DNA from: Thermophilibacter immobilis
GTDB taxonomy: Bacteria; Actinomycetota; Coriobacteriia; Coriobacteriales; Atopobiaceae
Length of the DNA: 64,000 nucleotides
Reading direction: 5' to 3'
Assembly (NCBI RefSeq): GCF_015277515.1
Contig: NZ_CP063767.1
Coordinates: 1,550,001 to 1,614,000, forward strand
The position numbers and the translations under genes are program-made. The notes beneath the pieces were generated by a model, which was not told the DNA's origin, searched no databases, and saw only the letters and a list, made by a program, of their open reading frames with translations. Shown piece after piece: positions 1 to 64,000 of the stretch. Within the stretch, counting starts at the first letter, position 1. Each line of letters starts with the position of its first letter.

Positions 1-2
1 CC

Positions 3-587
3 TGCAACTGCTTCGCTGATAACCCTACCGTTGCCGTCCGTGCACTTGAGAGCGCCGATACTTCCTTCTTCGAGCGCTCCCGCGAGGTAAGATCGCTCGT
101 AGGAGATGACGTCAAGCTCTATCTCGAGGTGATGGGCGACACCACAGACGAGATGGTCTCCGACGCGCAGCGAATCGTCGCCGAGGTGGGCGGAAACACA
201 CTCGTGAAGATACCTGCCTGCCAAGAGGGTTATCGCGCCCTCGAGCGCCTCCGCGAACTGGGCATCCGTGCCTCCTGCACAGCCATCTTCGATGTTGGAC
301 AGGCGCTTCTCGCCGCACGGGCGGGTGCAGTGTGCGTCGCCGTCTATGTGAGCCGTCTCGACCGACAGGGTTCGAGCGGACTGGGAGTCGTGCATCAGAT
401 ACGCGCCGCCTTCGACCTGCATGACATCGACTGCATGGTGTGCGCGGCCTCGCTCAAGACGGCGTGCGACGTCGAGCAGGCCCTTCTCTGCGGAGCCCAA
501 AACGTCACGGTCGACCTAAGCCTGCTCGAGGTAATGGCGTCCTCGCCTTTGGGTACGTCATCCGTAGGTTTTACTCAATCCAAATAG
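3..587 (+). CDS. Fructose-6-phosphate aldolase / transaldolase-like protein (5' end outside window)
   Basis: The open frame enters from the left edge, so the N-terminus is missing and about 194 residues are visible. The TIM-barrel features of the small transaldolase/FSA (TalC) family can be seen: the strand carrying the Schiff-base lysine reads LVKIPA, followed by GYRAL, then CTAIFDVGQALLAARAG and a VSRLDRQG loop. Family members cleave or form fructose 6-phosphate from dihydroxyacetone and glyceraldehyde 3-phosphate, or act as transaldolases. It lies 12 bp upstream of a glycerol dehydrogenase gene, an arrangement also found in the E. coli fsaB-gldA operon, so a role in dihydroxyacetone/glycerol metabolism is likely. 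The exact substrate is inferred. Confidence 0.8.
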   Translation, partial: CNCFADNPTVAVRALESADTSFFERSREVRSLVGDDVKLYLEVMGDTTDEMVSDAQRIVAEVGGNTLVKIPACQEGYRALERLRELGIRASCTAIFDVGQALLAARAGAVCVAVYVSRLDRQGSSGLGVVHQIRAAFDLHDIDCMVCAASLKTACDVEQALLCGAQNVTVDLSLLEVMASSPLGTSSVGFTQSK

Positions 588-599
588 GAAGGAACCGCC

Positions 600-1712
600 A
601 TGCGCACGTGGGGATCCGTCGGACACTATCTGCAGGGACCGGACGTCATCGGTGAGGTCGGACGCTACGCAGGTCTCTTTGGCACGTCACACCTCTTTGT
701 CATCGACTCGTTCGTACAAGGGCTTCTGGGCAAGCGGCTCTTCTCATCCTATGAGGCTCGTCCCGAGTGCTCTCACGAGACGGTGCTCTTTGAGGGAGAG
801 ATCTCGCGTACCACAATCGCGGACATTGAGTCTCAAATCTGCGGAGCTCCCGACGTCATCGTAGCCGTAGGGGGCGGCAAGGTCATCGACGTGGCCAAGA
901 TGCTCGCTGCGAAGCGCAAGGTGAGCCTCGTGGTCTGCCCGACCATCGCGGCGACAGACGCCCCCACAAGCGCGATGTCGATTCTCTACACCGACGACGG
1001 CACAATGAACGACATCGTTATCCACACCAAGAACCCTGATCTTGTCCTTGTTGACACTAGGGTCATTGCCAATGCACCCGTGAGGTTTCTCTCGGCGGGA
1101 ATCGGCGACGCGCTCTCAACCTACTACGAGGGCCTCTCGAACGAGAAGACGGGCCATGCCAACTACGTCTGGTGCGATACTGAGTCGGGGACTCAGACCC
1201 TGGCCGGCCGCGCTATAGCGCAGCAGTGCGCCGCCACGCTCGAGCGCGATGGCGCGTCGGCCGTCCAGGCCTGCCGAGAGAATCTCGTGACCCCCGCCCT
1301 CGAAAACGTTGTGGAGGCGAACGTTCTCATGAGCGGAATCGGCTTCGAGAACGTGGGCTGTTCGCTCGCGCACGGCCTCGGCAACGCCATGACAGTCGTT
1401 GCTCAAGGCGTGCGATCCCTGCACGGCGAGCGTGTGGGGTTCTCGACGCTGAGCCTGCTCGTTGCGGAGGACTATTCCTCAGAGCACATCGAGAGGGTGG
1501 CCAGGCTCTGCGTGTCCTGCGGCGTGCCCACAACGTTCGAGGAGCTCAACCTAAACCCCAGCGAGCAGGACCTGGAGATGATTGCCGATGCCGCCCTCGC
1601 CGCAGAATCGTGGGGAGCGAGCCCCGTGCATCTGCGCCGTGGCGAGGTTGTGGACCTCATGAAAGCGACCGACGCGCTCGGATGGAGTGTCCGAAAGGAG
1701 ATGGGCGCGTAG
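600..1712 (+). CDS. gldA: Glycerol dehydrogenase, iron-containing alcohol dehydrogenase family
   Basis: This 370-residue protein has the family's usual length. It shows the NAD-binding loop GGGKVIDVAKML (about residues 91-102), the CPTIAATDAPTS segment, and candidate metal ligands Asp170 (GIGD), His258 (SLAHGLGNA) and His275 (SLHGERVG). GldA oxidises glycerol to dihydroxyacetone with NAD+. The ATG is preceded by an AGGAAGG ribosome-binding site that overlaps the stop of the aldolase-like gene, so the two are probably translated from one message. The convergent GntR regulator is a plausible controller. Related sn-glycerol-1-phosphate or hydroxybutyrate dehydrogenases cannot be excluded on sequence alone. 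Confidence 0.85.
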   Translation: MRTWGSVGHYLQGPDVIGEVGRYAGLFGTSHLFVIDSFVQGLLGKRLFSSYEARPECSHETVLFEGEISRTTIADIESQICGAPDVIVAVGGGKVIDVAKMLAAKRKVSLVVCPTIAATDAPTSAMSILYTDDGTMNDIVIHTKNPDLVLVDTRVIANAPVRFLSAGIGDALSTYYEGLSNEKTGHANYVWCDTESGTQTLAGRAIAQQCAATLERDGASAVQACRENLVTPALENVVEANVLMSGIGFENVGCSLAHGLGNAMTVVAQGVRSLHGERVGFSTLSLLVAEDYSSEHIERVARLCVSCGVPTTFEELNLNPSEQDLEMIADAALAAESWGASPVHLRRGEVVDLMKATDALGWSVRKEMGA

Positions 1713-1730
1713 GTCCGGCTCCGTCCTGGC

Positions 1731-2486
1731 CTACTGCGTGACGATTCGACCGTCCTGAGAGATGACGAACCTAAACGAGGCCCGGTCGCCCCTCATCACT
1801 GACTTCGAGTAGTGAAGGGGCGTCCCGGCCTTGTCTCTTGTTATCTTATAGAGAATGTAGAGTGGAGATCCCACGATGCATGAGAGCAGGCGTGCCTCGT
1901 CCTCTCGCGCCGTAGAGACATCGATGGTAAGCTCCTCGACCCCAAGCTTGAGCCCATAGTGCTCAGAGAGCAGCTGATAGAGACTCATGTCCTCGCCCAG
2001 GTCCTCAAGAAACGTGGGAAAGAGTTGGCCAGACACGTAGACAAAGTCGATTGCGATGGGGATGGTCTCCTCAAACACGAGGCGCTTGACCAGCGAGACG
2101 GGAGCCCCCTCGTCAACTTCGAGCAATGAGGAGAGCTTTGCGTCCGCCGCGAGCCTGCTGCGCTCGAGCACGCGTCGGGGGCTCTTCCCACCCAGGTCAG
2201 AGAAGGCATGATAGCCAAAGTTGTTGGGTGACCCTTTTTTTATGACACGCTTGGGAGCAGAGACGAACGTCCCACGGCCGCGCAGGCGATAGACCAGCCC
2301 CTCGTCAACGAGATTCTGAACGGCCCTGCGCACGGTAATGCGGCTCACATCATAGAGCTCGCACAACTCAAACTCGGTGGGAAGCTTGTCACCAACGCCA
2401 AGGGCACCCGAGATAATCTGCTGTCGTAACCCCGTTTCGACCTGTGAGTAGAGCAGGTCAGGATGCGTGTCATCATTCGAAATCAT
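1731..2486 (-). CDS. GntR-family (HutC/UTRA type) transcriptional regulator
   Basis: A protein of about 251 residues with an N-terminal winged helix-turn-helix (LPTEFELCELYDVSRITVRR, then LVDEGLVYRLRGRGTFV) and a C-terminal UTRA effector domain. A TTG start lies further upstream at 2504, but the ATG at 2486 was chosen because GAGGGAG sits at the right distance before it. HutC-type regulators are usually released from DNA by sugar phosphates or amino-acid derivatives. It is convergent with gldA, with 18 bp between stop codons, and may control the aldolase-gldA genes; that link is inferred. Confidence 0.85.
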   Translation of the reverse strand: MISNDDTHPDLLYSQVETGLRQQIISGALGVGDKLPTEFELCELYDVSRITVRRAVQNLVDEGLVYRLRGRGTFVSAPKRVIKKGSPNNFGYHAFSDLGGKSPRRVLERSRLAADAKLSSLLEVDEGAPVSLVKRLVFEETIPIAIDFVYVSGQLFPTFLEDLGEDMSLYQLLSEHYGLKLGVEELTIDVSTAREDEARLLSCIVGSPLYILYKITRDKAGTPLHYSKSVMRGDRASFRFVISQDGRIVTQ

Positions 2487-2533
2487 ATGGGCTCCCTCTC
2501 GCAAGGGCGTCCCGCGCCCGTACCGTCTTATAC

Positions 2534-2552
2534 TATGATGACATGATACATA
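2534..2552. promoter_or_regulatory. Possible GntR promoter/operator region
   Basis: An AT-rich patch just upstream of the GntR gene contains two ATGAT units 8 bp apart and is bounded by TATG and CATA. It could be an autoregulatory operator, but the symmetry is weak. Confidence 0.25.
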
Positions 2553-2554
2553 GA

Positions 2555-2580
2555 CGTCCCCCTGTATGAGCAGGGGAACG
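2555..2580 (-). terminator. Hairpin downstream of the 2598-3014 gene
   Basis: A 10-bp stem with one mismatch (CGTCCCCCTG / CAGGGGAACG) and a 6-nt loop lies just past the stop of the minus-strand hypothetical gene. No run of T follows, so termination is only a possibility. Confidence 0.3.
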
Positions 2581-2597
2581 TGGCTTTCACAACACCC

Positions 2598-3014
2598 CTA
2601 CCGCAGCGTCTCGAGCTTGTCGACGGCCACGCGCACCCGCCGCGTGGTCTCTTCCACGCGATCTGCAGCGTCATCGATCTGAGACTGGACCAGAAGGTCG
2701 GTGAGGACGTTGTCGAAGGCGATGTCGAAGAGAGCCGCAAGGTCGGAGATTCCCAGGTCGAAACCATGAATCTCACGCACGTCCCCAAGCTCGCGCGAGA
2801 AGGCGGCAAGCTCCTCGCGGGCTGCGGCGAGGTCCCTGCGGGCGTCGCTCAGCCGCGCGTGCTTGACGGCGCTCGAGATGAGCCCGCCGCCGAGGATGTC
2901 CCAGACGCCCCAGCGCTTCGCCGAGTCGAGCGACTCCTCCGCCTCCTCGAGCGCCGCGAGCGCACGGCGCCCCGCAGAAAGGGCCTCGGCCACTTCTCGG
3001 CTTCTCTCGTACAT
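2598..3014 (-). CDS. Conserved hypothetical protein, helical
   Basis: This 138-residue, Ala/Glu/Arg-rich protein is predicted to be largely helical and has a conserved-looking WDILGGGLISSAVKHARL segment near residues 36-53. A GTG start at 3062 would add 16 residues. The ATG at 3014 was chosen because AGGGGAGG lies immediately upstream. There is no signal peptide or membrane segment. I do not recognise a named function. It stands alone between divergent neighbours, the GntR gene and an ABC binding-protein gene. Confidence 0.6.
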   Translation of the reverse strand: MYERSREVAEALSAGRRALAALEEAEESLDSAKRWGVWDILGGGLISSAVKHARLSDARRDLAAAREELAAFSRELGDVREIHGFDLGISDLAALFDIAFDNVLTDLLVQSQIDDAADRVEETTRRVRVAVDKLETLR

Positions 3015-3142
3015 GCGGGCCTCCCCTGATGCCACCTGCCTTGTTTTCTGCCATGCTAACACGCCCGCATTGCCGCGCGCGGGGCGTGCGCGGGAGCTAG
3101 AATGCGGTAAGGTACCCCGATCACAGGAGGAGAGCGCGCGCC

Positions 3143-4063
3143 ATGAGCCACCGCAACAAGCAGGTTCCCTTCACATCCAGCCCCGCCGGGCACCAGGCGA
3201 TGACCCGCCGGGGCTTCCTGACGCTCGCGGGAACGGCGTCCGCGCTCGCGCTCCTGGGGTGCGAGAAGGACTCCGAGCCCTCCGGGGACACCGGCACCAC
3301 CGACGCCGCCTCGGGCGACCTCTCCGGCGCCAAGCTCACCTTCGTGGGCGACGACGCCTTCGCGCCCTACCGCTTTGTCGAGGTCGCCGATGACGGCAGC
3401 CAGAAGGTCGTGGGGCTCGACGTCGCGGTCGCGGACGAGATGGCCAGCCGCCTCGGCTTCACCTACGACTTCGAGCCGCAGGACTTCTCGGCGACCCTCG
3501 CGTCACTTCAGGGCAGCGACACGTCGTTCACCATGGCCATGTCCTCCAACCCCGAGCGCGAGCAGACCTACGACTTCACGCGCGGCTACTATCAGCCCCT
3601 CGTGGGTGTCTTGACCCTGGGCGACAAGATCGAGAGCGCCGACGCCCTCGCGGACCTCTCCATCGCCTGCACCACCGGCACAGTCCAGAACAAGTTCGTT
3701 CTCTCCGTGGCTCCGAACGCCGACATCCACACCTACGACGGCGGCGACCAGTGCCTCCAGGAGGTGCTCGCCGGACGCATCCAAGCCTACGTCTGCGACG
3801 GTGCCGAGGGCATCGCCATGCAGGCGGCCAACCCGGACACCACGATCGGCTTTCTTCCCCGCACACAGACAAGTGACTACGTGGGCGTCTATCGCATCAT
3901 GGCCAAGAAGGGCGCCCCCTTCGTCTCCGCGTTCGACGCCTGCGTGGGCGAGATGCTCGACGACGGCACCCTCGACGCCCTCATCGCCCAGTGGGTGGGC
4001 GAGGACTTCGTCTGGGGCGGCTCCACCGCAGACGCGGGCACGAGCACGGTGAGCGCGAGCTAG
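3143..4063 (+). CDS. Amino-acid-type ABC transporter substrate-binding lipoprotein
   Basis: A 306-residue periplasmic-binding protein of the polar amino-acid family (SBP_bac_3). The N-terminus has a twin-arginine-like MTRRGFLTLAG followed by lipobox LLGC, so it is probably a Tat-exported lipoprotein. Family landmarks include GDDAFAPYRFVE, GLDVAVADEMASRLG and the late VYRIMAKKGAP. The ATG at 3143 has AGGAGG upstream. An internal ATG at 3200 would begin directly at the signal sequence and is an alternative. The permease gene follows 5 bp later. No ATPase gene is adjacent. Confidence 0.85.
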   Translation: MSHRNKQVPFTSSPAGHQAMTRRGFLTLAGTASALALLGCEKDSEPSGDTGTTDAASGDLSGAKLTFVGDDAFAPYRFVEVADDGSQKVVGLDVAVADEMASRLGFTYDFEPQDFSATLASLQGSDTSFTMAMSSNPEREQTYDFTRGYYQPLVGVLTLGDKIESADALADLSIACTTGTVQNKFVLSVAPNADIHTYDGGDQCLQEVLAGRIQAYVCDGAEGIAMQAANPDTTIGFLPRTQTSDYVGVYRIMAKKGAPFVSAFDACVGEMLDDGTLDALIAQWVGEDFVWGGSTADAGTSTVSAS

Positions 4064-4068
4064 CCGCC

Positions 4069-4719
4069 ATGAGCATGAGCTTCTCGCTGATAGAGCCCTA
4101 CCTGCCCCTGTTTAGGGGAGGCGTGGTCGTGACGCTCGAGGTCACCGGTGCCTCGCTCGTCCTGGCGTTCGCCCTCGGCGCGCTCATCGCGGTGCTCAAG
4201 GTGCTGCACGTGCGCGCGCTGAGCCTCATCCTGGGCCTCTACACCTCGCTCTTCCGCGGGATTCCGCTCATCGTCTTGCTCTTCATGGCGTACTTCGCCA
4301 CGCCGCAGCTCACGGGCTACAAGATCTCGATGTTCGCCGCCAGCGTGCTCACGCTGGGACTCAATGGCTCGGCCACCGTCTCCGAGACGCTGCGCGGCGG
4401 CATCGAGGGGGTCGACCGGGGGCAATACGACGCCGCGCGCGCGATCGGGCTCACCTACCCTGCCATGATGGTGCGCGTCATCATCCCACAGGCGCTGCGC
4501 TCGGTGGCCCCCGCCCTGGTGAACGAGGTCATCACGCTGCTCAAGGGCACGTCGCTCGTCGCCGTGATCGGACTGGCGGACGTGATGCGCACCGCCCAGG
4601 GCATCCAGGCGATCACCTATCGCGCCTTTGAGCCGTTCGCCGTGGCCGCCGTCATCTACTACGTCATCGTGATGGCGCTCGCCGCGCTCGGGCGCGCGCT
4701 GGAACGTCGGCTGCGCTAA
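4069..4719 (+). CDS. Amino-acid ABC transporter permease
   Basis: A 216-residue integral membrane protein of the HisM/GlnP permease family. It has several hydrophobic segments and the cytoplasmic EAA-type loop around GIEGVDRGQYDAARAIGLTY and IIPQALRSVAPALVNE. The ATG lies 5 bp after the binding-protein stop. An upstream in-frame GTG would overlap that gene and is unlikely. With the binding protein it forms an importer missing its ATPase. The GlnQ-type ATPase encoded at 37893-38624 or an unseen one may serve it, which is inference. Confidence 0.85.
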   Translation: MSMSFSLIEPYLPLFRGGVVVTLEVTGASLVLAFALGALIAVLKVLHVRALSLILGLYTSLFRGIPLIVLLFMAYFATPQLTGYKISMFAASVLTLGLNGSATVSETLRGGIEGVDRGQYDAARAIGLTYPAMMVRVIIPQALRSVAPALVNEVITLLKGTSLVAVIGLADVMRTAQGIQAITYRAFEPFAVAAVIYYVIVMALAALGRALERRLR

Positions 4720-4754
4720 CGATCGCGCACGTGCCTGCGCCGGATTCACCCGAG

Positions 4755-4905
4755 GTGAGCGCGCCGCGAGATTCGTGGGAAGTGAGCGAGAAGGGCGCGA
4801 GATTTGCGAGAAGTGGGTGCTTCTCCGCACTCACAACCGAGAAATCCGGTGCGTCAGGCGCTCACTTCCTACTATTCAAGCACACGGAGCGGGCGCGCAC
4901 AGCGC
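4755..4905. repeat. Palindromic GAAGTGAGCG repeat, copy A
   Basis: A member of a four-copy intergenic family. Direct arm GAAGTGAGCG at 4779-4788, inverted arm CGCTCACTTC at 4859-4868, and degenerate arms near 4808 and 4825. The inverted arm is followed by CTACTATTCAAGCACACGG, matching the CGCTATTCAGGTGCGCCGG-type tail of the other copies. It lies downstream of the permease stop and upstream of pfk. Confidence 0.7.
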
Positions 4906-4994
4906 TTCGGTGCGCACCTCTTTCGATTCCGGCACCTGCGCCGAAGCCCGCGCGCGATAATGGAGTCTCTCATGTCAAAGCGAGAGGGGTACCC

Positions 4995-6074
4995 ATGCTC
5001 AGAATAGGCCTGCTCACGAGCGGCGGCGACTGCCAGGCGCTCAATGCCACGATGCGCGGCATCGTCAAGATGCTCTACAAGAACGCCTCCGAGCCCGTCG
5101 AGGTCTACGGGTTCGAGGACGGCTACCAGGGGCTCATCTACGAACGCTACCGCCTGATGGACTGGGCGGACTTCTCAGGCGTCCTCACGCAGGGCGGCAC
5201 AATCCTGGGCACGAGCCGCACGCCATTCAAGCTGCTCGACGTTCCCGAGGCCGACGGCGTGAACAAGGTCGAGGCCATGAAGCACACCTATCACAAGCTC
5301 AAGCTCGACTGCCTCTTCATGCTGGGAGGCAACGGCTCTACCAAGACGGCCAACCGCCTCGCCGAGGAGGGGCTCAACGTCATAGCGCTGCCCAAGACGA
5401 TCGACAACGACACCTGGGGCACGGACATGACCTTCGGCTTCCCCAGCGCCATCGACGTGGCCACCCGCTGCATCGACGACATCCACACCACGGCGAGCTC
5501 GCACGGGCGCGTCTTCGTCATCGAGATCATGGGCCACAAGGTCGGATGGATTCCCCTGTACGCAGGCGTGGCCGGCGGCGCTGACGTCATTCTCATCCCC
5601 GAGATTCCCTACGACATGGACAACGTGGTAGCCGCCATCGAGGAGCGCGAGAAGAGCGGCGGGCGCTTCGCCATCGTCGTGGTGGCCGAGGGAGCGATCT
5701 CGCGCGAAGAGGCGGCCCTGTCCAAGAAGGCCTACAAGAAGAAGGTCGCCGAGCGCGTGAAGCCCTCCGTGGCCTACGACATCGCCGAGGAGATCGCCGC
5801 GCGCACCGGCCGCGAGATCCGCGTCGCCGTCCCCGGCCACACGCAGCGCGGCGGCGCCCCCGACGCTCAGGACCGGATCTTCGCGACCCAGTGCGGCGTC
5901 GAGGCGGCGCGAGCGTGCCTCGACGGCGAGTTTGGCGTCATGGTCTCCCAGCACAACGGCGAGATGCGCCTCGTGCCGCTCGAAGACGTCGCCGGCAAGC
6001 TCAAGTACGTCGATCCCAAGAGCGATTTGGTCCGCGAGGCCAAGCTTTTGGGCATCAGCTTCGGCGACGAGTAG
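4995..6074 (+). CDS. pfkA: 6-phosphofructokinase family protein
   Basis: A 359-residue phosphofructokinase. It shows LLTSGGDCQALNATMRG at the N-terminus, FEDGYQGLI, GGTILGTSRT, GGNGS (111-115), PKTIDND (133-139) and the substrate region IEIMGHKVGW. The enzyme phosphorylates fructose 6-phosphate to the 1,6-bisphosphate. The usual GGDG motif is GGNG here. Gly at the position equivalent to E. coli 104 favours ATP, while the Lys of PKTIDND is typical of mixed or PPi-type subgroups, so the phosphoryl donor is uncertain. The ATG at 4995 follows GAGAGGGG; longer upstream extensions run into repeat A and were rejected. Confidence 0.88.
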   Translation: MLRIGLLTSGGDCQALNATMRGIVKMLYKNASEPVEVYGFEDGYQGLIYERYRLMDWADFSGVLTQGGTILGTSRTPFKLLDVPEADGVNKVEAMKHTYHKLKLDCLFMLGGNGSTKTANRLAEEGLNVIALPKTIDNDTWGTDMTFGFPSAIDVATRCIDDIHTTASSHGRVFVIEIMGHKVGWIPLYAGVAGGADVILIPEIPYDMDNVVAAIEEREKSGGRFAIVVVAEGAISREEAALSKKAYKKKVAERVKPSVAYDIAEEIAARTGREIRVAVPGHTQRGGAPDAQDRIFATQCGVEAARACLDGEFGVMVSQHNGEMRLVPLEDVAGKLKYVDPKSDLVREAKLLGISFGDE

Positions 6075-6082
6075 GGCAACTT

Positions 6083-6207
6083 GGACTTGTCAATAGATTT
6101 CTGGCGACACCCCGAGTAGCAGAAAAAGGCCAGGCCTCTAGCCTGCGTGTTCTCCTTTCAGGAAACGCCGCTACTTGAGATACCCCGTCAAATCTATTGA
6201 CAAGTCC
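6083..6207. repeat. 125-bp element with perfect 18-bp inverted ends
   Basis: The left end GGACTTGTCAATAGATTT (6083-6100) is repeated as its exact reverse complement at 6190-6207, with 89 bp between. An outer GGGCAA/TTGCCC pair (6074-6079, 6212-6217) extends the symmetry. It starts 9 bp past the pfk stop. It could be a MITE-like insertion or a very long terminator hairpin. No ORF is visible inside, and the rest of 6208-6377 holds only a weak GC hairpin followed by TTTTT near 6242. Confidence 0.7.
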
Positions 6208-6377
6208 CCCTTTGCCCCTGAGACGGGCCCTTCGGAGGGGATTTTTCCGAATCATGTGCCGCCCACACAAGCTGACGTCGCATCCGGCGCGCTATTTTGA
6301 GGTTCCTCACGTGGCAAAGGCCAGGTGCGCGTTCTAGGATACGTGCGACACAACCCTCTTTGGCAAGGGAGCCGCAC

Positions 6378-6815
6378 ATGTGCACGTGGAGCCGTCAGCT
6401 TATTCTGCAGGATGTCATCTTGGCCCTGGTCATCAACACGAGCGCGACGCTGCTCACGGGAACTCCACTCGCATGGTCCACGTGGTACCCCTTCACCTGC
6501 GTCGCCTTCATGACTAACGTCATTGCCCAGCTGCTTTTGCCTGCGGGCTCCTGGGCCCACACGCTTACCTCTGCCTTGGGAAATGCAAGCTGGCGGATCT
6601 ATGCCCAGATATTCTTGGAGAACCTCGTCTTCGTCACGATCATCTCTCTTATGGAGGCGTTCACACAGGTGGGTGTCGCGGGCATGCTCGATGCGTGGTG
6701 GCCGACCTACCTCTGGCTCGTGCTCATCGGCTACGTGACCTCCGTCATACTCTATCTGGCGTTCAAGCCGCGCAGCACGACGTACGAAAAAACGAGGAGC
6801 ACCGAGCTCAAGTAG
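6378..6815 (+). CDS. Small integral membrane protein of unknown function
   Basis: A 145-residue protein with about four hydrophobic segments (near residues 8-28, 34-55, 76-95 and 105-130) and a basic C-terminal tail. The ATG at 6378 follows AAGGGA. Upstream in-frame codons lack a ribosome-binding site. The layout, including the late VLIGYVTSVILYLAFKPR segment, resembles the broken membrane gene at 23635-24174, suggesting paralogues. It converges on the acyl kinase operon. I do not know its function. Confidence 0.65.
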   Translation: MCTWSRQLILQDVILALVINTSATLLTGTPLAWSTWYPFTCVAFMTNVIAQLLLPAGSWAHTLTSALGNASWRIYAQIFLENLVFVTIISLMEAFTQVGVAGMLDAWWPTYLWLVLIGYVTSVILYLAFKPRSTTYEKTRSTELK

Positions 6816-6850
6816 CCTCGGCACTCCCCCTCTCGGTCTCGCTCTGGTTC

Positions 6851-7978
6851 TCAGACTTCGTCAGCGAATCCCGTAAACACCGGAATCCCCGTGTAGACAC
6901 GTGCCTGCTCCTCCCCGTCCAGCACGCGACAGGCACCCGCAGCCATTGCCTCAAGCTCGAACTCACCAGGATAGGCCGTGACCGGCGCTATCCAGTCACA
7001 TCTGCGTCTGATGTCAGCGACCAGGCCCTTGTTCCTCACCATGCCGCCTCCCAGGAGAATCCCGTCCACCCGACCTTCAAGCGCACAGGCCATCGAGCCA
7101 ATCCCCTTGCAGATCTGGTAGACCATGGCGTCCCACGCGCGACGGGCGGGGACGTCACCCATGGCGGCGCGCTCACTCACCTCAAGTGCGTCCGACGTGC
7201 CGAGCAGATCAACAAAGCCGCCCGCTCGGGTGCAGAGAGCGCGCACGTCAGCCGCGTCGTGCTCGCCAAGGTAGTCGAGAAGGTCGACCACGGGCACCGC
7301 TCCGCAACGCGTCGGCGCCATGGGCCCTTCGCCACCCACGATGTCGTAGCCGTCCATCATCCGGCCGTGCCGATGCGCCGAGATCGATATCCCGCCCCCG
7401 ATGTGACAGATGACGAGGTTGCACTCCTCGTAGGGACGACCGAGCGTGCACGCGTGGCGAACAGCGGTCTCCTTGAGGTTGAGCGCATGAAGGTGCACGT
7501 GGCGGTACACACCCCGTATGCCCGTCATGCGTGCGAGGTCGCAGAGTTCGTCGGTGTCCGGTGGGTTCACCACGAAGGCCGAGCGTCCCCCCGCCCGCTC
7601 CGCGAGCTCGTGAGCGAGCTGGCTGCCAAGCTGAGCGGGATGCTGGACGCCGTTGACACCCATGCGCGCGTCGCGCAGCAGGAGGGCATCCACGACATAC
7701 GTACCGCCCTCGATCGATACCAATCCCCCTCCGCGCCCCACGAAGGCGTCAATCGAGAAGAGCTCGATCTCATGAGCGTCGAGCGCCGACAGAATAGTCT
7801 CCCGCCGGTAGGGCAGCTGCGCCGAGATGCTCTCGAACTCCGCGAGGCGTGCGGCGGAGTGCGAGACGTTCTCCGAGAAGACGCACGCGTCCCCCTCGAA
7901 GAGACCGACCTTGGTCGAGGTGGAGCCGGGGTTGACAGCGAGTACGCGCCACGCGCGTTCCGTCCCCTTGCCTGCCAC
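6851..7978 (-). CDS. buk: Butyrate kinase-type acyl kinase
   Basis: A 375-residue ASKHA-fold acyl kinase. It opens with RVLAVNPGSTSTKVGLFE, the phosphate-binding signature of butyrate/acetate kinases, and later shows CHIGGGISISAHRHGRMMD and LLGGGMVRNK. These enzymes convert acyl phosphate plus ADP to the carboxylic acid plus ATP. The GTG start lies 2 bp after the stop of the acyltransferase gene, indicating translational coupling. Chain-length specificity (butyrate, isobutyrate or other) cannot be read from sequence. It is the last gene of the thiolase operon. Confidence 0.85.
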   Translation of the reverse strand: MAGKGTERAWRVLAVNPGSTSTKVGLFEGDACVFSENVSHSAARLAEFESISAQLPYRRETILSALDAHEIELFSIDAFVGRGGGLVSIEGGTYVVDALLLRDARMGVNGVQHPAQLGSQLAHELAERAGGRSAFVVNPPDTDELCDLARMTGIRGVYRHVHLHALNLKETAVRHACTLGRPYEECNLVICHIGGGISISAHRHGRMMDGYDIVGGEGPMAPTRCGAVPVVDLLDYLGEHDAADVRALCTRAGGFVDLLGTSDALEVSERAAMGDVPARRAWDAMVYQICKGIGSMACALEGRVDGILLGGGMVRNKGLVADIRRRCDWIAPVTAYPGEFELEAMAAGACRVLDGEEQARVYTGIPVFTGFADEV

Positions 7979-7980
7979 GG

Positions 7981-8988
7981 CTACCGCGCTCCCCGGGCCT
8001 GGGCGCGCACGCAGCTCATGACCACGTTGCCCACGATTTCGGAGACCGGGGCGGAACGCGAGCAGTCGCAGACTATCTTCTTAAAGCCCTGGAGCATGGG
8101 TCCGTAGGCGTCGGCGCGGGCGAGGTTCTGGATGATTTTGACTCCGATGTTGCCAACGTTGATGTCCGGCCAAATCACGATATTGGCGCGTCCGGCGACG
8201 TCGCTTGCGCGGCGAACCTTCTTGGCGGCCACGTCTGGACGAACGGCCGCGTCGAACTGAAGCTCCCCGTCGATCTTGAGGTCCGGCCGGCGCCCCTGGG
8301 CAAGGTCGCGAGCAGCACGGACCTTGTCCACGAGATTGGACTCCTCGGAGCCGTCGGTGGAGTGGCTGAGCAAGGCGCAGCGCGGCTCCCAGCCCGTGAG
8401 GGCCTCCACGGTGTCGCAGGTAGCGATGGCTATGGAGGCGAGCTCGGAGGGATCGGGGTCCACGCACACGGCAGAGTCGCCAAAGGCGAGAAGGCCTCCC
8501 TCGCCTCCCTCCCATCCGGGGACGTCGGCAATGCCGCAGGAGCTCACGACATCCACTCCAAGATCCAGGCCTACGATCGTCTGGGCAGCGAGGATGATGT
8601 CGCCCGTGGCCGAGGAGATGCCGGCAAAGGTCACGTCCACGTCACCGAGCACCTGCATGATGAGCGCGTGCTCGAGGGGGCGCGTCATGCGGCGAGCGAC
8701 GCCCTTGGCCTTATAGGGGCAGTCGGGTCGCGCGAGGTAGCGCGCGGCGACGCGTGCGTTCTCTTCCTCGTCGGACACGTCGATCACCTCGACGCCCGCA
8801 AGCGAGATGCCGCGCTCCTCGGCCAGTCCGCGCAGGACCTCGCCCTTGCCCACGAGCATGCACTCGGCGAGGCCGGCAGACGTGAGCTCGGCCACGGCAC
8901 GCATCATCGTCTCGTTGTCGGCCTCGGGAAAGGCGACGCGCTGCGGGCGCCAGGCCGCTCGCTCGCGCAGGGTCTGCATGAGGTCCAC
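7981..8988 (-). CDS. Phosphate acetyl/butyryltransferase family protein
   Basis: A 335-residue member of the PTA/PTB family, which exchanges CoA for phosphate on an acyl-CoA. Family landmarks include RVAFPEADNETMMRA near the N-terminus, NIVIWPDINVGNIGVKIIQN, and YGPMLQGFKK with the SAPVSEIVGNVVMSC tail. The GTG start is 4 bp after the stop of the acyl-carrier-protein gene and the downstream kinase follows after 2 bp. Together with the kinase it makes an acyl-CoA to acyl phosphate to ATP route. Whether acetyl, butyryl or a branched acyl group is used is unknown. Confidence 0.85.
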   Translation of the reverse strand: MDLMQTLRERAAWRPQRVAFPEADNETMMRAVAELTSAGLAECMLVGKGEVLRGLAEERGISLAGVEVIDVSDEEENARVAARYLARPDCPYKAKGVARRMTRPLEHALIMQVLGDVDVTFAGISSATGDIILAAQTIVGLDLGVDVVSSCGIADVPGWEGGEGGLLAFGDSAVCVDPDPSELASIAIATCDTVEALTGWEPRCALLSHSTDGSEESNLVDKVRAARDLAQGRRPDLKIDGELQFDAAVRPDVAAKKVRRASDVAGRANIVIWPDINVGNIGVKIIQNLARADAYGPMLQGFKKIVCDCSRSAPVSEIVGNVVMSCVRAQARGAR

Positions 8989-8992
8989 GGGA

Positions 8993-9229
8993 CTACTCCA
9001 TCTCGTCGGCGACGCGCTCGACGAGCTCCCCGACGGTCTTCATGGTCATGACCTCACGGATGGGGACCTCGGCGTCGAGCTCGTTCTCAATCATCGACGT
9101 GAGCGCGATCATCTTCATAGAGCCCTTGCCGAGCTCCTCGAAGGTGGTCTGGACGGTGATGCCGCCGTCGTAGTGATAGGCGGAGGCCGCAAACTCGGCG
9201 ACCTTGGAAAGAATCTCATCGTGGGACAT
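8993..9229 (-). CDS. Acyl carrier protein-like protein
   Basis: A 78-residue acidic protein with the four-helix acyl-carrier layout. The phosphopantetheine serine is expected within LGKGSMKMIAL (Ser37), in place of the common DSL. The C-terminal helix reads VMTMKTVGELVERV. It is encoded between an OB-fold protein and the phosphate acyltransferase, away from any fatty-acid-synthesis genes, so it is probably a dedicated carrier for this operon. A distant AcpS gene (24578-24952) could modify it. Confidence 0.8.
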   Translation of the reverse strand: MSHDEILSKVAEFAASAYHYDGGITVQTTFEELGKGSMKMIALTSMIENELDAEVPIREVMTMKTVGELVERVADEME

Positions 9230-9282
9230 GGCGGTTCCCTTCTCATTTGAAATATAATGTGACGCGCCAGGACCATGAGCCC

Positions 9283-9702
9283 CTAGTCGAGCTCGAAGCA
9301 GAGTTCCTTATAGCTAGGACGGTCAATGACGCGAGCGTGGACGCCCACGGTCTCGTGCGCCATGAGGCGCGCGCGAATCTGGGGGGCGCTCTTCTTGCTG
9401 ATGCCAAAGATCACGTACGTGTACTGGGGCCCCTCGTCGAGCTCGACCGCCCCGTAGGCATACTTGCCGACCTCCCTGAGATAGGGCTTGTCGTTTTGAG
9501 GGCCCGGCACCATGAAGTCGATGAGACGCCCGTGGCCCGAGACCTCGCACCACTCGGTCTCGTGATACCCACAGGCGTTGCAGGCCAGGTGCGGAGGGAA
9601 CTCGATGGCCCCGCACTCCTTGCACCGACGCCCGTAGAACTTGTTCTCTTCGAGTCCCTCGTAGAACCTCTTGACGATGGGCTCCATCTGATCAAGTCTC
9701 AT
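9283..9702 (-). CDS. Zn-ribbon/OB-fold (DUF35-type) protein, thiolase partner
   Basis: A 139-residue protein. The N-terminal rubredoxin-like zinc ribbon is CKEC...CNAC (about residues 23-39), followed by the OB-fold beginning WCEVSGHGRLIDF. Proteins of this family bind acyl-CoA and form complexes with thiolases of the SCP2/HMG-CoA-pathway type. The gene lies 12 bp downstream of a thiolase gene, fitting that partnership. No catalytic motif of its own is visible. Confidence 0.85.
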   Translation of the reverse strand: MRLDQMEPIVKRFYEGLEENKFYGRRCKECGAIEFPPHLACNACGYHETEWCEVSGHGRLIDFMVPGPQNDKPYLREVGKYAYGAVELDEGPQYTYVIFGISKKSAPQIRARLMAHETVGVHARVIDRPSYKELCFELD

Positions 9703-9714
9703 GCTGTGCCTCCT

Positions 9715-11004
9715 CTAGGCCTCAACGGTGCGCAGGATCTGGCAGCGCACGTTCTGCGAGCCACCGAATCCCCTCAGGAACGTGGTCTGGGGAATCTGGG
9801 CCATCTGAGTGGCGCCCGCCGCGCCGCGCATCTGCTTGACGGCCTCGTAAATATCGGCGAGTCCCGAAGCCCCATGCGCATGACCGAAGTTGCATCGACC
9901 GCCGTGCGGATTGATGGGCTTGTCGCCGTCATAGGCCGTGCGGCCGTCGATGGCATAGCGCCAGGCCTCGCCGCGCGGGAGGTAGCCGCACTCCTCGGCG
10001 GAGGCTATCTCAGAGGCGAGAAAGAAGTCGTTGCACATGAAGAGGTCAATCTCGTCCGGCGAGACGCCCGTAAGCTTGTAGACCTGCTTCGAGGCGATCG
10101 AGGTCGCCCAGTGCTCGTTGTGCACGAGCCCGGCCTCGACGGCGGAGGCCCCGGTGCCCAGAACCTCCACCAAAGCGTGAGGGACGCCTAGGGCGCGGGC
10201 CTTCTCGGTGGGCATGACCACGAGAGCGGCCGCGCCGTCGCACTTCTTCTCGAAGCCGGTGACGCGCAGATACTGCGTGACGCGCGGGTTGTAGACACTC
10301 TTGAGGTACTCGTCGGCCGAGTCCATCCCAACGGCTGCGGCGTCCTGCTCGATCGTGGTGTCGTACCAGCCGAGCGGGTTGGCCACGGCACCACGTCGCA
10401 GCGACTTGGTAAGACCGTTCAGCGCCTCGTCTATCTGCTCGGGCGCGAGGTCGTACTGCATGGAGTACTCGTTGATCCAGTTGTCGAAAGACACGCCGAA
10501 GGCACCGTCGAGGGGACGGCCGTACGCGCGGTCGTAGATCTTGTCCAGCGAAGGAATCATGACCTCAAGCGGAAAGTCCTGACGAACGTGAGACGGCATG
10601 TGCTCGACGGGCAGCGTCGAGGCCAGATCGACGGCACCGGACAGCACCACGTCGTAGGTGCCGGACGCCACGGCCATGACGGCTTGTTCGAGTGCCACGT
10701 AACCGGTGCAGCACGCCTCGGAGTGGTGGACGGAGCCCTTCCCCCGCATGCCGAACCAGTCGGCAACCTGCATGTTAGGTGTGATGGAATCGCTGATGAG
10801 ATAGGGATTTGCAGCGCCATGGTAGAAGAAGTCCACGTCACGTGGCTCCAGGCCAGCGTCGGAGATCGCCTCGAGGGCGGCGTAGCCAAAGGCCTCTCCC
10901 TCCCCCATGCCCTGGGTCTCGGGGTGCTCCTCGAAGTCCTTGAACGGGGTGCAGCCCACCCCCACGATGGAGACGGAGCGCATGTTCCTTCCAAGCTTGA
11001 CCAT
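9715..11004 (-). CDS. Thiolase-family (SCP2/lipid-transfer type) acyltransferase
   Basis: A protein of about 429 residues in the non-decarboxylating thiolase superfamily. It has SIVGVGCTPF at the start, the nucleophile region HSEACCTGYVALEQA, the DLFMCNDFF segment, and the C-terminal NPHGGRCNFGHAHGASGL corresponding to the usual NPxGG...GHPxGATG. The ATG at 11004 follows AAGGATGTGATG; a longer in-frame extension to 11112 has no support. It heads an operon with the OB-fold protein, ACP, phosphate acyltransferase and acyl kinase. Whether it cleaves or condenses 3-oxoacyl substrates is unknown. Confidence 0.85.
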   Translation of the reverse strand: MVKLGRNMRSVSIVGVGCTPFKDFEEHPETQGMGEGEAFGYAALEAISDAGLEPRDVDFFYHGAANPYLISDSITPNMQVADWFGMRGKGSVHHSEACCTGYVALEQAVMAVASGTYDVVLSGAVDLASTLPVEHMPSHVRQDFPLEVMIPSLDKIYDRAYGRPLDGAFGVSFDNWINEYSMQYDLAPEQIDEALNGLTKSLRRGAVANPLGWYDTTIEQDAAAVGMDSADEYLKSVYNPRVTQYLRVTGFEKKCDGAAALVVMPTEKARALGVPHALVEVLGTGASAVEAGLVHNEHWATSIASKQVYKLTGVSPDEIDLFMCNDFFLASEIASAEECGYLPRGEAWRYAIDGRTAYDGDKPINPHGGRCNFGHAHGASGLADIYEAVKQMRGAAGATQMAQIPQTTFLRGFGGSQNVRCQILRTVEA

Positions 11005-11112
11005 AGCATCACATCCTTTTTCGAACGGATTAGATCTCTCACAAGATGCTAGGAAAAGCGTCCGCGTCCCGGAAGAACACCAGCGACCCTTGCGTGTCCT
11101 CGAGTGAGACAA

Positions 11113-11130
11113 ATTGACAATGATTGTTTC
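11113..11130. promoter_or_regulatory. Candidate operator upstream of the thiolase operon
   Basis: An 11-bp perfect palindrome ACAATGATTGT (11117-11127) sits in an AT-richer patch about 110 bp upstream of the thiolase start and close to the 3' end of the TetR-family gene. A TetR-type site is a reasonable guess. Confidence 0.4.
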
Positions 11131-11200
11131 TTATCGCAGGTGAACGCTCTGAGAAGCACATGATGATGCGAGGGGGCGCATGCCGCTTGCGGCAAGAACC

Positions 11201-11842
11201 CTACCGCTCGGCCCAGTCGTGACCCTCGTCGCCAAAGGGAGAGACGGGATGCGTGCGCACGTTCTCCTCGTCGAGGAAGAACGGGGCGTAGAAGAGGCGA
11301 TTCAGAATTCCCGCCACGACCTCCGGGGCCACGTCGGGGCGCTTCTCGAGCCAGTACTGGATCGTGTTGTGGTGGCCCGCCAGCACGAAGGCAAGATAGA
11401 AGTCGCGATAGACCTCCGACCCCTGAACCTCGCAGAGCCGCTCACGGAAGTGGTCGTGCATGAGGATTGTGGCCTTGTGCACGAACTGCGGATCTCCGTG
11501 GGGACCGTTCAGAGCCACGACCTTGTCGCGACGCTCGTGGAGCAGCTCCATGCGACGGACCATCGTGGGGGTGGGGTCGAGCTCGGACTGGCTGAAGCGC
11601 GCTTTGAGCGCATAGCTGTTGATGTCGTGCATATTGGCCAGAAGGTCCGTCTCGAACCCCTTGACCACGGCGTCAACGCTATCAAAGCGTCGATAGAAGG
11701 TCGAGCGGGAGATTCCCGCCAATCGCGTGACGGCCGCCATGCGGATGTCGGGGATGTCAGTGCTCTCCATGAGCGAGAAGACCGCGTCCTCGACGCGCAC
11801 GTCGACGGCGTCTCGCCTGTCGTCGTGGCCCCATGCCGTCAT
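11201..11842 (-). CDS. TetR-family transcriptional regulator
   Basis: A 213-residue protein. The N-terminal helix-turn-helix reads MAAVTRLAGISRSTFYRRF (about residues 35-53) and is followed by a helical ligand-binding domain typical of the family. It is encoded upstream of, and in line with, the thiolase operon and divergently from the PucR-type regulator, with 92 bp between their starts. It is a likely regulator of the acyl-conversion genes; the ligand may be an acyl-CoA, which is inference from context. Confidence 0.85.
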   Translation of the reverse strand: MTAWGHDDRRDAVDVRVEDAVFSLMESTDIPDIRMAAVTRLAGISRSTFYRRFDSVDAVVKGFETDLLANMHDINSYALKARFSQSELDPTPTMVRRMELLHERRDKVVALNGPHGDPQFVHKATILMHDHFRERLCEVQGSEVYRDFYLAFVLAGHHNTIQYWLEKRPDVAPEVVAGILNRLFYAPFFLDEENVRTHPVSPFGDEGHDWAER

Positions 11843-11934
11843 CGTGTGTCCACCTCTCTTGTTTCGTCTACCATTGTCGGATACCCGGCCAACCGAGAAG
11901 AGCGTTGGCGTGCTTGGAAGGGAAAGGTGGCGTT

Positions 11935-13575
11935 GTGGAGGTTCGCGAGCTCATCGCACGTCTGCCCGAGGGAGCCGTCGGCCCCCTGTGCGACCTCGAG
12001 CCGGGTGCGCATGTTCACAGCGTCGAGCTCGTCGAGCGCGCGAGGAGCATGACCCGCCCCGACGTGCTCTACCTCCTTCCCGCCACGGAGCCCCTGGACC
12101 TCACCCCCGGGCAGCCGGTGCTCAACTGCGTGCTGGTGGGGCCTGGGTCGATGGCTCCCGATACCGTCGCTCCCGAACGCCTGAACCTGCTGCACTCTCG
12201 CACCTTGACCGACCCCAGCGAGCTCTACGAGCGGCTCCAGGACCTGCTTGCCACAGACGATGCCGTCTGCCGGGCCACGGAGCGGCTCGTAGCTGCGCTC
12301 ACCTCCGACCGGGGCTTGCAGTACCTGGTTGAGGAGGCCGCCACGGTGCTGGGCAACCCGCTCGCAGTCGTAGACCCGAGCTACCACTACGTTGCCCGGG
12401 CTGGCTTCGAGGTCTCCCCCGACGATAACTCCCCCTTCGCGCGCGTCACGCGCGAGGAGCTGCGCTACGGAACCATCCTCGAGGACGGCGTGGACTACAT
12501 CTCGGGGGCGGGCATCGATGATGAGCTTGCGCGCACGCGGGGATCCATCGCGCATCGCAACGAGCTTCTGGATATGGACACCTTGATGCAGCAGGTAATG
12601 GTGCACGGCGTCTGCCTCGCACGCGTAATCCTGCTCGCGCGCACCCGAACTCTGAGCCCCGTGGACAGCCTGGTCTTCTCCCGTCTTGTACCCCTGATAG
12701 GGCAGGAGCTCCAAAAGGGCGAGGTCTTTACTGCGGGGAGCACGCAGATGGGCGCCTACTTTCTGAGTCGCCTCCTCGATGATGCGCATCCCAGTGCGTC
12801 TGCGACCCAAAGGCACCTCGAGCTCCTGAGCTTCAAGCCTCTTTCCACGCTCTTCATGCTCTGTCTGCGTCCCCGCGTCGGCACGCTCGACACCTGCACG
12901 ACATCGAGCATCGAGCAGCAGCTCCAGCCCTTGCTCGTACACAGCCTCGTCACCTTGCACGAGGGGAGTCTTGTGGTTCTTGTCAGCCGCAGCAGCGGTC
13001 CCTCCCTCACGACCCTGGACAAGAGGACCCTGCGCGCCGTGGCAACGACCAATGACCTTCTCGTAGGGGTAAGCAACGCCTTCGCCGACATCTGCGAGGC
13101 GCGACGCTACCTCTCTCAGGCGCGGGCGGCGTCCCGCTATGGCTCGACCTTTCCCAAGGTTCTTGACGACGACGGGGTCTATCACTTCTGCGAGTATAAC
13201 TATCTGGAGATGCTTGACCTGTGCAGCGAGCACAAGAACCTGCTCGACTACTGCCACCCCGCAATCGAGACGCTCTGGAGACACGACAGCGAGCATGGCA
13301 GCGAGCTCGTGGAGACGCTCTTCGCCTATCTGCAGAACGGATGCAACACCGCCCGCACGGCACTCCTGCTGAGCATCCACAAGAACACGCTGCTCTATCG
13401 TCTTGGTCGCATCCGTGAAATAACCCACAATGACCTGACCTCTGGTGAGGACCTCTTCTTGTTCCAGCTCTCGATTCGCGTCCTGATCTTCCTCGATCTG
13501 CTCGAGCCCCGAACACGCCCACGCACGAGCGGGGACTTGCGCGCTGCCCCTAAAGACAAGCACGCAAGTCGTTAG
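11935..13575 (+). CDS. PucR/CdaR-type transcriptional regulator
   Basis: A protein of about 546 residues. The C-terminal PucR helix-turn-helix domain is clear: LFAYLQNGCNTARTALLL followed by SIHKNTLLYRLGRIREIT. The region before it resembles a GGDEF-like CdaR domain. The N-terminal part (DLEPGAHVHSVELVERA) resembles a PucR-type sensory domain. The GTG at 11935 follows GGAAGGGAAAGG; an ATG at 11833 would overlap the divergent TetR gene. It is convergent with the flavodoxin-fold reductase gene. Regulated genes are unknown, with the neighbouring acyl operon or redox genes as candidates. Confidence 0.8.
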   Translation: MEVRELIARLPEGAVGPLCDLEPGAHVHSVELVERARSMTRPDVLYLLPATEPLDLTPGQPVLNCVLVGPGSMAPDTVAPERLNLLHSRTLTDPSELYERLQDLLATDDAVCRATERLVAALTSDRGLQYLVEEAATVLGNPLAVVDPSYHYVARAGFEVSPDDNSPFARVTREELRYGTILEDGVDYISGAGIDDELARTRGSIAHRNELLDMDTLMQQVMVHGVCLARVILLARTRTLSPVDSLVFSRLVPLIGQELQKGEVFTAGSTQMGAYFLSRLLDDAHPSASATQRHLELLSFKPLSTLFMLCLRPRVGTLDTCTTSSIEQQLQPLLVHSLVTLHEGSLVVLVSRSSGPSLTTLDKRTLRAVATTNDLLVGVSNAFADICEARRYLSQARAASRYGSTFPKVLDDDGVYHFCEYNYLEMLDLCSEHKNLLDYCHPAIETLWRHDSEHGSELVETLFAYLQNGCNTARTALLLSIHKNTLLYRLGRIREITHNDLTSGEDLFLFQLSIRVLIFLDLLEPRTRPRTSGDLRAAPKDKHASR

Positions 13576-13622
13576 CGCACCTCGCCTTACTTCCCCGCGC
13601 TCACGTCCTCTGAGGACCGCTC

Positions 13623-14597
13623 CTAGGCACGCTCGATCTCGAGCGTGGGGAACTCCATCTTCGCATAGCGCTCCATGAGAGGCTTGACCTCGTCAAGATG
13701 CAAGAAGAAATCGTCGCGCGTCTTGTTGATCTCGTTGAGGTGCTCGGCGCGAGCGGCGTCATTGTTGCGGTCACGTATCAGGCCGTTCTCCGCGACCTTG
13801 AGCTTGGGACGACCGGTCGTCTCATCGATCGCAAGGTCGCCGCCGGCACCGCACACGGCGCACTCCCAGGGGAACTCGATCCCGTCCCAGTGCTTGTCTC
13901 CCGGATAGATGAGTGAGCTGTGGCAGTTGGGGCACACGCCGTCGTCCGCATCCCCGAGCCAGCCACGCTCCTCGACCGGCGTCTGGATGGCGCGCACGAT
14001 GTTCTCGCCCATCTTGCGGGCGCGCGGAAGCTGGTCCTCCCAGACAAGGACGTTACCTGGCCGACCGTTGCGCTGCGCGAGAAAGCGGTCGACCACCGTG
14101 AGAGACATGGTGAACATCGTGGCCTGCAGGCTCTCAAGGGCGAGCGACTGCCAGTCGTGCATGGAGCCGCCCACGGAGATGAGCCCCGCCACGGTGTGGG
14201 GATTCTCCTCGACTGCTCCGATGGCAAGCAGGAACGAAAGCTCGTAGGCGAGGAAGCGCTGAGCGAAGCGTATGTACAGCGAGCTGGGGACGAGATCGTA
14301 GGTGGGAGCCGCAAAAATGATGCCCTGACAGGTTTGCATCTCGGAGACGAGGGCGTCCACGTCGTCCTTGTCCTTGAGGACGCAGCCGTGATACTCCTTC
14401 TGCAGACCGGCGCCCACCTTGCCCATCTGCATCGTGCATCCCTCGCAACCGGTGCAGGGAAGTATGTTGTAGTCAAAGAGATTGACGAGCTCGACCTCGC
14501 CGCCGGCCTCTTGGACCGCGCAGAGCGCCTCCTTGGCCAGGATCTCCCCGTTGCCCCCATGACGCCCCGCACAGACTGCCATAACCTTGAAAGACAT
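13623..14597 (-). CDS. Flavodoxin-fold NAD(P)H-dependent oxidoreductase with C-terminal Zn ribbon
   Basis: A 324-residue protein. An FMN-reductase/iron-sulfur-flavoprotein-type N-terminal domain starts MSFKVMAVCAGRHGGNGEIL and has a cysteine cluster PCTGCEGCTMQ near residues 47-57 and the flavin loop AAPTYDLVPSSLY. A C-terminal extension carries two Cys pairs (CPNC and CAVCGAGG) resembling a zinc ribbon. The ATG at 14597 follows GGAGAGGGG. Its electron partner and substrate are not evident. A short gene at 21286-21675 resembles its C-terminal part. Confidence 0.8.
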   Translation of the reverse strand: MSFKVMAVCAGRHGGNGEILAKEALCAVQEAGGEVELVNLFDYNILPCTGCEGCTMQMGKVGAGLQKEYHGCVLKDKDDVDALVSEMQTCQGIIFAAPTYDLVPSSLYIRFAQRFLAYELSFLLAIGAVEENPHTVAGLISVGGSMHDWQSLALESLQATMFTMSLTVVDRFLAQRNGRPGNVLVWEDQLPRARKMGENIVRAIQTPVEERGWLGDADDGVCPNCHSSLIYPGDKHWDGIEFPWECAVCGAGGDLAIDETTGRPKLKVAENGLIRDRNNDAARAEHLNEINKTRDDFFLHLDEVKPLMERYAKMEFPTLEIERA

Positions 14598-14744
14598 CGT
14601 CGCCCCTCTCCCGAGCATCTGGCACGGACCCTCCGCACACACTATTGATGCTAGGACGGAGCAGATGGGCGTTCACCGTTTGCGGAGACGACGCTTGGGG
14701 CATGGGAACGCCCCGCTTCGTGCACACGGACAAAGTGGGGCGCA

Positions 14745-14912
14745 CGGGTTTCTCGGGAAGTGAGCGTGGTGCGGCAGCTGCGCGGGTTTCTCGAGAAGTG
14801 AGCGTGACGCGCGCGGGACTGAAGGGAAGTGAGCGTCGGGGGGCGCTCACTTCCCGCTATTCAGGTGCGCCGGGCACTTACTTCCCGAGAAACCCGCACG
14901 GCACTCACTTCC
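14745..14912. repeat. Palindromic GAAGTGAGCG repeat, copy B
   Basis: Three direct arms (14757-14766, 14795-14804, 14826-14835) are mirrored by three inverted arms (14844-14853, 14875-14884, 14902-14911). The core is a perfect 12-bp stem GGGAAGTGAGCG/CGCTCACTTCCC with an 8-nt loop. An outer stem pairs CGGGTTTCTCGGGAAGTGAG with its near-exact complement at 14877-14896. It ends 38 bp from the stop of the 14950-15972 gene. The remaining 14598-14744 shows nothing recognisable. Confidence 0.85.
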
Positions 14913-14949
14913 ATGAAACCCCGTGTCAAGCGCTTTCTCGCCACGGAGG

Positions 14950-15972
14950 TCACCGTACGAACGTCGTGTCTATACGCTCAAGCTCGTTCCACAGGGCAGC
15001 GCGGGCGGAGCACTCGAGCCGGGCGCGCTCACGCGAGAGCCTGCGCACGGCCAGCCCCAGGTCATCTCTTATGATCGAGAAGAGCCCGTCCATGAAGTCC
15101 AGGTCGTCGTATTGAGCCTTGCGAATGGTGTAGTCCTTGTAGCCGTGCGCCTCCAGTTCGTTTCTTCGCAGGTCATCCTCGTCCGCGTGATCCTCGTCAT
15201 CATGCCAGCGCCCCTTGTAGTCAAGGGCGATGCCCCTGAACGGCATGCGCACGCCAGGCTCGCTCCGCGATCCCAGAAGCAGGAGGTCGGGCTTGCGGGT
15301 CCGCAGCTGACGCACCTCGGCCGATATGCATTCCAGCTCAAGGGGGCTGTTGAGCACGACCTCGCCCAGCCGGTAGCCACCCTGGGAGAAGCCCCGCGTC
15401 GCACGCAGGAAGAGCCGTGCCTCCATTGGAGAGGCCGCCTGCTCGCAGATATCAGCCAGGGCACGGCGGACCGGACGGGTTCCCCGTGCCGGCCCGAGCA
15501 GGTCGAGGAAGACGCCCACCTTCTCGGGCGTCACCAGGGGACGGGCCCTTTGCACGAGCCCCTTCTCCACAGAGGGGTCGATGGCATAGAGCCCACAGAG
15601 CTCGTCAAGGAGCATCACAAGTTCGAGGTGCGTGAGACCCTCGGACATCTGGGCGCACAGCAGGAGCGGAGAGGCGCTGCGGACGCCGGGCGCGAGCTGG
15701 ACGAGCGCGCCTGCAGGAAGGGATCCGGTCAAAAGGTGTGGCCGCACCGAGCGCGAGACGTGGCGGCCGGCGCGCTCCGAGACGAGAACGTCCACGGGTC
15801 CGTCAAGGGCGGCGAGCTGTGGGCAGCATGCCCTCGCCCGCTCCAGTTCCTCGGGCGAGGGCATGCGACCCGGGATATCCGTGGGGCATGAGGCGGCCAT
15901 AGCGAGGTGACGAGGGAAGTAGGGTCTTCTCATCACCTCGAGGGCCGTGGTATGTGAGAGCACGATGTCCAT
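14950..15972 (-). CDS. Hypothetical protein with candidate PD-(D/E)XK nuclease C-terminus
   Basis: A 340-residue protein, named function unknown. The C-terminal third contains, in order, Glu184 (SPMEARLFLRA), Asp229 (RKPDLLLLGS), Asp251-Tyr-Lys253 (ALDYKG) and an RNELEAHGY segment, which fits the spacing of DUF559/Vsr-type PD-(D/E)XK nucleases. The N-terminal half (SHTTALEVMRRPYF, VDVLVSERAGRHVSRS, LELVMLLDELCGLYAI) resembles an AbiEi-like layout that I recall from coriobacterial proteins. Repeat copies B and C flank the gene in the same orientation. Nuclease activity is inferred and a defence or toxin role is only possible. Confidence 0.6.
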   Translation of the reverse strand: MDIVLSHTTALEVMRRPYFPRHLAMAASCPTDIPGRMPSPEELERARACCPQLAALDGPVDVLVSERAGRHVSRSVRPHLLTGSLPAGALVQLAPGVRSASPLLLCAQMSEGLTHLELVMLLDELCGLYAIDPSVEKGLVQRARPLVTPEKVGVFLDLLGPARGTRPVRRALADICEQAASPMEARLFLRATRGFSQGGYRLGEVVLNSPLELECISAEVRQLRTRKPDLLLLGSRSEPGVRMPFRGIALDYKGRWHDDEDHADEDDLRRNELEAHGYKDYTIRKAQYDDLDFMDGLFSIIRDDLGLAVRRLSRERARLECSARAALWNELERIDTTFVR

Positions 15973-16120
15973 GGCACGAGGGTAGAAGCACGCGGACAGG
16001 TCCCGGGGGACTTTCTCAGAAATCCCTCTCCGGATCTCTTCGCTGGCTTACCGTTGCCTTACGAAAAGGGCCTTCTTGGGGTCCATGCTACCAACGATCT
16101 TGTCTACGCGGGATTCAGGA

Positions 16121-16308
16121 GAAGTGAGCGCGGAGTGAACCAGCGATACGCCCGGAGTGCAGGTTTCCCGGGAAGTGAGCGCGGTACGCGCGGGACTAGA
16201 GGGAAGTGAGCGTCGGGGGGCGCTCACTTCCCGCTATCCAGGTGCGCCGGGCACTCACTTCCGTCGAATCGCGCGCCCCTGCCGCACCCCGCTCACTTCC
16301 CGGGAAAC
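16121..16308. repeat. Palindromic GAAGTGAGCG repeat, copy C
   Basis: Direct arms at 16121-16130, 16172-16181 and 16203-16212; inverted arms at 16221-16230, 16252-16261 and 16290-16299. The central part is nearly identical to copy B and in the same orientation. An outer stem pairs GGTTTCCCGGGAAGTGAGCG with the complement around 16290-16308. It ends about 20 bp from the stop of the NuoF-like gene. The stretch 15973-16120 has no gene that I recognise. Confidence 0.85.
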
Positions 16309-16327
16309 CCGCACAGGTCGCGCCACC

Positions 16328-17419
16328 CTACCGACAGCGAATGGGGATGGGGCGCGGAGGCGTGCGGGGCTTATCGGCACCGGCCCTCACGATGGCCTTC
16401 TCTTCGCAGACGGAGACACACGCGCCGCACTGCGTACAGGCGCGCTGGTCGATCACGTGGACGAAGCGGGGTTTGCCGAGAATGGCCTCGTCCTCGCAGG
16501 CGTCCAGACAGTCCCCGCAGCCCACGCAGAGGCTGGGAAGGATGTGATAGGTCATGTACGCGGCGCACTCGCTGGCCGGACAGACCTTCTTGGTAAAGTG
16601 CTGCTCGATCTCGCTACCAAAGCCGTCTAGGAACCCCATGGTGGTAGCCGCCATGATGCGGCCCTGCTCACAGAGGCTCTGGGTCTTCATCACGGGACAG
16701 AGGTCGCGCAGAAGGGCCACGTCAGCGGCCTTGCCGCGCTTGGAGCAGACATCTGCGAGCGTGACGTGAGCCTGGTAGCTGCCCTCGTAGCCAAAGACGC
16801 AGCGCCCGCAGCTCTCGTGACGGTAGAGGGAGAGGATCTCCTCGAGCGCGTGGGCCATACAGGACGTGGCCCCAAAGACGCGCACGTAGTCGGAACCCAG
16901 CTCGACGGGGGCCGCGCCATCGCCGGCCACGTAGAGCGCCCCGTTCGGATACCCTACGTAGACGGCCTTGGCGTCCGTGACGCCCGAGGCCTCCACGAGT
17001 GCCGTGACCGTCGTCCTTCGCGGCATCTCCACGGGGGCGTCCGCGCCCTCGAGCCACGTCCAGCGCATGTCGGGCGAGCCGAGGAGCTCCTCGCCCGCAA
17101 GCAGCCGCAGGCCTTGCGTGGTACCCGTGGGCGCCGATGGCAGGGGCTTCTCGCCAGCCAGGACGCAGGCGCAGGCCGTGTCGTTATCGTAGACGAAGCC
17201 CAGAGAGCCGTCCGTCTCTACGACGCGCGCGCGTCCGGCGAGAAGGCCGGCGAGCTCCGCGACCACAGGCTCTCCCGCAGGTACGAGCGCGGACACGTCC
17301 TCACCCGCGTCGGCGAGCTCGCGAATCTTGGCCGCCGCGCCCGCAACGTCCCACTTGAGCAGGTACAGAGCGACCGGGGCCGCCTGGTAGGTCGGCATGA
17401 AGCTGACAATCGTCGTCAT
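16328..17419 (-). CDS. NuoF-like ferredoxin-type iron-sulfur protein
   Basis: A 364-residue protein. The central part resembles the SLBB-like (VTALVEASGVTDAKAVYVGY) and C-terminal Fe-S regions of NuoF/HydB-type subunits (ESCGRCVFGYEGSYQ...RDLCPVMKTQSLCEQG). Two 4Fe-4S ferredoxin motifs follow (CVGCGDCLDAC and CTQCGACVSVC). The N-terminal FMN/NADH-binding domain of true NuoF is not evident, and the third Cys of the usual CxxCxxC is replaced (CGRCVFG), so this is probably an electron-transfer rather than NADH-binding subunit. Its ATG overlaps the stop of the upstream NuoG-GltD gene as ATGA. Confidence 0.75.
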   Translation of the reverse strand: MTTIVSFMPTYQAAPVALYLLKWDVAGAAAKIRELADAGEDVSALVPAGEPVVAELAGLLAGRARVVETDGSLGFVYDNDTACACVLAGEKPLPSAPTGTTQGLRLLAGEELLGSPDMRWTWLEGADAPVEMPRRTTVTALVEASGVTDAKAVYVGYPNGALYVAGDGAAPVELGSDYVRVFGATSCMAHALEEILSLYRHESCGRCVFGYEGSYQAHVTLADVCSKRGKAADVALLRDLCPVMKTQSLCEQGRIMAATTMGFLDGFGSEIEQHFTKKVCPASECAAYMTYHILPSLCVGCGDCLDACEDEAILGKPRFVHVIDQRACTQCGACVSVCEEKAIVRAGADKPRTPPRPIPIRCR

Positions 17420-19560
17420 CGCGCGCTCACTTCCTCGTAGTCGGTCCACAGGCGCGGCGTCTGGAGCCTGAGTCTGAGATCGCACTGCAGGCAGCGGGAT
17501 GCCTCAGCCGTGGCCTCGTCCTCGGAGAAAGGGCACTCGAAGACCTCGAAGGTGCACACGCGCTCACCTGCGGGCGCGAACTGCGGAGAGACGCGTCCCT
17601 CGTAGAAGCTCTGGGGGGCGGGGCCTAGGCGGTCGGGGCCCTCCTCGCGCTCGGTAAGCTGCTCGGTGATGTCCCCATCGCCGCCTAGGAAGCGGTCGAT
17701 GGAGACCGCGGCCTCGCGACCCTGCTCGATGGCGGCGACCACGGACTTGGTGCCGGTGACGCAGTCGCCGGCGGCCCAGACGCCCTCCATGCTCGTGGCA
17801 AGCTCGTCGTCGGTTGCCACGTAGGGCCCGTGGGTGAGCTCGAGGCCCATCTGGTCGGTCCCCTCGGGCCTCTGGCCTACGGCAAAGATGACGTGGTCGG
17901 CGGCAAGGGCGAGCTCGCCGTCCTCCACGAGCTCGGTCACCGGCCTGTGGTTCTCGTCAAAGTAGAAGCGCGCGATCTTGTGGAGCGTGACGGACCCCAC
18001 GCGCCCGCTTCCCGGCTCGGACTCGTTGAGCGAGACGAACGAGTAGGCGTCGTGGAGCTCGACGCCCTCCTCGGAGGCCTCGGCGCGCTCTTCAGCGGTG
18101 GAGGTCATCTTGTCGAGCGACTCGAGGCAGGCCACGTCAACCTTCTGGGCGCCCAGGCGCACGGCGGTGCGTGCGCAGTCATAGGCGACGTTTCCGCCCC
18201 CGAGCACGACCACGCGACCGGAGGCGTCGAACGGCTCGCCAAGGCGGGCGCGCTTGAGGAAGTCAGTGTTCACGTAGACGCCGTCGAGGTCAGACCCCTC
18301 CATGGGAAGGCGCGCCCCAGCATGGGTGCCCACGCTCACGAGCACGGCGTCGTAGCCCTGAGTGAGAAGCCCCGCCGGGTCGCCCACATGGCGCCCGCAG
18401 AGGAGCTCAACACGAGGCTCATCGTCGGATCCCTGCGAGATCTCGCGAATGATAGCAACCTCGTTGTCCACGGTCGCATCAGAAAGGCGATAGGCCGGAA
18501 TGCCGTAGCGCATCTGTCCGCCGGCCTTCTCGTTGGCCTCGAAGACGCTCACGCGGTGACCTTTCTCGGCGAGGTAGAGCGCCGCGGTGAGGCCTGCGGG
18601 GCCGGCGCCCACCACGGCGACGCGCCTTCCGGTGAGCCGGTCGTGACGCACGCGAGCCTTCCACTCCCCCGTGTCGCGCACGGCGGCGGAGCGCTTGAGG
18701 CGGCAGATGGAGAGGGGTGCGGTGAGTCCGTTGCGCTTGCAGGAGTCCTCGCACGGATGGACGCAGATAGATCCGAGCGTCTCGGGGAAGGGGACCTTCT
18801 CGCGCACGACGGCGGTGGCGCGCTCCCACTCACCGTTCTTGACGTGACGCAGGTAGCGCGGGACGTCCGTGTGGGCCGGGCAGCCCGAGCGACAGGGCAC
18901 CACGTTGTCGGCACGGCTGCGATCATCCTGCGCGAGCCCGACGATGTCCACGATGGAGCCTGTGGGGCAGACCTCGACGCACGCCCCGCAGAAGCGACAT
19001 CCCGCCTTCTCGAGCGAGACCCCGCCGTCGGTGCCGATGCGGATGCCGTCGGGAGTGTGCTGATAGTCGAGGACGCCCACGCCACGCAGCTCGCGACAGG
19101 CGCGCACGCAGCGGCCGCAGCGGATGCAGCGCGTGAACATGTGCGTGATGAGCGGGTTGGAGTCGTCGGTGGCCACCGGGCGGCTCTTGACGTGCCAGCG
19201 CGTAGGCGAGACTCCCATGAACTGGTACATCGACTGCAGCTCGCACATTCCGTACTTAAGGCAGCCGGTGCAGTCGGTGGGATGCGTCGCCAAGATGAGC
19301 TCCATGGCCATGCGGCGCACGCGCTCCGCATGTTCGCCCCCGACCTCGACGCGCATGCCCTCGCGGGCGGTGGTCTTGCAGGCGCACACCGGTTCCGTGT
19401 CACCGTCGATCTCGACCATGCAGAGGCGACAGCCCCCCACGGCCTCGAGGTCGGGATGCTTGCAGAGGTGCGGGATGAAGATGCCGGCGTCAAGCGCAGC
19501 GTCGAGGACGCTCTGCCCCTCGCGCGCGTTGACCTGTCGACCGTTTATGGTCAGCTTCAC
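17416..19560 (-). CDS. NuoG-GltD-type FAD/NAD(P)-binding iron-sulfur oxidoreductase
   Basis: A 714-residue multidomain protein. In order: 2Fe-2S ferredoxin (CKHPDLEAVGGCRLCMVEID), NuoG-type His-Cys cluster (HPTDCTGCLKYGMC), two 4Fe-4S motifs (CIRCGRCVRAC, CRFCGACVEVC), a GltD-type N-terminal region (CPAHTDVPRYLRHV...CVHPCEDSCKR), an FAD site (VAVVGAGPAGLTAALYLAEKG), an NAD(P) site (VVVLGGGNVAYDCARTA), and GVWAAGDC. Such proteins connect NAD(P)H to ferredoxin or a partner reductase. The GTG start at 19560 follows GAGGGGAGA; a longer upstream frame lacks support. It forms a two-gene operon with the NuoF-like gene. Confidence 0.85.
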   Translation of the reverse strand: MKLTINGRQVNAREGQSVLDAALDAGIFIPHLCKHPDLEAVGGCRLCMVEIDGDTEPVCACKTTAREGMRVEVGGEHAERVRRMAMELILATHPTDCTGCLKYGMCELQSMYQFMGVSPTRWHVKSRPVATDDSNPLITHMFTRCIRCGRCVRACRELRGVGVLDYQHTPDGIRIGTDGGVSLEKAGCRFCGACVEVCPTGSIVDIVGLAQDDRSRADNVVPCRSGCPAHTDVPRYLRHVKNGEWERATAVVREKVPFPETLGSICVHPCEDSCKRNGLTAPLSICRLKRSAAVRDTGEWKARVRHDRLTGRRVAVVGAGPAGLTAALYLAEKGHRVSVFEANEKAGGQMRYGIPAYRLSDATVDNEVAIIREISQGSDDEPRVELLCGRHVGDPAGLLTQGYDAVLVSVGTHAGARLPMEGSDLDGVYVNTDFLKRARLGEPFDASGRVVVLGGGNVAYDCARTAVRLGAQKVDVACLESLDKMTSTAEERAEASEEGVELHDAYSFVSLNESEPGSGRVGSVTLHKIARFYFDENHRPVTELVEDGELALAADHVIFAVGQRPEGTDQMGLELTHGPYVATDDELATSMEGVWAAGDCVTGTKSVVAAIEQGREAAVSIDRFLGGDGDITEQLTEREEGPDRLGPAPQSFYEGRVSPQFAPAGERVCTFEVFECPFSEDEATAEASRCLQCDLRLRLQTPRLWTDYEEVSAR

Positions 19561-19658
19561 GTGTCTCCCCTCAGAGACGCACGCCGCGACAGGGTCTCTC
19601 TCCCCGCGGCACACAACACGGGGCCCCGCCAGGCGGGGCCTCGCTCATGACGAAGGTC

Positions 19659-21143
19659 CTAGTACTCGAACAGGCCTGCCGCCGCGTTCTCCCCGGCAAT
19701 ACGCCCGGAGTTGAGGCAGAAGCCCATGGTGTTGCCCGGGATGCAGTAGTTGTAGGAGTCACCATAGATGGCGCAGGCGTCTGTGCCCACGCAGTACAGA
19801 CCGTCGACAACCTTGTAGTCGTCGGTCATGACCTCCATCTTGTGGTTGATGAGCACGCCTCCCAGGGTGCCGTAGGCACCAACGTACTGCTTGCAGCAGT
19901 AGAACGGGCCCTTCTCGAGCGGCTGCATGTACTCGCGCTCCTTCTCGAAGAGGGAGTCCCAGCCCTCGGTGCACATCTGGTTGTACTCCTCGACGTTGGC
20001 GAGAAGTCCGTCGGCGTCGATGCCGGCCTTCTGGGCGAGCTCCTCGAGCGTGTCGGCCTGGCAGATGGGCTCGTAGCCGTCGGCGAGGTCGCGCTCCCAC
20101 TGCTCGTCGAAGCCCTCGTAGAGGTCGGCCGGGTGGACGTGGGAGACGATGTCGGGACCGCTCTTCTTCCAGTGCTTGAGCATCTTGGCATCGAAGATGG
20201 CATAGCCGACCTTGCCGGGGAGGTGATTAATCGCGTTGCCCACGAAGGTGGTGTTGAAGATCTCGTCTTCGGGCATGAAGCGCTCGCCCAGGCGGTCGCA
20301 CCAGTAGCAGGGCTGGCGGAAGGCCCCCTCAACGTAGAAGTGGTTCATGTTATCCGGAATCTGGTACATCATCTCCATGCTCACGGGCGTGTGGCCGCCC
20401 CCCACGGCATGGCACATGTTGATGCCGTCGCCGTCCATGCCGGGCACGGCGAAGCTAAAGAGGTCCTTGCCCCACTCGAAGCCCAGGTTCTCTTTGATGA
20501 GCTTGGCGTTGTTGCCAAACCCACCCGTGGCCACGATGACCGACGAGCAGGAGATCTCATACTCCTCGCCGTCCTTGTCCTTAGCGGCAACTCCGCAGAC
20601 CTTGCCCCCGTCGTCGGTGAGAAGACCGGTGGCCGGGGTCTCGAACATGAACTCCACGCCCAGGTCCTGGGCACGCTCGGTCATGCGCTTAGTCATGGTG
20701 GTCGCCGCACGCGGGCCGGGCTCGGACCCGTCCTCGGGCTGGACGACGTGCCAGGTGTACTCGCCGTCGGCGTAGGCGCGGGTGCGCTCGCGAGCGCGGA
20801 AGGCCGGGCGGACGCTGTTGAACACGACGCCCATGTCCTGCAGCCACGCGATGGTGTCGCCGCTCTTGAAGTAGTAGTCGCGCACGAGGCGGGCATCCAC
20901 CTGATAATGCGTGTAGAACATGTGCTTGCGGAAGAGCTCTCCGGGCGTCACCTCGATCATCGACGCCTTCTGGACCGGCGATCCGGCCGCAGCCGGGCCC
21001 ATGCCCATGTTGGCGGCCCCACCGGTGGTGGATGACTTCTCGAGGGTGAGAACCCTCGCGCCGCTCTCTGCGGCAGCGACGGACGCGGCCAAGCCGGAAA
21101 GGCCTGCCGCAACGACAACGACGTCGGTCCCGAGTTGCTTCAT
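19659..21143 (-). CDS. FAD-dependent fumarate-reductase-type flavoprotein
   Basis: A 494-residue protein of the fumarate reductase/3-ketosteroid-dehydrogenase flavoprotein family. It has the N-terminal dinucleotide-binding stretch DVVVVAAGLSGLAASVAA, EKSSTTGGAANMG, VIVATGGFGNN, and C-terminal YGTLGGVLI and NTMGFCLNSGRIAGENAA. The first Gly of the usual GxGxxG is Ala (AAGLSG). No signal peptide or heme motif is seen, so it is probably cytosolic. Coriobacteria have many such reductases with different alkene substrates. The substrate here is unknown. The ATG at 21143 follows AAGGAGG. Confidence 0.8.
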   Translation of the reverse strand: MKQLGTDVVVVAAGLSGLAASVAAAESGARVLTLEKSSTTGGAANMGMGPAAAGSPVQKASMIEVTPGELFRKHMFYTHYQVDARLVRDYYFKSGDTIAWLQDMGVVFNSVRPAFRARERTRAYADGEYTWHVVQPEDGSEPGPRAATTMTKRMTERAQDLGVEFMFETPATGLLTDDGGKVCGVAAKDKDGEEYEISCSSVIVATGGFGNNAKLIKENLGFEWGKDLFSFAVPGMDGDGINMCHAVGGGHTPVSMEMMYQIPDNMNHFYVEGAFRQPCYWCDRLGERFMPEDEIFNTTFVGNAINHLPGKVGYAIFDAKMLKHWKKSGPDIVSHVHPADLYEGFDEQWERDLADGYEPICQADTLEELAQKAGIDADGLLANVEEYNQMCTEGWDSLFEKEREYMQPLEKGPFYCCKQYVGAYGTLGGVLINHKMEVMTDDYKVVDGLYCVGTDACAIYGDSYNYCIPGNTMGFCLNSGRIAGENAAAGLFEY

Positions 21144-21285
21144 GAGTCCTCCTTGACGAACGCTCCTGAAAACCTGCGGATACCCCTCTACCATCGCCCC
21201 CCGCGCGTCCCGGCGCCATGTGCGCCCACCCTATTCCTGACGATAAGAACGCGGCGGGTTTGTGCGCAGGGGCCAAACGGAGCGA

Positions 21286-21675
21286 CTACGCGCGCGACGG
21301 CGCCGTCGGTGCGATTGCGTCGCGGTAGTGGGCGACGCGCGCCTTGTAGGCGTCGGTCTTCTTCATCTGGGCGAGCCTGCCCTCGTTCTCGGCGATGTCC
21401 TTGCCGTGGAGCTCCTTGCCGGACAAGACGTCGTGGACGCGATGGAGCTGATCCTCCGGATAGGTGATCTCGACTGCCCCGTCGGCGACCGAGATCGTTC
21501 CCTCGAGGCCGCAGGCGCAACAGATGGCCTTGTCGGTGCCCGGGACGAGGTAGAAGTCGTTGCAGTTGCAGTGGAGGCAGACGCCGCTTCTAGTACGCGC
21601 CGTCTTCGACAACGCCGAATACGCCAATATCTGCTCGGGTGTCTCCATGGTAGATTCGCTCACGAGCACCATCAC
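21286..21675 (-). CDS. Zn-ribbon protein, possible remnant of a flavodoxin-fold reductase
   Basis: A 129-residue frame with two Cys pairs (CLHCNC, CCACG) and a C-terminal GRLAQMKKTDAYKARV helix. The order of features matches the C-terminal extension of the reductase at 13623-14597, but no flavodoxin domain precedes it. The sequence from 21676 to 21884 shows no related frame. It may be an independent small protein or the surviving tail of a truncated gene. The start is uncertain (21675 or 21648). Confidence 0.5.
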   Translation of the reverse strand: MMVLVSESTMETPEQILAYSALSKTARTRSGVCLHCNCNDFYLVPGTDKAICCACGLEGTISVADGAVEITYPEDQLHRVHDVLSGKELHGKDIAENEGRLAQMKKTDAYKARVAHYRDAIAPTAPSRA

Positions 21676-21884
21676 ATCAGTTCTGCAGAGCCTGATGGCG
21701 AACCCCCGCAGGCAGCTATCCCCTGCCGTTCACGATTGGCTACACGGCATGACTACCTGCCTGGCACCGGCGATCTTCGCGCGGAGACACAAGAGCATCG
21801 CATGAGCCCAGCGAAGCTCGCACGGTCGCATGCCACGATGGATTCCCGACTTTCGCGTCCTCGACGCTGAAAGCTCGGCGCAGG

Positions 21885-22769
21885 CTACCAGCTCAGAAGC
21901 TCGTAGCCCGTCTCGGTAACCACGAGTTGAACCTCCCACTGAGCCGTGTCGGAGCCGTCCTTGGTGCGGACAGTCCACCCGTTGGGGTCCGTCATGTCGA
22001 TGTCGGGCGCGCCGGCGTTGACCATGGGCTCGATTGTGAAGCACATGCCGGGCACGAGCACGACGCCCTCCCCCGGCTCGCCCACGAAGCCCACGAACGG
22101 GTCCTCGTGGAACTCGAGGCCGATGCCGTGGCCGCCGAACTCGCGCACGACCGAGAAGCCGGCCTCCTCCACGCAGCTCTGGACCGCATGGGACATGTCT
22201 CCGAGGTAGCCCCAGGGCTTGACGGCCGCAAGGCCGCGCCTGACCGCCTCGTACGTCACCTCGACGAGCCGGCGGCGCTCGTCGCCCACCTCGCCGATGC
22301 AGAACATGCGCGAGGAGTCAGAGAAGTAGCCGTCACGGATCGTCGAGCAGTCGACGTTGATGATGTCACCGTCCTTCAAGACCTCGTCCTCGTTGGGGAT
22401 GCCGTGGCAGACCACGTTGTTGACCGAGGTGCACTCGCTGTTGGGGAAGCCCTCGTAGCCTAGGTCCGCGGGGACGGAGCCATGCTCGACCGTGTAGTCG
22501 TGCACCCAGCGGTCGACCTCGGCGGTGGTGACGCCGGCCTTGATGTGCTCTCCCACGTAGTCCAGGACGCCGATGTTCACCTCGGCGCTGTGCTTGATGC
22601 CCGCGATGTCGGCGGGCGTCTTGAGCAGCCTGCGCGGCAGGACCTCGTGGCCCTGGCTGTGGAGCCGCTCGAGCCGCTCGTCGGTGGCCTCGTGGCACTT
22701 CTTGTACTTCCTGCCGCTTCCGCACCAGCACACGTCGTTGCGGCCGGGGACCGGTTCATTGTCATACAT
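21885..22769 (-). CDS. map: Methionine aminopeptidase type I with N-terminal SEC-C motif
   Basis: A 294-residue protein. The N-terminal SEC-C zinc motif (GRNDVCWCGSGRKYKKCH) precedes the type I aminopeptidase core. The metal-ligand regions can be seen as DIINVDCSTIRDGYFSDSSR, FGGHGIGLEFHEDP and CFTIEPM. The enzyme removes initiator methionine from new proteins, and the SEC-C tag may help ribosome association. The ATG follows AAGGAAG. No second methionine aminopeptidase is seen in this window. Confidence 0.92.
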   Translation of the reverse strand: MYDNEPVPGRNDVCWCGSGRKYKKCHEATDERLERLHSQGHEVLPRRLLKTPADIAGIKHSAEVNIGVLDYVGEHIKAGVTTAEVDRWVHDYTVEHGSVPADLGYEGFPNSECTSVNNVVCHGIPNEDEVLKDGDIINVDCSTIRDGYFSDSSRMFCIGEVGDERRRLVEVTYEAVRRGLAAVKPWGYLGDMSHAVQSCVEEAGFSVVREFGGHGIGLEFHEDPFVGFVGEPGEGVVLVPGMCFTIEPMVNAGAPDIDMTDPNGWTVRTKDGSDTAQWEVQLVVTETGYELLSW

Positions 22770-22792
22770 GACTAACTTCCTTTCGACACCCG

Positions 22793-23638
22793 CTAGTATG
22801 GCACGCGAGCGAGGCGCGCGCTTCGCTCGCCGGGCGCTGTGATGACGGCGCGAAAGTCGGGGCTGCCCGCGTCATAGGTTTTGCAGGGGCACAGGTGGCA
22901 GATGCCGGTCCAGCTGTCCACGATGCCGTGCTGCCACGCAAAGCCCCGGGCGCCCTGGGCAAAGCGCGCCGCCTTGTCGAAGCTCGCGAGGTCGGCCTTG
23001 CAAAACGCGTGCGCGTGATGACCCGTGTAGAAGCGTTCGAAGTCGAGCCCCTCCATCTTTGCCAGCGCGCGACGCCACGCCGAGAGGGGCAGGCTCTCCT
23101 CGAAGCGCAGGCACATGATGGGCCTAACGGCATCGCCCGAGAACAGGACGGCCCGCTCGGGGCAGAGGTAGCCCGCCGACGCATTCGTGTGCCCGGGGAG
23201 AAGGACGCGCGTGAGGCTCAGGCCCCCGAGGTCGAGACGGTCTTTCTCCCCCACATGGGTCACCCTCGGCCGCCTCTGCGGACGTACGGGCCAGACGTTT
23301 GCCGTCTCGATAAGTCCACCGTCGAGGGCCGCGACACAAAACGCCGACGCGTTCTTCTCCGTCTCTTCCCAGTGGCCGTCCTCGCCAGCCGTCATCGCCA
23401 CGCGCTCGAAGCGATAGGCGCCCGAGGCGTGGTCCGGGTGTCGGTACGTGAGGAGCACGTCCACGGGCTGGCCTCCTGCGAGTGCCTTGGCTACCGCGCG
23501 CACGTCACCGACCCCGGACATGGTGTCCACAAGCGCGGCGCGGCGCTCTCCTACCACAAGGTAGGAGCGACAGCCCAGCGGGTCGGACAGGGCAAAGACG
23601 CCGTGGTCGAGCTCGTCCACTTGAATGGGATCCGTCAT
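22793..23638 (-). CDS. MBL-fold metallo-hydrolase with altered metal motif
   Basis: A 281-residue metallo-beta-lactamase-fold protein. The signature reads TYRHPDHASG (Tyr65, His67, Asp69, His70), so the first His of the usual HxHxDH is Tyr. Later ligand regions remain: LPGHTNASAGY, LFSGDAV and TGHHAH. Family members hydrolyse thioesters, lactones or phosphodiesters. The altered first ligand may change the metal content. The start ATG overlaps, as ATGA, the stop of the frameshifted membrane gene upstream, which suggests they once formed an operon. Confidence 0.75.
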   Translation of the reverse strand: MTDPIQVDELDHGVFALSDPLGCRSYLVVGERRAALVDTMSGVGDVRAVAKALAGGQPVDVLLTYRHPDHASGAYRFERVAMTAGEDGHWEETEKNASAFCVAALDGGLIETANVWPVRPQRRPRVTHVGEKDRLDLGGLSLTRVLLPGHTNASAGYLCPERAVLFSGDAVRPIMCLRFEESLPLSAWRRALAKMEGLDFERFYTGHHAHAFCKADLASFDKAARFAQGARGFAWQHGIVDSWTGICHLCPCKTYDAGSPDFRAVITAPGERSARLARVPY

Positions 23639-24174
23639 GCCTCATCTCCCTCGTAAAAGAAAGCGGGCCCGCGGCTGGGCTCGGGATCCTTCATGAGACG
23701 ACGGGCAATCCCCTCGGCACGTGGTGCCCAGAGCAGAGACACCACGTAGCCGACGACCCAGCACGGCAGGAAGCTTCCCATAAGCGCCCCAGGAAATGCC
23801 GCCAGGGGGCAGCCCTTGCATGACGATGGCGTTGACGTAGGTCAAGTGAGAACGTTCACGACCACGTAGATGGTGTTGACCACCAGGTTGAGCAGCAGGC
23901 CGAACTTGAGGCCGTCGGAGGGCTTGGAGCCGCAGGCGCGGGCGAACGAGAAGCCCAGTCGCTCGGACGGTATGAACCAGCCCACGAAGAACGAGATGAC
24001 GTAGGACAGCCCTATGTTCATGAGCGTCGTGAAGAGAAGCGCCGGCACGAACGCCTTGGAGGGCAGCCCCGCGGAGCTCACTCCCAGGTAGCTCGCGACC
24101 ACCGAGACGGAGATGGCGATGAGGATGTTGGTGAGCAGGACCTTGACGAGCTTAGTGGAATTCTTCATGGGCAT
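23635..24174 (-). pseudogene. Frameshifted membrane protein gene
   Basis: An ATG at 24174 with GGAAGG upstream opens a frame of 110 residues with two or three hydrophobic segments, ending in VVVNVLT and a stop at 23842. Coding-like sequence continues in other frames: TYVNAIVMQGLPPGG in one, then GALMGSFLPCWVVGYVVSLLW to FFYEGDEA in another, ending at 23635 in an ATGA overlap with the hydrolase gene. At least two compensating frame changes are needed to join them. The reconstructed layout resembles the membrane protein at 6378-6815. A base-calling error could explain one shift but is less likely for both. Confidence 0.7.
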
Positions 24175-24379
24175 GGTGCAAACCTTCCGTTCGTGTGGGA
24201 AACCGATACGTACCGTGAGAACCGCGCCCGGGACGAGCCCGGGCCATAACCCGCGCGCATCATGCTAGGAAGGAGGAAGCCACTCCCCTACGGTGGGGGA
24301 CCTCAAAAAACACAAGGAGAAAGGGGTCCCCTTGTGCCCACGCACAAGGGGATGAGTTAATGAGTTGCCTGATCTAACA

Positions 24380-24524
24380 GTTGTGAGTGCCGCGCCTGAT
24401 TTGGCGGAAGTGAGCGCGCACGGCACCCGATTCGACGGTTGTGAGCGCGTTGAGATGCTCACTTCTCATAATTCAAGCGCCGCTCACGCTCACTTCTCAG
24501 GATTACGGCACCCACGCTCACTTC
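24380..24524. repeat. Palindromic GAAGTGAGCG repeat, copy D
   Basis: A more divergent copy. Direct arms TTGTGAGTGC (24381-24390), GAAGTGAGCG (24407-24416) and TTGTGAGCGC (24439-24448); inverted arms GCTCACTTC (24457-24465), CGCTCACTTC (24487-24496) and CGCTCACTTC (24515-24524). ATAATTCAAGCGCCG follows the first inverted arm, matching the tail of copies A-C. It lies 54 bp downstream of the acpS stop. The stretch 24175-24379 holds the ribosome-binding and promoter region of the broken membrane gene and a short CCCTTGTG/CACAAGGGG hairpin near 24330-24350. Confidence 0.75.
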
Positions 24525-24577
24525 GCGCGATTACGGTGCCGGGCACACCGGCCCCAGGGCGCACGGCCCACCGCTCT

Positions 24578-24952
24578 CTACTGGGCGATCACGAAGGCCG
24601 TGGCGAGCCCGCATTCGTTGGTGATGGAGACCAACAGCTCGCTCGCACCCGCCTCATCGAGCACGTCTGCGAGAGGTCCCGTGGTCGTGACGTGCGGGCA
24701 GCCGTTCGCATCCTCGAGCGTCTCGACCAGGCGCAGGTCGAAGCCACCCCGTGTGAGGGGCGCGAGCGCCTTGAACACGGCCTCCTTGACAGCGAATTTG
24801 CCAGCCAGACGCTCGCAAGGACGGTGCCGCGCGAACGCCTGCGCGCGCTCGGCGACCGTGAACGTATGCGTCACGAAGGCACCCTGCGCGTCCGCGCAGA
24901 GGCGCTCCATCTCGACCACGTCCACGGTGTCGACGCCGACTCCCCTGATCAT
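24578..24952 (-). CDS. acpS: Holo-[acyl-carrier-protein] synthase
   Basis: A 124-residue protein, the usual AcpS length. It starts MIRGVGVDTVDVVEM with the Mg-binding Asp, and has the second signature LAGKFAVKEAVFKAL. AcpS transfers the phosphopantetheine arm from CoA to acyl carrier proteins. It lies 13 bp downstream of the ppc stop and may be co-transcribed. It could also modify the carrier protein of the thiolase operon. C-terminal residues GASELLVSITNECGLATAF fit the family. Confidence 0.93.
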   Translation of the reverse strand: MIRGVGVDTVDVVEMERLCADAQGAFVTHTFTVAERAQAFARHRPCERLAGKFAVKEAVFKALAPLTRGGFDLRLVETLEDANGCPHVTTTGPLADVLDEAGASELLVSITNECGLATAFVIAQ

Positions 24953-24965
24953 CGCGGCCGCACCC

Positions 24966-27740
24966 TCAGCCCGTGTTCTGTAGACCGGCGGCGACGCCGG
25001 AGACGGTGCACAAGATGAGGTAGATGAAGCGCTCGCGCTCCTCGGGGGTGAGCTTGTCGCCCGTGGTGCGCAGGAGCTTGAGGGTCTGCACCTGCGTCAT
25101 CGAGAGCACGTTGACAAAGGGCAGGCGCATGCGGATGACGGGCCCGAGCACGCGACGGTGCTGCAGCGGCCACTCGTCGCCCACGATGGCGAGCACCCAG
25201 CGCCGCGTGAGGCCCATCTCGTCGACGACCTTCTGCGAGAGATCCTCGCGGTCGCCGAGCGCCAGGTAGAGCCTGCCGATGCGCTCGTCGGTCTTGGAGA
25301 GCGACATCTCGATGTTGTCGATGAAGGTCGTGAAGAGCGGCCACTCGCGGTACGCCTCGCGGAGCTTGTCGAGGTCGTCCAGCCTCTCGCACGCCGTGCC
25401 CAGGCCGTACCAGGCGGCGAGGTTGATGCGCGCCTGCGCCCACGAGAAGATCCACGGAATCGTGCGCAGGTCGTCGAGGGACTTGGCGCCCAGGCCGCGC
25501 TTGGCGGGGCGCGAGCCTATGGGCATGAGGCCGACCTCGGTCAGGGGCGTGACCGTGGAGAACCACCCGGCGAAGCCCTTGGTGTTGAGCAGGTCGAGGT
25601 AGCGCTCGCGCGAGGTGCGGTCGAGCTCGTCGGCGAGCTCGGCGTACTTGTCCGTGGACTCGGTGTTGACCCACTCGATCGACGGGGCGCTCTGCAGGAG
25701 CGTGGCCCCGGCGACGGACTCCACGTGACGACGGGCCAGCGTGGGGTTGCCGTAGCGCGCGAAGATGACCTCGCCCTGCTCGGTGAGCTTGAAGCGGCAG
25801 TTGACCGAGCCCTTGGGCTGCGAGAGAACCGCGCGGTTGGCGGGGCCGCCGCCGCGGCCCACCGCGCCGCCGCGGCCGTGCATGAGGATGAGGTCGATGC
25901 TGTTCTCCTCGGCCCACTGCGCGATGGCGGCCTGGGCGGCGTGCAGGACGAGCGTGGCCGAGGTGGGACCGGCGTCCTTGGAGGAGTCGGAGTAGCCGAG
26001 CATGACCTCGAGCCGGCGGCCCGTCTCGGACAGGCGGCGCTGCACGTCGGGGAGCTTGATCATCTCGTCGAGGGTACCCACGGCCCCCTCGAGGTCCTCG
26101 ACCTGCTCGAACAGGGGGATCACGTCGAGTGTGGGGACGTCTTGCTCGTGGGCGAAGGCGAGGTGCGCCAGCTCGTAGACGTCGGCGACGTTCTGGGCCG
26201 ACTTGGAGAACGAGATGATGTAGCGCCGCGCGGCGTCTACGCCGTTCCTGCGCTGGATCTGGCCGATCGCGCGGAAGGTGTCGAGCACCTCGCGCGTCAT
26301 CGGGTCGAGCGGGCCGCGCTCGCCGCGGGCGCCGTGCTCGTGGATGTCGGCCAGCGCCCGAGTGTGCACGAGCGAGTGCTGGCGGAACTCCATCTCCACG
26401 AGGTGGAAGCCAAAGGACTCGGCCTGCCAGATGAGGCGCTGCACGGGGCCGTAGGCCGTGCGCACCGCGCCCGCCTTAGCAAGCGAGAGCTGGACGACGC
26501 GCAGGTCGTCGAGGTACTCGTCGACCGAGGGGTACATGACGTCGGCCGTGCGGGCGACCGTGGCCTCGAGGCGCTCGGCGATGACGAGCATCGTGGCGCG
26601 GTGCATCTCGCGGGTCGAGATTCCGGCCGCGCGCTTGGTCAGGGCCTCGCTCATCTCGCGCTGGTGGTCCCAGAGGTTCACGAGCTGGTCGGAGGGGGTC
26701 GTCGAGATGGTGTCGAGCGTGAGGTTTCTGCCCACGGCGCGGGTGGCCTCGGCCAAGACCTGCAGCACGTGCACGCGGTACTTCTCGGCCACCTGACGGC
26801 TCACCTTGGCGGTGACGTTGGGGTTGCCGTCGCGGTCCGAGCCAATCCAGCTGCCGGGGTGGAAGAACGCGGGGCAGACGGGCGGGACGCTGCCGGCCTT
26901 GTCGCCGAGCTCCCAGTCGTCGAAGCGGCGGTAGACCTCGGGAATCATCTCGAAGAGGGTGTGGTCGAAGATGTCGATGATGGTCTCGGACTCCTCGACG
27001 GGGGTCGGCTTCTTGTGCGCTATCGGCGAGGTGCGGATGAGCGCCTCGATCTCCTGGGTCAGGCGGCGCTCGTTCTCGGCCAGGGAGATGGCACCCAGGC
27101 TCCGGCGCTCGCCGAGCAGGCCCGCGATGCGATTGATCTTGCCCTCGACGGCCTTGCGGCGCGCCTCGGTGGGGTGGGCGGTGAAGACCGGGTGGAACTC
27201 CAGGCGGTTGAGCAGCGCGATGGCCTTACCGCGCCCGCACTCGTCGACGAGCTGGCGGTAGGCCACGGTGAGGTCGTTGATGGGGTCGGCCTCGGCCGTG
27301 GTGGGCACGGCACTCTCCCGGGCGCGCAGAGACGAAGTGCGGTACTCCTCCTCGCAGATGTTGGCGAGGTGGAAGTAGGCCACGAAGGCGCGCATGAGCA
27401 TCGTGGAGCGATCCTGCGAGAGGTCATCGATCGTGGCCTCGAGGCGCTCGAAGGCCTCGCGGTCCCGTCCGCTGCTCACGGCCTCCTCGGAGTTGGCCTC
27501 GATGGCGTCGGCGAGCAGGACGTCAAAGGTGGAGCGCATTTCGGGGTCGCACTCCTCGAGCACCTTGCGCACGAGCCTCAGGAAGAGCGCCATGTTCTCC
27601 CCGATGCTCTCGGGGACGTCGACGCCCGAGAGCGTCTGCTTCGCGGCGTCCATGGCCGCGCGCGTGGCCTCGGAGAGCGGCGAGGTCGCGGGCCCCTTAG
27701 CGGACGAGGTATCAACAGGGAAGGTCTTCTCGGCCAACAT
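24966..27740 (-). CDS. ppc: Phosphoenolpyruvate carboxylase
   Basis: A 924-residue enzyme that carboxylates PEP to oxaloacetate. Signatures include VFTAHPTEARR (His189), GSDRDGNPNVTAKV, MLGYSDSSKDAGP and the MHGRGGAVGRGGGP loop followed by SQPKGSVN; the C-terminus ends GLQNTG as in typical PPCs. The ATG at 27740 follows AGAGGAG; the longer open frame up to 27995 overlaps the divergent promoter region and was rejected. The enzyme would supply oxaloacetate for fumarate respiration or amino-acid synthesis in an anaerobe. Confidence 0.95.
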   Translation of the reverse strand: MLAEKTFPVDTSSAKGPATSPLSEATRAAMDAAKQTLSGVDVPESIGENMALFLRLVRKVLEECDPEMRSTFDVLLADAIEANSEEAVSSGRDREAFERLEATIDDLSQDRSTMLMRAFVAYFHLANICEEEYRTSSLRARESAVPTTAEADPINDLTVAYRQLVDECGRGKAIALLNRLEFHPVFTAHPTEARRKAVEGKINRIAGLLGERRSLGAISLAENERRLTQEIEALIRTSPIAHKKPTPVEESETIIDIFDHTLFEMIPEVYRRFDDWELGDKAGSVPPVCPAFFHPGSWIGSDRDGNPNVTAKVSRQVAEKYRVHVLQVLAEATRAVGRNLTLDTISTTPSDQLVNLWDHQREMSEALTKRAAGISTREMHRATMLVIAERLEATVARTADVMYPSVDEYLDDLRVVQLSLAKAGAVRTAYGPVQRLIWQAESFGFHLVEMEFRQHSLVHTRALADIHEHGARGERGPLDPMTREVLDTFRAIGQIQRRNGVDAARRYIISFSKSAQNVADVYELAHLAFAHEQDVPTLDVIPLFEQVEDLEGAVGTLDEMIKLPDVQRRLSETGRRLEVMLGYSDSSKDAGPTSATLVLHAAQAAIAQWAEENSIDLILMHGRGGAVGRGGGPANRAVLSQPKGSVNCRFKLTEQGEVIFARYGNPTLARRHVESVAGATLLQSAPSIEWVNTESTDKYAELADELDRTSRERYLDLLNTKGFAGWFSTVTPLTEVGLMPIGSRPAKRGLGAKSLDDLRTIPWIFSWAQARINLAAWYGLGTACERLDDLDKLREAYREWPLFTTFIDNIEMSLSKTDERIGRLYLALGDREDLSQKVVDEMGLTRRWVLAIVGDEWPLQHRRVLGPVIRMRLPFVNVLSMTQVQTLKLLRTTGDKLTPEERERFIYLILCTVSGVAAGLQNTG

Positions 27741-27918
27741 AGCTCCTCTGACGGTCGGACGGTAGACAGCACGCGCTCCCCACCTTAGCGCGGCCCACGC
27801 GGTTTTCCGGATTTCCCATGAGAGCGAAACCCTCCGTTCACGCTTTGGGTGGAGCGTGCGGGCGGCGCGGGCGTCTGCCGTACAATCAAGGCGAAGAGAC
27901 GCGAGAGAGGGTAGCCGC

Positions 27919-29409
27919 ATGGGAGAAAATCCCCTCAAGAAGATCAGGGGCCTCAGGGACCGAAGGGCCAGCCGCAGCGATGCGACGCAGGGCACCGATC
28001 AGGCGCCGCTCACGCCGCGCTACGGCGTCGAGGCCCGCCGTCCGAGGAGGGGCAGGGCCGCGCGCGCCGAGAAGACCCGGCGGCCGGGTCTTCTCGCGCG
28101 CGTGGTGAACGGCTGGTGGAACCGGCTCATCGGTGCCGTCTTTGGCGGGCGCCTCTCCGACGAGACCGAGCAGTATCTCGCGCACCAGACCACGCGCGAC
28201 TACGTTTGCAACACCCTGGGGCAGACCGCCTGGGGAGCCCTCTTCCCGCTGCTCACCCTCGTGTGCACCTGGTTCGTGGGCGCCGAGCAGGCCGGGCTCT
28301 TCTCGATGGCGTTCACGGTAGGCACGCTGCTCCTGTTCCTTGCCAACTACGGTGTGCGCACCTACCAGGTCTCGGACCTCGACGAGATGCGCTCCTTCCT
28401 GGACTACCAGGTCAATCGCCTGATCACCTGTGCGCTCGCCTTCGCGCTCGGCTGGCTGTGGTGCCGCGTGCGCGGCTACGACGCCCTGATGTTCTCGACC
28501 TGCATGGGCGTGGTCGTCTTTCGCTGCGCGGACGGCCTCGCCGACGTCTACGAGGGCCGCCTGCAGCAGAGGGACAAGCTCTACCTCGCGGGGCTCTCGC
28601 AGACCGTGCGCTGCGTCCTGGGATTCGTCGCCTTCACCATGGTGCTCCTGATCACGCGCGACCTCGCCCTGGCGTGCATCGCCCTGGCGGCGGGGGCCGT
28701 GGCGTCGCTCGTCCTGCTCAGCCTGCCCCTCGCCTACTTCGAGACCGAGCGCAGCCTGCCGCTCAGCCTCCCCGGCGTGGGGGAGCTCTTCCGCGAGTGC
28801 TTCCCGCTGTTCGCGGCGCTGTTTTTCTACAACCTCATCGACTCCATGCCCAAGTTCGCCATGGAGGGGGCCCTGTCCTACGACAACCAGCTCTACTACA
28901 GCGCCATGTTCTTCCCTGCGAACTCGATCCTCATGATCGCCGGCTTCGTGTACAAGCCGCAGCTCGTGCGCCTCGCGCGCATCTGGGACGACCCCGACAA
29001 GCACAAGCGCTTCGACCTTCTGGTCCTGGCCATGCTCGCCGCGATCGCGCTCATCACGGTGGTCGTGGCCGTCTTCATGGGCTGGTTGGGGATTCCCCTG
29101 CTCAGCCTCATGTACGGCATCGACTTCGAGCAGTTCAGGAGCCTGACCTACGTGATGGTGGCCGCGGGCGGCATCTGCGCGTGCATCGACTTCGTCTACC
29201 AGATCATCACCGTGCTGCGCGCCCAGAGGCAGGTCATGCGGCTCTATCTGGTCGCTCTGGCGTTCAGCGTGCCGGTGGCGCTCCTGCTGGTCAACTTTGC
29301 GGAGCTCTCCGGGGCCGTGGTGGCCAGCCTCGTCTCGATGGCGATTCTCTTCGTGCTGCTCGTGAGCGAGTACGCCACCATCAGGCGACGCCTGGAGCGC
29401 GGCTACTAG
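27919..29409 (+). CDS. Polysaccharide flippase-like multi-pass membrane protein
   Basis: A 496-residue protein. A basic, low-complexity N-terminal tail of about 60 residues precedes a membrane region with around 12-14 hydrophobic segments in the MOP/Wzx-flippase style (for example FSMAFTVGTLLLFLANYGVR and LFFYNLIDSMPKFAMEG). Such proteins flip lipid-linked sugars or act as capsule exporters. No glycosyltransferase gene is adjacent. The ATG at 27919 follows GAGAGAGGG; an upstream in-frame ATG at 27856 is less supported. It is divergent from ppc. Confidence 0.75.
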   Translation: MGENPLKKIRGLRDRRASRSDATQGTDQAPLTPRYGVEARRPRRGRAARAEKTRRPGLLARVVNGWWNRLIGAVFGGRLSDETEQYLAHQTTRDYVCNTLGQTAWGALFPLLTLVCTWFVGAEQAGLFSMAFTVGTLLLFLANYGVRTYQVSDLDEMRSFLDYQVNRLITCALAFALGWLWCRVRGYDALMFSTCMGVVVFRCADGLADVYEGRLQQRDKLYLAGLSQTVRCVLGFVAFTMVLLITRDLALACIALAAGAVASLVLLSLPLAYFETERSLPLSLPGVGELFRECFPLFAALFFYNLIDSMPKFAMEGALSYDNQLYYSAMFFPANSILMIAGFVYKPQLVRLARIWDDPDKHKRFDLLVLAMLAAIALITVVVAVFMGWLGIPLLSLMYGIDFEQFRSLTYVMVAAGGICACIDFVYQIITVLRAQRQVMRLYLVALAFSVPVALLLVNFAELSGAVVASLVSMAILFVLLVSEYATIRRRLERGY

Positions 29410-29509
29410 ACGGCTACGAGAAGAGCGGCGGCTCTTTGGGTGACGGCTCCTGGCCGTCTCGGCGAAGCCGCGCCGCGCTCGTCCAGAGCCGTGAGAAGCT
29501 CCAGCGCCT

Positions 29510-30194
29510 TCACGGCGACCATCTGCCGGTCGGCTCCGCAGCGAGGATGGTCTTGCCCAGGCTCTTCCACGTCCTTATCAGCTCGCGCAGCTGCAGGGTC
29601 GCGTCGTAGTCCAGGTTGGCCGAGGGCTCGTCGAGCAGGATGGCCTCCGGATGCGCCGCGTCTACGGAGCCGCAGGCGATCTTTTGCCTCTCTTTGCCCG
29701 AGAGCTTGAAGATGCTGCGACCCATGAGGTCGGCAAGCCCGAAGCGGTTCACCGTCGCCTCGAGGCACCCCTTGATCTGGTCCACCGGCATGCCCCGATT
29801 CTCGCAGGCAAAGGCCAGCTCGCTTGTGGTGTCCACGTTGAAGGACTGCGAGCGCGGGTTTTGGAAGACGGTCCCCATCCGATGGGCCGTCTCCCAGAGC
29901 TCCTTTTTTGGCGACCGGCTCTGCGCCCACGTTGACCTCCCCCTCCACCCTTCCCGGGTAGTAGTTGGGAATCAGACCGTTGATCAGACGCAGGATGGTG
30001 GTCTTCCCGCACCCTGAGGGACCCGTCAAAAGCACAAACTCCCCACGTGCACCGACGGGCTCGCGCCGAGCAGGCAGCCCCCCGCTGCCGTCAGGCGGGC
30101 TTATCTCGCGGGCACCCTGCTCGCCGGCCAGGACCTCCTGGCTCTCAGATCCGTAGAGGAAGCTCACGTGGCTGAGCTCTACCATAAGCGTCAT
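29510..30194 (-). pseudogene. Frameshifted ECF-type ABC transporter ATPase
   Basis: The N-terminal frame (from 30194) contains MVELSHVSFLYGSE, Walker A (LTGPSGCGKTTILRLINGL) and IPNYYPGRVEGEV, then becomes nonsense. An overlapping second frame resumes the same protein as HRMGTVFQNPRSQSF, IFKLSGKERQKIACG (signature) and AILLDEPSANLDY (Walker B), ending AEPTGRWSP at 29510. The H-loop region is truncated. This resembles the first half of YkoD/EcfA-type energy-coupling ATPases. At least one frameshift separates the halves, so a functional product is unlikely. Confidence 0.8.
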
Positions 30195-30448
30195 GCGAAA
30201 CCCCCAGCTCTCCCAGCGCCCAGGTCACAAAGGCAGCGACGCAGACGAGGATGAGCAGGGGGCACATCATGATGGGGGCCAGCCGGTACTCCACCATCTT
30301 GAGCACGCAGTGCAGGGGCATGAGGATGGGAATGAAGCCGAGGGGCATGACCGCCCGCCATGCACACCACGGCGAGAGGGGCCGTGAAGATGCCGACGTT
30401 GATGAGGTCCCTGCCGTTGACGCGCCGGGGGTTGAGAGACGAACTCAT
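30195..30448 (-). pseudogene. Decayed ECF transporter membrane component(s)
   Basis: A start at 30448 gives MSSSLNPRRVNGRDLINVGI and FTAPLAVVCMAGG, matching the N-terminus of Trep_Strep/MptS-type S components, then loses sense. Another frame reads PLGFIPILMPLHCVLKMVEY and LAPIMMCPLLILVCVAAFVTW, a hydrophobic stretch of the kind found in membrane components, running into the ATPase remnant. Frameshifts and internal deletion have left no intact membrane subunit. Confidence 0.65.
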
Positions 30449-30513
30449 GAGGTGACTCCTTCTTGGGATGGTCCACGTCCACGCGAGGCGGTGCAGGGAA
30501 AGCTTCCCTCTTA

Positions 30514-30535
30514 AGTTAGTTAAGGATAACTAACT
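30514..30535. promoter_or_regulatory. Perfect 22-bp palindromic operator upstream of the decayed ECF genes
   Basis: The halves AGTTAGTTA (30514-30522) and TAACTAACT (30527-30535) are exact complements around AGGA. The site is 66 bp upstream of the first ECF remnant. It resembles metal-dependent DtxR/MntR-type boxes (TTAGxTAAxxxTAxCTAA), though the binding protein is not known. Confidence 0.6.
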
Positions 30536-30614
30536 CGTCTACACCCATACAGCGCTTTTGTTCCGCATAGCCTTGAGTTCAGGCCCAGGCAGACGCGGCG
30601 GGCGCGGAGGAGCG

Positions 30615-31958
30615 CTAGCCGAGGGGCTTATCGTCTTCGTCGCCGTCCACGTCATCCTGTCCGAGCTCGCCCGCGACCTCGGGGGCGTCCGCGTCGCCGA
30701 GGTCGATGCCCCGAAGCCGGCGCTCCATCGCGTTGGTGCGCGTGGTGATGATGCTGTCGACCGTGTTGCCCGCCGTGTCGATCTGCTTCTTGGCGCGCCG
30801 CAGGGCCTCCTGGTACCTAGGGAGCTCCGCCTTGACGGCCTGCAGGGTGCGCAGGACCTCGTCGGTGCGTCGCTGAAGCCTGAAGGTCTGGTAGCTGAGC
30901 TGCAAGCTGTTGAGCAGGGCCGCCATGGTGGAAGGTCCCGCCACGTTCACGCGATAGTCACGCTGCAGGCACTCCACCAGCCCCGGCATGCTCACCACTT
31001 CGGCGTAGAGCCCCTCGAAGGGCAGAAACATCACGGCGAAGTTGGTGGTGTCGGGAACCGAGAGGTACTTCTCGGAGATGCTCTTGGCCTCGTCCTTGAT
31101 GCGACGCTCCAGGCGGGCACGCGCGGCCTCCACGCTGGCGGCGTCGCCCGCGTCCACGGCGTCGCGCAGGGCTGCGTACGCGTCCCCCGGAAACTTGGCG
31201 TCGAGGGGCAGCAGGACTGGCTTCCCCTGATCCACGGGCAGCCTCACGGCGAAGTCCACGCGCTCCGAGCTTCCCGGCTTGACGACGACCTGCGCGCTGT
31301 ACTGCTCGGGCGCGAGCACCTCGGAGAGGATGGCGCCGAGCTGGACCTCGCCCAGGGTGCCGCGAGTCTTCACGTTGGCCAGGACCTTCTTGAGGTCACC
31401 GACGCCGCTGGCCAGACCGCGCATCTCCCCGAGCCCGCGGTCGACGGCCTCGAGCTGAGTGTTGATGGTCGAGAAGGACGCGGAGAGCCTATCGCCCAGC
31501 GTCTTGGTGAGGCGCTCGTCCACGGTGCGCCGCATGCGCTCGAGCTGGGCCCCGTTGTCCGTCCTGATGGCCTCGAGCTGCGTGGAGACCGTCTGGCCCA
31601 CCACTTCGAGGCGCTTGTCGAGGGAGTCGCGACTGGTCATGAGCTGTCCCGCGACGTCCTGGCGCAGCTGGTCCATGCGCCCCGCCACGCCCGCCATCTG
31701 CCGAGAGACGGCGTCCAGGGAGGTCCTCGTGGCCGCCGCGCCGTCAACCTGAGCGCGACCGAGGCGCTCGAGCGACTCTGCCAGACGCGCCTGCCCAGCC
31801 GCGAGGCGCTCCACGTCGGCGCGCAGCTGGGCGAGCGAGGCGGCGACCGCCTCGTCTGACCTTGATCCTCCGGCCAAGAAGTGCCTGGTGACGACCACCG
31901 TGATCACGACCACCGCCGCGATGGCGATGACGGTCCGGACGAGCAGCACGACCCCCAT
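30615..31958 (-). CDS. rmuC: DNA recombination protein RmuC family
   Basis: A 447-residue protein. An N-terminal membrane anchor (VRTVIAIAAVVVITVVVT) precedes a long coiled coil (about residues 30-175) and the RmuC nuclease-like domain with TRGTLGEVQLGAILSEVL, LPLDAKFPGDAY and FAVMFLPFEGLYAEV. RmuC proteins limit inversions at short inverted repeats. It stands alone, on the same strand as and upstream of the ECF remnants. The start ATG at 31958 precedes the anchor directly. Confidence 0.9.
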   Translation of the reverse strand: MGVVLLVRTVIAIAAVVVITVVVTRHFLAGGSRSDEAVAASLAQLRADVERLAAGQARLAESLERLGRAQVDGAAATRTSLDAVSRQMAGVAGRMDQLRQDVAGQLMTSRDSLDKRLEVVGQTVSTQLEAIRTDNGAQLERMRRTVDERLTKTLGDRLSASFSTINTQLEAVDRGLGEMRGLASGVGDLKKVLANVKTRGTLGEVQLGAILSEVLAPEQYSAQVVVKPGSSERVDFAVRLPVDQGKPVLLPLDAKFPGDAYAALRDAVDAGDAASVEAARARLERRIKDEAKSISEKYLSVPDTTNFAVMFLPFEGLYAEVVSMPGLVECLQRDYRVNVAGPSTMAALLNSLQLSYQTFRLQRRTDEVLRTLQAVKAELPRYQEALRRAKKQIDTAGNTVDSIITTRTNAMERRLRGIDLGDADAPEVAGELGQDDVDGDEDDKPLG

Positions 31959-32052
31959 GGCGTTTCCCCCAAAAGCTCCGCGAACCAGCGACCACGGGCA
32001 TCATAGCCGATTGCCGGGTCGAGGGGACTTCGCCGCCGCTGCCACCCCCCCC

Positions 32053-32081
32053 TTGACGGCGCCGCGTGGCGCGTCTATTCT
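32053..32081 (+). promoter_or_regulatory. Promoter of the fluoride riboswitch transcript
   Basis: TTGACG (32053-32058) and TATTCT (32076-32081) are separated by 17 bp, close to the sigma-70 consensus, and lie about 10 bp upstream of the riboswitch aptamer. Confidence 0.7.
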
Positions 32082-32090
32082 GAGCCGAGC

Positions 32091-32150
32091 GGAATGAGGT
32101 TCTCCGCGGGGCTCCGAGCCCCGAACCGCCGATGAGGCTGATGACTTCTG
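32091..32150 (+). promoter_or_regulatory. Fluoride (crcB-type) riboswitch aptamer
   Basis: The segment starts GGAATGAGGTTCTCC, has a GC hairpin (GGGGCTCCGAGCCCC), then AACCGCC and GCTGATGACTTCTG, in the order and spacing of the crcB motif (GATGG-GTTC-CC, AACCGCC, CTGATG). Fluoride binding would stabilise the aptamer and prevent the downstream terminator. The gene that follows encodes a CLC-family fluoride exporter, which supports the call. Confidence 0.9.
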
Positions 32151-32187
32151 TCCGAGACGCACGGCGTCTGGGCAGAGGTCATTTTTT
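32141..32187 (+). terminator. Intrinsic terminator of the fluoride riboswitch
   Basis: Left arm 32141-32160 (starting ATGACTTCTG) pairs with right arm 32164-32182 (ending AGAGGTCAT) around ACG and is followed by TTTTTT (32182-32187). The left arm overlaps the 3' end of the aptamer, so aptamer and terminator folds are mutually exclusive: an ON switch. Confidence 0.85.
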
Positions 32188-32209
32188 ATGAGCGAGAAAG
32201 GTGCGTCAC

Positions 32210-33448
32210 ATGCGCGAGAGGGTCGAGCGAGTCGCAAGGTCATACGGGAGCGTGGCCCTTCTCGGCGCGGTGGGCGTGCCCATCGGCGTGGCCGTGGGCG
32301 CCGTCGACGCCGTCTTCGGGCGGACGCTGCTCGCCATCGGCGACCTGCGCGCGACGCATCCCGCCCTCATCGTCTGCCTCCCCGCCGCGGGCGCCCTCAT
32401 AGCCTGGGCCTACCTGCGCCTGGGCAAGAACACCGGGCGCGGCATGGGGCTCGTCTTCGACGTGGGACACGGGCACGAGGACGCCATCCCCCTGAGGCTC
32501 GTCCCCCTCATCATGGGCGGGACCTGGCTCACGCACCTGTGCGGCGGCAGCGCCGGACGCGAGGGCGTGGCGGTCCAGATCGGTGCGACGCTCTCGCACT
32601 GGGTCGGGCAGCACCTGCCCCTCAAGAATCCCGGGAACACCTTCCTCGTGGTGGGCATGGCAGCCGGCTTCGCGGGGCTCTTCGGGACGCCGCTCGCCGC
32701 CACGCTCTTCGCGCTCGAGGTGCTCGTGGCCGGACGCCTGGAGTATCGGGCTCTTCTCCCCTCCCTCGTGGCGGCGCTGGCCGCGAGCACGACGTCAGGC
32801 GCGCTGGGGCTCGCGAAGTTCGAGGTGGCGCTCAGCGCCCCACTCACGCTTGACGCGGGCACGCTCGCATGCCTCCTTGTTCTGGGCGTGGCCTTTGGCG
32901 TGGTGGGCGGCGGCTTTGCCTGGCTGCTTGGGGGTGCCAAGCGCATCCTGGGCGCGCGCCTCGAGAACCCCATCGTCCGCATCGTCAGCGTGGGTGCCGC
33001 CGTAGCCGTGTGCCTGCTCGCGCTCGGGCAGGGGCGCTACGCCGGGCTGGGAACGAACCTCATCGCCGCGAGCTTTGCCGAGGAAGGCTCGGGCGTCCTG
33101 GCGTGGGACTGGCTCCTGAAGCTCGCGCTCACGATAGCCACCCTGGCCGCAGGCTTTCAAGGCGGCGAGGTCACGCCACTGTTCGCCATCGGCGCGACCC
33201 TCGGGGCAACGCTCGCGAGGCCTCTGGGGATGGACGCGGGCCTCGTGGCCGCGCTCGGCTACGCGGCCGTCTTTGGCAGCGCGACGAACACCCTGCTCGC
33301 CCCCATCCTCATCGGCGGCGAGGTCTTCGGTTTCGCGTACCTGCCTGCGTTCTTCCTGGTCTGCTCCGTGGCCTACCTCTTCAACCAGGACAAGTCCATC
33401 TACGCGCTGCAGGAGCGCATGGGAAGCCACGTGTCCGTACGGAAGTAA
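32210..33448 (+). CDS. CLC-family fluoride/proton antiporter
   Basis: A 412-residue multi-pass CLC protein. The selectivity region reads GGSAGREGVAVQIG, followed by KNPGNTFLVVGMAAGFAGLFGTP and a late QGGEVTPLFAIGA. The length and GREG motif are typical of the fluoride-specific CLC-F clade. It would export fluoride using the proton gradient. Start 32210 (ATG) was chosen because GAAAGGTG precedes it; an in-frame GTG at 32201 is an alternative. Expression is controlled by the riboswitch just upstream. Confidence 0.88.
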   Translation: MRERVERVARSYGSVALLGAVGVPIGVAVGAVDAVFGRTLLAIGDLRATHPALIVCLPAAGALIAWAYLRLGKNTGRGMGLVFDVGHGHEDAIPLRLVPLIMGGTWLTHLCGGSAGREGVAVQIGATLSHWVGQHLPLKNPGNTFLVVGMAAGFAGLFGTPLAATLFALEVLVAGRLEYRALLPSLVAALAASTTSGALGLAKFEVALSAPLTLDAGTLACLLVLGVAFGVVGGGFAWLLGGAKRILGARLENPIVRIVSVGAAVAVCLLALGQGRYAGLGTNLIAASFAEEGSGVLAWDWLLKLALTIATLAAGFQGGEVTPLFAIGATLGATLARPLGMDAGLVAALGYAAVFGSATNTLLAPILIGGEVFGFAYLPAFFLVCSVAYLFNQDKSIYALQERMGSHVSVRK

Positions 33449-33491
33449 CGGCTGGGGAGCCCCGCGAGCTCTTCTCCCCCGCAGATTCTGG

Positions 33492-33591
33492 CTTTTGTGA
33501 GAGCGCGCCCACAAAGAACGCATACGACTTCTCGCTCACCTGCACGTTCTTCTCGCCAGGCGCATAAACTCGCGTGTCGCTCTCACAAAAG
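33492..33591. repeat. Long-range 14-bp inverted repeat between convergent genes
   Basis: CTTTTGTGAGAGCG (33492-33505) and its exact complement CGCTCTCACAAAAG (33578-33591) enclose 72 bp. It lies between the fluoride exporter stop and the decayed flavodoxin gene, so it may act as a bidirectional terminator or be a separate repeat type. No T-run follows the stem. Confidence 0.6.
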
Positions 33592-33620
33592 TCACAGGGC
33601 AAAAAGACGAGAAATACCTC

Positions 33621-33899
33621 TCACCGGGCGGCGTTCATGCCCGTCGCTCGCGCTTGGCCGAAGTAACGATCAGCGTTGGCCAGACCCTCGATGCTCATCC
33701 CCGTGGCATAGAGCACGCCCCTGAGCGTGCTCTATGCCACGTCGCGCAGGAACCCTTGAAGCTGTCCACCGCCACCTCGAGGTCCTTTCTCACCGTGGTT
33801 TGCGCCGTGACAAAGAGGTACCAGTCCCTGCTCTCGAGGGGATTGGGGAGGCTTCACGTTATAGAGGCAGTACGTCCGGTCGATCAGTACCCTCTTCAT
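33621..33899 (-). pseudogene. Decayed flavodoxin-like NAD(P)H oxidoreductase
   Basis: A start at 33899 gives MKRVLIDRTYCLYN. A second frame carries the protein-like ESRDWYLFVTAQTTVRKDLE and VAVDSFKG. The first frame resumes with GFLRDVA, an in-frame TAG, then GVLYATGMSIEGLANADRYF to NAAR and a stop at 33621. The pattern of an FMN-reductase/iron-sulfur-flavoprotein C-terminus is evident, but much of the N-terminal domain is missing. An inverted duplication (33703-33740) created the internal stop. The intact flavodoxin-fold gene lies 17 bp upstream. Confidence 0.75.
33703..33740. repeat. Perfect 16-bp inverted repeat inside a pseudogene
   Basis: GTGGCATAGAGCACGC (33703-33718) and GCGTGCTCTATGCCAC (33725-33740) are exact complements with a 6-bp loop. 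One arm encodes the GVLYAT segment of the decayed flavodoxin and the other is an inverted copy that introduces a stop codon. Confidence 0.85.
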
Positions 33900-33916
33900 G
33901 CGACCCCCCTCCGGTC

Positions 33917-34501
33917 CTAGCGTCGCGCAGCCTCGCGCTCCTCGACGCGCATGAGCCAGGCCTCGCGCTCCTTGACGTTGCTCTGGTCCAAGCCACCGAA
34001 GTTGTACCAGGCGCGCTCGGAGATGCCCAGCTGGGCGAGGGTTCCATCCGTGAAGGCCGTCGAGATGGCCTCCCTGAGGTGCTCCGTCGACTCGGAGGAG
34101 GTCGTGTAGACGTCCACGTGTCCGATGCGGCCGCCGAGCGTGCCCACGAGTCCCTGACCCGTGGCCTTCCAAGAGAAGCCCACGAGCATGACCTTGTCGA
34201 ACCAGCCCTTGAGCAGGGCGGGCATGTCGTTCCACCAGACGGGATACACGAACACGAGACGCTCCGCGCGCTCGATCAGAGACTGGTAGCGCGCCACGAG
34301 CGGGTCTGCGCTGGAGCCCTCGTTGTAGGTTGCCAGGTCGGCGGCCCTCATCGTGGGGTTGAAGCCGTCCGCGTAGAGGTCGCACACCTCATAGGTGCGA
34401 TTCGCACGGTCGAGCCCGGCTTGGACGGCCGTGAGCACGGCGTGGTTGAAGCTTAGATCGTAGGGATGGCAATAGACGATTAGCGTATCCAGGCCCCTCA
34501 A
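33917..34501 (-). CDS. NAD(P)H:quinone oxidoreductase family flavoprotein
   Basis: A 194-residue flavodoxin-fold protein of the NQO1/KefF/MdaB group. It begins LIVYCHPYDLSFNHAVLTAV, then VCDLYADGFNPTM, FVYPVWWNDMPALLKGWFDK and a GRIGHVDVYTTSS segment. The enzyme should reduce quinones or similar acceptors with NAD(P)H and FMN/FAD. The start is a TTG at 34501, with a GAGGGGG-like site further upstream; the exact start is uncertain. It lies just upstream of a decayed gene of related type. Confidence 0.8.
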   Translation of the reverse strand: MRGLDTLIVYCHPYDLSFNHAVLTAVQAGLDRANRTYEVCDLYADGFNPTMRAADLATYNEGSSADPLVARYQSLIERAERLVFVYPVWWNDMPALLKGWFDKVMLVGFSWKATGQGLVGTLGGRIGHVDVYTTSSESTEHLREAISTAFTDGTLAQLGISERAWYNFGGLDQSNVKEREAWLMRVEEREAARR

Positions 34502-34869
34502 TGTCCCGTGCCCCCTCTCGGATGTTCGCGCAGAAGCGCCGTACTTTTGTAAACCCTACCACGACTACGCCGAGAAGAGCCGTACGTGGAAACTTTTTAT
34601 CTATCCCCGGTAACATTCAGTGGGTTCTTCGACACAATCACACGTCGTGACCCGCGAGGATTTTCCCGTCGAGCGCGTGTAGCAGAGTGAACACAAGCGG
34701 CTGTCTGCGACATCGAGGATGTCCGCCCCATGCGCCATGCACCGCGAGGAAGCGCGTCCGAAGCAACGCACCGGGCGCTCATCATCGCAAAATGCCGCGT
34801 ATGGGACGGGCATTCTCTATAGTTGCATGCTTTGGACCGAGAAGCTCGCAGGGGGCGCACGTCCCACGC
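34502..34869. other. Gene-free stretch upstream of the quinone reductase
   Basis: No credible ORF, RNA gene or strong hairpin is seen. The reading frames present on either strand are short and low in coding character. Regulatory sequence for the flavoprotein gene is probably in 34502-34620. Confidence 0.5.
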
Positions 34870-34914
34870 GTCCTGGGCGTCCTGGGCGTCCTGGGCGTCC
34901 TGGGCGTCCTGGGC
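34870..34914. repeat. Five perfect tandem copies of a 9-bp unit
   Basis: GTCCTGGGC is repeated five times without change, followed by a partial unit. It starts 3 bp past the stop of the kinase-like gene on the minus strand. The unit is a multiple of 3, and reading through the stop would add repeating Ala-Gln-Asp. Confidence 0.95.
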
Positions 34915-34917
34915 GCC

Positions 34918-35607
34918 CTACGCGCTCGGCTCTGCGCTCTTCTCGCCGGCGGCGAGCTCGGCGAGCTTGGCGCGATACGCCGCCGTGATCACGGCCACGC
35001 AGCCCTGCTTGCCCAGCTTGGCACGGTTGACCACGAGGTCCTTGCCGCTCGTCATCTTCCACTTGCCGGCGCTGTAACGCTTGTAGAAGAGCTCGCGCGA
35101 CTTCTGCATCTCACGCACGAGCCGCGCGCCCTTGCGACGGGTGAGGCCGCGCTTGTCGCTCACGATCTGGATGCGGTCCTCGAGCGGCGCCGTCACGAGC
35201 ACCGCGATCATGTTGGGGTTGCTGCGCAGCAGGTAGTCGGAGAGGCGGCCCTCGATGATGCAGCTTTCGGTGGCCCCCAGGTCGACGATGACCTCGGACA
35301 TGGCACCAAAGAGCTTGTCCGAGAGCGTGCGCGAGTCGGTCCGGTCGGGCAGAAAGGCCGTGATCTCGGCGGCCATGCGCTCGTCGTAGGCGGCCACCTG
35401 GTCCACCGTCTCGCCGGCGCGCAGGGCGCTGCGCACCAGGATCTCGTTGTCGTACAGAGGGATGCCCAGCTCAACGGCGAGCAGCTTGCCGATCTCGTGG
35501 CCCTCCGCGCCAAAGTCGCGCGCGATGGTGATGACCACGGGCTGGCCCGCGCGCTCGGCCGCGAGCCCCACGACGGCGTTCGGGTTGACCTTCTCGATCA
35601 CTTCCAT
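34918..35607 (-). CDS. Cytidylate kinase-like family protein
   Basis: A 229-residue protein. The nucleotide-binding region ITIARDFGAEGHEIGKLLA and the early IPLYDNEIL match the cytidylate-kinase-like family (AAA fold, Cmk2), and the lid-type segment is KRGLTRRKGARLVREMQ. True function in this family is not settled. It is the last gene of an amino-acid ABC operon, 9 bp after a permease gene. A tandem repeat begins just after its stop codon. Confidence 0.75.
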   Translation of the reverse strand: MEVIEKVNPNAVVGLAAERAGQPVVITIARDFGAEGHEIGKLLAVELGIPLYDNEILVRSALRAGETVDQVAAYDERMAAEITAFLPDRTDSRTLSDKLFGAMSEVIVDLGATESCIIEGRLSDYLLRSNPNMIAVLVTAPLEDRIQIVSDKRGLTRRKGARLVREMQKSRELFYKRYSAGKWKMTSGKDLVVNRAKLGKQGCVAVITAAYRAKLAELAAGEKSAEPSA

Positions 35608-35616
35608 GACTCCCCC

Positions 35617-36255
35617 TTATGCTGCCACGATGCGACGCTGGTAGGCGCGCACCAGAAGCGAGATTCCGAAGTTCAGCGCGAAGTAGAGCAGGAACACGAA
35701 GCCGTAGAGCGCGAGCACCTGGCTGAGCTCGACCGCATGCGCCATGACCACGTTGGTGGTGTACATGAACTCGGCCACGTTGATGCCCGAGAGGTACGAG
35801 CTGTCCTTGATGACCGTCGTGCACTGGCTGAACAGCGCCGGGATGATGGCCCTGAAGGTCTGCGGCAAGATGATGTGGATCGTGGACGAGAAGAACCCGA
35901 ACCCCTGGCTGCGCGCGGCCTCGAACTGCCCGTCCGGGACCGAGTTCAGGCCGCCGCGCACGATCTCGGCCATGACGGCGGAGGTGAACAGCGTGAACGC
36001 GAACACCGAGATCAAGATGTCGGAGCCTTGCACCGTGAAGTAGATGAAGAGAATCCACAGGAGGTTGGGCGTGCAGCGGAAGAGCTCGATGTAGGCGCTC
36101 ACCAGAAGCGAGAGCGGGCGCGGCGCGTAGCTCTTCACCAGGGCGAGCACCGTGCCCAGGATGATCGAGCAGACGATGGCCAGAGCCGAGATCTCGATGG
36201 TCTTGAGAAAGCCGCCCATGATGTAGACGAGGTTGGTCGCGTTGAAGATCTCCAT
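35617..36255 (-). CDS. Amino-acid ABC transporter permease (second subunit)
   Basis: A 212-residue permease of the HisM/GlnP type with the EAA-type loop around GGLNSVPDGQFEAARSQGFG and IILPQTFRAIIPALFSQ. It starts 3 bp after the stop of the other permease and is followed after 9 bp by the kinase-like gene. With its neighbours it forms a complete polar amino-acid importer. Confidence 0.9.
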   Translation of the reverse strand: MEIFNATNLVYIMGGFLKTIEISALAIVCSIILGTVLALVKSYAPRPLSLLVSAYIELFRCTPNLLWILFIYFTVQGSDILISVFAFTLFTSAVMAEIVRGGLNSVPDGQFEAARSQGFGFFSSTIHIILPQTFRAIIPALFSQCTTVIKDSSYLSGINVAEFMYTTNVVMAHAVELSQVLALYGFVFLLYFALNFGISLLVRAYQRRIVAA

Positions 36256-36258
36256 GAG

Positions 36259-37017
36259 CTACGCCTCCTTCGTGGACGCGGGAGCGGGCTCGGAGGTGAT
36301 CCCGGGAATGACCTTGGCGCGCGGACGCTCCTTGCTGCGCTTCTCGAGCCGCTGCACGAGCAGGGCCAGGGGGAAGCAGATGATGAAGTACAGAAGGCAG
36401 CAGATGAGATAACCCTGGAGATAGCCGTAGAGCGAGACGAAGTTGTCGGAGCGATACATCAGGTCGCCGCCGGCCACCAGGGCCAGGACCGAGGTGTTCT
36501 TGACCAGGTTGAGCGCCTGGTTGCACAGGGGCGGCAAGATGATCTTGAACGTCTGCGGCAAGATCACGTACGCGTACGCCTGGACGCGCGAGAAGCCCTG
36601 GCTGCGCGCCGCCTCCATCTGCCCGCGCGGCACAGCCTCGATGCCCGTGCGGATGACCTCGGCGATGTAGGCGGCATGGTAGAGGCCTACGCCCAGAAAG
36701 CCTAGCACGAACGGGGCGATGCGCACCGGCTGGTCCGCACCGGTCAGGGCCTGCAGGAACTGCGGGCCGGCCATGTACATGAACAGCACCTGCACCGGCA
36801 GGGGCGTATTCTGAAAGAACTCGACGTACACGCGGGTCACGCCGCGCAGCACCTTGGAGCGCGTGGTGGACAGGACGCCCAGGAGCACGCCGAGCACGAG
36901 CGAGAGCGCGAGGCCCGCCACGACCACCTGGAGCGTGACGGCGAAGCCCGCCCAGAAGGTGTCCATCTCAGAGAACGCCGCGGACCATCTGGCCGCGTCA
37001 AGAAGTCCCGCCAGCAT
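36259..37017 (-). CDS. Amino-acid ABC transporter permease (first subunit)
   Basis: A 252-residue permease. The EAA loop reads TGIEAVPRGQMEAARSQGFS, followed by VILPQTFKIILPPLCNQALN. Several transmembrane segments are visible, and the C-terminal tail is basic and hydrophilic (EKRSKERPRAKVI). Its ATG directly abuts the stop of the binding-protein gene. The two permeases share about the same loop, so they should form a heterodimer. Confidence 0.9.
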   Translation of the reverse strand: MLAGLLDAARWSAAFSEMDTFWAGFAVTLQVVVAGLALSLVLGVLLGVLSTTRSKVLRGVTRVYVEFFQNTPLPVQVLFMYMAGPQFLQALTGADQPVRIAPFVLGFLGVGLYHAAYIAEVIRTGIEAVPRGQMEAARSQGFSRVQAYAYVILPQTFKIILPPLCNQALNLVKNTSVLALVAGGDLMYRSDNFVSLYGYLQGYLICCLLYFIICFPLALLVQRLEKRSKERPRAKVIPGITSEPAPASTKEA

Positions 37018-37881
37018 CTACACCAGCCCCCAAGCGTCAATCTCGTCCGCCAGCCAGCCGCTCGCGTCGCAGTCCTGCACCGCCTGGTCGACCGTGGCGG
37101 AGAGGTCCGAGTCCTTCTTGGTCGCGATGCCATAGCTCTGCTCGCCGAACTTGACGTCCGGCTCCAGGAGCTCGACGGTGTCGTTCATGTAGCCCGACAG
37201 CGTGGAGCGGTCCATGGCGAAGCAGTCGATGTTGCCCGCGTCGAGCGAGCTCTTGATGAGGGGATACCCTGAGAACGCCAGGAACTCCGGCGTGGCGTCG
37301 ATGGCGTTGTCCTGGAGCATCTGCTCCACGAGGCTCTGGGTGGTGGCCCCCTGAGAGACCCCGACGATCTTGCCGTCGAGCTCGGAAATCTTGGTCATCT
37401 GGGCGCGCTTCTTCACCATGAGGCCCACGTAGTCGGTGCGGTAGGGCGTCGAGAAGTCCCACGACTGCTTGCGCGCGTCGGTGATGGTGTAGGTCGCGCA
37501 GACGATGTCGAGCTGGTCGTTGTCGATGAGCGGGCCGCGCGTCTTGGGCGTGACGTCGGTGAACGACACGAGGTCGTTCGCGCGGGCGGTCTCGTAGTCG
37601 ACGTCAAAGATCGCGGCGGCGACCTGGTAGCATAGGTCGACCTCCATGCCCTGGTAGGTGCCGGACGCGGGATCGAAGTAGCCGTAGCCGGGCACGTCCT
37701 TCTTCACGCCCGCATTGAGTCGACCGCGGGACCGCACCGAGGCGAGCTTGGAGCCCGAGGCTGTGGAGGAACCCGAGGATGAGCCAGCGGAGCAACCCGC
37801 GAGCGGTGCCAAGACGAGCGCGCCGGACAGGGACACGCCGCACAGGCCCAGAAAGTCACGCCGAGAAAGACCTCTTGTCAT
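37018..37881 (-). CDS. Amino-acid ABC transporter substrate-binding lipoprotein
   Basis: A 287-residue SBP_bac_3-type protein. The signal region is MTRGLSRRDFLGLCGVSLSG followed by lipobox LAGC, suggesting Tat export and lipidation. Landmarks are KKDVPGYGYFDP, GMEVDLCYQVAAAIFD, and YRTDYVGLMVKKRAQ. The family binds glutamate, glutamine, aspartate or basic residues; specificity is not clear here. The ATG at 37881 is 11 bp downstream of the ATPase stop; a longer frame to 38049 overlaps the ATPase gene and was rejected. Confidence 0.9.
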   Translation of the reverse strand: MTRGLSRRDFLGLCGVSLSGALVLAPLAGCSAGSSSGSSTASGSKLASVRSRGRLNAGVKKDVPGYGYFDPASGTYQGMEVDLCYQVAAAIFDVDYETARANDLVSFTDVTPKTRGPLIDNDQLDIVCATYTITDARKQSWDFSTPYRTDYVGLMVKKRAQMTKISELDGKIVGVSQGATTQSLVEQMLQDNAIDATPEFLAFSGYPLIKSSLDAGNIDCFAMDRSTLSGYMNDTVELLEPDVKFGEQSYGIATKKDSDLSATVDQAVQDCDASGWLADEIDAWGLV

Positions 37882-37892
37882 GGCGTGCCCCC

Positions 37893-38624
37893 TTAGTGCA
37901 GGATCTTCGCGAGGAAGCTGCGGCAGCGCGGGTTGTCGGGGTGCTCGAAGAAGTGCTCGGGCGTCCCCTCCTCCATGATCTGGCCGTCCTCCATGAAGAT
38001 CACGCGGTCGGCCACCTGGCGCGCGAAGCCCATCTCGTGCGTGACGCACATCATGGTGATGTTTTCCTGCGCGAGCTCGACCATGACGTCGAGCACCTCC
38101 TGGACCATCTCGGGATCCAGTGCGCTCGTGGGCTCGTCGAACAGGATGATGGGCTGTTTAGTGCACAGGGCGCGCGCGATGGCCACGCGCTGCTGCTGGC
38201 CGCCGGAGAGGTTCTGGGGGTACTCGCCGGCCTTGTTGGCCAGCCCGACGCGCTTGAGCGCGGCCAGGGCGATCTGAGTCGCCTCGTCCTTGCTCTTCTT
38301 CTGGAGCTTGATCGGCGCGAGCGTGAGGTTGCCCAGGACCGTCATGTTGGGATAGAGGTTGAACTGCTGGAACACCATGCTCGAGTACGTGCGGGCCATC
38401 TCGAGGTGGTTCTTCCTGGTGAGCGGGGTTCCGTCGATGAGAACCTCGCCGGAGGTGGGCTCCTCGAGGTAGTCAACGCAGCGGATGAGCGTGGACTTGC
38501 CCGAGCCTGACGGCCCGATAATGACGAGCTTCTCGCCCGCGTGTACGCTCAGGTTGATGTCCTTGAGCACGTGCAGGTCCCCGAAGTACTTGTTGAGACC
38601 TCGGATCTCGATCATGTCGGCCAT
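37893..38624 (-). CDS. glnQ: Amino-acid ABC transporter ATP-binding protein
   Basis: A 243-residue ATPase of the GlnQ/HisP family. Walker A is [14 protein letters not shown], the signature is [16 protein letters not shown], Walker B is [16 protein letters not shown], and the His switch is [13 protein letters not shown]. The ATG at 38624 follows GGAGG. It heads the operon of binding protein, two permeases and a cytidylate-kinase-like protein. It might also energise the ATPase-less pair at 3143-4719, an inference. Confidence 0.93.
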
Positions 38625-38790
38625 AGATTGGGTCCTCCCTCTTAGCTCGCACGCTCTGAGGTTATGTGAGCAATAAATTATCTGCCAACCCCGCCCACCG
38701 CGCAAACAGAGTTAACGAACCCGAACCAACCGACCTCCGAGAGCCATGCTCGCCGCGCGGCACTCCGCGAGCCCGAGCAGGCCACCCAGC

Positions 38791-38888
38791 CGCCCCCGCC
38801 GCCTCTGGCCCTCGCCCTCAGGCGACTTTTGAGCGTGCACGATGCGCGAAATGAGCCGGAGGGCGAGGGGCCAGAGGCGGCGGGGGCG
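38791..38888 (-). terminator. Very long GC-rich hairpin downstream of the ABC exporter genes
   Basis: A 29-nt arm (38791-38819, starting CGCCCCCGCCGCCTCTGGCC) pairs almost perfectly with 38859-38888 (one bulged G). The loop is 39 nt. It lies 9 bp beyond the stop of the exporter gene. There is no T-run, so it may be an RNA-stabilising or transcription-blocking structure rather than a standard terminator. Confidence 0.55.
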
Positions 38889-38897
38889 GACCGTAGC

Positions 38898-40736
38898 CTA
38901 GTCCAGCTCGCGGGTGCCCGTGTAGAGCTGCCAGTATTCGCCGCGCTGGTCGAGGAGCTCGGCGTGCGTGCCGCGCTCGACGATTCTTCCCTGCTCGAGC
39001 ACCATGATCGCGTTCGCGTTTCTCACCGTGGAGAGGCGATGCGCGATCACGAACGTGGTGCGGCCGCGCATGAGGGCGTCCATGCCGCGCTCGATGAGGG
39101 CCTCGGTGCGCGTGTCGATCGAGGAGGTGGCCTCGTCCAGGATCAGCACCGGCGGATCAGCGATCGCGGCACGGGCGATGGCCAGGAGCTGCCGCTGCCC
39201 CTGCGAGAGGTTCGAGCCGTCCGAGACGACCGGCGTGTCGTAGCCGCGCGGCAGGCGGCTGATGAAGCTGTCCGCGTTGGCCACGCGCGCGGCGGCCACG
39301 ACCTCCTCGTCGGTGGCGTCGAGCTTGCCGAAGCGGATGTTGTCGGCGATGGTACCGCCGAACAGGTGCGTGTCCTGCAAGACGATGCCCAGGGAGAGGC
39401 GCAGACTCTCCTTCCGGATGTCGCGCACGTCGATGCCGTCGTAGGTGATCGAGCCGGCGCGCACGTCGTAGAAGCGGTTGATGAGGTTCGTGATCGTGGT
39501 CTTGCCCGCCCCCGTGGAGCCCACGAAGGCGATCTTCTGGCCCGGCTTGGCAAACAGGGAGAGGCCCGCGAGGACTGTCTGGCCCCTCTCGTAGCCAAAG
39601 TCGACGTCGTGGAAGCGCACGTCCCCGGCGAGCGGCGTGAGCGAGCCGTCGGCGTGGCGCCATGCCCAGCCCTCGGCACCCGAGGCCGCGCGGCTCGCCT
39701 CGACGTAGGCCGCGCGCACGAGCGTGACCGCGCCCTCGTCGACCTCGGGCTCGCGCTCCATGGCCGCAAAGATCCGCTCGGCTCCGGCAAGGGCGGTCAG
39801 GATGAAGTTCCCCTGCTGCGTGAGCTGGTTGATGGGCATGGCCGCCTGGCGAACAAAGACCAGATAGGAGGCGAGGCTACCCGCGTCCACAAGGCCCCTC
39901 ATGGCCATGAGTGCGCCCACGACGGTGACCACTGCGAAGTTCACGTACGAGACGGCCACGGTCACGGGGACCATCGTCGAGGCGTAGGACTGGGCCGTGG
40001 TCCCGCTCGAGCGCAGGCGGTCGTTGAGGCGGTCGAAGCCTCCCAGGGCTTGCCCTTCTCGGTTGAAGACCTTGACCACCTTCTGGCCGGCCATCATCTC
40101 CTCGACGTAGCCGTTGAGCTCGCCGAGCGTGACCTGCTGCGCGTCGAAGTAGCGATGACTACGATGCCCCGAGAAGCGCACGTAGGCCGCGATCGCGAGG
40201 TCGCAGGCGGCCGTGATGAGCGTGAGGCGCCAGTCCAGGACAAGGAGCAGCGTAAACGTGCCCACCGTCTGGATGAGCGCCTGCACCGCATTGGCGAAGC
40301 TGTTGTTGAGCGCCTCCGAGACCGTGTCCACGTCGTTGGTGAAGTAGCTCATCACGTCCCCGTGGCGCGTGTGGTCAAAAAACGACAGCGGCAGGTGCAT
40401 GATGCGCGCGATGAGGTCGCGACGGATGTCAAAGACGACGCGCTGGGCGGCGCGCACCATCGTCTGCGTGTAGCCGAGCGAGGCCACCACACCCGTGGCG
40501 TAGATGGTCGCCGTGAGCGCCACGACATGCGCGAAGCCCGCCTCGTCTCCCGTGGTCACGGCGTTGACCACGGGCTTGACCATGTAGGTTCCCACGAGGT
40601 TGGCCGACCCGCTCACGCACACGAGAAGAGCCACGACCAGAAGCTGCCAGCGCGCGTGACCCATGTAGGAGAGAAGAGCGCGCAGGGTGCGGCGCAGGTT
40701 CTTGGGGCGCGCTCCCGTCTGTCCCCTAGCGGCCAT
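38898..40736 (-). CDS. ABC exporter half-transporter (canonical ATPase site)
   Basis: A 612-residue fused membrane/ATPase protein. The N-terminal half has about six transmembrane segments. The ATPase has Walker A FVGSTGAGKTTITNLINRFY, signature SNLSQGQRQLLAIARAA and Walker B ILDEATSSIDTRTE with the catalytic Glu present. It resembles MdlB/BmrD-type multidrug exporters. The ATG at 40736 overlaps the end of the partner gene and follows GGAGGTGG. It functions as a heterodimer with the next protein. Confidence 0.9.
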   Translation of the reverse strand: MAARGQTGARPKNLRRTLRALLSYMGHARWQLLVVALLVCVSGSANLVGTYMVKPVVNAVTTGDEAGFAHVVALTATIYATGVVASLGYTQTMVRAAQRVVFDIRRDLIARIMHLPLSFFDHTRHGDVMSYFTNDVDTVSEALNNSFANAVQALIQTVGTFTLLLVLDWRLTLITAACDLAIAAYVRFSGHRSHRYFDAQQVTLGELNGYVEEMMAGQKVVKVFNREGQALGGFDRLNDRLRSSGTTAQSYASTMVPVTVAVSYVNFAVVTVVGALMAMRGLVDAGSLASYLVFVRQAAMPINQLTQQGNFILTALAGAERIFAAMEREPEVDEGAVTLVRAAYVEASRAASGAEGWAWRHADGSLTPLAGDVRFHDVDFGYERGQTVLAGLSLFAKPGQKIAFVGSTGAGKTTITNLINRFYDVRAGSITYDGIDVRDIRKESLRLSLGIVLQDTHLFGGTIADNIRFGKLDATDEEVVAAARVANADSFISRLPRGYDTPVVSDGSNLSQGQRQLLAIARAAIADPPVLILDEATSSIDTRTEALIERGMDALMRGRTTFVIAHRLSTVRNANAIMVLEQGRIVERGTHAELLDQRGEYWQLYTGTRELD

Positions 40737-42474
40737 GCTCCACCTCCCCGTGTATGCCCGAGCCGATCTGTGACTCGTAGAGCTCCTGGTAGATGGGATC
40801 ACCTGCGAGAAGCTCCTCGTGGGTTCCCACGGCGTGGACCCTCCCGTCATCGAGTATCACGATCTGGTCGGCGTCCATGACCGAGTTCACGCGCTGGGCG
40901 ATGACTATCTTGGTGACGTCCGTGAGCCCCGCGAGGTTCTCGCGGATGCGCGCGTCGGTCGCCATGTCCACCGCACTCGTCGAGTCGTCGAAGATCAGGA
41001 CGCGCGGGCGCTTGAGCAGCGCGCGGGCGATGCACAGCCGCTGCTTCTGGCCTCCGGAGACGTTGTCGCCCCCCTGGCCCAGGTCCCCGTCGAGCCCGCC
41101 GATGCGCTCGAGGAACTCGTCGGCGCAGGCGATGCGACAGGCCTCGAGGAGCTCCGCGTCGCTCGCGTCGTCGTCCCCCCACTGGAGGTTCTCGCGCACG
41201 GTGCCCGTGAAGAGCACGTTCTTCTGGAGCACCATGCCCACGGCGTCGCGCAGCGCCTGGAGGTCATAGGCGCGCACGTCGGCGCCGCCGACGCTCACCG
41301 AGCCCTCGCTCACGTCGTAGAGCCGAGCTATGAGCTGCACGAGCGTGGTCTTGCCCGAGCCCGTGGAGCCCAGGACCCCCACCGTCGAGCCCGCGTCGAA
41401 GCGCAGGCTGACGTCCTCGAGCACGTTCTTCTTGGCATCGGGGTGATACTTGAACGAGACGTGGTCGAACAAGACGGTGCCGTCCGGCACGTCCGTCTTG
41501 GCCACGGGAGCCGAGACGAGCGCAGGCTTCTCGGCCAGGACCTCGCCCACGCGCCGCACGCTCGTGAGGGCGCGCGCCGTGAGCAGAAAGACGTTGGAGA
41601 TCATCATGAGGGAGTTCACGATCTGCAGGACGTAGCTCATGAAGCCCGTGAGGGTGCCCACCATGAGGGTCCCCGCCATGATCATGGAGCCGCCGCGCCA
41701 CAAGATGAGCACGCAGGCCGTGTACATGGCCAGCTGGAAGACGGGGGTGTTGAGCACCGCACCCCTGAAGGTGCGCGTGGCGGTCGAGGCCAGGTGCGCG
41801 TTGACGGCGTCGAAGCGCTCGGCGACGTAGTCCTCGCGGACGTAGGCCTTGATCGCGCGGATGGCGGCGAGGTCCTCCTGGAGCACGTCGTTCAGCTGGT
41901 CCATCACGCCCTGCATCACGCGGTAGAGGGGGCCCACGTGCCGCACGATCAGGAAGAGCGCCACCGCCAGGGCCGGCATGACGAAGACAAAGATCAAGGC
42001 GAGCGGGGGGCTCATGACCACGGCCAGCACGAGCCCCATCACGAGCATAACGGGCCCGCGCAGGAGCGGCCTGAAGCCCGCGACCACGGCGTTCTGGATC
42101 ACCGTGACGTCGCCCGTCATGCGCGTCACGAGCGAGGAGACCTCGAACCCGTCCAGGTTGGAGAAGGCGAAGCCCTGCACGTGGGCGAACTCGGCATGGC
42201 GCAGGTTGGCACCGAGCCCCATGGCCGCGGTCGCCGAGAAGTGCGCGTAACCCGTGCCCAGGGCCAGGGCGGCCAGCGCGCAGAGCAGCATGAGGGCGCC
42301 GCGCGACCAGACGACGGAGAGGTCGCGTCCCATGATGCCCTGGTCGATGACGGAGGCCATGAGCAGCGGGATGCAGAGCTCGAGCGCCGACTCAAAGAAG
42401 ACACACAGGCCGGCGGTTACAAAGCTCCTGCGATATGTCCCCAGGGCCCGGCCCATGACGGGCAGCTCGCTCAC
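40726..42474 (-). CDS. ABC exporter half-transporter (degenerate ATPase site)
   Basis: A 582-residue protein with six predicted transmembrane segments and a C-terminal ATPase: Walker A VLGSTGSGKTTLVQLIARLY, signature NVSGGQKQRLCIARAL, and Walker B LIFDDSTSAVDMATD, in which the usual catalytic Glu is Asp. This asymmetry is typical of heterodimeric exporters. The GTG start overlaps the MarR gene stop by 4 bases (GTGA). Substrates are unknown; drug or peptide export is likely. Confidence 0.9.
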   Translation of the reverse strand: MSELPVMGRALGTYRRSFVTAGLCVFFESALELCIPLLMASVIDQGIMGRDLSVVWSRGALMLLCALAALALGTGYAHFSATAAMGLGANLRHAEFAHVQGFAFSNLDGFEVSSLVTRMTGDVTVIQNAVVAGFRPLLRGPVMLVMGLVLAVVMSPPLALIFVFVMPALAVALFLIVRHVGPLYRVMQGVMDQLNDVLQEDLAAIRAIKAYVREDYVAERFDAVNAHLASTATRTFRGAVLNTPVFQLAMYTACVLILWRGGSMIMAGTLMVGTLTGFMSYVLQIVNSLMMISNVFLLTARALTSVRRVGEVLAEKPALVSAPVAKTDVPDGTVLFDHVSFKYHPDAKKNVLEDVSLRFDAGSTVGVLGSTGSGKTTLVQLIARLYDVSEGSVSVGGADVRAYDLQALRDAVGMVLQKNVLFTGTVRENLQWGDDDASDAELLEACRIACADEFLERIGGLDGDLGQGGDNVSGGQKQRLCIARALLKRPRVLIFDDSTSAVDMATDARIRENLAGLTDVTKIVIAQRVNSVMDADQIVILDDGRVHAVGTHEELLAGDPIYQELYESQIGSGIHGEVEHGR

Positions 42475-42938
42475 GAACGCTCACCGCCTCGCGTGGCGCG
42501 CCTGAGGTTGGCGTAGGCGCGCTCGAGGTAGCGTGCGAAATGCCCCCGCTCGTCTGGCGAGAAGCCCTCGAGCATGACGTCCTGCTCCTCGTCACAGCAC
42601 AGGTCCCATGCCGCCGCGGCGGCGAGGCCCTTATCGGTGAGGCGCAGGCACTTGGTACGCCGGTCGGAGGTGGGCACGCTCTGGGCGAAGCCGGCGCGCT
42701 CGAGCGAGTCGAGCATGCGGCTCACGGTGGCCGGGTCGGTCTCGAAGAAGTCGGCTATCTCGCGCTGGGTGGACGGCCCGTACACGGCGATGTAGGTGAG
42801 GAGCTTGGGCTGGCCTGGCCCCATCCCCAGCCGCGCGATGCGGGGGCGCAGGTAGGCACGCTGGGCGTGGAAGGCTCGATAGAGCCTCATGTGGAAGTCC
42901 GCGAGCGAGCGGCCCCGGGGCCTTTCCTCTGATGACAT
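42471..42938 (-). CDS. MarR-family transcriptional regulator
   Basis: A 155-residue winged-helix protein. The recognition region reads STQREIADFFETDPATVSRMLDSLERAG, then DRRTKCLRLTDKG. It is encoded first in a three-gene overlapping operon with the ABC exporter, so it probably represses that operon and responds to an exported compound. The ATG follows AAGGAG. Confidence 0.9.
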   Translation of the reverse strand: MSSEERPRGRSLADFHMRLYRAFHAQRAYLRPRIARLGMGPGQPKLLTYIAVYGPSTQREIADFFETDPATVSRMLDSLERAGFAQSVPTSDRRTKCLRLTDKGLAAAAAWDLCCDEEQDVMLEGFSPDERGHFARYLERAYANLRRATRGGERS

Positions 42939-43110
42939 GCGACGGAACTCCTTGCCATAGCAACTGTTGATAAGACAATCATACGACGCGGGCAGGGGGT
43001 GTCAAGGTCATCATCCAAGGGTCAACCGTCGGATGAGGCTCGCTTGACGTCCCCGGCGTGCGGGCTTTTCGGCGGCACGGCCTTCTCGTCGAGGTGACCT
43101 CTACTTTACC

Positions 43111-43217
43111 CCGCCCAACCCGACCTGGCCCAACCTGACCGCCCGACCCGATCAAACCCAATTCGACAAACCTTACCCGGCCCCAACCCGACCTTACCAC
43201 CCAACCCGACCTCAACC
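43111..43217. repeat. Degenerate C-rich tandem repeat
   Basis: A run of variants of CCCAACCCGACCT, about 8-15 bp apart, with almost no G on the plus strand apart from the CGAC steps. It lies upstream of the marR gene. It is too irregular for a CRISPR array and has no plausible protein frame. Upstream, 42939-43110 holds the marR leader region with nothing else recognised. Confidence 0.7.
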
Positions 43218-43427
43218 GCATGCTAGAAAACTTTTATGCAGGTCTCCAGTCGTACATAAATCTTTTCTGAGAGGGTTCCTTTTGACCCTCAACAGGGATT
43301 TCTCACCAAGATTCTTACTTTATGTCGATTCGATTCGCACATAAATGTTTTTCGATGCAGAGAAGGACTGGGGGCTCGTGGCCAACTCGGAAACCCCCAG
43401 GCTGAGCCCACATCTGCGGAGAATCCC
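43218..43427. other. AT-rich gene-free stretch with ACATAAAT repeats
   Basis: AT-rich relative to the neighbourhood. It contains CGTACATAAATC near 43252 and CGCACATAAATG near 43336, with opposite-strand partners TTTTATGC and TTTATGTCG, giving possible overlapping palindromes. It may be a promoter region or the edge of a mobile segment. Confidence 0.4.
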
Positions 43428-44450
43428 TTACGGCTCGAGGGCCGCAATCGGGATGATGAGGATTCCGTCGTCACGACGATAGGCGAAGTCTCCCCTGCCC
43501 ACGAGAAACGCGAGGAATTCCGGCTGCCGCGCCTGCGCCCGTGCGTTGGCGGTGACCTTGCGCTTGAATGCGAGCAGCCGCTCGGCAGCCGCGTCGTCGA
43601 CCTTGAGGTCGGAGAGCTTCACCTCAAGGGCTCCCCAGCGGCCATCGGAGAGCTCGATGACAAAATCGACCTCGAGGTCCTTCTCGTCACGGTAGTAACA
43701 GATCTTGTTGGCGGCACCGGGCATGACGGAGAGGTAGACGCGCAGGTCTCGCAGGCAGAGTGTCTCAAAGAGCCCGCCCAGCGTCTGCGTGTCGCGCAAG
43801 AGGGTCGAAGGCGAGGCGCCGATCAGGGCGGCGGGAAGCGAGGGATCGATGAGGTACCGCTTCGGCCTCACGCGGACGCGGCGCTTTGCACGCAGGGGCG
43901 GCTCCCAGCCACCCAGGTCCTCGGTCAGATAAAGATCTGAGAGCATCTGGAGATAGGCGCTCGCGGTCCCTCGCGTGCGAGCGGGTGAGCCGTCCTCGCC
44001 CATATCGACTGCCAACGTCGCGTACGTCACTGCCTGGGACGTGTCGAAGGCGAGCGAGCGCATGAGGGCAAGCGAGGTTGCCGAGTCCTTGCCCAGTTTG
44101 GGAACATTGACCTCGTTGACGCTCCTGATGTAGTCGGCGGGCGTCTCCAAGGCGAACTCGTCCTCGAGGCCCATGATGGAGGGCCACCCTCCTCGGCAGC
44201 ACCACCGCGCCACGTCAGCTATCTCGGTTCCGCGCCTCACGCCTTGAATCGGCGCCCCGTCAAACAGGCTCGCAAAGCTCACGCCGCCCTTGGCGTCATC
44301 AGATTCGAAGAGCCGTAGGTGACAAACCCGCTGCCAGAGGATCGAAGCCTCGAGCGGATCGAGCAAGGGAAACAGGGCGCACCCCATTCGTTGAACGTTA
44401 CCGACAGCTTCCGCCGAGAAACCCGACTCCAAACTGCCGATAACATTCAA
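43428..44450 (-). pseudogene. N-terminally truncated ATPase (DUF4143-type)
   Basis: A 340-residue frame matching the second half of the AAA/DUF4143 protein family: CHLRLFESDDAKGGVSFASL and LFDGAPIQG, GGWPSIMGL, YIRSVNEVNVPKLG, a DUF4143-type core, GLFETLCLRDLRVY and VDFVIELSDGRWGALEVKLS. The N-terminal AAA module with Walker A, which normally precedes LRLFES, is absent and replaced by an unrelated 40-residue lead. The region around the start codon is a 21-bp inverted repeat. A disrupted gene is the best reading, though a truncated product could still be made. Confidence 0.65.
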
Positions 44451-44455
44451 CGAAT
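44386..44455. repeat. Imperfect 21-bp inverted repeat at the truncation point
   Basis: Left arm 44386-44406 (ATTCGTTGAACGTTACCGAC...) and right arm 44435-44455 match at 18 of 21 positions when complemented. The start codon of the truncated gene lies within the right arm. This may mark a recombination junction. Confidence 0.7.
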
Positions 44456-44515
44456 GACAGAGGGCAGGGGTAGCGCCCCCACCGCGGCTCTATTCTGATG
44501 CGAAGGAGCCCGACT

Positions 44516-46285
44516 CTACAGGAGCCTGAGCGAGACCTCCTTGAGCTGGGCGGAGCTCACCTCGGAGGGGGCGTCGCTCATGAGGTCGGAGCCGGAGGAC
44601 GTCTTGGGGAAGGCCATGACCTCGCGGATGGAGTCCGAGCCCGTGAGCAGCATGCACACGCGGTCCAGCCCCAGCGCGAAGCCTCCCATGGGGGGCGCGC
44701 CAAAGCCGAGCGCCTCCATGAGGAAGCCGAACTGCTCCTGGGCGCGCTTCTCAGTGAAGCCGAGCAGCTTGAGAATCCGCATCTGGAGCTTGGCGTCGTG
44801 GATGCGCATCCCGCCGCCGCCGGCCTCATAGCCGTCCATGACGAAGTCGTAGGTGTGGGAACCCACCGCCAAGGGATCGGACTCGAGCAGGTCGAGCTGA
44901 TCCTCGTCGGGCTGGGTGAAGGGCTGGTGCTCGGAGGCGCAGCGCTTGGAGTCTGCGTCCCAGTGGAACAGCGGGAAGTCGACGACCCAGAGGAAGTCGT
45001 GGCCCGCGCGCTCGACGCCCAGCGCGTTGGCCATGTGGCTTCGCATGCCGCCCAGGATCTGGTCGGCGGCGAGGCGGTCGGCCACGGCGAACATCACGAG
45101 GTCGCCGTGCTCGACGCCCATCTCCGCACGCAGCGCGCACATCTCGTCGTCCGAGAAGAACTTGACGATTGGACTATTAATCGAGCCGTCCTCGCGAAAG
45201 GCGATCCACGCGAGGCCCTTGGCGCCAAAGCCGGCCGCCACGTCGGCGAGCTTGTCAATCTGCGCGCGCGGCCAGGTACCGGCGCCCTTGGCGTTTATCG
45301 CCTTGACGAACTGGCCCTTCGTGGCCGCCGCCCCCGAGAAGAGCTTGAACTTGGAGGCCGAGAAGAGCTGCGTCACGTCGTGGAGCTCCATGGCGTAGCG
45401 CGTGTCGGGCTTGTCGGTGCCGTAGGTGTCCATCGCGTCCCAGTAGGAGATGCGGCGCAGCGGACAGGCCATCGTGACGCCCACGCGCGAGAAGGCGTCT
45501 GCGAGCACGTCCTCGAGCGCGCCCATGACGTCGTCCTGGTCGACGAAGCTCATCTCGACGTCCACCTGCGTGAACTCGGGCTGGCGGTCGGCGCGCAGGT
45601 CCTCGTCACGGAAGCACTTGGCGACCTGGTAGTAGCGCTCCACGCCACCGACCATGAGCAGCTGCTTCAGGAGCTGCGGGGACTGCGGCAGGGCGTAGAA
45701 GTGACCGGGCTGGGTGCGGCTCGGCACCAGGAAGTCGCGGGCGCCCTCGGGCGTGGACTTGAACAGGGCCGGGGTCTCGACCTCCATGAACTCACGACCA
45801 TGGAGCGCCTCGCGGATGGCGAAGGTAAAGTCTGAGCGCAGGCGCAGGTTTGCCATCATCTTGGGACGACGAAGGTCGAGGTAGCGATAGCGCAGGCGCA
45901 CGTCCTCGGAGGTCTCCACGTGATCCTCGATCTGGAAGGGGGGGGTGCGCGAGGTGTTGAGGACGTCGATCTGGGAGACGAGGACCTCGATGTTGCCGGT
46001 GGCGAGCTTGGGGTTGCTCATGCCCTCGGGGCGCTGGCGCACAACTCCGCGCACGCGCACGGGCCACTCGGGGCGAATCGTCTCGGCGACGTGAAACGCC
46101 GAGCCCCCGGAGTGTTCCGGGTCAAACGAGACCTGCGTCACGCCCGCGCGGTCGCGCAGGTCGACGAAGATGAGCCCGCCGTGGTCGCGGCGGTGCCAGA
46201 CCCAGCCGCATAGCGTGACCTCCTGGCCGATGTCGGCGCGACGCAGCTCTCCGCAGGTGTGGGTGTGCATAGTGCGAGAATCCAT
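44516..46285 (-). CDS. aspS: Aspartyl-tRNA synthetase
   Basis: A 589-residue class II synthetase of bacterial size. The N-terminal OB-fold (CGWVWHRRDHGGLIFVDLRD) is followed by the motif 2 region (AKCFRDEDLRADRQPEFTQ), the bacterial insertion domain, and motif 3 (FALGLDRVCMLLTGSDSI). It attaches aspartate to tRNA. The ATG at 46285 follows an AAAGGT site; the longer frame up to 46486 runs into the divergent promoter region. A single gene between the DUF4143 remnant and gph. Confidence 0.95.
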   Translation of the reverse strand: MDSRTMHTHTCGELRRADIGQEVTLCGWVWHRRDHGGLIFVDLRDRAGVTQVSFDPEHSGGSAFHVAETIRPEWPVRVRGVVRQRPEGMSNPKLATGNIEVLVSQIDVLNTSRTPPFQIEDHVETSEDVRLRYRYLDLRRPKMMANLRLRSDFTFAIREALHGREFMEVETPALFKSTPEGARDFLVPSRTQPGHFYALPQSPQLLKQLLMVGGVERYYQVAKCFRDEDLRADRQPEFTQVDVEMSFVDQDDVMGALEDVLADAFSRVGVTMACPLRRISYWDAMDTYGTDKPDTRYAMELHDVTQLFSASKFKLFSGAAATKGQFVKAINAKGAGTWPRAQIDKLADVAAGFGAKGLAWIAFREDGSINSPIVKFFSDDEMCALRAEMGVEHGDLVMFAVADRLAADQILGGMRSHMANALGVERAGHDFLWVVDFPLFHWDADSKRCASEHQPFTQPDEDQLDLLESDPLAVGSHTYDFVMDGYEAGGGGMRIHDAKLQMRILKLLGFTEKRAQEQFGFLMEALGFGAPPMGGFALGLDRVCMLLTGSDSIREVMAFPKTSSGSDLMSDAPSEVSSAQLKEVSLRLL

Positions 46286-46528
46286 GTTCCGTGACCTTTC
46301 GTCTCTGCCGCCCCGTGCCGTACGGGCGGCTTCCCAGCAGACGGTGACGGGGCGTAGACGGCGCACGTCACACGTGAGGGCGATTGTACTACGCAACGCA
46401 AGACGGGAGCCCAGCGCGTGGTTGCTGAAAGCAGACGGTAACGTGATGGGCGGCGGGCTCGTCGCCGCGCGCGGTCTCGGCACCAAACCCCCGTGCTACG
46501 CTAGGCCCAGCCAACAGAAAGGGGCGCC

Positions 46529-47209
46529 ATGGATCCCTACACGACGGTGGTGTTCGACCTCGACGGGACACTGCTTGACACTCTGGCCGACCTCGAGGCA
46601 TCTGTGAACCATGCGCTCGCGCGGGCGCACCTTCCCGCGCGCACGACCGACGAGGTGCGCCTCTTCACGGGCAACGGCATCCGTCGGCTCATAGAGCGCT
46701 CAGTGAACGAGGATCGCGAGCACCCCGCAGACGCCTCGACCGTCGAGGCGGTCCTCGAGGAGTTCAAGCGCCACTACGCCGCGCACTGCCAGGACCACAC
46801 GGCTCCCTACCCCGGCGTCATCGAGCTCGTCGACCACCTGAAGCACGCCGGCGTGCGTGTGGCCGTGGTCTCAAACAAGGCTGACTTCGCGGTGCAGGAG
46901 CTCGTCGAACGACAGTTTCCCGGCACCTTCGACTGTGTGCTCGGCGAGTGCGAGGAGGCCGGCATCCGCAAGAAGCCCGCGCCCGACATGGTCAACGTGG
47001 CGCTCGAGCGCATGGGCGGCGAGCGCGCGGGACTCGTCTACGTAGGCGACTCAGAGGTCGACGTCCAAACCGCCCAAAACGTCGGGTGCAGCTGTCTTTC
47101 ATGCTCGTGGGGCTTCCGTGAGAGGGGCTGGCTCGTGCGCGCAGGCGCCACCACAATCGTGGACGCCCCCACCGAGCTGGAGCGCGTTCTTCTCGCCGGC
47201 GCTGTGTGA
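46529..47209 (+). CDS. gph: HAD-family phosphatase (phosphoglycolate phosphatase-like)
   Basis: A 226-residue HAD hydrolase. Motif I is VVFDLDGTLLDTLADL with both Asp residues, motif II VAVVSNKADF, and motif IV YVGDSEVDVQTAQNVG. The helical cap is consistent with the Gph/PGP subgroup, which hydrolyses 2-phosphoglycolate or similar small phosphoesters. The ATG follows GAAAGGGG. The precise substrate is uncertain. It is divergent from aspS. Confidence 0.85.
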   Translation: MDPYTTVVFDLDGTLLDTLADLEASVNHALARAHLPARTTDEVRLFTGNGIRRLIERSVNEDREHPADASTVEAVLEEFKRHYAAHCQDHTAPYPGVIELVDHLKHAGVRVAVVSNKADFAVQELVERQFPGTFDCVLGECEEAGIRKKPAPDMVNVALERMGGERAGLVYVGDSEVDVQTAQNVGCSCLSCSWGFRERGWLVRAGATTIVDAPTELERVLLAGAV

Positions 47210-47319
47210 CCGCCCGCCCCCACACTTGCCGCCATTTCCCAAACCGACGCATGGCACGTGGCCGTGGAGGTTATAGTCTTCAGTAATGTCCGTCTGGTAG
47301 TCCGTAGAAAGGAACCGCC

Positions 47320-47625
47320 ATGGGAAAGAAGGCTGCCGAGGCCCTCGACATCAATTACGCCGACCTGGCCGAGTACCTCCACTGCAATCACTCTGTCTAC
47401 ATGAGGATCGACTCGTCCGTCTACTACCTCACCGACGCCAATTACGAGGCCTGGCGCGCCCAGGACACCAGTCGCAGGAACGACAAGAACCACTTCGTGG
47501 ACTGCTCCGAGCTCGTCCCCACCGTTGACGAGTTCCTCGCCCTCCCCTTCATCCATGGCAAGACCATCAAGGACGCCTTCGAGCACGCCACCTTCTATGC
47601 CTCCCTCAAGGGCGAGAAGGACTGA
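47320..47625 (+). CDS. Conserved hypothetical protein, 101 residues
   Basis: A small acidic protein with no signal or membrane segment. It begins MGKKAAEALDINYADLAEYL and has conserved-looking aromatic residues (YYLTDANYEAWRAQD) and FIHGKTIKDAFEHATFY. The ATG follows GAAAGGA and a strong terminator follows the stop. I do not recognise the family. Codon use is like its neighbours. Confidence 0.7.
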   Translation: MGKKAAEALDINYADLAEYLHCNHSVYMRIDSSVYYLTDANYEAWRAQDTSRRNDKNHFVDCSELVPTVDEFLALPFIHGKTIKDAFEHATFYASLKGEKD

Positions 47626-47651
47626 GCGGGCTTTTTCGTGATAAGAGCAGC

Positions 47652-47685
47652 GCGGCTGGCACCCTATGCGTGCCAGCCGCTTTTT
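47652..47685 (+). terminator. Intrinsic terminator
   Basis: GCGGCTGGCA (47652-47661) pairs perfectly with TGCCAGCCGC (47671-47680) and is followed by TTTTT. It ends the transcript of the 101-residue protein gene. Confidence 0.9.
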
Positions 47686-47940
47686 CTCAGTATGGACTGT
47701 TACAGGGCCCCGCCGTCTTGAAGGAGCCTCTCAGGGGCTCCACTCAGGATTGTGGAGCATTTTTGATATTGGGGCGCATGGTACGTACACCGTATCGGCT
47801 CAATTCGATTGCCAACTGGCCAAACGTCAGAGTCGGTCCAAAAAGGTGTGCCAGGCATCAAAAAAGCGCGCCAATCGTGGCGGTGGGGACGAGAGGGGCG
47901 TGGCAACGGGCCGAGAAGCCCGACGACAAGGACGCGGAAT
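47686..47940. other. Gene-free stretch between terminators
   Basis: Nothing with coding character is visible on either strand beyond shadow frames. A short hairpin GGAGCC/GGCTCC occurs near 47720-47738, and a TTTTT run near 47761. Confidence 0.5.
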
Positions 47941-47983
47941 CCGGCGCGCGGCGCGGCCGAGTCAGAGACGCGCCGCGCGCCGG
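47941..47983 (-). terminator. Strong GC hairpin after the ABC permease gene
   Basis: CCGGCGCGCGGCGCG (47941-47955) is the exact complement of CGCGCCGCGCGCCGG (47969-47983), with a 13-nt loop. It lies just past the permease stop on the minus strand, without a clear T-run. Confidence 0.55.
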
Positions 47984-47996
47984 GAGCCGCCAGCCC

Positions 47997-50096
47997 CTAC
48001 CCCCGCTCGTGCCCGCGCAGGAGCATGCCCTTGGACGTGAGGTAGGTCACGAGGAAGTAGCCCCCGTAGAGCACGACCACGAAACCAACGGTCACCATGA
48101 GCGCCGTGCCGATCTGGAAGCCCGTCATCAGGAACACGATGTCGTTCACCACGGAGAGGGCCACCGCCGCATGGGCCACGGCCACCACAAGCGGGAACAG
48201 GAAGTAGATGCCTATCTGCACGAGCAGGGCCCGGTTGACCATACGCCGCTCGGCACCGAGCTCGAGAAGCAGGCGGTAGCGGCCCACGTTGTCCGCGGCC
48301 TCGGAGAGCTGCTGGAGCGCGAGCACGGCGGCGCAGCTCACCAGCAGGACGAAGCCAATGTAGATGGCCAGGTAGCTCACCATGACCGTGGTGCCGCTCG
48401 CCTCGGCGAGGGTGGACAGGGCCGTAGTGTAGCTAAAGACGGGCCAGGGGAAGACGCCGTCGTCCTGCGTGTAGAACACGTCTGCGTAGTCCTTGTCCAG
48501 AGCGTCGGTGAACCGTGGCTCCACGTCCTCGCGCGCGCCGCCGTAAGAGACGTTCAGGAGGGATCGGACCGGAACCTCGCCCGCGGGGACCGCGTCGTCG
48601 GGCACGACCAGGACGCCCGTAGTCGTGCCGCCGCTCCCGTCGGAGAGGGCCTCGTCGACGACGCGCGGACCCGTGAAGGCGAGCTCTCGGCCCCAGACGC
48701 TCACGGTGGGGTTCTGCTCGGTCGCGGCGTTCCAGAAGTCCTTGAGCGAGAGGGTGTCAACCCACAGGAGGCAGCCATCATCGCCCAAGTCGACCGGCTC
48801 CTCCCCCACGAGCGCGCGCAGGGCGTTGTACTGGGAGACGCGCACCACGTTGACGTGCGTGTCTCCCGAACCCTCGAGCGCCTGGCCCATGGTCGCACCC
48901 CAGGCGTAGTCCGTGTTGCCCACGAACCATCCCATGGTGGGCAGCGCCTCATCCTCCGGCCGTCCGTAGACGTCGACCTGCTGCGCGGCGGAGACGAGCG
49001 CATCCCAGTCGGGCACGTCACGTCGCAGGGCGGCAACCATGTCATAGCCGTCGTCGGCGGCGGCACCCTGCGTGTAGCCCACGGAGAGGCCCGAGGGATA
49101 CGTGAAGAGGCTCGCGTCATAGACCGAGGATCGCAGCGCAGACTCGTTGAGACCCGTCGCCACCGAGAACCCCGTGCACACGCTGCAGATGGCCAGGAAG
49201 AGCATCGCGCAGACGAGCGAGATGGACAGCCATGCCGTGTTGATGCGACTGTTAAGCTGGCGCAGAGTGAACATGTTGAGGCCCGAGAGGTAGGCCCGCT
49301 TGCTCGACTGCACGAGGCGCAGCAGAAAGCCCGAGAGCGAGAAGAAGAACAGGAGCGTGCCCACCGTAACGAGCCCCGTCGCGATGCCAAAGTACGGCCC
49401 TTCCTCCAGCATGCCGTGATCGAGGAGGGTGCGATAGGCCACGCCGATGAGCGCCACCGAGCACACGAACAAGACGACGGAGACCGGAAGGCTCCTCAGC
49501 TTGACCCGCTCGGTGACCCTGTCGGCGTTGATGAGGTCGATGAGCTTGTAGCGCGAGACCGTGAACACGTTGAACACCAGCGTCACGAGGAAGATCACCG
49601 CGAAGCAGAGGATGGTGCGCGCGCAGGCGACCGACGAGAAGACGAAGGCGAACTCCGAGATCGTGGCCTCAAAGAGCCGAGCGGTGACGTACATCATGAG
49701 CTGCGAGAGCCCCACACCCAGGACGAGCCCCGCCGCGAGCGCGCCAGCACCGACCGCGAGCGTTTCCACCACGATGATGAGCGACACGCGCGAGAGGTCC
49801 ATGCCCAGCGTGAGGTAGATGCCAAACTCGCGCTTGCGCCGGCGGATCAGGAAGCGGTTGGCGTAGACCACCAGAAAGCCCAGGATGACCAGGACGAAAA
49901 CCGAGACGCCATTGAGAATGTCCACGATCTGCCCGACGAGCCTGCGCTGGTCGGCGGCAAGATCGATCACGGCGGTCTGCTCCGTGATCGAGCCGAAGGC
50001 GTAGAACACGCAGACGCCAAAGGCGAGCGTCAAAAAGAACACCGAGAAGTCCCGGAAGGACTTGCGGACGTTTCCGAGGGCGATCCTAGCGTACAT
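47997..50096 (-). CDS. BceB-type ABC transporter permease (FtsX family)
   Basis: A 699-residue membrane protein. About ten transmembrane segments are visible, with a large extracellular domain (around residues 320-560) between them, as in bacitracin-type (BceB) exporters. N-terminal [20 protein letters not shown] and the RRRKREFGIYLTLGMDLSR loop are characteristic. The ATG at 50096 overlaps the end of the ATPase gene by 11 bp and follows GGGGGAGG. It probably removes cell-wall antibiotics or antimicrobial peptides together with the ATPase. Confidence 0.85.
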   Translation of the reverse strand: MYARIALGNVRKSFRDFSVFFLTLAFGVCVFYAFGSITEQTAVIDLAADQRRLVGQIVDILNGVSVFVLVILGFLVVYANRFLIRRRKREFGIYLTLGMDLSRVSLIIVVETLAVGAGALAAGLVLGVGLSQLMMYVTARLFEATISEFAFVFSSVACARTILCFAVIFLVTLVFNVFTVSRYKLIDLINADRVTERVKLRSLPVSVVLFVCSVALIGVAYRTLLDHGMLEEGPYFGIATGLVTVGTLLFFFSLSGFLLRLVQSSKRAYLSGLNMFTLRQLNSRINTAWLSISLVCAMLFLAICSVCTGFSVATGLNESALRSSVYDASLFTYPSGLSVGYTQGAAADDGYDMVAALRRDVPDWDALVSAAQQVDVYGRPEDEALPTMGWFVGNTDYAWGATMGQALEGSGDTHVNVVRVSQYNALRALVGEEPVDLGDDGCLLWVDTLSLKDFWNAATEQNPTVSVWGRELAFTGPRVVDEALSDGSGGTTTGVLVVPDDAVPAGEVPVRSLLNVSYGGAREDVEPRFTDALDKDYADVFYTQDDGVFPWPVFSYTTALSTLAEASGTTVMVSYLAIYIGFVLLVSCAAVLALQQLSEAADNVGRYRLLLELGAERRMVNRALLVQIGIYFLFPLVVAVAHAAVALSVVNDIVFLMTGFQIGTALMVTVGFVVVLYGGYFLVTYLTSKGMLLRGHERG

Positions 50097-50922
50097 CGGC
50101 GTCCTCCCCCCCGAGGAAGGAGACGACGTCCATGATCTGGTCGAAGAACTGCTTGCGCGTCTTGTCCCCGCGCACGACCTCGTTGAAGAGGCGGCCGTCC
50201 TTGACGAACAGGACGCGCCGGGCGTAGCTCGCGGCGGACGAGTCATGTGTGACCATGATGATGGTGGCGCCGTCCTCGTTCATGGCCTCGAAGCTCTCCA
50301 GGAGGCGGCGCGAGTTCTTGGAGTCGAGGGAGCCCGTGGGCTCGTCGGCCAGGACCAGCGTGGGGTCGCCCACGATCGCGCGGGCCACGGCCACGCGCTG
50401 CCTCTGGCCGCCCGACATCTGGTACGGGAACTTGTCGAGGACGTCGGAGATCTCCAAGCGCTCAGCCACGGCCTCCACGCGCGCGGGGATGCCGCGCGCC
50501 GAGACGCGGTTGATGGTGAGGGCCAGGGCGACGTTCTCGCGCGCGGTCAGGGTGTCGAGCAGGTTGGAGTCCTGGAAGACAAAGCCCAGGCGCTCGCGGC
50601 GAAAACGTGAGAGCTGGCCGGACTTGAGCGCGCAGACGTCCTGGCCGTCCACCAGGACCTGACCGGAGGTGGGTCGGTCGATCGTGGAGATGCAGTTCAA
50701 AAGCGTCGTCTTGCCGGAGCCCGACGGTCCCATAAGGGCGATGTACTCGCCGGCGGCCACGTCGAAGCTCACGCCGGCCAAGGCGCGGGTGACGTTGGAG
50801 CGGCTCCCGTAGAGCTTCTCGACTTCCTTGCAGGACAGCGCCAGGCGCGCCCTGGCCGCGCCCCTGCTGCTGGCGGCGCGGACGTGGGCGGGCGCCGGGT
50901 CCGGCGCGATGTGTGAGGCCAC
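50086..50922 (-). CDS. BceA-type ABC transporter ATP-binding protein
   Basis: A protein of about 278 residues with Walker [21 protein letters not shown], signature [17 protein letters not shown] and Walker [16 protein letters not shown], plus the His switch [14 protein letters not shown]. The GTG start at 50922 follows an AAGGG site; an ATG at 50988 is an alternative. It pairs with the BceB-type permease, whose gene it overlaps. Such transporters are usually regulated by an adjacent two-component system like the one at 51976-53686. Confidence 0.88.
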
Positions 50923-51042
50923 GATGGTTCCCTTCGACGGGATGGTCAGTCGCCTACGATACTGCGCCCGCACGGGTCCGCGCGCCATCGGACTGGCTTA
51001 TCGGCCCCTTACGTTTTTGTCACCTGGGCATGCGCGGCCCGC

Positions 51043-51107
51043 CGAGCCTGCCGTTATGCACGGAACGGCTCCTTTGAGAGCCCGTTCTGTGCGCCCCGGC
51101 AGGCTCG
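51043..51107. promoter_or_regulatory. Two-tier hairpin in the leader between sodA and the ABC genes
   Basis: Outer arms CGAGCCTGCCG (51043-51053) and CGGCAGGCTCG (51097-51107) are exact complements. Inside them GCACGGAACGGCTC (51058-51071) pairs with GAGCCCGTTCTGTGC (51078-51092) with one bulge and one G-T pair. It may act as a terminator, attenuator or RNA-processing site ahead of the ATPase gene. The rest of the 300-bp gap shows no gene. Confidence 0.6.
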
Positions 51108-51157
51108 CCGAGAAGAGCCGCAAGAAGAACCTGCCGAGAAGAGGCCGCAACGGAAGA

Positions 51158-51191
51158 GTGCCCCTGCGCGCAGACGTGCGAGCAGGGGCAC
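51158..51191 (-). terminator. Hairpin after sodA
   Basis: GTGCCCCTGC (51158-51167) is complementary to GCAGGGGCAC (51182-51191), with a 14-nt loop. It lies 33 bp past the sodA stop. The T-tract is weak, so readthrough to the ABC genes is possible. Confidence 0.6.
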
Positions 51192-51223
51192 CTTAGTGAC
51201 GAGCAGACCAGAGGAGGAGAAAA

Positions 51224-51823
51224 TCAGGCGCTCGCCTGGGCGAAGCGCTCGGAGGCGTCGGCCCAGTTGGCAATCTTCCAGAAGGCCTTGACGTAGTCAG
51301 CCTTGACGTTAAGGTAGTCCAGGTAGTAGGCGTGCTCCCACATGTCGAGCTGGATGATCGGCGTGATGCCCGCGGGCACGTTGGACTGCTGATCGTAGAG
51401 CTGGAAGATGAGCGGGCGACGGGCGACGCTGTCCCAGCCGAGCAGAGCCCATCCGGACCCCTGAATCGTGGTCGCGGCAGCCGTGAAGTGGGCCTGGAAC
51501 TTCTCGAAGGAGCCGAAGTGCTCGTCGAGGGCGGCCGCGAGCTCGCCGTCGGGCTTGCCCCCTCCGTCGGGTGAGAGGTTCTTCCAGAAGACGCTGTGGT
51601 TGATGTGGCCGCCCAGGTTGAAGGCGAGGTCCTTCTCCAGGCGGCTCACGTTTGCGAAGTCGTTCTTGTCGCGCGCCTCTTCGAGCTGCTCGAGGGCGGC
51701 GTTGGCACCGTTGACGTAGGTCTGGTGATGCTTGTCGTGGTGCAGTTCCATGATCTTGCCCGAAATGAAGGGCTCAAGTGCGGAGTAGTCGTAAGGAAGA
51801 TCGGGGAGCGTGTATACGGCCAT
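51224..51823 (-). CDS. sodA: Superoxide dismutase, Fe/Mn type
   Basis: A 199-residue SOD. It has the metal ligands in [32 protein letters not shown] and [21 protein letters not shown] Gln-containing [10 protein letters not shown] segment lies where Mn- and Fe-type enzymes differ, but metal choice cannot be fixed. It converts superoxide to oxygen and peroxide. The ATG at 51823 follows GAAAGGAAC. It is encoded between a Bce-type two-component system and the matching ABC transporter. Confidence 0.93.
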
Positions 51824-51975
51824 GACGTTGTTCCTTTCACTCTGTAATTGATGGACAGGGCAAGACATACCCCTTCGCACGGGGTGCTAACACCAGAAGT
51901 AAAGAATGGCTAACTTGGTTGGTGGGGCGTCTGGAGAACCCAAGGCAGGAGGGGCTTCCGCAGGCCCGCCGCGGA

Positions 51976-53010
51976 CTAGCGCGGCCGATGGGTCTCTGAC
52001 TCCGGGAAGCCGATGAAGACCGTGGTGCCCCGCCCCTCGGCAGACTCGAGCCAGACCTCGAGGTCCATCTTCTCGCAGAGCTCGCGCACGAGGTAGAGCC
52101 CTATGCCGGTGGAGCGCGCGAAGCGGCGGCCGTTCTCGCCGGTGAAGCCCTTGTCGAAGACGCGGCCCACATCGGCGGCCGGAATGCCGATCCCGTCGTC
52201 GGCAAGGCGGAGCTGCGTCTCCCAGGCGTCGAGGCCCGTCTTGCGACGTGTGGCAGAGATGCGCACGTGGGCCGCGCCCGCGCCGGGCCTGCGATACTTG
52301 GCGGCGTTGGCGAGCACCTGTCCCACCACGAACGAGAGCCACTTGGGGTCCGCGCGCACCGTGAAGTCGAGGCTCGCGAGCTCGGGCGTCACGCCCGCAG
52401 CGATGAGCGTGCGCGCCTTGTGGCGAACGGCGTCTCTCACCGCCTCGCCGAGGTCGACCTCCCTGATCTGGAAGTCGCGGTCGAGCGAGGTGGAGCGCGC
52501 GTAGTAGAGCGCCTGCTCGACGTAGCCCTCGATGACATCGAGCTCCTCGTCGATGGACTCGCACGCCGGGGAGGGGTTGTTGTGCGCCACGAGGCGGGCC
52601 GCGGCGATGGGGGTCTTGATCTCGTGGACCCAGGTCTCCACGTACTCGCGATAGGCGCGCTGGCGGTGCCGGGAGTCCGCGACGCGGCCGCGCATGTCGC
52701 GCGACGCGTGGGAGAGGGCGTCGTAGAAGAGCTGGGCCTCGGTGGGGCCCGGCCGCTCGAGGAGCTCCGTGGCCAGGTAGCTCTCGTCGAGGGCGTCGAT
52801 CGTCTGGGTGAGCTCGCGATAGAAGCCGCGCCGGTGCGCGTAGTCCATGGCCAGCGCGACCAGCACGGCCACGCCCAGCGTGACGCAGACGAACGTGACG
52901 AGGGACGGCTCGACCCCATGGGCCACCAGGGCCAGCGCCACGAACGCGAGGGAGAGCGCGCCCACGAGCAGCGGGGCGGCGCGGTCCCTGAGATAGGCCC
53001 CCGGTCCCAT
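51976..53010 (-). CDS. Intramembrane-sensing histidine kinase (BceS type)
   Basis: A 344-residue sensor kinase. Two N-terminal transmembrane segments (about residues 12-28 and 33-53) are joined by a very short external loop, as in BceS-type kinases that sense through a partner ABC transporter. The H-box is HEIKTPIAAARLV; the N, G1 and G2 boxes appear as NAAKYRRPG, DDGIGIP and GIGLYLVRELCEKM. The ATG at 53010 follows the regulator gene stop after 4 bp. It likely senses cell-envelope antibiotics together with BceAB-type proteins. Confidence 0.88.
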   Translation of the reverse strand: MGPGAYLRDRAAPLLVGALSLAFVALALVAHGVEPSLVTFVCVTLGVAVLVALAMDYAHRRGFYRELTQTIDALDESYLATELLERPGPTEAQLFYDALSHASRDMRGRVADSRHRQRAYREYVETWVHEIKTPIAAARLVAHNNPSPACESIDEELDVIEGYVEQALYYARSTSLDRDFQIREVDLGEAVRDAVRHKARTLIAAGVTPELASLDFTVRADPKWLSFVVGQVLANAAKYRRPGAGAAHVRISATRRKTGLDAWETQLRLADDGIGIPAADVGRVFDKGFTGENGRRFARSTGIGLYLVRELCEKMDLEVWLESAEGRGTTVFIGFPESETHRPR

Positions 53011-53014
53011 AGCC

Positions 53015-53686
53015 CTACTCCACCAGGTAGCCCATGCCGCGCCGGGTGCGGACGAGGCCCTCGACGCCGATCTGGGAGAGGGTCTGGCGCAGGTGGGAGA
53101 CGTTGACGGTGAGGGTGTTGTCATCGACGAACTCGTCGGTGGCCCAAAGCTCCTCCTGGATGCGCTGGCGCGAGACCACGGAGCCGGCGCTCCTCATGAG
53201 CAGGGCGAGGATGCGCAGCTCGTTCTTGGTGAGCTCCGCCGTGCGCCCCGCAGCGCTCACGCAGCAACGCGCGGTGTCGAGCGTGACGCCGGCGTGCGTG
53301 ATCTGGGAGGAGAGCTCCTGCTCCCCGTAGCCACGCTTCAGGACCGACGCCACGTGGGCCAGGAGCACCTGATTGTTGTAGGGCTTGGCCACGAAGTCGT
53401 CCGCGCCCAGGGACAGGGCAAGAAGCTCGTCCATGTCGTTGTCGCGACTCGTCACCACGACGATGGGGACCTGGCTCTTGTGGCGGACCGCGCGACAGAC
53501 GTACTGGCCGTCGACGCCCGGCAGGTTGAGGTCGAGCAGCACGAGATCGGGCGCGATCGAGAGGATTTGCGTCGCCACATCGGAGAGCTCCGTGGGCGCG
53601 AGCGCCTCGTAGCCATTGCGCTCCAGAAGGAGGCAGAGCTCGTCTCTGATGCGGGCATCGTCCTCGATCACGAGGAGCCTTCTCAT
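53015..53686 (-). CDS. OmpR-family response regulator (BceR type)
   Basis: A 223-residue regulator. The receiver domain shows RRLLVIEDDARIRDEL, the phosphorylated Asp in LVLLDLNLPGVDG, and the conserved VTSRD and VAKPYN. The C-terminal winged helix reads ILALLMRSAGSVVSRQRIQEE and TLTVNVSHLRQTL. The ATG at 53686 follows GAGGCACC. It is the partner of the kinase gene immediately downstream. Confidence 0.9.
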   Translation of the reverse strand: MRRLLVIEDDARIRDELCLLLERNGYEALAPTELSDVATQILSIAPDLVLLDLNLPGVDGQYVCRAVRHKSQVPIVVVTSRDNDMDELLALSLGADDFVAKPYNNQVLLAHVASVLKRGYGEQELSSQITHAGVTLDTARCCVSAAGRTAELTKNELRILALLMRSAGSVVSRQRIQEELWATDEFVDDNTLTVNVSHLRQTLSQIGVEGLVRTRRGMGYLVE

Positions 53687-53904
53687 GGTGCCTCCCTCTT
53701 CACGTGCGTGGCGTGAGGATAGCATACGCGCGTGCGGGGGGGGCGCGCAGGGGCCATCCTCGCAGTGGCAATCAGGCCCGCGTATCCCCGTTTGCCACCT
53801 CCGCCCGACAAAAGCGGCCGTTGACCGTATTCGCGGGTCCGCAGGCGCGGGAACGACCTACCATTATGTAATCAGTTCAAACAACAAGTTTGGTGGTGAG
53901 GGAC

Positions 53905-54276
53905 ATGGGTCAGTACGTGGTGGTTGAAAACGAGGGACGTTATTGCTTCAACCTGTGCGCGAGCAATGGTCACATCCTGGTGTCGTCGATTATCTTCCCG
54001 TCCAAGGAGGAGTGCGAGAGGGGCATCGAGTGCGTGCGCGCAAGCGCCCCGGACGCCGAGATAGAAGACGCGACCGTCGATGCCTTCGATCGCGAGAAGT
54101 CCCCCAAGTTTCGCATCTACGAGGATTTCGACGGTCACTTCTTCTTCCGCTTCATCACCGAGGACGCGGGTGACATCGCACGCTCGCACACCTACGAGCA
54201 AAAGGAGAGCCTCTTCCGCCGCATCGAGCGCATGCGCGCCGAGGCCGACTCCTCACTCGCCGCAGACGAGAACTAG
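53905..54276 (+). CDS. YegP/DUF1508-type protein
   Basis: A 123-residue protein. It contains two repeats of a small beta-alpha unit: YCFNLCASNGHILVSS, and later PKFRIYEDFDGHFFFRFI, similar to the YegP (DUF1508) family, function unknown. The first start (53890, GTG) is less likely than ATG 53905, which follows GTGAGGG. A terminator follows the stop. It is divergent from the two-component system. Confidence 0.75.
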   Translation: MGQYVVVENEGRYCFNLCASNGHILVSSIIFPSKEECERGIECVRASAPDAEIEDATVDAFDREKSPKFRIYEDFDGHFFFRFITEDAGDIARSHTYEQKESLFRRIERMRAEADSSLAADEN

Positions 54277-54300
54277 CACGCGGAAAACCTCCCAGCCAGC

Positions 54301-54332
54301 AGGGTCCCGTCCGAATGGATGGGACCCTTTTT
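54301..54332 (+). terminator. Intrinsic terminator after the YegP-like gene
   Basis: AGGGTCCC (54301-54308) and GGGACCCT (54321-54328) form an 8-bp stem with a 12-nt loop followed by TTTTT. On the minus strand it also follows the xdhC gene, and could serve both. Confidence 0.85.
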
Positions 54333-54404
54333 GCGAGGCCACGTCGAACCGCCGGCTACGCGACGTCCGTCTGGGCGAGAAGGGCACGGGGCGCTCCTCC
54401 CGGC

Positions 54405-55430
54405 CTACCCGACGTGCGGCTCGGACGGCACATACACGGCGTGGGGGCGTCTCTCGGCGCGACAGCGAATCATCTCGGCGGCAATGGAGACCGCGATCTC
54501 GGCTGGGGTGACCGCGCCGATCTTGTCGCCGATGGGCAGGTGGATGGCATCGACGTGGGTCTCGGGGAGTTCACGAGAAATGAGGACCTTGCGCGCGAGG
54601 GCCGCCTTGGCGCGACTCCCGATGCAGCCCACGTAGGCCGGACGAGTCGGCAGGACGCGCTCGAGCACGTCGATGTCGGCGGCGTGGCCGTGCGTGAGAA
54701 TCACCACGTAGTCGCGGGCGGTGACGCCCACCTGGTCGGTCAGGGACCGGAAGTCACCGCAGACGACCCGCTCGGCGGCGGGAAAGCGCTCGGGCAGCGC
54801 CGTTTCGGGGCGGTCATCGTAGACCACCACGCGAAAGCCCACCGAGGCGAGCACCCCCACAAGGGCCTGGCCCACGTGTCCACCGCCAAAGACGTAGCAC
54901 ACCGGGTCGGGTCCCACGGGCTCCGTGAGACGGGCCGTCTGCTCGTCGAAGACCACGACGTCGGGCAGGGGCTCGGAGGGGGCATCCGTGCCCTCGGCGC
55001 TCACGACCCTGAGCTCGGGAGCGCTTGCGTCGTGCCAGTCCTCCACGACCCATCCAGCCTTATGGGCGCGAAGAAGCCCCAGGAGCGCGGACAGGGCCGC
55101 ACGGTCACGCCCGTTGAGCCTGCGCGTGGCCAGGAGCGCGTCGCCACCGCACGCCATGCCGGTCTTGGCATGTGTCTCCCACTCGAGCCGTGCGCGGGGC
55201 TCGGGGTCGCTCACGAGCTCGTGAGCGCGCTCGATGGCGATCTGCTCGATGCGCCCGCCCCCCACGGTCCCCAGAAACGTGCCATCGGCCAGCACGGCCA
55301 GGCGAGAGCCCTCGCGGCGCGGCATCGAGCCTCGCGCGGCCAGGAGGCTCGCGAGGCCCACGGGCCGACCCGCTGCGAGCTCGGCCTCCAGTGCCGCGGC
55401 GAACATGACGTCAGAAAGCTGTCCGGACAT
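54405..55430 (-). CDS. xdhC: XdhC/CoxI-family molybdenum hydroxylase maturation protein
   Basis: A 341-residue protein. The N-terminal XdhC region (FLGTVGGGRIEQIAIERA, CGGDALL) is followed by a C-terminal Rossmann domain (VCYVFGGGHVGQALVGVLAS, then YVVILTHGHAADIDVLERVL and AYVGCIGSRAK). XdhC binds sulfurated molybdenum cofactor and inserts it into xanthine dehydrogenase-type enzymes. The ATG at 55430 follows GAGGGG. The neighbouring mod/moa genes support the function. Confidence 0.9.
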   Translation of the reverse strand: MSGQLSDVMFAAALEAELAAGRPVGLASLLAARGSMPRREGSRLAVLADGTFLGTVGGGRIEQIAIERAHELVSDPEPRARLEWETHAKTGMACGGDALLATRRLNGRDRAALSALLGLLRAHKAGWVVEDWHDASAPELRVVSAEGTDAPSEPLPDVVVFDEQTARLTEPVGPDPVCYVFGGGHVGQALVGVLASVGFRVVVYDDRPETALPERFPAAERVVCGDFRSLTDQVGVTARDYVVILTHGHAADIDVLERVLPTRPAYVGCIGSRAKAALARKVLISRELPETHVDAIHLPIGDKIGAVTPAEIAVSIAAEMIRCRAERRPHAVYVPSEPHVG

Positions 55431-55483
55431 GGGTCCCCTCTTCTCTTCTCGATGGGTCAACTTGATTTCTCGCCTCGAGCTGT

Positions 55484-55504
55484 CGTTACATTCTTAAAAG
55501 AATG
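55484..55504. promoter_or_regulatory. Candidate operator upstream of xdhC
   Basis: CGTTACATTCTTAAAA (55484-55499) matches the sequence at 61935-61950 upstream of modA at 13 of 16 positions and in the same orientation to the gene. Its right part forms the palindrome CATTCTT-AA-AAGAATG (55489-55504). Confidence 0.5.
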
Positions 55505-55562
55505 GCGATAGGCACGGACTCCGCATGCGTCATCTCTAGGGGCAGCATAGGCTAACCAGAAG

Positions 55563-55575
55563 TTAGGCAGCCTAA
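55563..55575. promoter_or_regulatory. Possible DtxR/IdeR-like box upstream of xdhC
   Basis: TTAGGC-A-GCCTAA is a perfect palindrome, with TAGGCTAAC a few bases to the left. The sequence resembles metal-regulator boxes of Actinobacteria. The binding protein is not known. Confidence 0.4.
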
Positions 55576-55628
55576 TAGGTTTTCTTGAGGCTCCCGCGAA
55601 AAGTCCCCGCAAGGAGACGCGTGCGCTC

Positions 55629-56162
55629 CTACCGCGCGCAGGTGGCAGGCCCCCCGCGCAGGATCTCGAGGCCGTGGGCGATCGGAGAGATCACGGCCTC
55701 GAGGTTCTCGACGGCCGCCTTGGGGCTGCCGGGGAGGTTCACGATGAGGGTGCGCCCGCAGATGCCCGCGACCTCGCGCGAGAGGCAGGCGCGCTCGGTG
55801 ATGGCGGCAGATGCGGTGCGCATGGCCTCGGGGATGCCGGGTGCCAGGCGCTCGCAGACGGCCGTCGTGGCCTCGGGCGTGACGTCGCGCGACGAGAAGC
55901 CCGTGCCGCCCGTGGTGAGCACGAGCGCCATGTCTTGGGCCACAGCGTCTCTGATCGCCTCCTCGATCAGGGCGCGCTCGTCCGGCACCACGCGAACGGG
56001 GGCTACCGCGTAGCCGCGCCCCTCGAGGAGGTCGGCGAGTGCGGGACCGGACGCGTCGGCGTAGGTGCCCCGCGCGGCGCGGTCGCTCACGGTGATGACC
56101 GCGGCCGCGCGCCCCCTCCCGTCAGCGGGCGCGAACTGACCCTCGCGTGCATCAAAAGCCAT
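55629..56162 (-). CDS. mog: Molybdopterin adenylyltransferase (Mog/MoaB family)
   Basis: A 177-residue MoCF-fold protein: AAVITVSDRAARGTYADASG, the TTGGTGFSSRDVTPEAT loop typical of the family, and LIVNLPGSPKAAVENLEAV. It activates molybdopterin by adenylation before Mo insertion. The ATG at 56162 follows GGGAGG. It overlaps no gene but lies 2 bp after the stop of the molybdopterin-binding gene, as the last gene of the mod/moa operon. Confidence 0.9.
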   Translation of the reverse strand: MAFDAREGQFAPADGRGRAAAVITVSDRAARGTYADASGPALADLLEGRGYAVAPVRVVPDERALIEEAIRDAVAQDMALVLTTGGTGFSSRDVTPEATTAVCERLAPGIPEAMRTASAAITERACLSREVAGICGRTLIVNLPGSPKAAVENLEAVISPIAHGLEILRGGPATCAR

Positions 56163-56164
56163 GG

Positions 56165-57202
56165 TTACCTCCCAAAGGGGCAGGTTGGGTAGGTACACGG
56201 CTTGCAGCCGAGGCACAGCCCGCCCTCGCCCATCGTCGAAAAGTCCCGGCGCTCGAGCTCGATCCCGGCCGCCACGCGCGGCAGGATGAGATCGAGCACC
56301 GTGGCCCTGCTGTACATCGCGCAGCCCGGGACGCCGAGCACGGGAATCGGACGCGCGCCGACGGCCCCGTCGAAGTAGCCCACGAGCAGCATCGCGCCCG
56401 GGAGCACGGGCGAGCCGTAGGTGACCACCCGCGCGCCCGCGCGGCGAATAGCACCAGGGGTGTTGTCGTCCGGGTCCACGCTCATACCGCCCGTGCAGAC
56501 CACCAGATCGACGCCGGACGCGCGCGCCACGTCGATCGCGTCGACCACAGAGTCCACCTCATCCCCCGGCGTCGCGCGAAAGCCAACCTCAATCCCGTAA
56601 CCTGCGAGCTTGTCCACGATCACGGGCGTGAAGCGGTCCTCGATGAGGCCCGAGGCCACCTCGGAACCCGTGGCGATGACGGCGGCCGTCCGCAGCACGT
56701 AGGGCGCCACCGCAAGGAGCGGCTCCGCACCCGCAGCAGCCTCAGCGGCGGCGAGGCGATCCTCCGCGATCACGAGCGGGATCACGCGCGTCCCGGCGAG
56801 CACGTCCCTCGCGCGCACGCCGAAGTTCCCGCGCCTCGTGGCCACCATCACCTCGTCGGACGAGTTCACGGCCACGAGGCGCCCGGAGTCCACGCACAGG
56901 ACGCCGTCTGCGGTCGCGACCACGTTGATCTTTCCCTCGGAGGGGGGTCCCGCCACCTTGGTGTGGGGTCCTAGGAGCAGCGCCGCCATGCGGCGCGCGG
57001 CGTCGTCCTCGTGGACCATGCCCTCCTCGAGCTCCCAGACGTAGAGGTTCACCTTGCCCATGCTGAGAAGGACGTCCACGTCCTCGGGCGCGACCACGTG
57101 CCCCTTCTTGAAGCGCGGACCCTTGCTCTTGCCCGGGATGATCTGCGTCATGTCGTGGCAGAGCACCTGCCCCACGGCCTCCTCGGTGTGCACGAGCCTC
57201 AT
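56165..57202 (-). CDS. MoeA/CinA-like molybdopterin-binding protein
   Basis: A 345-residue protein. The N-terminal part is MoeA-like in its HDMTQIIPG and KGHVVAPED segments, and the second half is a MoCF-type binding domain with TAAVIATGSEV, TPGDEVDSVVDAIDVARASG and VVCTGGMSVDPDDNTPGA. The C-terminus has a Cys cluster, CLGCKPCTYPTCPFG, which may bind metal. It should act in Mo insertion. The ATG at 57202 follows GAGAGGAGAG. It is too short and domain-reduced for a classical MoeA, so the symbol is left open. Confidence 0.8.
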   Translation of the reverse strand: MRLVHTEEAVGQVLCHDMTQIIPGKSKGPRFKKGHVVAPEDVDVLLSMGKVNLYVWELEEGMVHEDDAARRMAALLLGPHTKVAGPPSEGKINVVATADGVLCVDSGRLVAVNSSDEVMVATRRGNFGVRARDVLAGTRVIPLVIAEDRLAAAEAAAGAEPLLAVAPYVLRTAAVIATGSEVASGLIEDRFTPVIVDKLAGYGIEVGFRATPGDEVDSVVDAIDVARASGVDLVVCTGGMSVDPDDNTPGAIRRAGARVVTYGSPVLPGAMLLVGYFDGAVGARPIPVLGVPGCAMYSRATVLDLILPRVAAGIELERRDFSTMGEGGLCLGCKPCTYPTCPFGR

Positions 57203-57271
57203 GACCTCTCCTCTCCCGCCGACCCCCTGCCGGCCCTCGGACCCCACGAACGAACGTCAGCCTAGGGGCGC

Positions 57272-58195
57272 CTACACGTCCCTCACGCGCACGGCATCTC
57301 CCGCCTTGACCACGCCCGGCCGCGTGACCACGCCGAAGATGCCCTCGGAGGGCATCACACACGTCCCCGTGAGCCGGCGGATCTCGCAGTCGTTGTGGCA
57401 GGTCTTGCCGATCTGCGTGACGGCGAGCTCGGCCGTACCCACCTCGAGCACGGTGCCCACCGGCAGGAGCTTGAGGTCGAGGCCGCGCACGAGCACGTTC
57501 TCGGCGAAGTCGCCGGCCCCCAGGTCGGGAAAGGTCGAGCGCATCGTGTCCACGGCCTCGTCGGGCAGAAGGCTCACCTGGCGGTGCCAAGACCCCGCGT
57601 GCGCGTCCCCGGCCACGCCCGAGCCCACGACGAGCTCAATCTGGTCCACGGGACGCTTTCGCGTACCCTTCTTCTCGCTCACGCTCACGGCCACGACCGT
57701 GCCGCACGGGGCGGAGGAGCCGCCGGCCACGAAGTGCCCGGACTTGCCTCCGTCCTTCTCGAGCAGACGCACCTCCTCGATCACCATGTCGCGCTGGTGC
57801 GCCTTGAGCATGTCGTAGACCGTGAGGGCCGCGACCGAGACGGCCGTGAGGGCCTCCATCTCCACGCCCGTCTCGCCGCAGCAGCGACAGGTCGCCTCTA
57901 TGCCCACGCCGCCCGGCTCGAGCGAGAAGCGCACGTCGACGCCCGTGAGCTGGATGGGATGGCACATGGGCACGAGCTCGGAGCAGCGCTTGGCGCCCAT
58001 GATGCCCGCGACCTGCGCGACGGCCAGGACGTCGCCCTTCTTGGAGCCTCCCGTGCGCACGAGCTCCACGGTCGAGGGTGCCATGCGGACGAAACCCGCC
58101 GCGCGCGCGGTGCGCGCGGCCTTCTCCTTGGCCGAGACGTCCACCATGCGGGCACGCCCCTGCTCGTTCACGTGCGTCAGATCGTCCACGCTCAT
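57272..58195 (-). CDS. moaC: Fusion of cyclic pyranopterin monophosphate synthase (MoaC) and MOSC domain
   Basis: A 307-residue protein. Residues 1-158 match MoaC (RMVDVSAKEKAARTARAAG, PMCHPIQLTG, GVEMEALTAVSVAALTVYDM). Residues 165-307 form a MOSC domain (GVAGDAHAGSWHRQVSLL, DFAENVLVRGLDL, KTCHNDCEIRRLTGTCVMP). MoaC makes the pterin ring of the cofactor, and MOSC domains bind or sulfurate the cofactor. The combination in one chain is a fusion. The ATG overlaps the moaA stop as ATGA. Confidence 0.92.
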   Translation of the reverse strand: MSVDDLTHVNEQGRARMVDVSAKEKAARTARAAGFVRMAPSTVELVRTGGSKKGDVLAVAQVAGIMGAKRCSELVPMCHPIQLTGVDVRFSLEPGGVGIEATCRCCGETGVEMEALTAVSVAALTVYDMLKAHQRDMVIEEVRLLEKDGGKSGHFVAGGSSAPCGTVVAVSVSEKKGTRKRPVDQIELVVGSGVAGDAHAGSWHRQVSLLPDEAVDTMRSTFPDLGAGDFAENVLVRGLDLKLLPVGTVLEVGTAELAVTQIGKTCHNDCEIRRLTGTCVMPSEGIFGVVTRPGVVKAGDAVRVRDV

Positions 58196-59139
58196 CCCCC
58201 TATTTCGTTCATGGCCCGCAGAGACTCGCTCACGTGGGCTTCGTCCATGCTATGATGCGCCGGCTTGGCGGCTATGCCGGCGAGAAGCGCCTCGTGCAGC
58301 CCCTGCTCGTCGAGCCCGCGCAGGTTGACCTCGGTCGCGGAGTGCAGGCAGGGCTTGAGCCTGCCGTCTGCCGTCACGCGGATGCGCGTGCAGCCGGCAC
58401 AGAAGCGGCAGCTCATGGGACGGATGAGCCCCACGCGCCCGGCCCACCCGGGCGCCGAGAAGAGCTCGGCCACGCCGTCGTGGTCCACGCAGACCAGCTC
58501 GGGCACCGCCTCGAGCACCGTCTCGGCGTTCATGAAGCGCGCCCGCGGCCAGCATGCGGCCGGCCCCATGGGCATGAGCTCGATGAAGCGCACGTCAACG
58601 GGGTGGTCGCGCGCAAGCGCGGCCAGCCGGGGAACGTCCCGGTCGTTGACGCCGCCCATGAGCACGCAGTTGAGCTTGGTCCCCGTGAATCCCGCCGCGC
58701 GCGCCGCCTCGAGCCCGGCGAGCGCGTCGGCGAGGTGCCCCCGGCGCGTGATCTTCTCGTAGCGGGCGGGGTCGAGCGAGTCCAGGCTCACGTTCAGGCG
58801 GTCGAGCCCCGCGGAGCGCAGGTCGGACGCGATCGGCGCGAGCAGCGTGGCGTTCGTGGTCATGTCGAGCTCCTCGACGCCCGGAATCGCCCGCAGCATG
58901 CCCACGAGGTCCACGATGCCCAGCCGCGCGAGCGGCTCGCCGCCGGTGAGGCGGACCTTTCTCACCCCGAGCTCGCAGGTAGCGCGCGTGATGCGCACGA
59001 ACTCCTCGAAGGAGCAGATGTCGCTATGGGAGAGCATCGGCACGCCGTCGGCGGCCATGCAGTAGGTGCAGCGGCAGTTGCAGCGATCCGTCACCGAGAG
59101 CCGCAGGTACTCGATGGCCCTCCCCTCTTTGTCACGCAT
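58192..59139 (-). CDS. moaA: GTP 3',8-cyclase
   Basis: A 315-residue radical-SAM enzyme. The N-terminal cluster is CNCRCTYC (Cys20, Cys24, Cys27), the GGE motif is RLTGGEPL, and the C-terminal cluster site is CRFCAGCTRIRVTADG with a final Gly-Gly as in classical MoaA. It rearranges GTP to start molybdopterin biosynthesis. Its start overlaps the end of modC by 8 bp, and its stop overlaps the moaC fusion start by 4 bases. Confidence 0.95.
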   Translation of the reverse strand: MRDKEGRAIEYLRLSVTDRCNCRCTYCMAADGVPMLSHSDICSFEEFVRITRATCELGVRKVRLTGGEPLARLGIVDLVGMLRAIPGVEELDMTTNATLLAPIASDLRSAGLDRLNVSLDSLDPARYEKITRRGHLADALAGLEAARAAGFTGTKLNCVLMGGVNDRDVPRLAALARDHPVDVRFIELMPMGPAACWPRARFMNAETVLEAVPELVCVDHDGVAELFSAPGWAGRVGLIRPMSCRFCAGCTRIRVTADGRLKPCLHSATEVNLRGLDEQGLHEALLAGIAAKPAHHSMDEAHVSESLRAMNEIGG

Positions 59140-60217
59140 CGTTTCCTCCTCGAAGGGGCATCACGTCCGCGGGCGCCACGCGGACCACGAGCTCGGACGG
59201 GTCACCCAGGGCCGCCCACGCGTCCTTCTCGCACTCGTAGCGCAGCTGAGCCGCCCCGGGCGTCTGGAGCATCACGATCGTGGAGAAGGTGCTGTCTATG
59301 ACGCGCGCGACGCGACAGGGAACTAGGTTATCACTCGAGCCCGTTAACGCTCCCGAGGTGCCCGCCCCCACGACCTCGAAGTAGTGGGCGCGCACGCCCA
59401 CGTGCGTCACGTCCGCGCCCGCCGGCTGCGCAGCCGCGAGCGTGATGCCCCAATCTGTGCACGTGAGCTGCCCGTCTGCCTCCGCGTGCGCGCGCGAGAT
59501 GTTCTTGCAGCCGCTGATGAGCGCCGCCGCGAGCGTCCGGGGTGTCTCGAAGAGCCCGGCCACCGTGAGCTTGTCCTCGGAGCGGCCCTGCGAGACCACG
59601 CAGACCGTGTCGCACATGCGGTAGACCTCGTCACGGTTGTGGCTCACGTAGACGGTGCCTCCGGGAAACGCGTGCAGGACGTCAGTGAGCTCGAGCTCGA
59701 TCTGCCAGCGCAGATGCCCGTCGAGCGCCGAGAAGGGCTCGTCGAGCAGGATGAGCTCGGGCGTGCCCGCCATGATGCGCGCCAGGGCGACGCGCTGCTG
59801 CTGGCCGCCGGAGAGCTGCGCGGGGCGCTTGTTCTCGAGCCCCTCGAGCCGAAAGGCGCGCACCTGCTCGGCCACGCGGCGCGCCCGCTCCACGCGGCTC
59901 GCGCCCAGGACCCCGGCCGCGATGTTGGTCGCAACCGTCATGGTGGGGAACAGCGCGTACTGCTGGAAGAGGTAGCCCACGCGCCGGCGCTGCGGGGGCA
60001 AGTTCACGTGCGCCGCCGCGTCGAAGAGCACGCGGTCGTTGAGGACGATGCGTCCCTCGTCGGGGGTCAGCACGCCGGCGATGCACTTGAGGGTCAGGGA
60101 CTTCCCCGAGCCCGAGGGACCCAGGAGGGCGAGCGTCTCGTGCGCGTCGTCCGTCGCAAACGAGACGTCGAGCGAGAAGTCCCCGAGGCGCTTGCGGATG
60201 TCGACCAGGAGGCTCAT
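59132..60217 (-). CDS. modC: Molybdate ABC transporter ATP-binding protein
   Basis: A 361-residue ATPase. Walker A is [18 protein letters not shown], signature [16 protein letters not shown], Walker B ELILLDEPFSALDGHLR, and the His switch TVYVSHNRDEVYR. A C-terminal TOBE/MOP-like molybdate-binding domain (VTHVGVRAHYFEVV) follows. The ATG at 60217 overlaps the modB stop as ATGA. A longer frame to 61471 runs across modB and was rejected. Confidence 0.93.
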   Translation of the reverse strand: MSLLVDIRKRLGDFSLDVSFATDDAHETLALLGPSGSGKSLTLKCIAGVLTPDEGRIVLNDRVLFDAAAHVNLPPQRRRVGYLFQQYALFPTMTVATNIAAGVLGASRVERARRVAEQVRAFRLEGLENKRPAQLSGGQQQRVALARIMAGTPELILLDEPFSALDGHLRWQIELELTDVLHAFPGGTVYVSHNRDEVYRMCDTVCVVSQGRSEDKLTVAGLFETPRTLAAALISGCKNISRAHAEADGQLTCTDWGITLAAAQPAGADVTHVGVRAHYFEVVGAGTSGALTGSSDNLVPCRVARVIDSTFSTIVMLQTPGAAQLRYECEKDAWAALGDPSELVVRVAPADVMPLRGGNDA

Positions 60218-60897
60218 GCCCTCGCCCCCCTCCCACGCGCTCGTCCGCTCCTGGACTCCAGGAGGTTCATGGCAAGCAGCACCACGGCCGAGATGGCCAG
60301 GTTCACGAGGACCCACGTAAGCGCGCCCGCGTCGTCGCCGGTGCGCCAGAGCTGGTAGACCGTCGTGGAAACCGTGGCCGTGTAGCCGGGCGTGTAGCCG
60401 CAGATCATGGCCGTGGCCCCGTACTCTCCCAGGGCACGGGCGAAGGCGAGCACCCCGCCGGCCATGATCCCCTGCGCGCAGGAGGGCATCTTGACACGCC
60501 AGAAGACCCAGCGCTCGGAGTGGCCCAGGGTGAGGGCGGCATCGGCGAGGGTCTGGTCGAAGGACTCGAAGGCACCGCGCGTCGTGCGGTACATGAGCGG
60601 GAAGCTCACGACTACCGTGGCGAAGATCGCGGCGTACCAGACCATGGTCAGCTTGAGATTCAGGAGCTGGGCCACGAGCATGCCCAGGGGTCGCTTGGGG
60701 CCCAGAAGGAGCAGCAGCAGGTAGCCCACCACGGTCGGGGGCAGGACGAGCGGCAGCGTGAGAACCACGTCGAGCACGCCCTTGACCACGCGCGGCGCGC
60801 GCACCACGGCGTTGGCGAGCCAGACGCCCAGGAAGAACACGATCACGGTCGAGATAAGCGCGATGCGCACCGAGTTTATGAGCGGATACCAGTCCAT
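60214..60897 (-). CDS. modB: Molybdate ABC transporter permease
   Basis: A 227-residue membrane protein with five or six transmembrane segments. Typical ModB features are PLVLPPTVVGYLLLLLLG, PLMYRTTRGAFESFD, DAALTLGHSERWVFWRV, and ALGEYGATAMICG. The ATG at 60897 follows GAGAGGG; the longer upstream frame has no signal or site. It is encoded 92 bp downstream of modA, probably on the same transcript, and overlaps modC. Confidence 0.93.
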   Translation of the reverse strand: MDWYPLINSVRIALISTVIVFFLGVWLANAVVRAPRVVKGVLDVVLTLPLVLPPTVVGYLLLLLLGPKRPLGMLVAQLLNLKLTMVWYAAIFATVVVSFPLMYRTTRGAFESFDQTLADAALTLGHSERWVFWRVKMPSCAQGIMAGGVLAFARALGEYGATAMICGYTPGYTATVSTTVYQLWRTGDDAGALTWVLVNLAISAVVLLAMNLLESRSGRARGRGARA

Positions 60898-60989
60898 GTC
60901 CCTCTCGACAGCTCCTCCTCCTACAAGGCCGCCACGTCGTCGACGGATGCCGGCGTGCATGGCGGCCACGATTACCGAGCGCCTGCTCG

Positions 60990-61871
60990 CTACTTGCTGG
61001 CGAGCGGCGTGAACCCGACCGCCTCGAAGTCGGCCGACGCCTCGGAACCCTGGAGGAACTCGAGGAACTGGGCGGCACCATCGGGGTCGCCCGCGTTCTT
61101 GGTCGCGGCTGCCGGGTAGACGACCCTGCCGCACATCTCGGCGGTCGCGGAGTCCACGACCGTGAGGTCGGCGGAGTGGGCATCGGTCTGGTAGATGATG
61201 CCGCAGTCGACCGCGCCCTCGGATACCTGGGAGGTGACCTCCTTGACGTTGGTCCCGTAGGTGACGGACCCGGAGCTGGCGAGCGTATCCTCGTCGAGGT
61301 CGTAGTAGGCCAGGATCTTCTGAGTGTACTGGCCCACGGGGACGTCGGAATTGCCCATGGCCATGAGGACGTCGCCAGACTGGAGCATCTCGGCGAGCTG
61401 GTCGAAGCTCTCGATGCCCTTGGGGTTGCCCTCGGGCACGACGAGCGTGACCTTGTTCTCCAGGATGTCAAAGCGCGTGGCGGTGTCGATCAGGTCGAGG
61501 CCCTCGGTGTTGACGTCCGTCGAGGCCGCGGCGTCGAGCTGGTCCATCTGCTTCTGGCCGGCCGAGATGAACACGTCGCAGTCCGCGCCCTCCTGGATCT
61601 GGGTCTTGAGGGTGCCCGACGAGTCGAAGTTGAAGGTGACCTCGTACTCGGGGTTGGCAGCCATGAACTGGTCGCCAGCTTCGGTCAGGCTCTCGGTCAT
61701 GGACGCGGCGGCGAAGACAACGATCGGGGTCTTCTCGGCGGCCTGGTCCGTACTCGCAGTGGTATCGGTCGTGGGGGCGGCGCTGCCCCCGCAGGCCGCG
61801 AGCACCGCGGCCATGCCGACGACCGCAGCCCCGCCGGTAATCCTACGGGCGGCTTCCTTAATCTTTCCCAT
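60990..61871 (-). CDS. modA: Molybdate-binding lipoprotein
   Basis: A 293-residue binding protein. The signal sequence ends in lipobox LAAC. The binding-site region includes PIVVFAAASMTESLTEAGDQ, FNFDSSGTLKTQIQEGADCD and VFISAGQKQMD, and the C-terminal half has EGAVDCGIIYQTDA. It captures molybdate (or tungstate) for ModBC. The ATG at 61871 follows GGGAGAGAAG. It starts the mod/moa operon. Confidence 0.93.
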   Translation of the reverse strand: MGKIKEAARRITGGAAVVGMAAVLAACGGSAAPTTDTTASTDQAAEKTPIVVFAAASMTESLTEAGDQFMAANPEYEVTFNFDSSGTLKTQIQEGADCDVFISAGQKQMDQLDAAASTDVNTEGLDLIDTATRFDILENKVTLVVPEGNPKGIESFDQLAEMLQSGDVLMAMGNSDVPVGQYTQKILAYYDLDEDTLASSGSVTYGTNVKEVTSQVSEGAVDCGIIYQTDAHSADLTVVDSATAEMCGRVVYPAAATKNAGDPDGAAQFLEFLQGSEASADFEAVGFTPLASK

Positions 61872-61934
61872 CTTCTCTCCCTTGGTTCGAATACGTGTCC
61901 TCTTCTAGCACGAGTCCTTTTCGTGCAGGTACAC

Positions 61935-61950
61935 CGTTATATTGATAAAA
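61935..61950. promoter_or_regulatory. Candidate operator/promoter motif upstream of modA
   Basis: CGTTATATTGATAAAA lies about 65-80 bp upstream of modA and shares 13 of 16 positions with a motif upstream of xdhC. The half-site CGTTATA resembles ModE-type operator halves, and an ACTCAACG follows. A small hairpin GCACGA/TCGTGC lies between it and the gene (61909-61926). Confidence 0.5.
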
Positions 61951-62006
61951 ACTCAACGTTAGGCATGACAAAAGGTAGAGTCCTTGCAGAGGGAGCGTCG
62001 CGGCCC

Positions 62007-62801
62007 CTACGCTCTCAGGCCCCCCGTCAGGTGGCAGAGCGCCTCGAGCACGCCTCCGCCCACGGCGCGCGCCTTGTCGGACGAGGTGAAGCAGTGGGCG
62101 CGCTCGCAGCGCGGGTCGATATCGCCGGACTTCATGCCGCAGGTGACCTCGACGCCCTCCTGGAGGAGCCCTCTGAGAACACCGTTGATGGTGCAGGTCA
62201 TGGGCACGCCGGAGACTACGGCGGCTACCTGCCCGGCGCGCACGACGTCGCCGATGGCGAGACGCGGCTCGAAGATACCGTCGGCGGGGGCGCGCAGCAC
62301 GCGGTCGGCCGAATGCCCCGCGATAACGCCGGGGATGCCCGTATTGGGAGCCGCGGAGCCCTCGTAGATCGCCTGACCGAGGTAGTGGCCGCGCTTGGTC
62401 TCCACGACAGCGTGGCAGTCGCGGCCGGCCGTGAAGCCGGGGCCCACACCGATGACCACGGGCGCCATGTCGGGCGTGGTCCCCAGGTTCTTCTTGGCCA
62501 GAATCGCGTCCACGAGCGCGTCGGGGACGAGCTCGGCGGCCGAGGAGCCCCCGGGGTCCACGAGCACCGCCACCTCTTCGGACACCACGATCTTGCGAGC
62601 GTCCTCAACGTCCTTGGCCCGCACGGCCCGCACGTCCTCGACCTCGCACGAGCCCAGGCGAATCGCCTCCGAGAAGCTCACCGTGCGGCGAATCGACGTG
62701 GGCACAGCCAGGTCGCACATCACGATATCGCATCCCGCACGATGCAGCCTGAGCGCGACGCCGGTGGCAATGTCTCCCGCCCCGCGAATCTCGACGAGCA
62801 T
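62007..62801 (-). CDS. yqeB: Selenium-dependent molybdenum hydroxylase maturation protein YqeB
   Basis: A 264-residue protein of the EF2563/YqeB family, linked to selenium-dependent molybdenum hydroxylases. It starts MLVEIRGAGDIATGVALRLH and contains CDIVMCDLAVPTSIRRTVSF, DPGGSSAAEL, VIGVGPGFTAGRDCHAVVET and RGHYLGQAIYEGSAAPNTG. The ATG at 62801 follows GAGGGGAGAG. The neighbouring mod and xdhC genes support the assignment, but the hydroxylase subunits are outside this window. Confidence 0.85.
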   Translation of the reverse strand: MLVEIRGAGDIATGVALRLHRAGCDIVMCDLAVPTSIRRTVSFSEAIRLGSCEVEDVRAVRAKDVEDARKIVVSEEVAVLVDPGGSSAAELVPDALVDAILAKKNLGTTPDMAPVVIGVGPGFTAGRDCHAVVETKRGHYLGQAIYEGSAAPNTGIPGVIAGHSADRVLRAPADGIFEPRLAIGDVVRAGQVAAVVSGVPMTCTINGVLRGLLQEGVEVTCGMKSGDIDPRCERAHCFTSSDKARAVGGGVLEALCHLTGGLRA

Positions 62802-63039
62802 GAGGCTCTCCCCTCTGCGCGCCCGTCCTCGCGGCCGCGCGTGGCTGAGACGGAACATCTGCCCTGCCTCAGCCGATATAGTAAAATAACAACAACGCAT
62901 TCCCACTTGAACCCGTGGTCCTGCTCATAAAACGCCTCGCAAGAACCATTCACACTATAAGTCATGATACCAAATAATTTGTATGGATTCTCTCGAATCC
63001 CCTAGGCGTCACGTCCTTGGCGGGCAGCGGTCTGTGACC
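62802..63039. other. AT-richer intergenic region between yqeB and the binding-protein gene
   Basis: Contains AT-rich sequence (62870-62985) that probably holds the yqeB promoter, including CGATATAGTAAAA, weakly like the modA/xdhC motif, and a small GGATTC/GAATCC hairpin near 62985-63000 that may end the upstream gene. No gene is visible. Confidence 0.45.
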
Positions 63040-64000
63040 CTATGCCGGGTCCTGCGCGGTGAGGATGCGCTCGATCTCGTCGTCGGTGAGCTGATAGTCG
63101 AGGTAGGTCGCGTAGAAGTCGGAGACCTTCTGTCGCATGTCGAGGTCCGAGAAGAGCTCCGGGTGCAGGGTCGCCGCGGCCCACTGAATCTGGAGCAGCT
63201 CTTCGACGCCGTAGCGATCCCAGCCAAAGACCCCCTTCGGGTTCACGTAGACCCGTCCGCTCTTGACGGCGCTGATGTCGGCCCACGCCTCGTCGGCGAG
63301 GATCTGGTCGACCTCGTCCGCCTTGCCCGTGATGATGACGTCGGGATTCCAGCCAATCACCTGTTCGAGCGAGAACGTGGCCTGGGCGTTGCCCACGGTC
63401 GACTCGGTATTGGCGTTTCTGCCACCGGCCACCTCGATCCAGTTGTCGATGATGGTGCCCGTGCCGTCGAGCGTGAGGGTGTAGACGGAGTTGCCATGCA
63501 GCACGCTCGGGCGCTCGTCGTCGGTGAGCCCGTCCGTCTGGGCCTTCGTATCGGAGAGGGCCTGGTCGAGCTCCGCGACGTAGTTCTGCGCGATGGTGGG
63601 AGCGTCCCCGCCAAAGACCTCGGCCGTGAGCGTGACGGACTGCCTCATCTCGTCGAACGTCTTGAACATGCAGTTCACCAGGGGGATTCCGGCGCTCGCG
63701 AGCTTGTCGCGCAGATCGTCGGTGGAGTCGAAGACCACCTGCGGCTCAAGCGCCACAAGGTCCTCGTAGTTGAAGTCCTTGCCGAACATCGTGGTGGCCT
63801 GGCTCATGTTCGGAGCCACCTGGTACATCCAGGGAAAGCTCTTGGGGTCGCAGTGCGTGGCCACCATGCCCTGGGCCTGGTTGAGCATGATGGAGACCTC
63901 GTTGTGTGCGAACCAGCCGTCCGCGTACTGCGTGATCTCCACGGGAAGCTCGACCTCGGTGCCTCCCATGTCCGTCACCGTGTGCGTGGCGGCCGTGGAG
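63040..64000 (-). CDS. ABC transporter substrate-binding protein (5' end outside window)
   Basis: The frame is open to the right edge, so the N-terminus is missing; about 320 residues are visible. The start of the mature domain THTVTDMGGTEVELP, FNYEDLVALEPQVVF and EQVIGWNPDVIITGKADEV match the BtuF/FhuD-type (PF01497) periplasmic-binding family used for iron complexes, cobalamin, or metal oxyanions. Its place next to molybdenum genes could mean molybdate/tungstate or iron-chelate uptake; this is inference. The stop is 39 bp from the AT-rich region upstream of yqeB. Confidence 0.8.
   Translation of the reverse strand, partial: STAATHTVTDMGGTEVELPVEITQYADGWFAHNEVSIMLNQAQGMVATHCDPKSFPWMYQVAPNMSQATTMFGKDFNYEDLVALEPQVVFDSTDDLRDKLASAGIPLVNCMFKTFDEMRQSVTLTAEVFGGDAPTIAQNYVAELDQALSDTKAQTDGLTDDERPSVLHGNSVYTLTLDGTGTIIDNWIEVAGGRNANTESTVGNAQATFSLEQVIGWNPDVIITGKADEVDQILADEAWADISAVKSGRVYVNPKGVFGWDRYGVEELLQIQWAAATLHPELFSDLDMRQKVSDFYATYLDYQLTDDEIERILTAQDPA

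Follow-up and report, generated by a model that had tools for sequence, protein, structure and literature searches.

In the established FLR-CHI-EnoR-Phy pathway of flavonoid degradation, the Phy step is catalyzed by a hydrolase that frees the acid without energy conservation, and the energy of A-ring cleavage is lost. PhlABC (PpATase), the 2,4-diacetylphloroglucinol C-acyltransferase, pairs a thiolase-fold Cys subunit with a DUF35/OB-fold Zn-ribbon subunit and performs reversible chemistry of the Friedel-Crafts type on acyl-phloroglucinols, as described in PMC6392133. Thiolase and DUF35 proteins are also found together with HMG-CoA synthase in archaea (6ESQ, 6ET9), and the Ptb-Buk and Pta-Ack pairs accomplish substrate-level phosphorylation from an acyl thioester via an acyl phosphate to ATP. 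Here we analyzed a 64,000-nucleotide stretch of the Thermophilibacter immobilis genome (‘the window’), which contains an operon that shares features with these systems. We judge the chances to be even that this operon carries out cleavage and energy conservation in the anaerobic degradation of polyphenols (flavonoids), in which the acyl group would pass via an acyl carrier protein (ACP) to ATP. The bond proposed to be broken is that of the Phy step; unlike Phy, to which its proteins are unrelated, the operon would conserve energy.

The operon consists of five minus-strand genes (window positions 11004-6851) in the order thiolase-like, DUF35/OB-fold, ACP, phosphotransacylase (Pta) and acyl kinase (Buk), with intergenic gaps of 12, 53, 4 and 2 bp. 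Gene order, strand and these short gaps bear out the first-pass annotation of one tight five-gene operon. An identical order was observed in Atopobiaceae, Collinsella, one Eggerthellaceae MAG, four Streptococcus species, one Chloroflexota MAG and Dielma, where one fusion protein combines the thiolase and OB-fold parts and precedes ACP, Pta and Buk. To survey the loci, the best 80 of 276 thiolase relatives were combined with the window; synteny was assigned by tblastn, and the simple gene caller made antisense calls in GC-rich loci. The OB gene adjoins the thiolase gene in 80 of the 81 loci. Among the 57 loci with at least 4.5 kb downstream (window counted in), the OB gene was always present and all five genes occurred in 29, so the operon is not a chance arrangement. 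A dispersal of the genes in relatives, which would have refuted the first-pass annotation, was not observed. An ACP was found in 46 of the 57 loci, and six loci have it upstream (L120, L122, L126, L132, L139 and L142); the ‘noacp’ group of the tree also contains these six and is too large to that extent. The other 11 loci have no adjacent intact ACP, which counts against an ACP-based polyphenol route and indicates that the thiolase/OB pair may also use CoA. In a plasmid search all relatives were below 60% identity, with listed rows at 28-31%. A promoter scan gave no match, and terminator matches fell inside genes and were uninformative.

The thiolase-like subunit (429 aa, 9715..11004, minus strand; Pfam Thiolase_C_1, 3e-27) is followed by a DUF35/zf-ChsH2 OB-fold partner (139 aa, 9283..9702, minus strand; Pfam zf-ChsH2, 6e-7, above cut-off) with two CxxC pairs in its sequence. 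The predicted thiolase fold with its nucleophilic Cys and the adjacent DUF35 Zn-ribbon/OB partner are both as in PhlC/PhlB-type acyltransferases. The residues identified in the thiolase-like protein were Cys98, Asn325 and His375, with the catalytic residues of other thiolases taken partly from comparison. Classical biosynthetic and degradative thiolases have a second catalytic Cys close to the C terminus; here it is absent, the corresponding motif RGFGGxQN containing no Cys. Cys98 is present in 46 of 49 alignment rows and missing only from the distant rows L058-L060. His62 is present in 44 rows, missing from five distant ones and conserved within the clade; it is a candidate counterpart of the essential substrate-binding His56 of PhlC. 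For all 25 NCBIfam thiolase models shown, the protein scored below cut-off.

In a comparison with the structure model (pLDDT 90), archaeal thiolases ranked first (Z 48-49), followed by MucC (46.7), the benzoylsuccinyl-CoA thiolase (46.0) and PhlC (45.9). These modeled similarities lie near one another, which counts against a specifically PhlC-like reading. The nearest relatives in predicted fold and in sequence are the archaeal complex (6ESQ, 6ET9) and the P. furiosus thiolase 7YVY; in contrast to the archaeal complex, Asn325 takes the place of the HDxF His, no HMG-CoA synthase partner was seen and an ACP is part of the operon. Compared with PhlABC, the operon has three further components, ACP, Pta and Buk, and its thiolase is ~21% identical to PhlC; the third, PhlA/HMG-CoA-synthase-type subunit of PhlABC and MucABC was not found by Pfam among 20 window proteins. 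That PhlABC and MucABC are structural neighbours, and that the chemistry of PhlC is reversible (PMC6392133), would also suit a biosynthetic direction, in which an acid would be activated by Buk and Pta at the expense of ATP and transferred to the ACP, for the thiolase/OB pair to use in the C-acylation of a phenol or 1,3-dicarbonyl, be it for detoxification or for the synthesis of a product in the manner of PhlABC/MucABC. Several loci also have MFS genes and phosphopantetheinyl transferases close by, which would fit such a role. We nevertheless regard it as improbable, as the same 20 proteins included no PhlA/HMG-CoA-synthase-like or chalcone-synthase-type family, and the neighbours are ene-reductases, with a Phy-family hydrolase in a sister island. 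The phloroglucinol cluster of C. scatologenes (PMC10470551) has polyphenol catabolism in common with the proposed role; its thiolase serves acetoacetyl-CoA after ring cleavage, and ‘acyl carrier’ does not appear in the excerpted text of that paper. The lower pathway of that cluster was rejected as the role of the operon, no such family being found among the 20 window proteins.

The ACP (78 aa, 8993..9229, minus strand; Pfam PP-binding, 1e-9) retains the attachment Ser in the motif GKGSM. This residue aligns with the Ser of the DSL/DSF/DSM motifs of three other ACPs of the genome, the preceding Asp being Gly here. The three others, located by family search, lie in the fab cluster, beside plsX and in the dlt operon, with the fab, dlt and plsX names assigned by eye from translations. 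Since another ACP sits in the fab cluster, the operon ACP is a dedicated one, and the role in ordinary fatty-acid synthesis that would have undermined the first-pass annotation was rejected. Pta (335 aa, 7981..8988, minus strand; Pfam PTA_PTB, 4e-77) is closer to pta than to ptb among NCBIfam models, although below the pta cut-off (TIGR00651, 228.6 vs 311.2). Its sequence is silent on bulky acyl groups, which counts against a polyphenol substrate. The butyrate-kinase-family protein Buk (375 aa, 6851..7978, minus strand; Pfam Acetate_kinase, 2e-17) exceeds the butyrate kinase cut-offs (TIGR02707, 356.7 vs 289.1; NF002834, 391.7 vs 222). Another Pta and an AckA with far higher family scores are encoded in the genome, and central acetate metabolism was rejected as the role of the operon on this basis. 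The Pta/kinase pair of the operon, present in addition to that other Pta and AckA, fits the acyl-phosphate to ATP route annotated initially, as a dedicated one, with the kinase direction being a prediction.

The same annotation had proposed cleavage of 3-oxoacyl intermediates with substrate-level phosphorylation. The energy part is consistent with the Pta/kinase pair, but an ordinary 3-oxoacyl chain is probably not what the operon acts on. Breakdown of aliphatic 3-oxoacyl-ACP or -CoA, with thiolysis to acetyl and a shorter acyl group and then ATP formation by Pta/Buk, would agree with membership of the thiolase superfamily, with an archaeal acetoacetyl-CoA thiolase as the nearest fold, with the pta-like Pta and with a Buk over its family cut-off. 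It is unlikely in our view, given the missing second Cys and the Asn at the HDxF position, the strong link to FLR-type ene-reductases and the lack of any beta-oxidation family in a Pfam search of 20 window proteins.

The genes around the operon point to the catabolism of flavonoids or other polyphenols. The TetR-like regulator (11201..11842, minus strand; matching only the C-terminal Pfam domain TetR_C_8) and the divergent PucR-type regulator (11935..13575, plus strand; HTH_30 and GGDEF_2) were first thought to flank the operon; both lie upstream, on one side, and on the other side there is a small ORF (6378-6815) with no Pfam match. Further upstream is a full-length homologue of FLR (FLRL, 13623..14618, minus strand) with the C-terminal Cys motif kept, which is a member of the flavone reductase family and a predicted ene-reductase. 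FLR (PDB 7D38-7D3B) was the better of only two PDB matches for FLRL, with profile positions 3-315 aligned to residues 1-302 of the 310-residue chain (E 5.6e-29). FLRL is a paralogue of the FLR orthologues of the island, as its identity to these is ~26%. After the region 14950-15972, with no Pfam match and chance-level PDB matches only, follow a NuoF-like 4Fe-4S protein (16328..17419, minus strand), probably an electron-transfer subunit, a NuoG/GltD-like Fe-S flavoprotein (17416..19560, minus strand), probably the electron input, and an FAD reductase (19659..21143, minus strand). The best NCBIfam match of the latter, and of the FAD reductase of S. ovis, is the vinyl phenol reductase VprA, below cut-off for the window protein. 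A C-terminal fragment of an FLR orthologue (21286..21672, minus strand) is 57-66% identical to the intact FLR of relatives. As judged from its sequence, FLR is truncated in the window genome, which counts against the polyphenol reading. A metallo-beta-lactamase-fold hydrolase (22793..23638, minus strand) lies near the module in several relatives too, and an AcpS-type phosphopantetheinyl transferase (24578..24952, minus strand) is possibly a housekeeping gene because it lies 13 bp from PEP carboxylase.

The island that holds the operon in close relatives also contains an FLR orthologue (E 3e-105). Across 297 genomes of the order, a close thiolase (E<1e-100; 37 of 47 matches, the ten weaker ones being excluded from the tables) was present in 37. 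FLRL occurred in 31 genomes, all within these 37, and an FLR orthologue also in 31, of which 29 had the thiolase. The remaining two (G242 and G257), both of the genus of the window, carry a phloretin/DAPG-hydrolase-family (Phy) gene and no thiolase. In G257, the Phy-family gene, FLR and an FAD reductase are in one island, and this FAD reductase, cut by the end of the G257 stretch, is 85% identical to that of the window. All 31 FLR genomes thus have the thiolase or a Phy-family gene, compared with 13 of the 266 others (p 5e-32), and the overlap persists within the 12 genera holding FLR (0 of 200,000 within-genus shuffles). FLR and thiolase were both present, though distant, in the single-contig genomes G100 (~555 kb apart) and G166. 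The thiolase and the Phy family alone showed no significant association or exclusion (2/37 vs 7/260). Against a replacement of one by the other, both occur together in G072, G269 and C. scindens.

No PF18089 (phloretin/DAPG hydrolase) match was found in the window genome. Quercetin degradation was reported for Tractidigestivibacter scatoligenes (PMC8269047), in which FLR and the five-gene operon are present and a PF18089 match is absent. Lower-identity FLR homologues in Olsenella MAGs were already noted in PMC8398226. Among 23 genomes tested for FLR (E<=1e-10), 7 have the module but no FLR (four Streptococcus, Dielma, one Eggerthellaceae MAG and one C. aerofaciens, which does carry FLRL); flavones are therefore not the substrate in every case.

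Ten loci of Catenibacillus, Faecalicatena and their kin pair the thiolase/OB genes with an aldo/keto-reductase, most of them also with xylose-isomerase-like and VOC genes, and homology to 2-hydroxy-3-keto-glucal hydratase was seen for one isomerase-like neighbour. Four Coriobacteriia loci from the ruminant gut, which share ~75% identity or more among themselves, have a Gfo/Idh gene nearby. These loci would be consistent with cleavage of a sugar-derived 1,3-dicarbonyl (a 3-keto-glycoside product) instead of the aglycone. This is distinctly unlikely to be the role of the operon: of the ten loci, two of which are very short contigs, an intact ACP adjoins the pair in L130 alone, and neither Pta nor Buk was seen in any, whereas the five-gene version accompanies FLR/VprA-like reductases in many relatives.

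Because of the gene neighbours and the genome co-occurrence, we propose a flavonoid or other polyphenol as the probable substrate. In the proposed polyphenol pathway, an aryl ketone of the dihydrochalcone type would be formed from the plant compound by two kinds of ene-reductase, FLR or an FLR-like protein and the VprA-like FAD reductase, the latter supplied with electrons by the NuoF/NuoG-like proteins. Cys98 of the thiolase-like protein, acting with the OB partner, would attack this ketone (of the acyl-phloroglucinol/dihydrochalcone type) and break the C-C bond beside the phloroglucinol ring in a PhlC-like retro-Claisen/retro-Friedel-Crafts reaction. The dedicated ACP would then take over the acyl group from Cys98 on its phosphopantetheine arm, Pta would exchange the ACP for phosphate, and Buk would use the acyl phosphate to form ATP, releasing a (hydroxyphenyl)alkanoic acid. 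Compared with Ptb-Buk and Pta-Ack, the phosphorylation would begin at acyl-ACP. How favourable the thiolysis of an aryl ketone would be is uncertain, our estimate lying near equilibrium, which weighs against the proposal. Sister genomes contain a parallel module of a CocE/S15 hydrolase, a second ACP, a PPTase and a second Pta/Buk. A broader hypothesis, which we hold tentatively and at somewhat below even chances, is that the PhlC-type pair cleaves dihydrochalcones onto the ACP, with Pta/Buk forming ATP, and replaces phloretin hydrolase, and that the CocE/S15 module works likewise with an unrelated cleavage enzyme.

In the open-access literature (titles and beginnings of abstracts), no coupling of a DUF35 thiolase with ACP and Pta/Buk to flavonoids was found. 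If the proposed pathway is true, gut bacteria would harvest ATP from dietary polyphenols via thiolysis on a dedicated ACP, a rare catabolic, ATP-yielding role for a carrier protein. It would account for quercetin degradation by bacteria such as T. scatoligenes, in which a phloretin-hydrolase-family gene is not detected, and the genes of the operon would serve as markers of a capacity for polyphenol use that would escape Phy-based surveys. Under the broader, more tentative hypothesis, carrier-protein-based substrate-level phosphorylation would be a general plug-in of polyphenol catabolism.

The five genes of the operon lie on the minus strand in the order thiolase-like gene (11004-9715), DUF35/OB-fold gene (OB; 9702-9283), acyl carrier protein (ACP; 9229-8993), Pta (8988-7981) and Buk (7978-6851), separated by 12, 53, 4 and 2 bp. 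Pfam and NCBIfam assigned them to the families named in the first-pass annotation; the name Pta held by Pfam, but its score was below the NCBIfam pta cut-off. The TetR-like and PucR regulator genes, previously described as flanking the operon, are both located on its upstream side. Two small ORFs (6378-6815 and 23842-24174) gave no Pfam match; by eye they resemble membrane proteins, and many relatives likewise have them next to the module. A role in transport is possible.

Thiolase matches were found in 47 of 297 genomes of the order, and close ones (E<1e-100) in 37. Co-occurrence of the genes across genomes, a check proposed with the first-pass annotation, was borne out: OB was present in 37/37 of the close-thiolase genomes (42/297 overall), a close Buk in 36/37, and the five-gene order was recurrent. 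The exception, genome G232, has a 46% Buk copy 0.8 kb away. Buk at E<=1e-149 was detected in 38 genomes, and two (G230 and G164) have Buk without the thiolase. In a separate set of named genomes, the order thiolase-OB-ACP-Pta-Buk was observed within Coriobacteriia in Olsenella, Tractidigestivibacter, Parafannyhessea, Collinsella aerofaciens, C. phocaeensis and an Eggerthellaceae MAG. Outside the class, it was found in Streptococcus ovis, orisasini, moroccensis and ‘caviae’, in Dielma fastidiosa, where a single fused ORF encodes thiolase and OB (L136:9953-11743) and ACP, Pta and Buk come immediately after it, and in an Anaerolineales MAG, whose ~14 kb locus also contains an FLR-like gene, MFS, PucR, a FAD reductase and NuoG/NuoF-like genes. 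On the tree of thiolases, loci with all five genes fall both into the Coriobacteriia clade and with the rows of Streptococcus, Anaerolineales and Dielma. The distribution is patchy, and only 4 of 118 Streptococcus genomes carry a close thiolase.

Of 81 loci (the window and the best 80 of 276 relatives), 59 had an ACP frame close to the thiolase; contig ends account for some of the others. In the 57 loci whose downstream sequence reached 4.5 kb or more, OB was always present, 29 had all five genes and, on a hand-corrected count, 11 had no adjacent intact ACP; in Catenibacillus scindens, the ACP frame 3' of OB is a 47-codon remnant without the Ser region (L112:11698-11842). By tblastn, 12/57 loci had an AcpS- or Sfp-type transferase gene no more than 10 kb from the thiolase. 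The operon ACP retains the attachment Ser, while the preceding Asp is replaced by Gly.

The window genome, a single contig of 2.16 Mb, has four ACP-family genes according to family search: in the operon, in a fab cluster (FabH, FabK, FabD, FabG, FabF and others, named by eye), between plsX and rnc, and in a dlt operon (DltA, B, C and D, recognized by eye; L154). The separate ACP in the fab cluster speaks against the operon ACP serving ordinary fatty-acid synthesis, which the first-pass annotation had named as part of its refuting condition. A further Pta and a further acetate-kinase-family gene elsewhere in the genome have Pfam family scores far above those of the operon copies, and no second Pta/Buk pair of the operon kind was found in this genome. 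The operon ACP and Pta/kinase pair are dedicated.

The product of the gene at 13623-14618 is homologous over its full length to flavone reductase (FLR), with E 4e-17 by phmmer and E 5.6e-29 for a profile match that spans the entire protein, and the PDB codes it matched are reported as FLR structures (PMC7862272). This FLR-like gene (E<=1e-40) was found in 31/297 genomes, all within the 37 thiolase-bearing ones. In close relatives, the same island begins with an intact FLR orthologue (E 3e-105), of which the window retains only the C-terminal part (21286-21672). FLR orthologues (E<=1e-60) occurred in 31/297 genomes, 29 of which carry the thiolase (against 8/266 genomes lacking FLR); the remaining two (G242 and G257), which belong to the same genus as the window, have a gene of the DAPG/phloretin-hydrolase family PF18089 without the thiolase. 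Thiolase or PF18089 was present in 31/31 genomes with FLR against 13/266 lacking it (Fisher p 5e-32), and none of 200,000 within-genus shuffles reached the observed overlaps. Thiolase and PF18089 alone were not significantly associated (2/37 vs 7/260). In the single-contig genomes G100 and G166, FLR is far from the thiolase, so their co-occurrence is not accounted for by linkage alone. FAD reductases adjoining the module match vinyl phenol reductase best (window E 5e-92, S. ovis 2e-96), both under the curated cut-off. A 340-aa protein adjoining the FLR-like gene (14950-15972) has homologues in a few close relatives, and no Pfam or significant PDB match.

In G257, a ~14 kb stretch (L159:1-14205) combines the PF18089 gene with FLR, a CocE/S15 hydrolase, a phosphopantetheinyl transferase, a second ACP, another Pta/Buk pair and a FAD reductase that is only partly contained in the stretch and 85% identical to that of the window. 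The set of CocE/S15 hydrolase, other ACP, phosphopantetheinyl transferase, Pta and Buk, also seen at L166:5031-10917, forms a second module of sister genomes. Olsenella scatoligenes (now Tractidigestivibacter scatoligenes) is reported in PMC8269047 as one of five among 94 gut species degrading >20% of quercetin. The genome of strain SK9K4 has FLR and the five genes and no PF18089 match; the quercetin report refers to the species.

The thiolase belongs to a clade marked by the motifs HHSEACC, NDF, GHAxxASG and RGFGGxQN, from which distant thiolases of the order differ (HDAF, GHPxGATG). Cys98 occupies the nucleophile position and His375 that of the GHP His, Asn325 replaces the HDxF His, and no second thiolase Cys was seen. 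The predicted structure (pLDDT 90) matched P. furiosus thiolase (Z 48.8), archaeal thiolase/HMGCS (48.7), MucABC (46.7), benzoylsuccinyl-CoA thiolase (46.0) and PhlC (45.9), values so close together that PhlC does not stand out. For PhlC, changing Cys88 or His56 is reported to abolish activity, and soaked crystals gave density compatible with acetyl-Cys88 and phloroglucinol (PMC6392133). S. orisasini (L214) additionally appears to encode a distinct C-acyltransferase set of biosynthetic type, consisting, as judged by eye, of a MucC-like thiolase plus DUF35-like and KAS-III/HMGCS-like genes.

From gene families and context, we infer a route in which a plant compound would be reduced to a dihydrochalcone-type ketone, Cys98 would attack the ketone, the phloroglucinol ring would be released and the acyl group passed to holo-ACP; Pta would then phosphorolyse the acyl-ACP and Buk would form ATP. 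By our own rough estimate, aryl-ketone thiolysis is near equilibrium, so the pull of the later steps would matter. Against a flavone role, 7 of 23 genomes tested, from several lineages, have the module without a detected FLR, although one of them, C. aerofaciens, has an FLR-like gene on a different contig. The proposal is also challenged by ten loci with the thiolase/OB pair beside sugar-type genes (intact ACP in one), by the presence of both cleavage types in two genomes and C. scindens, and by the lack of an intact FLR in the window. Given these observations and the single Pta/Buk pair, a polyphenol-type ketone is better supported as the substrate than a flavone.
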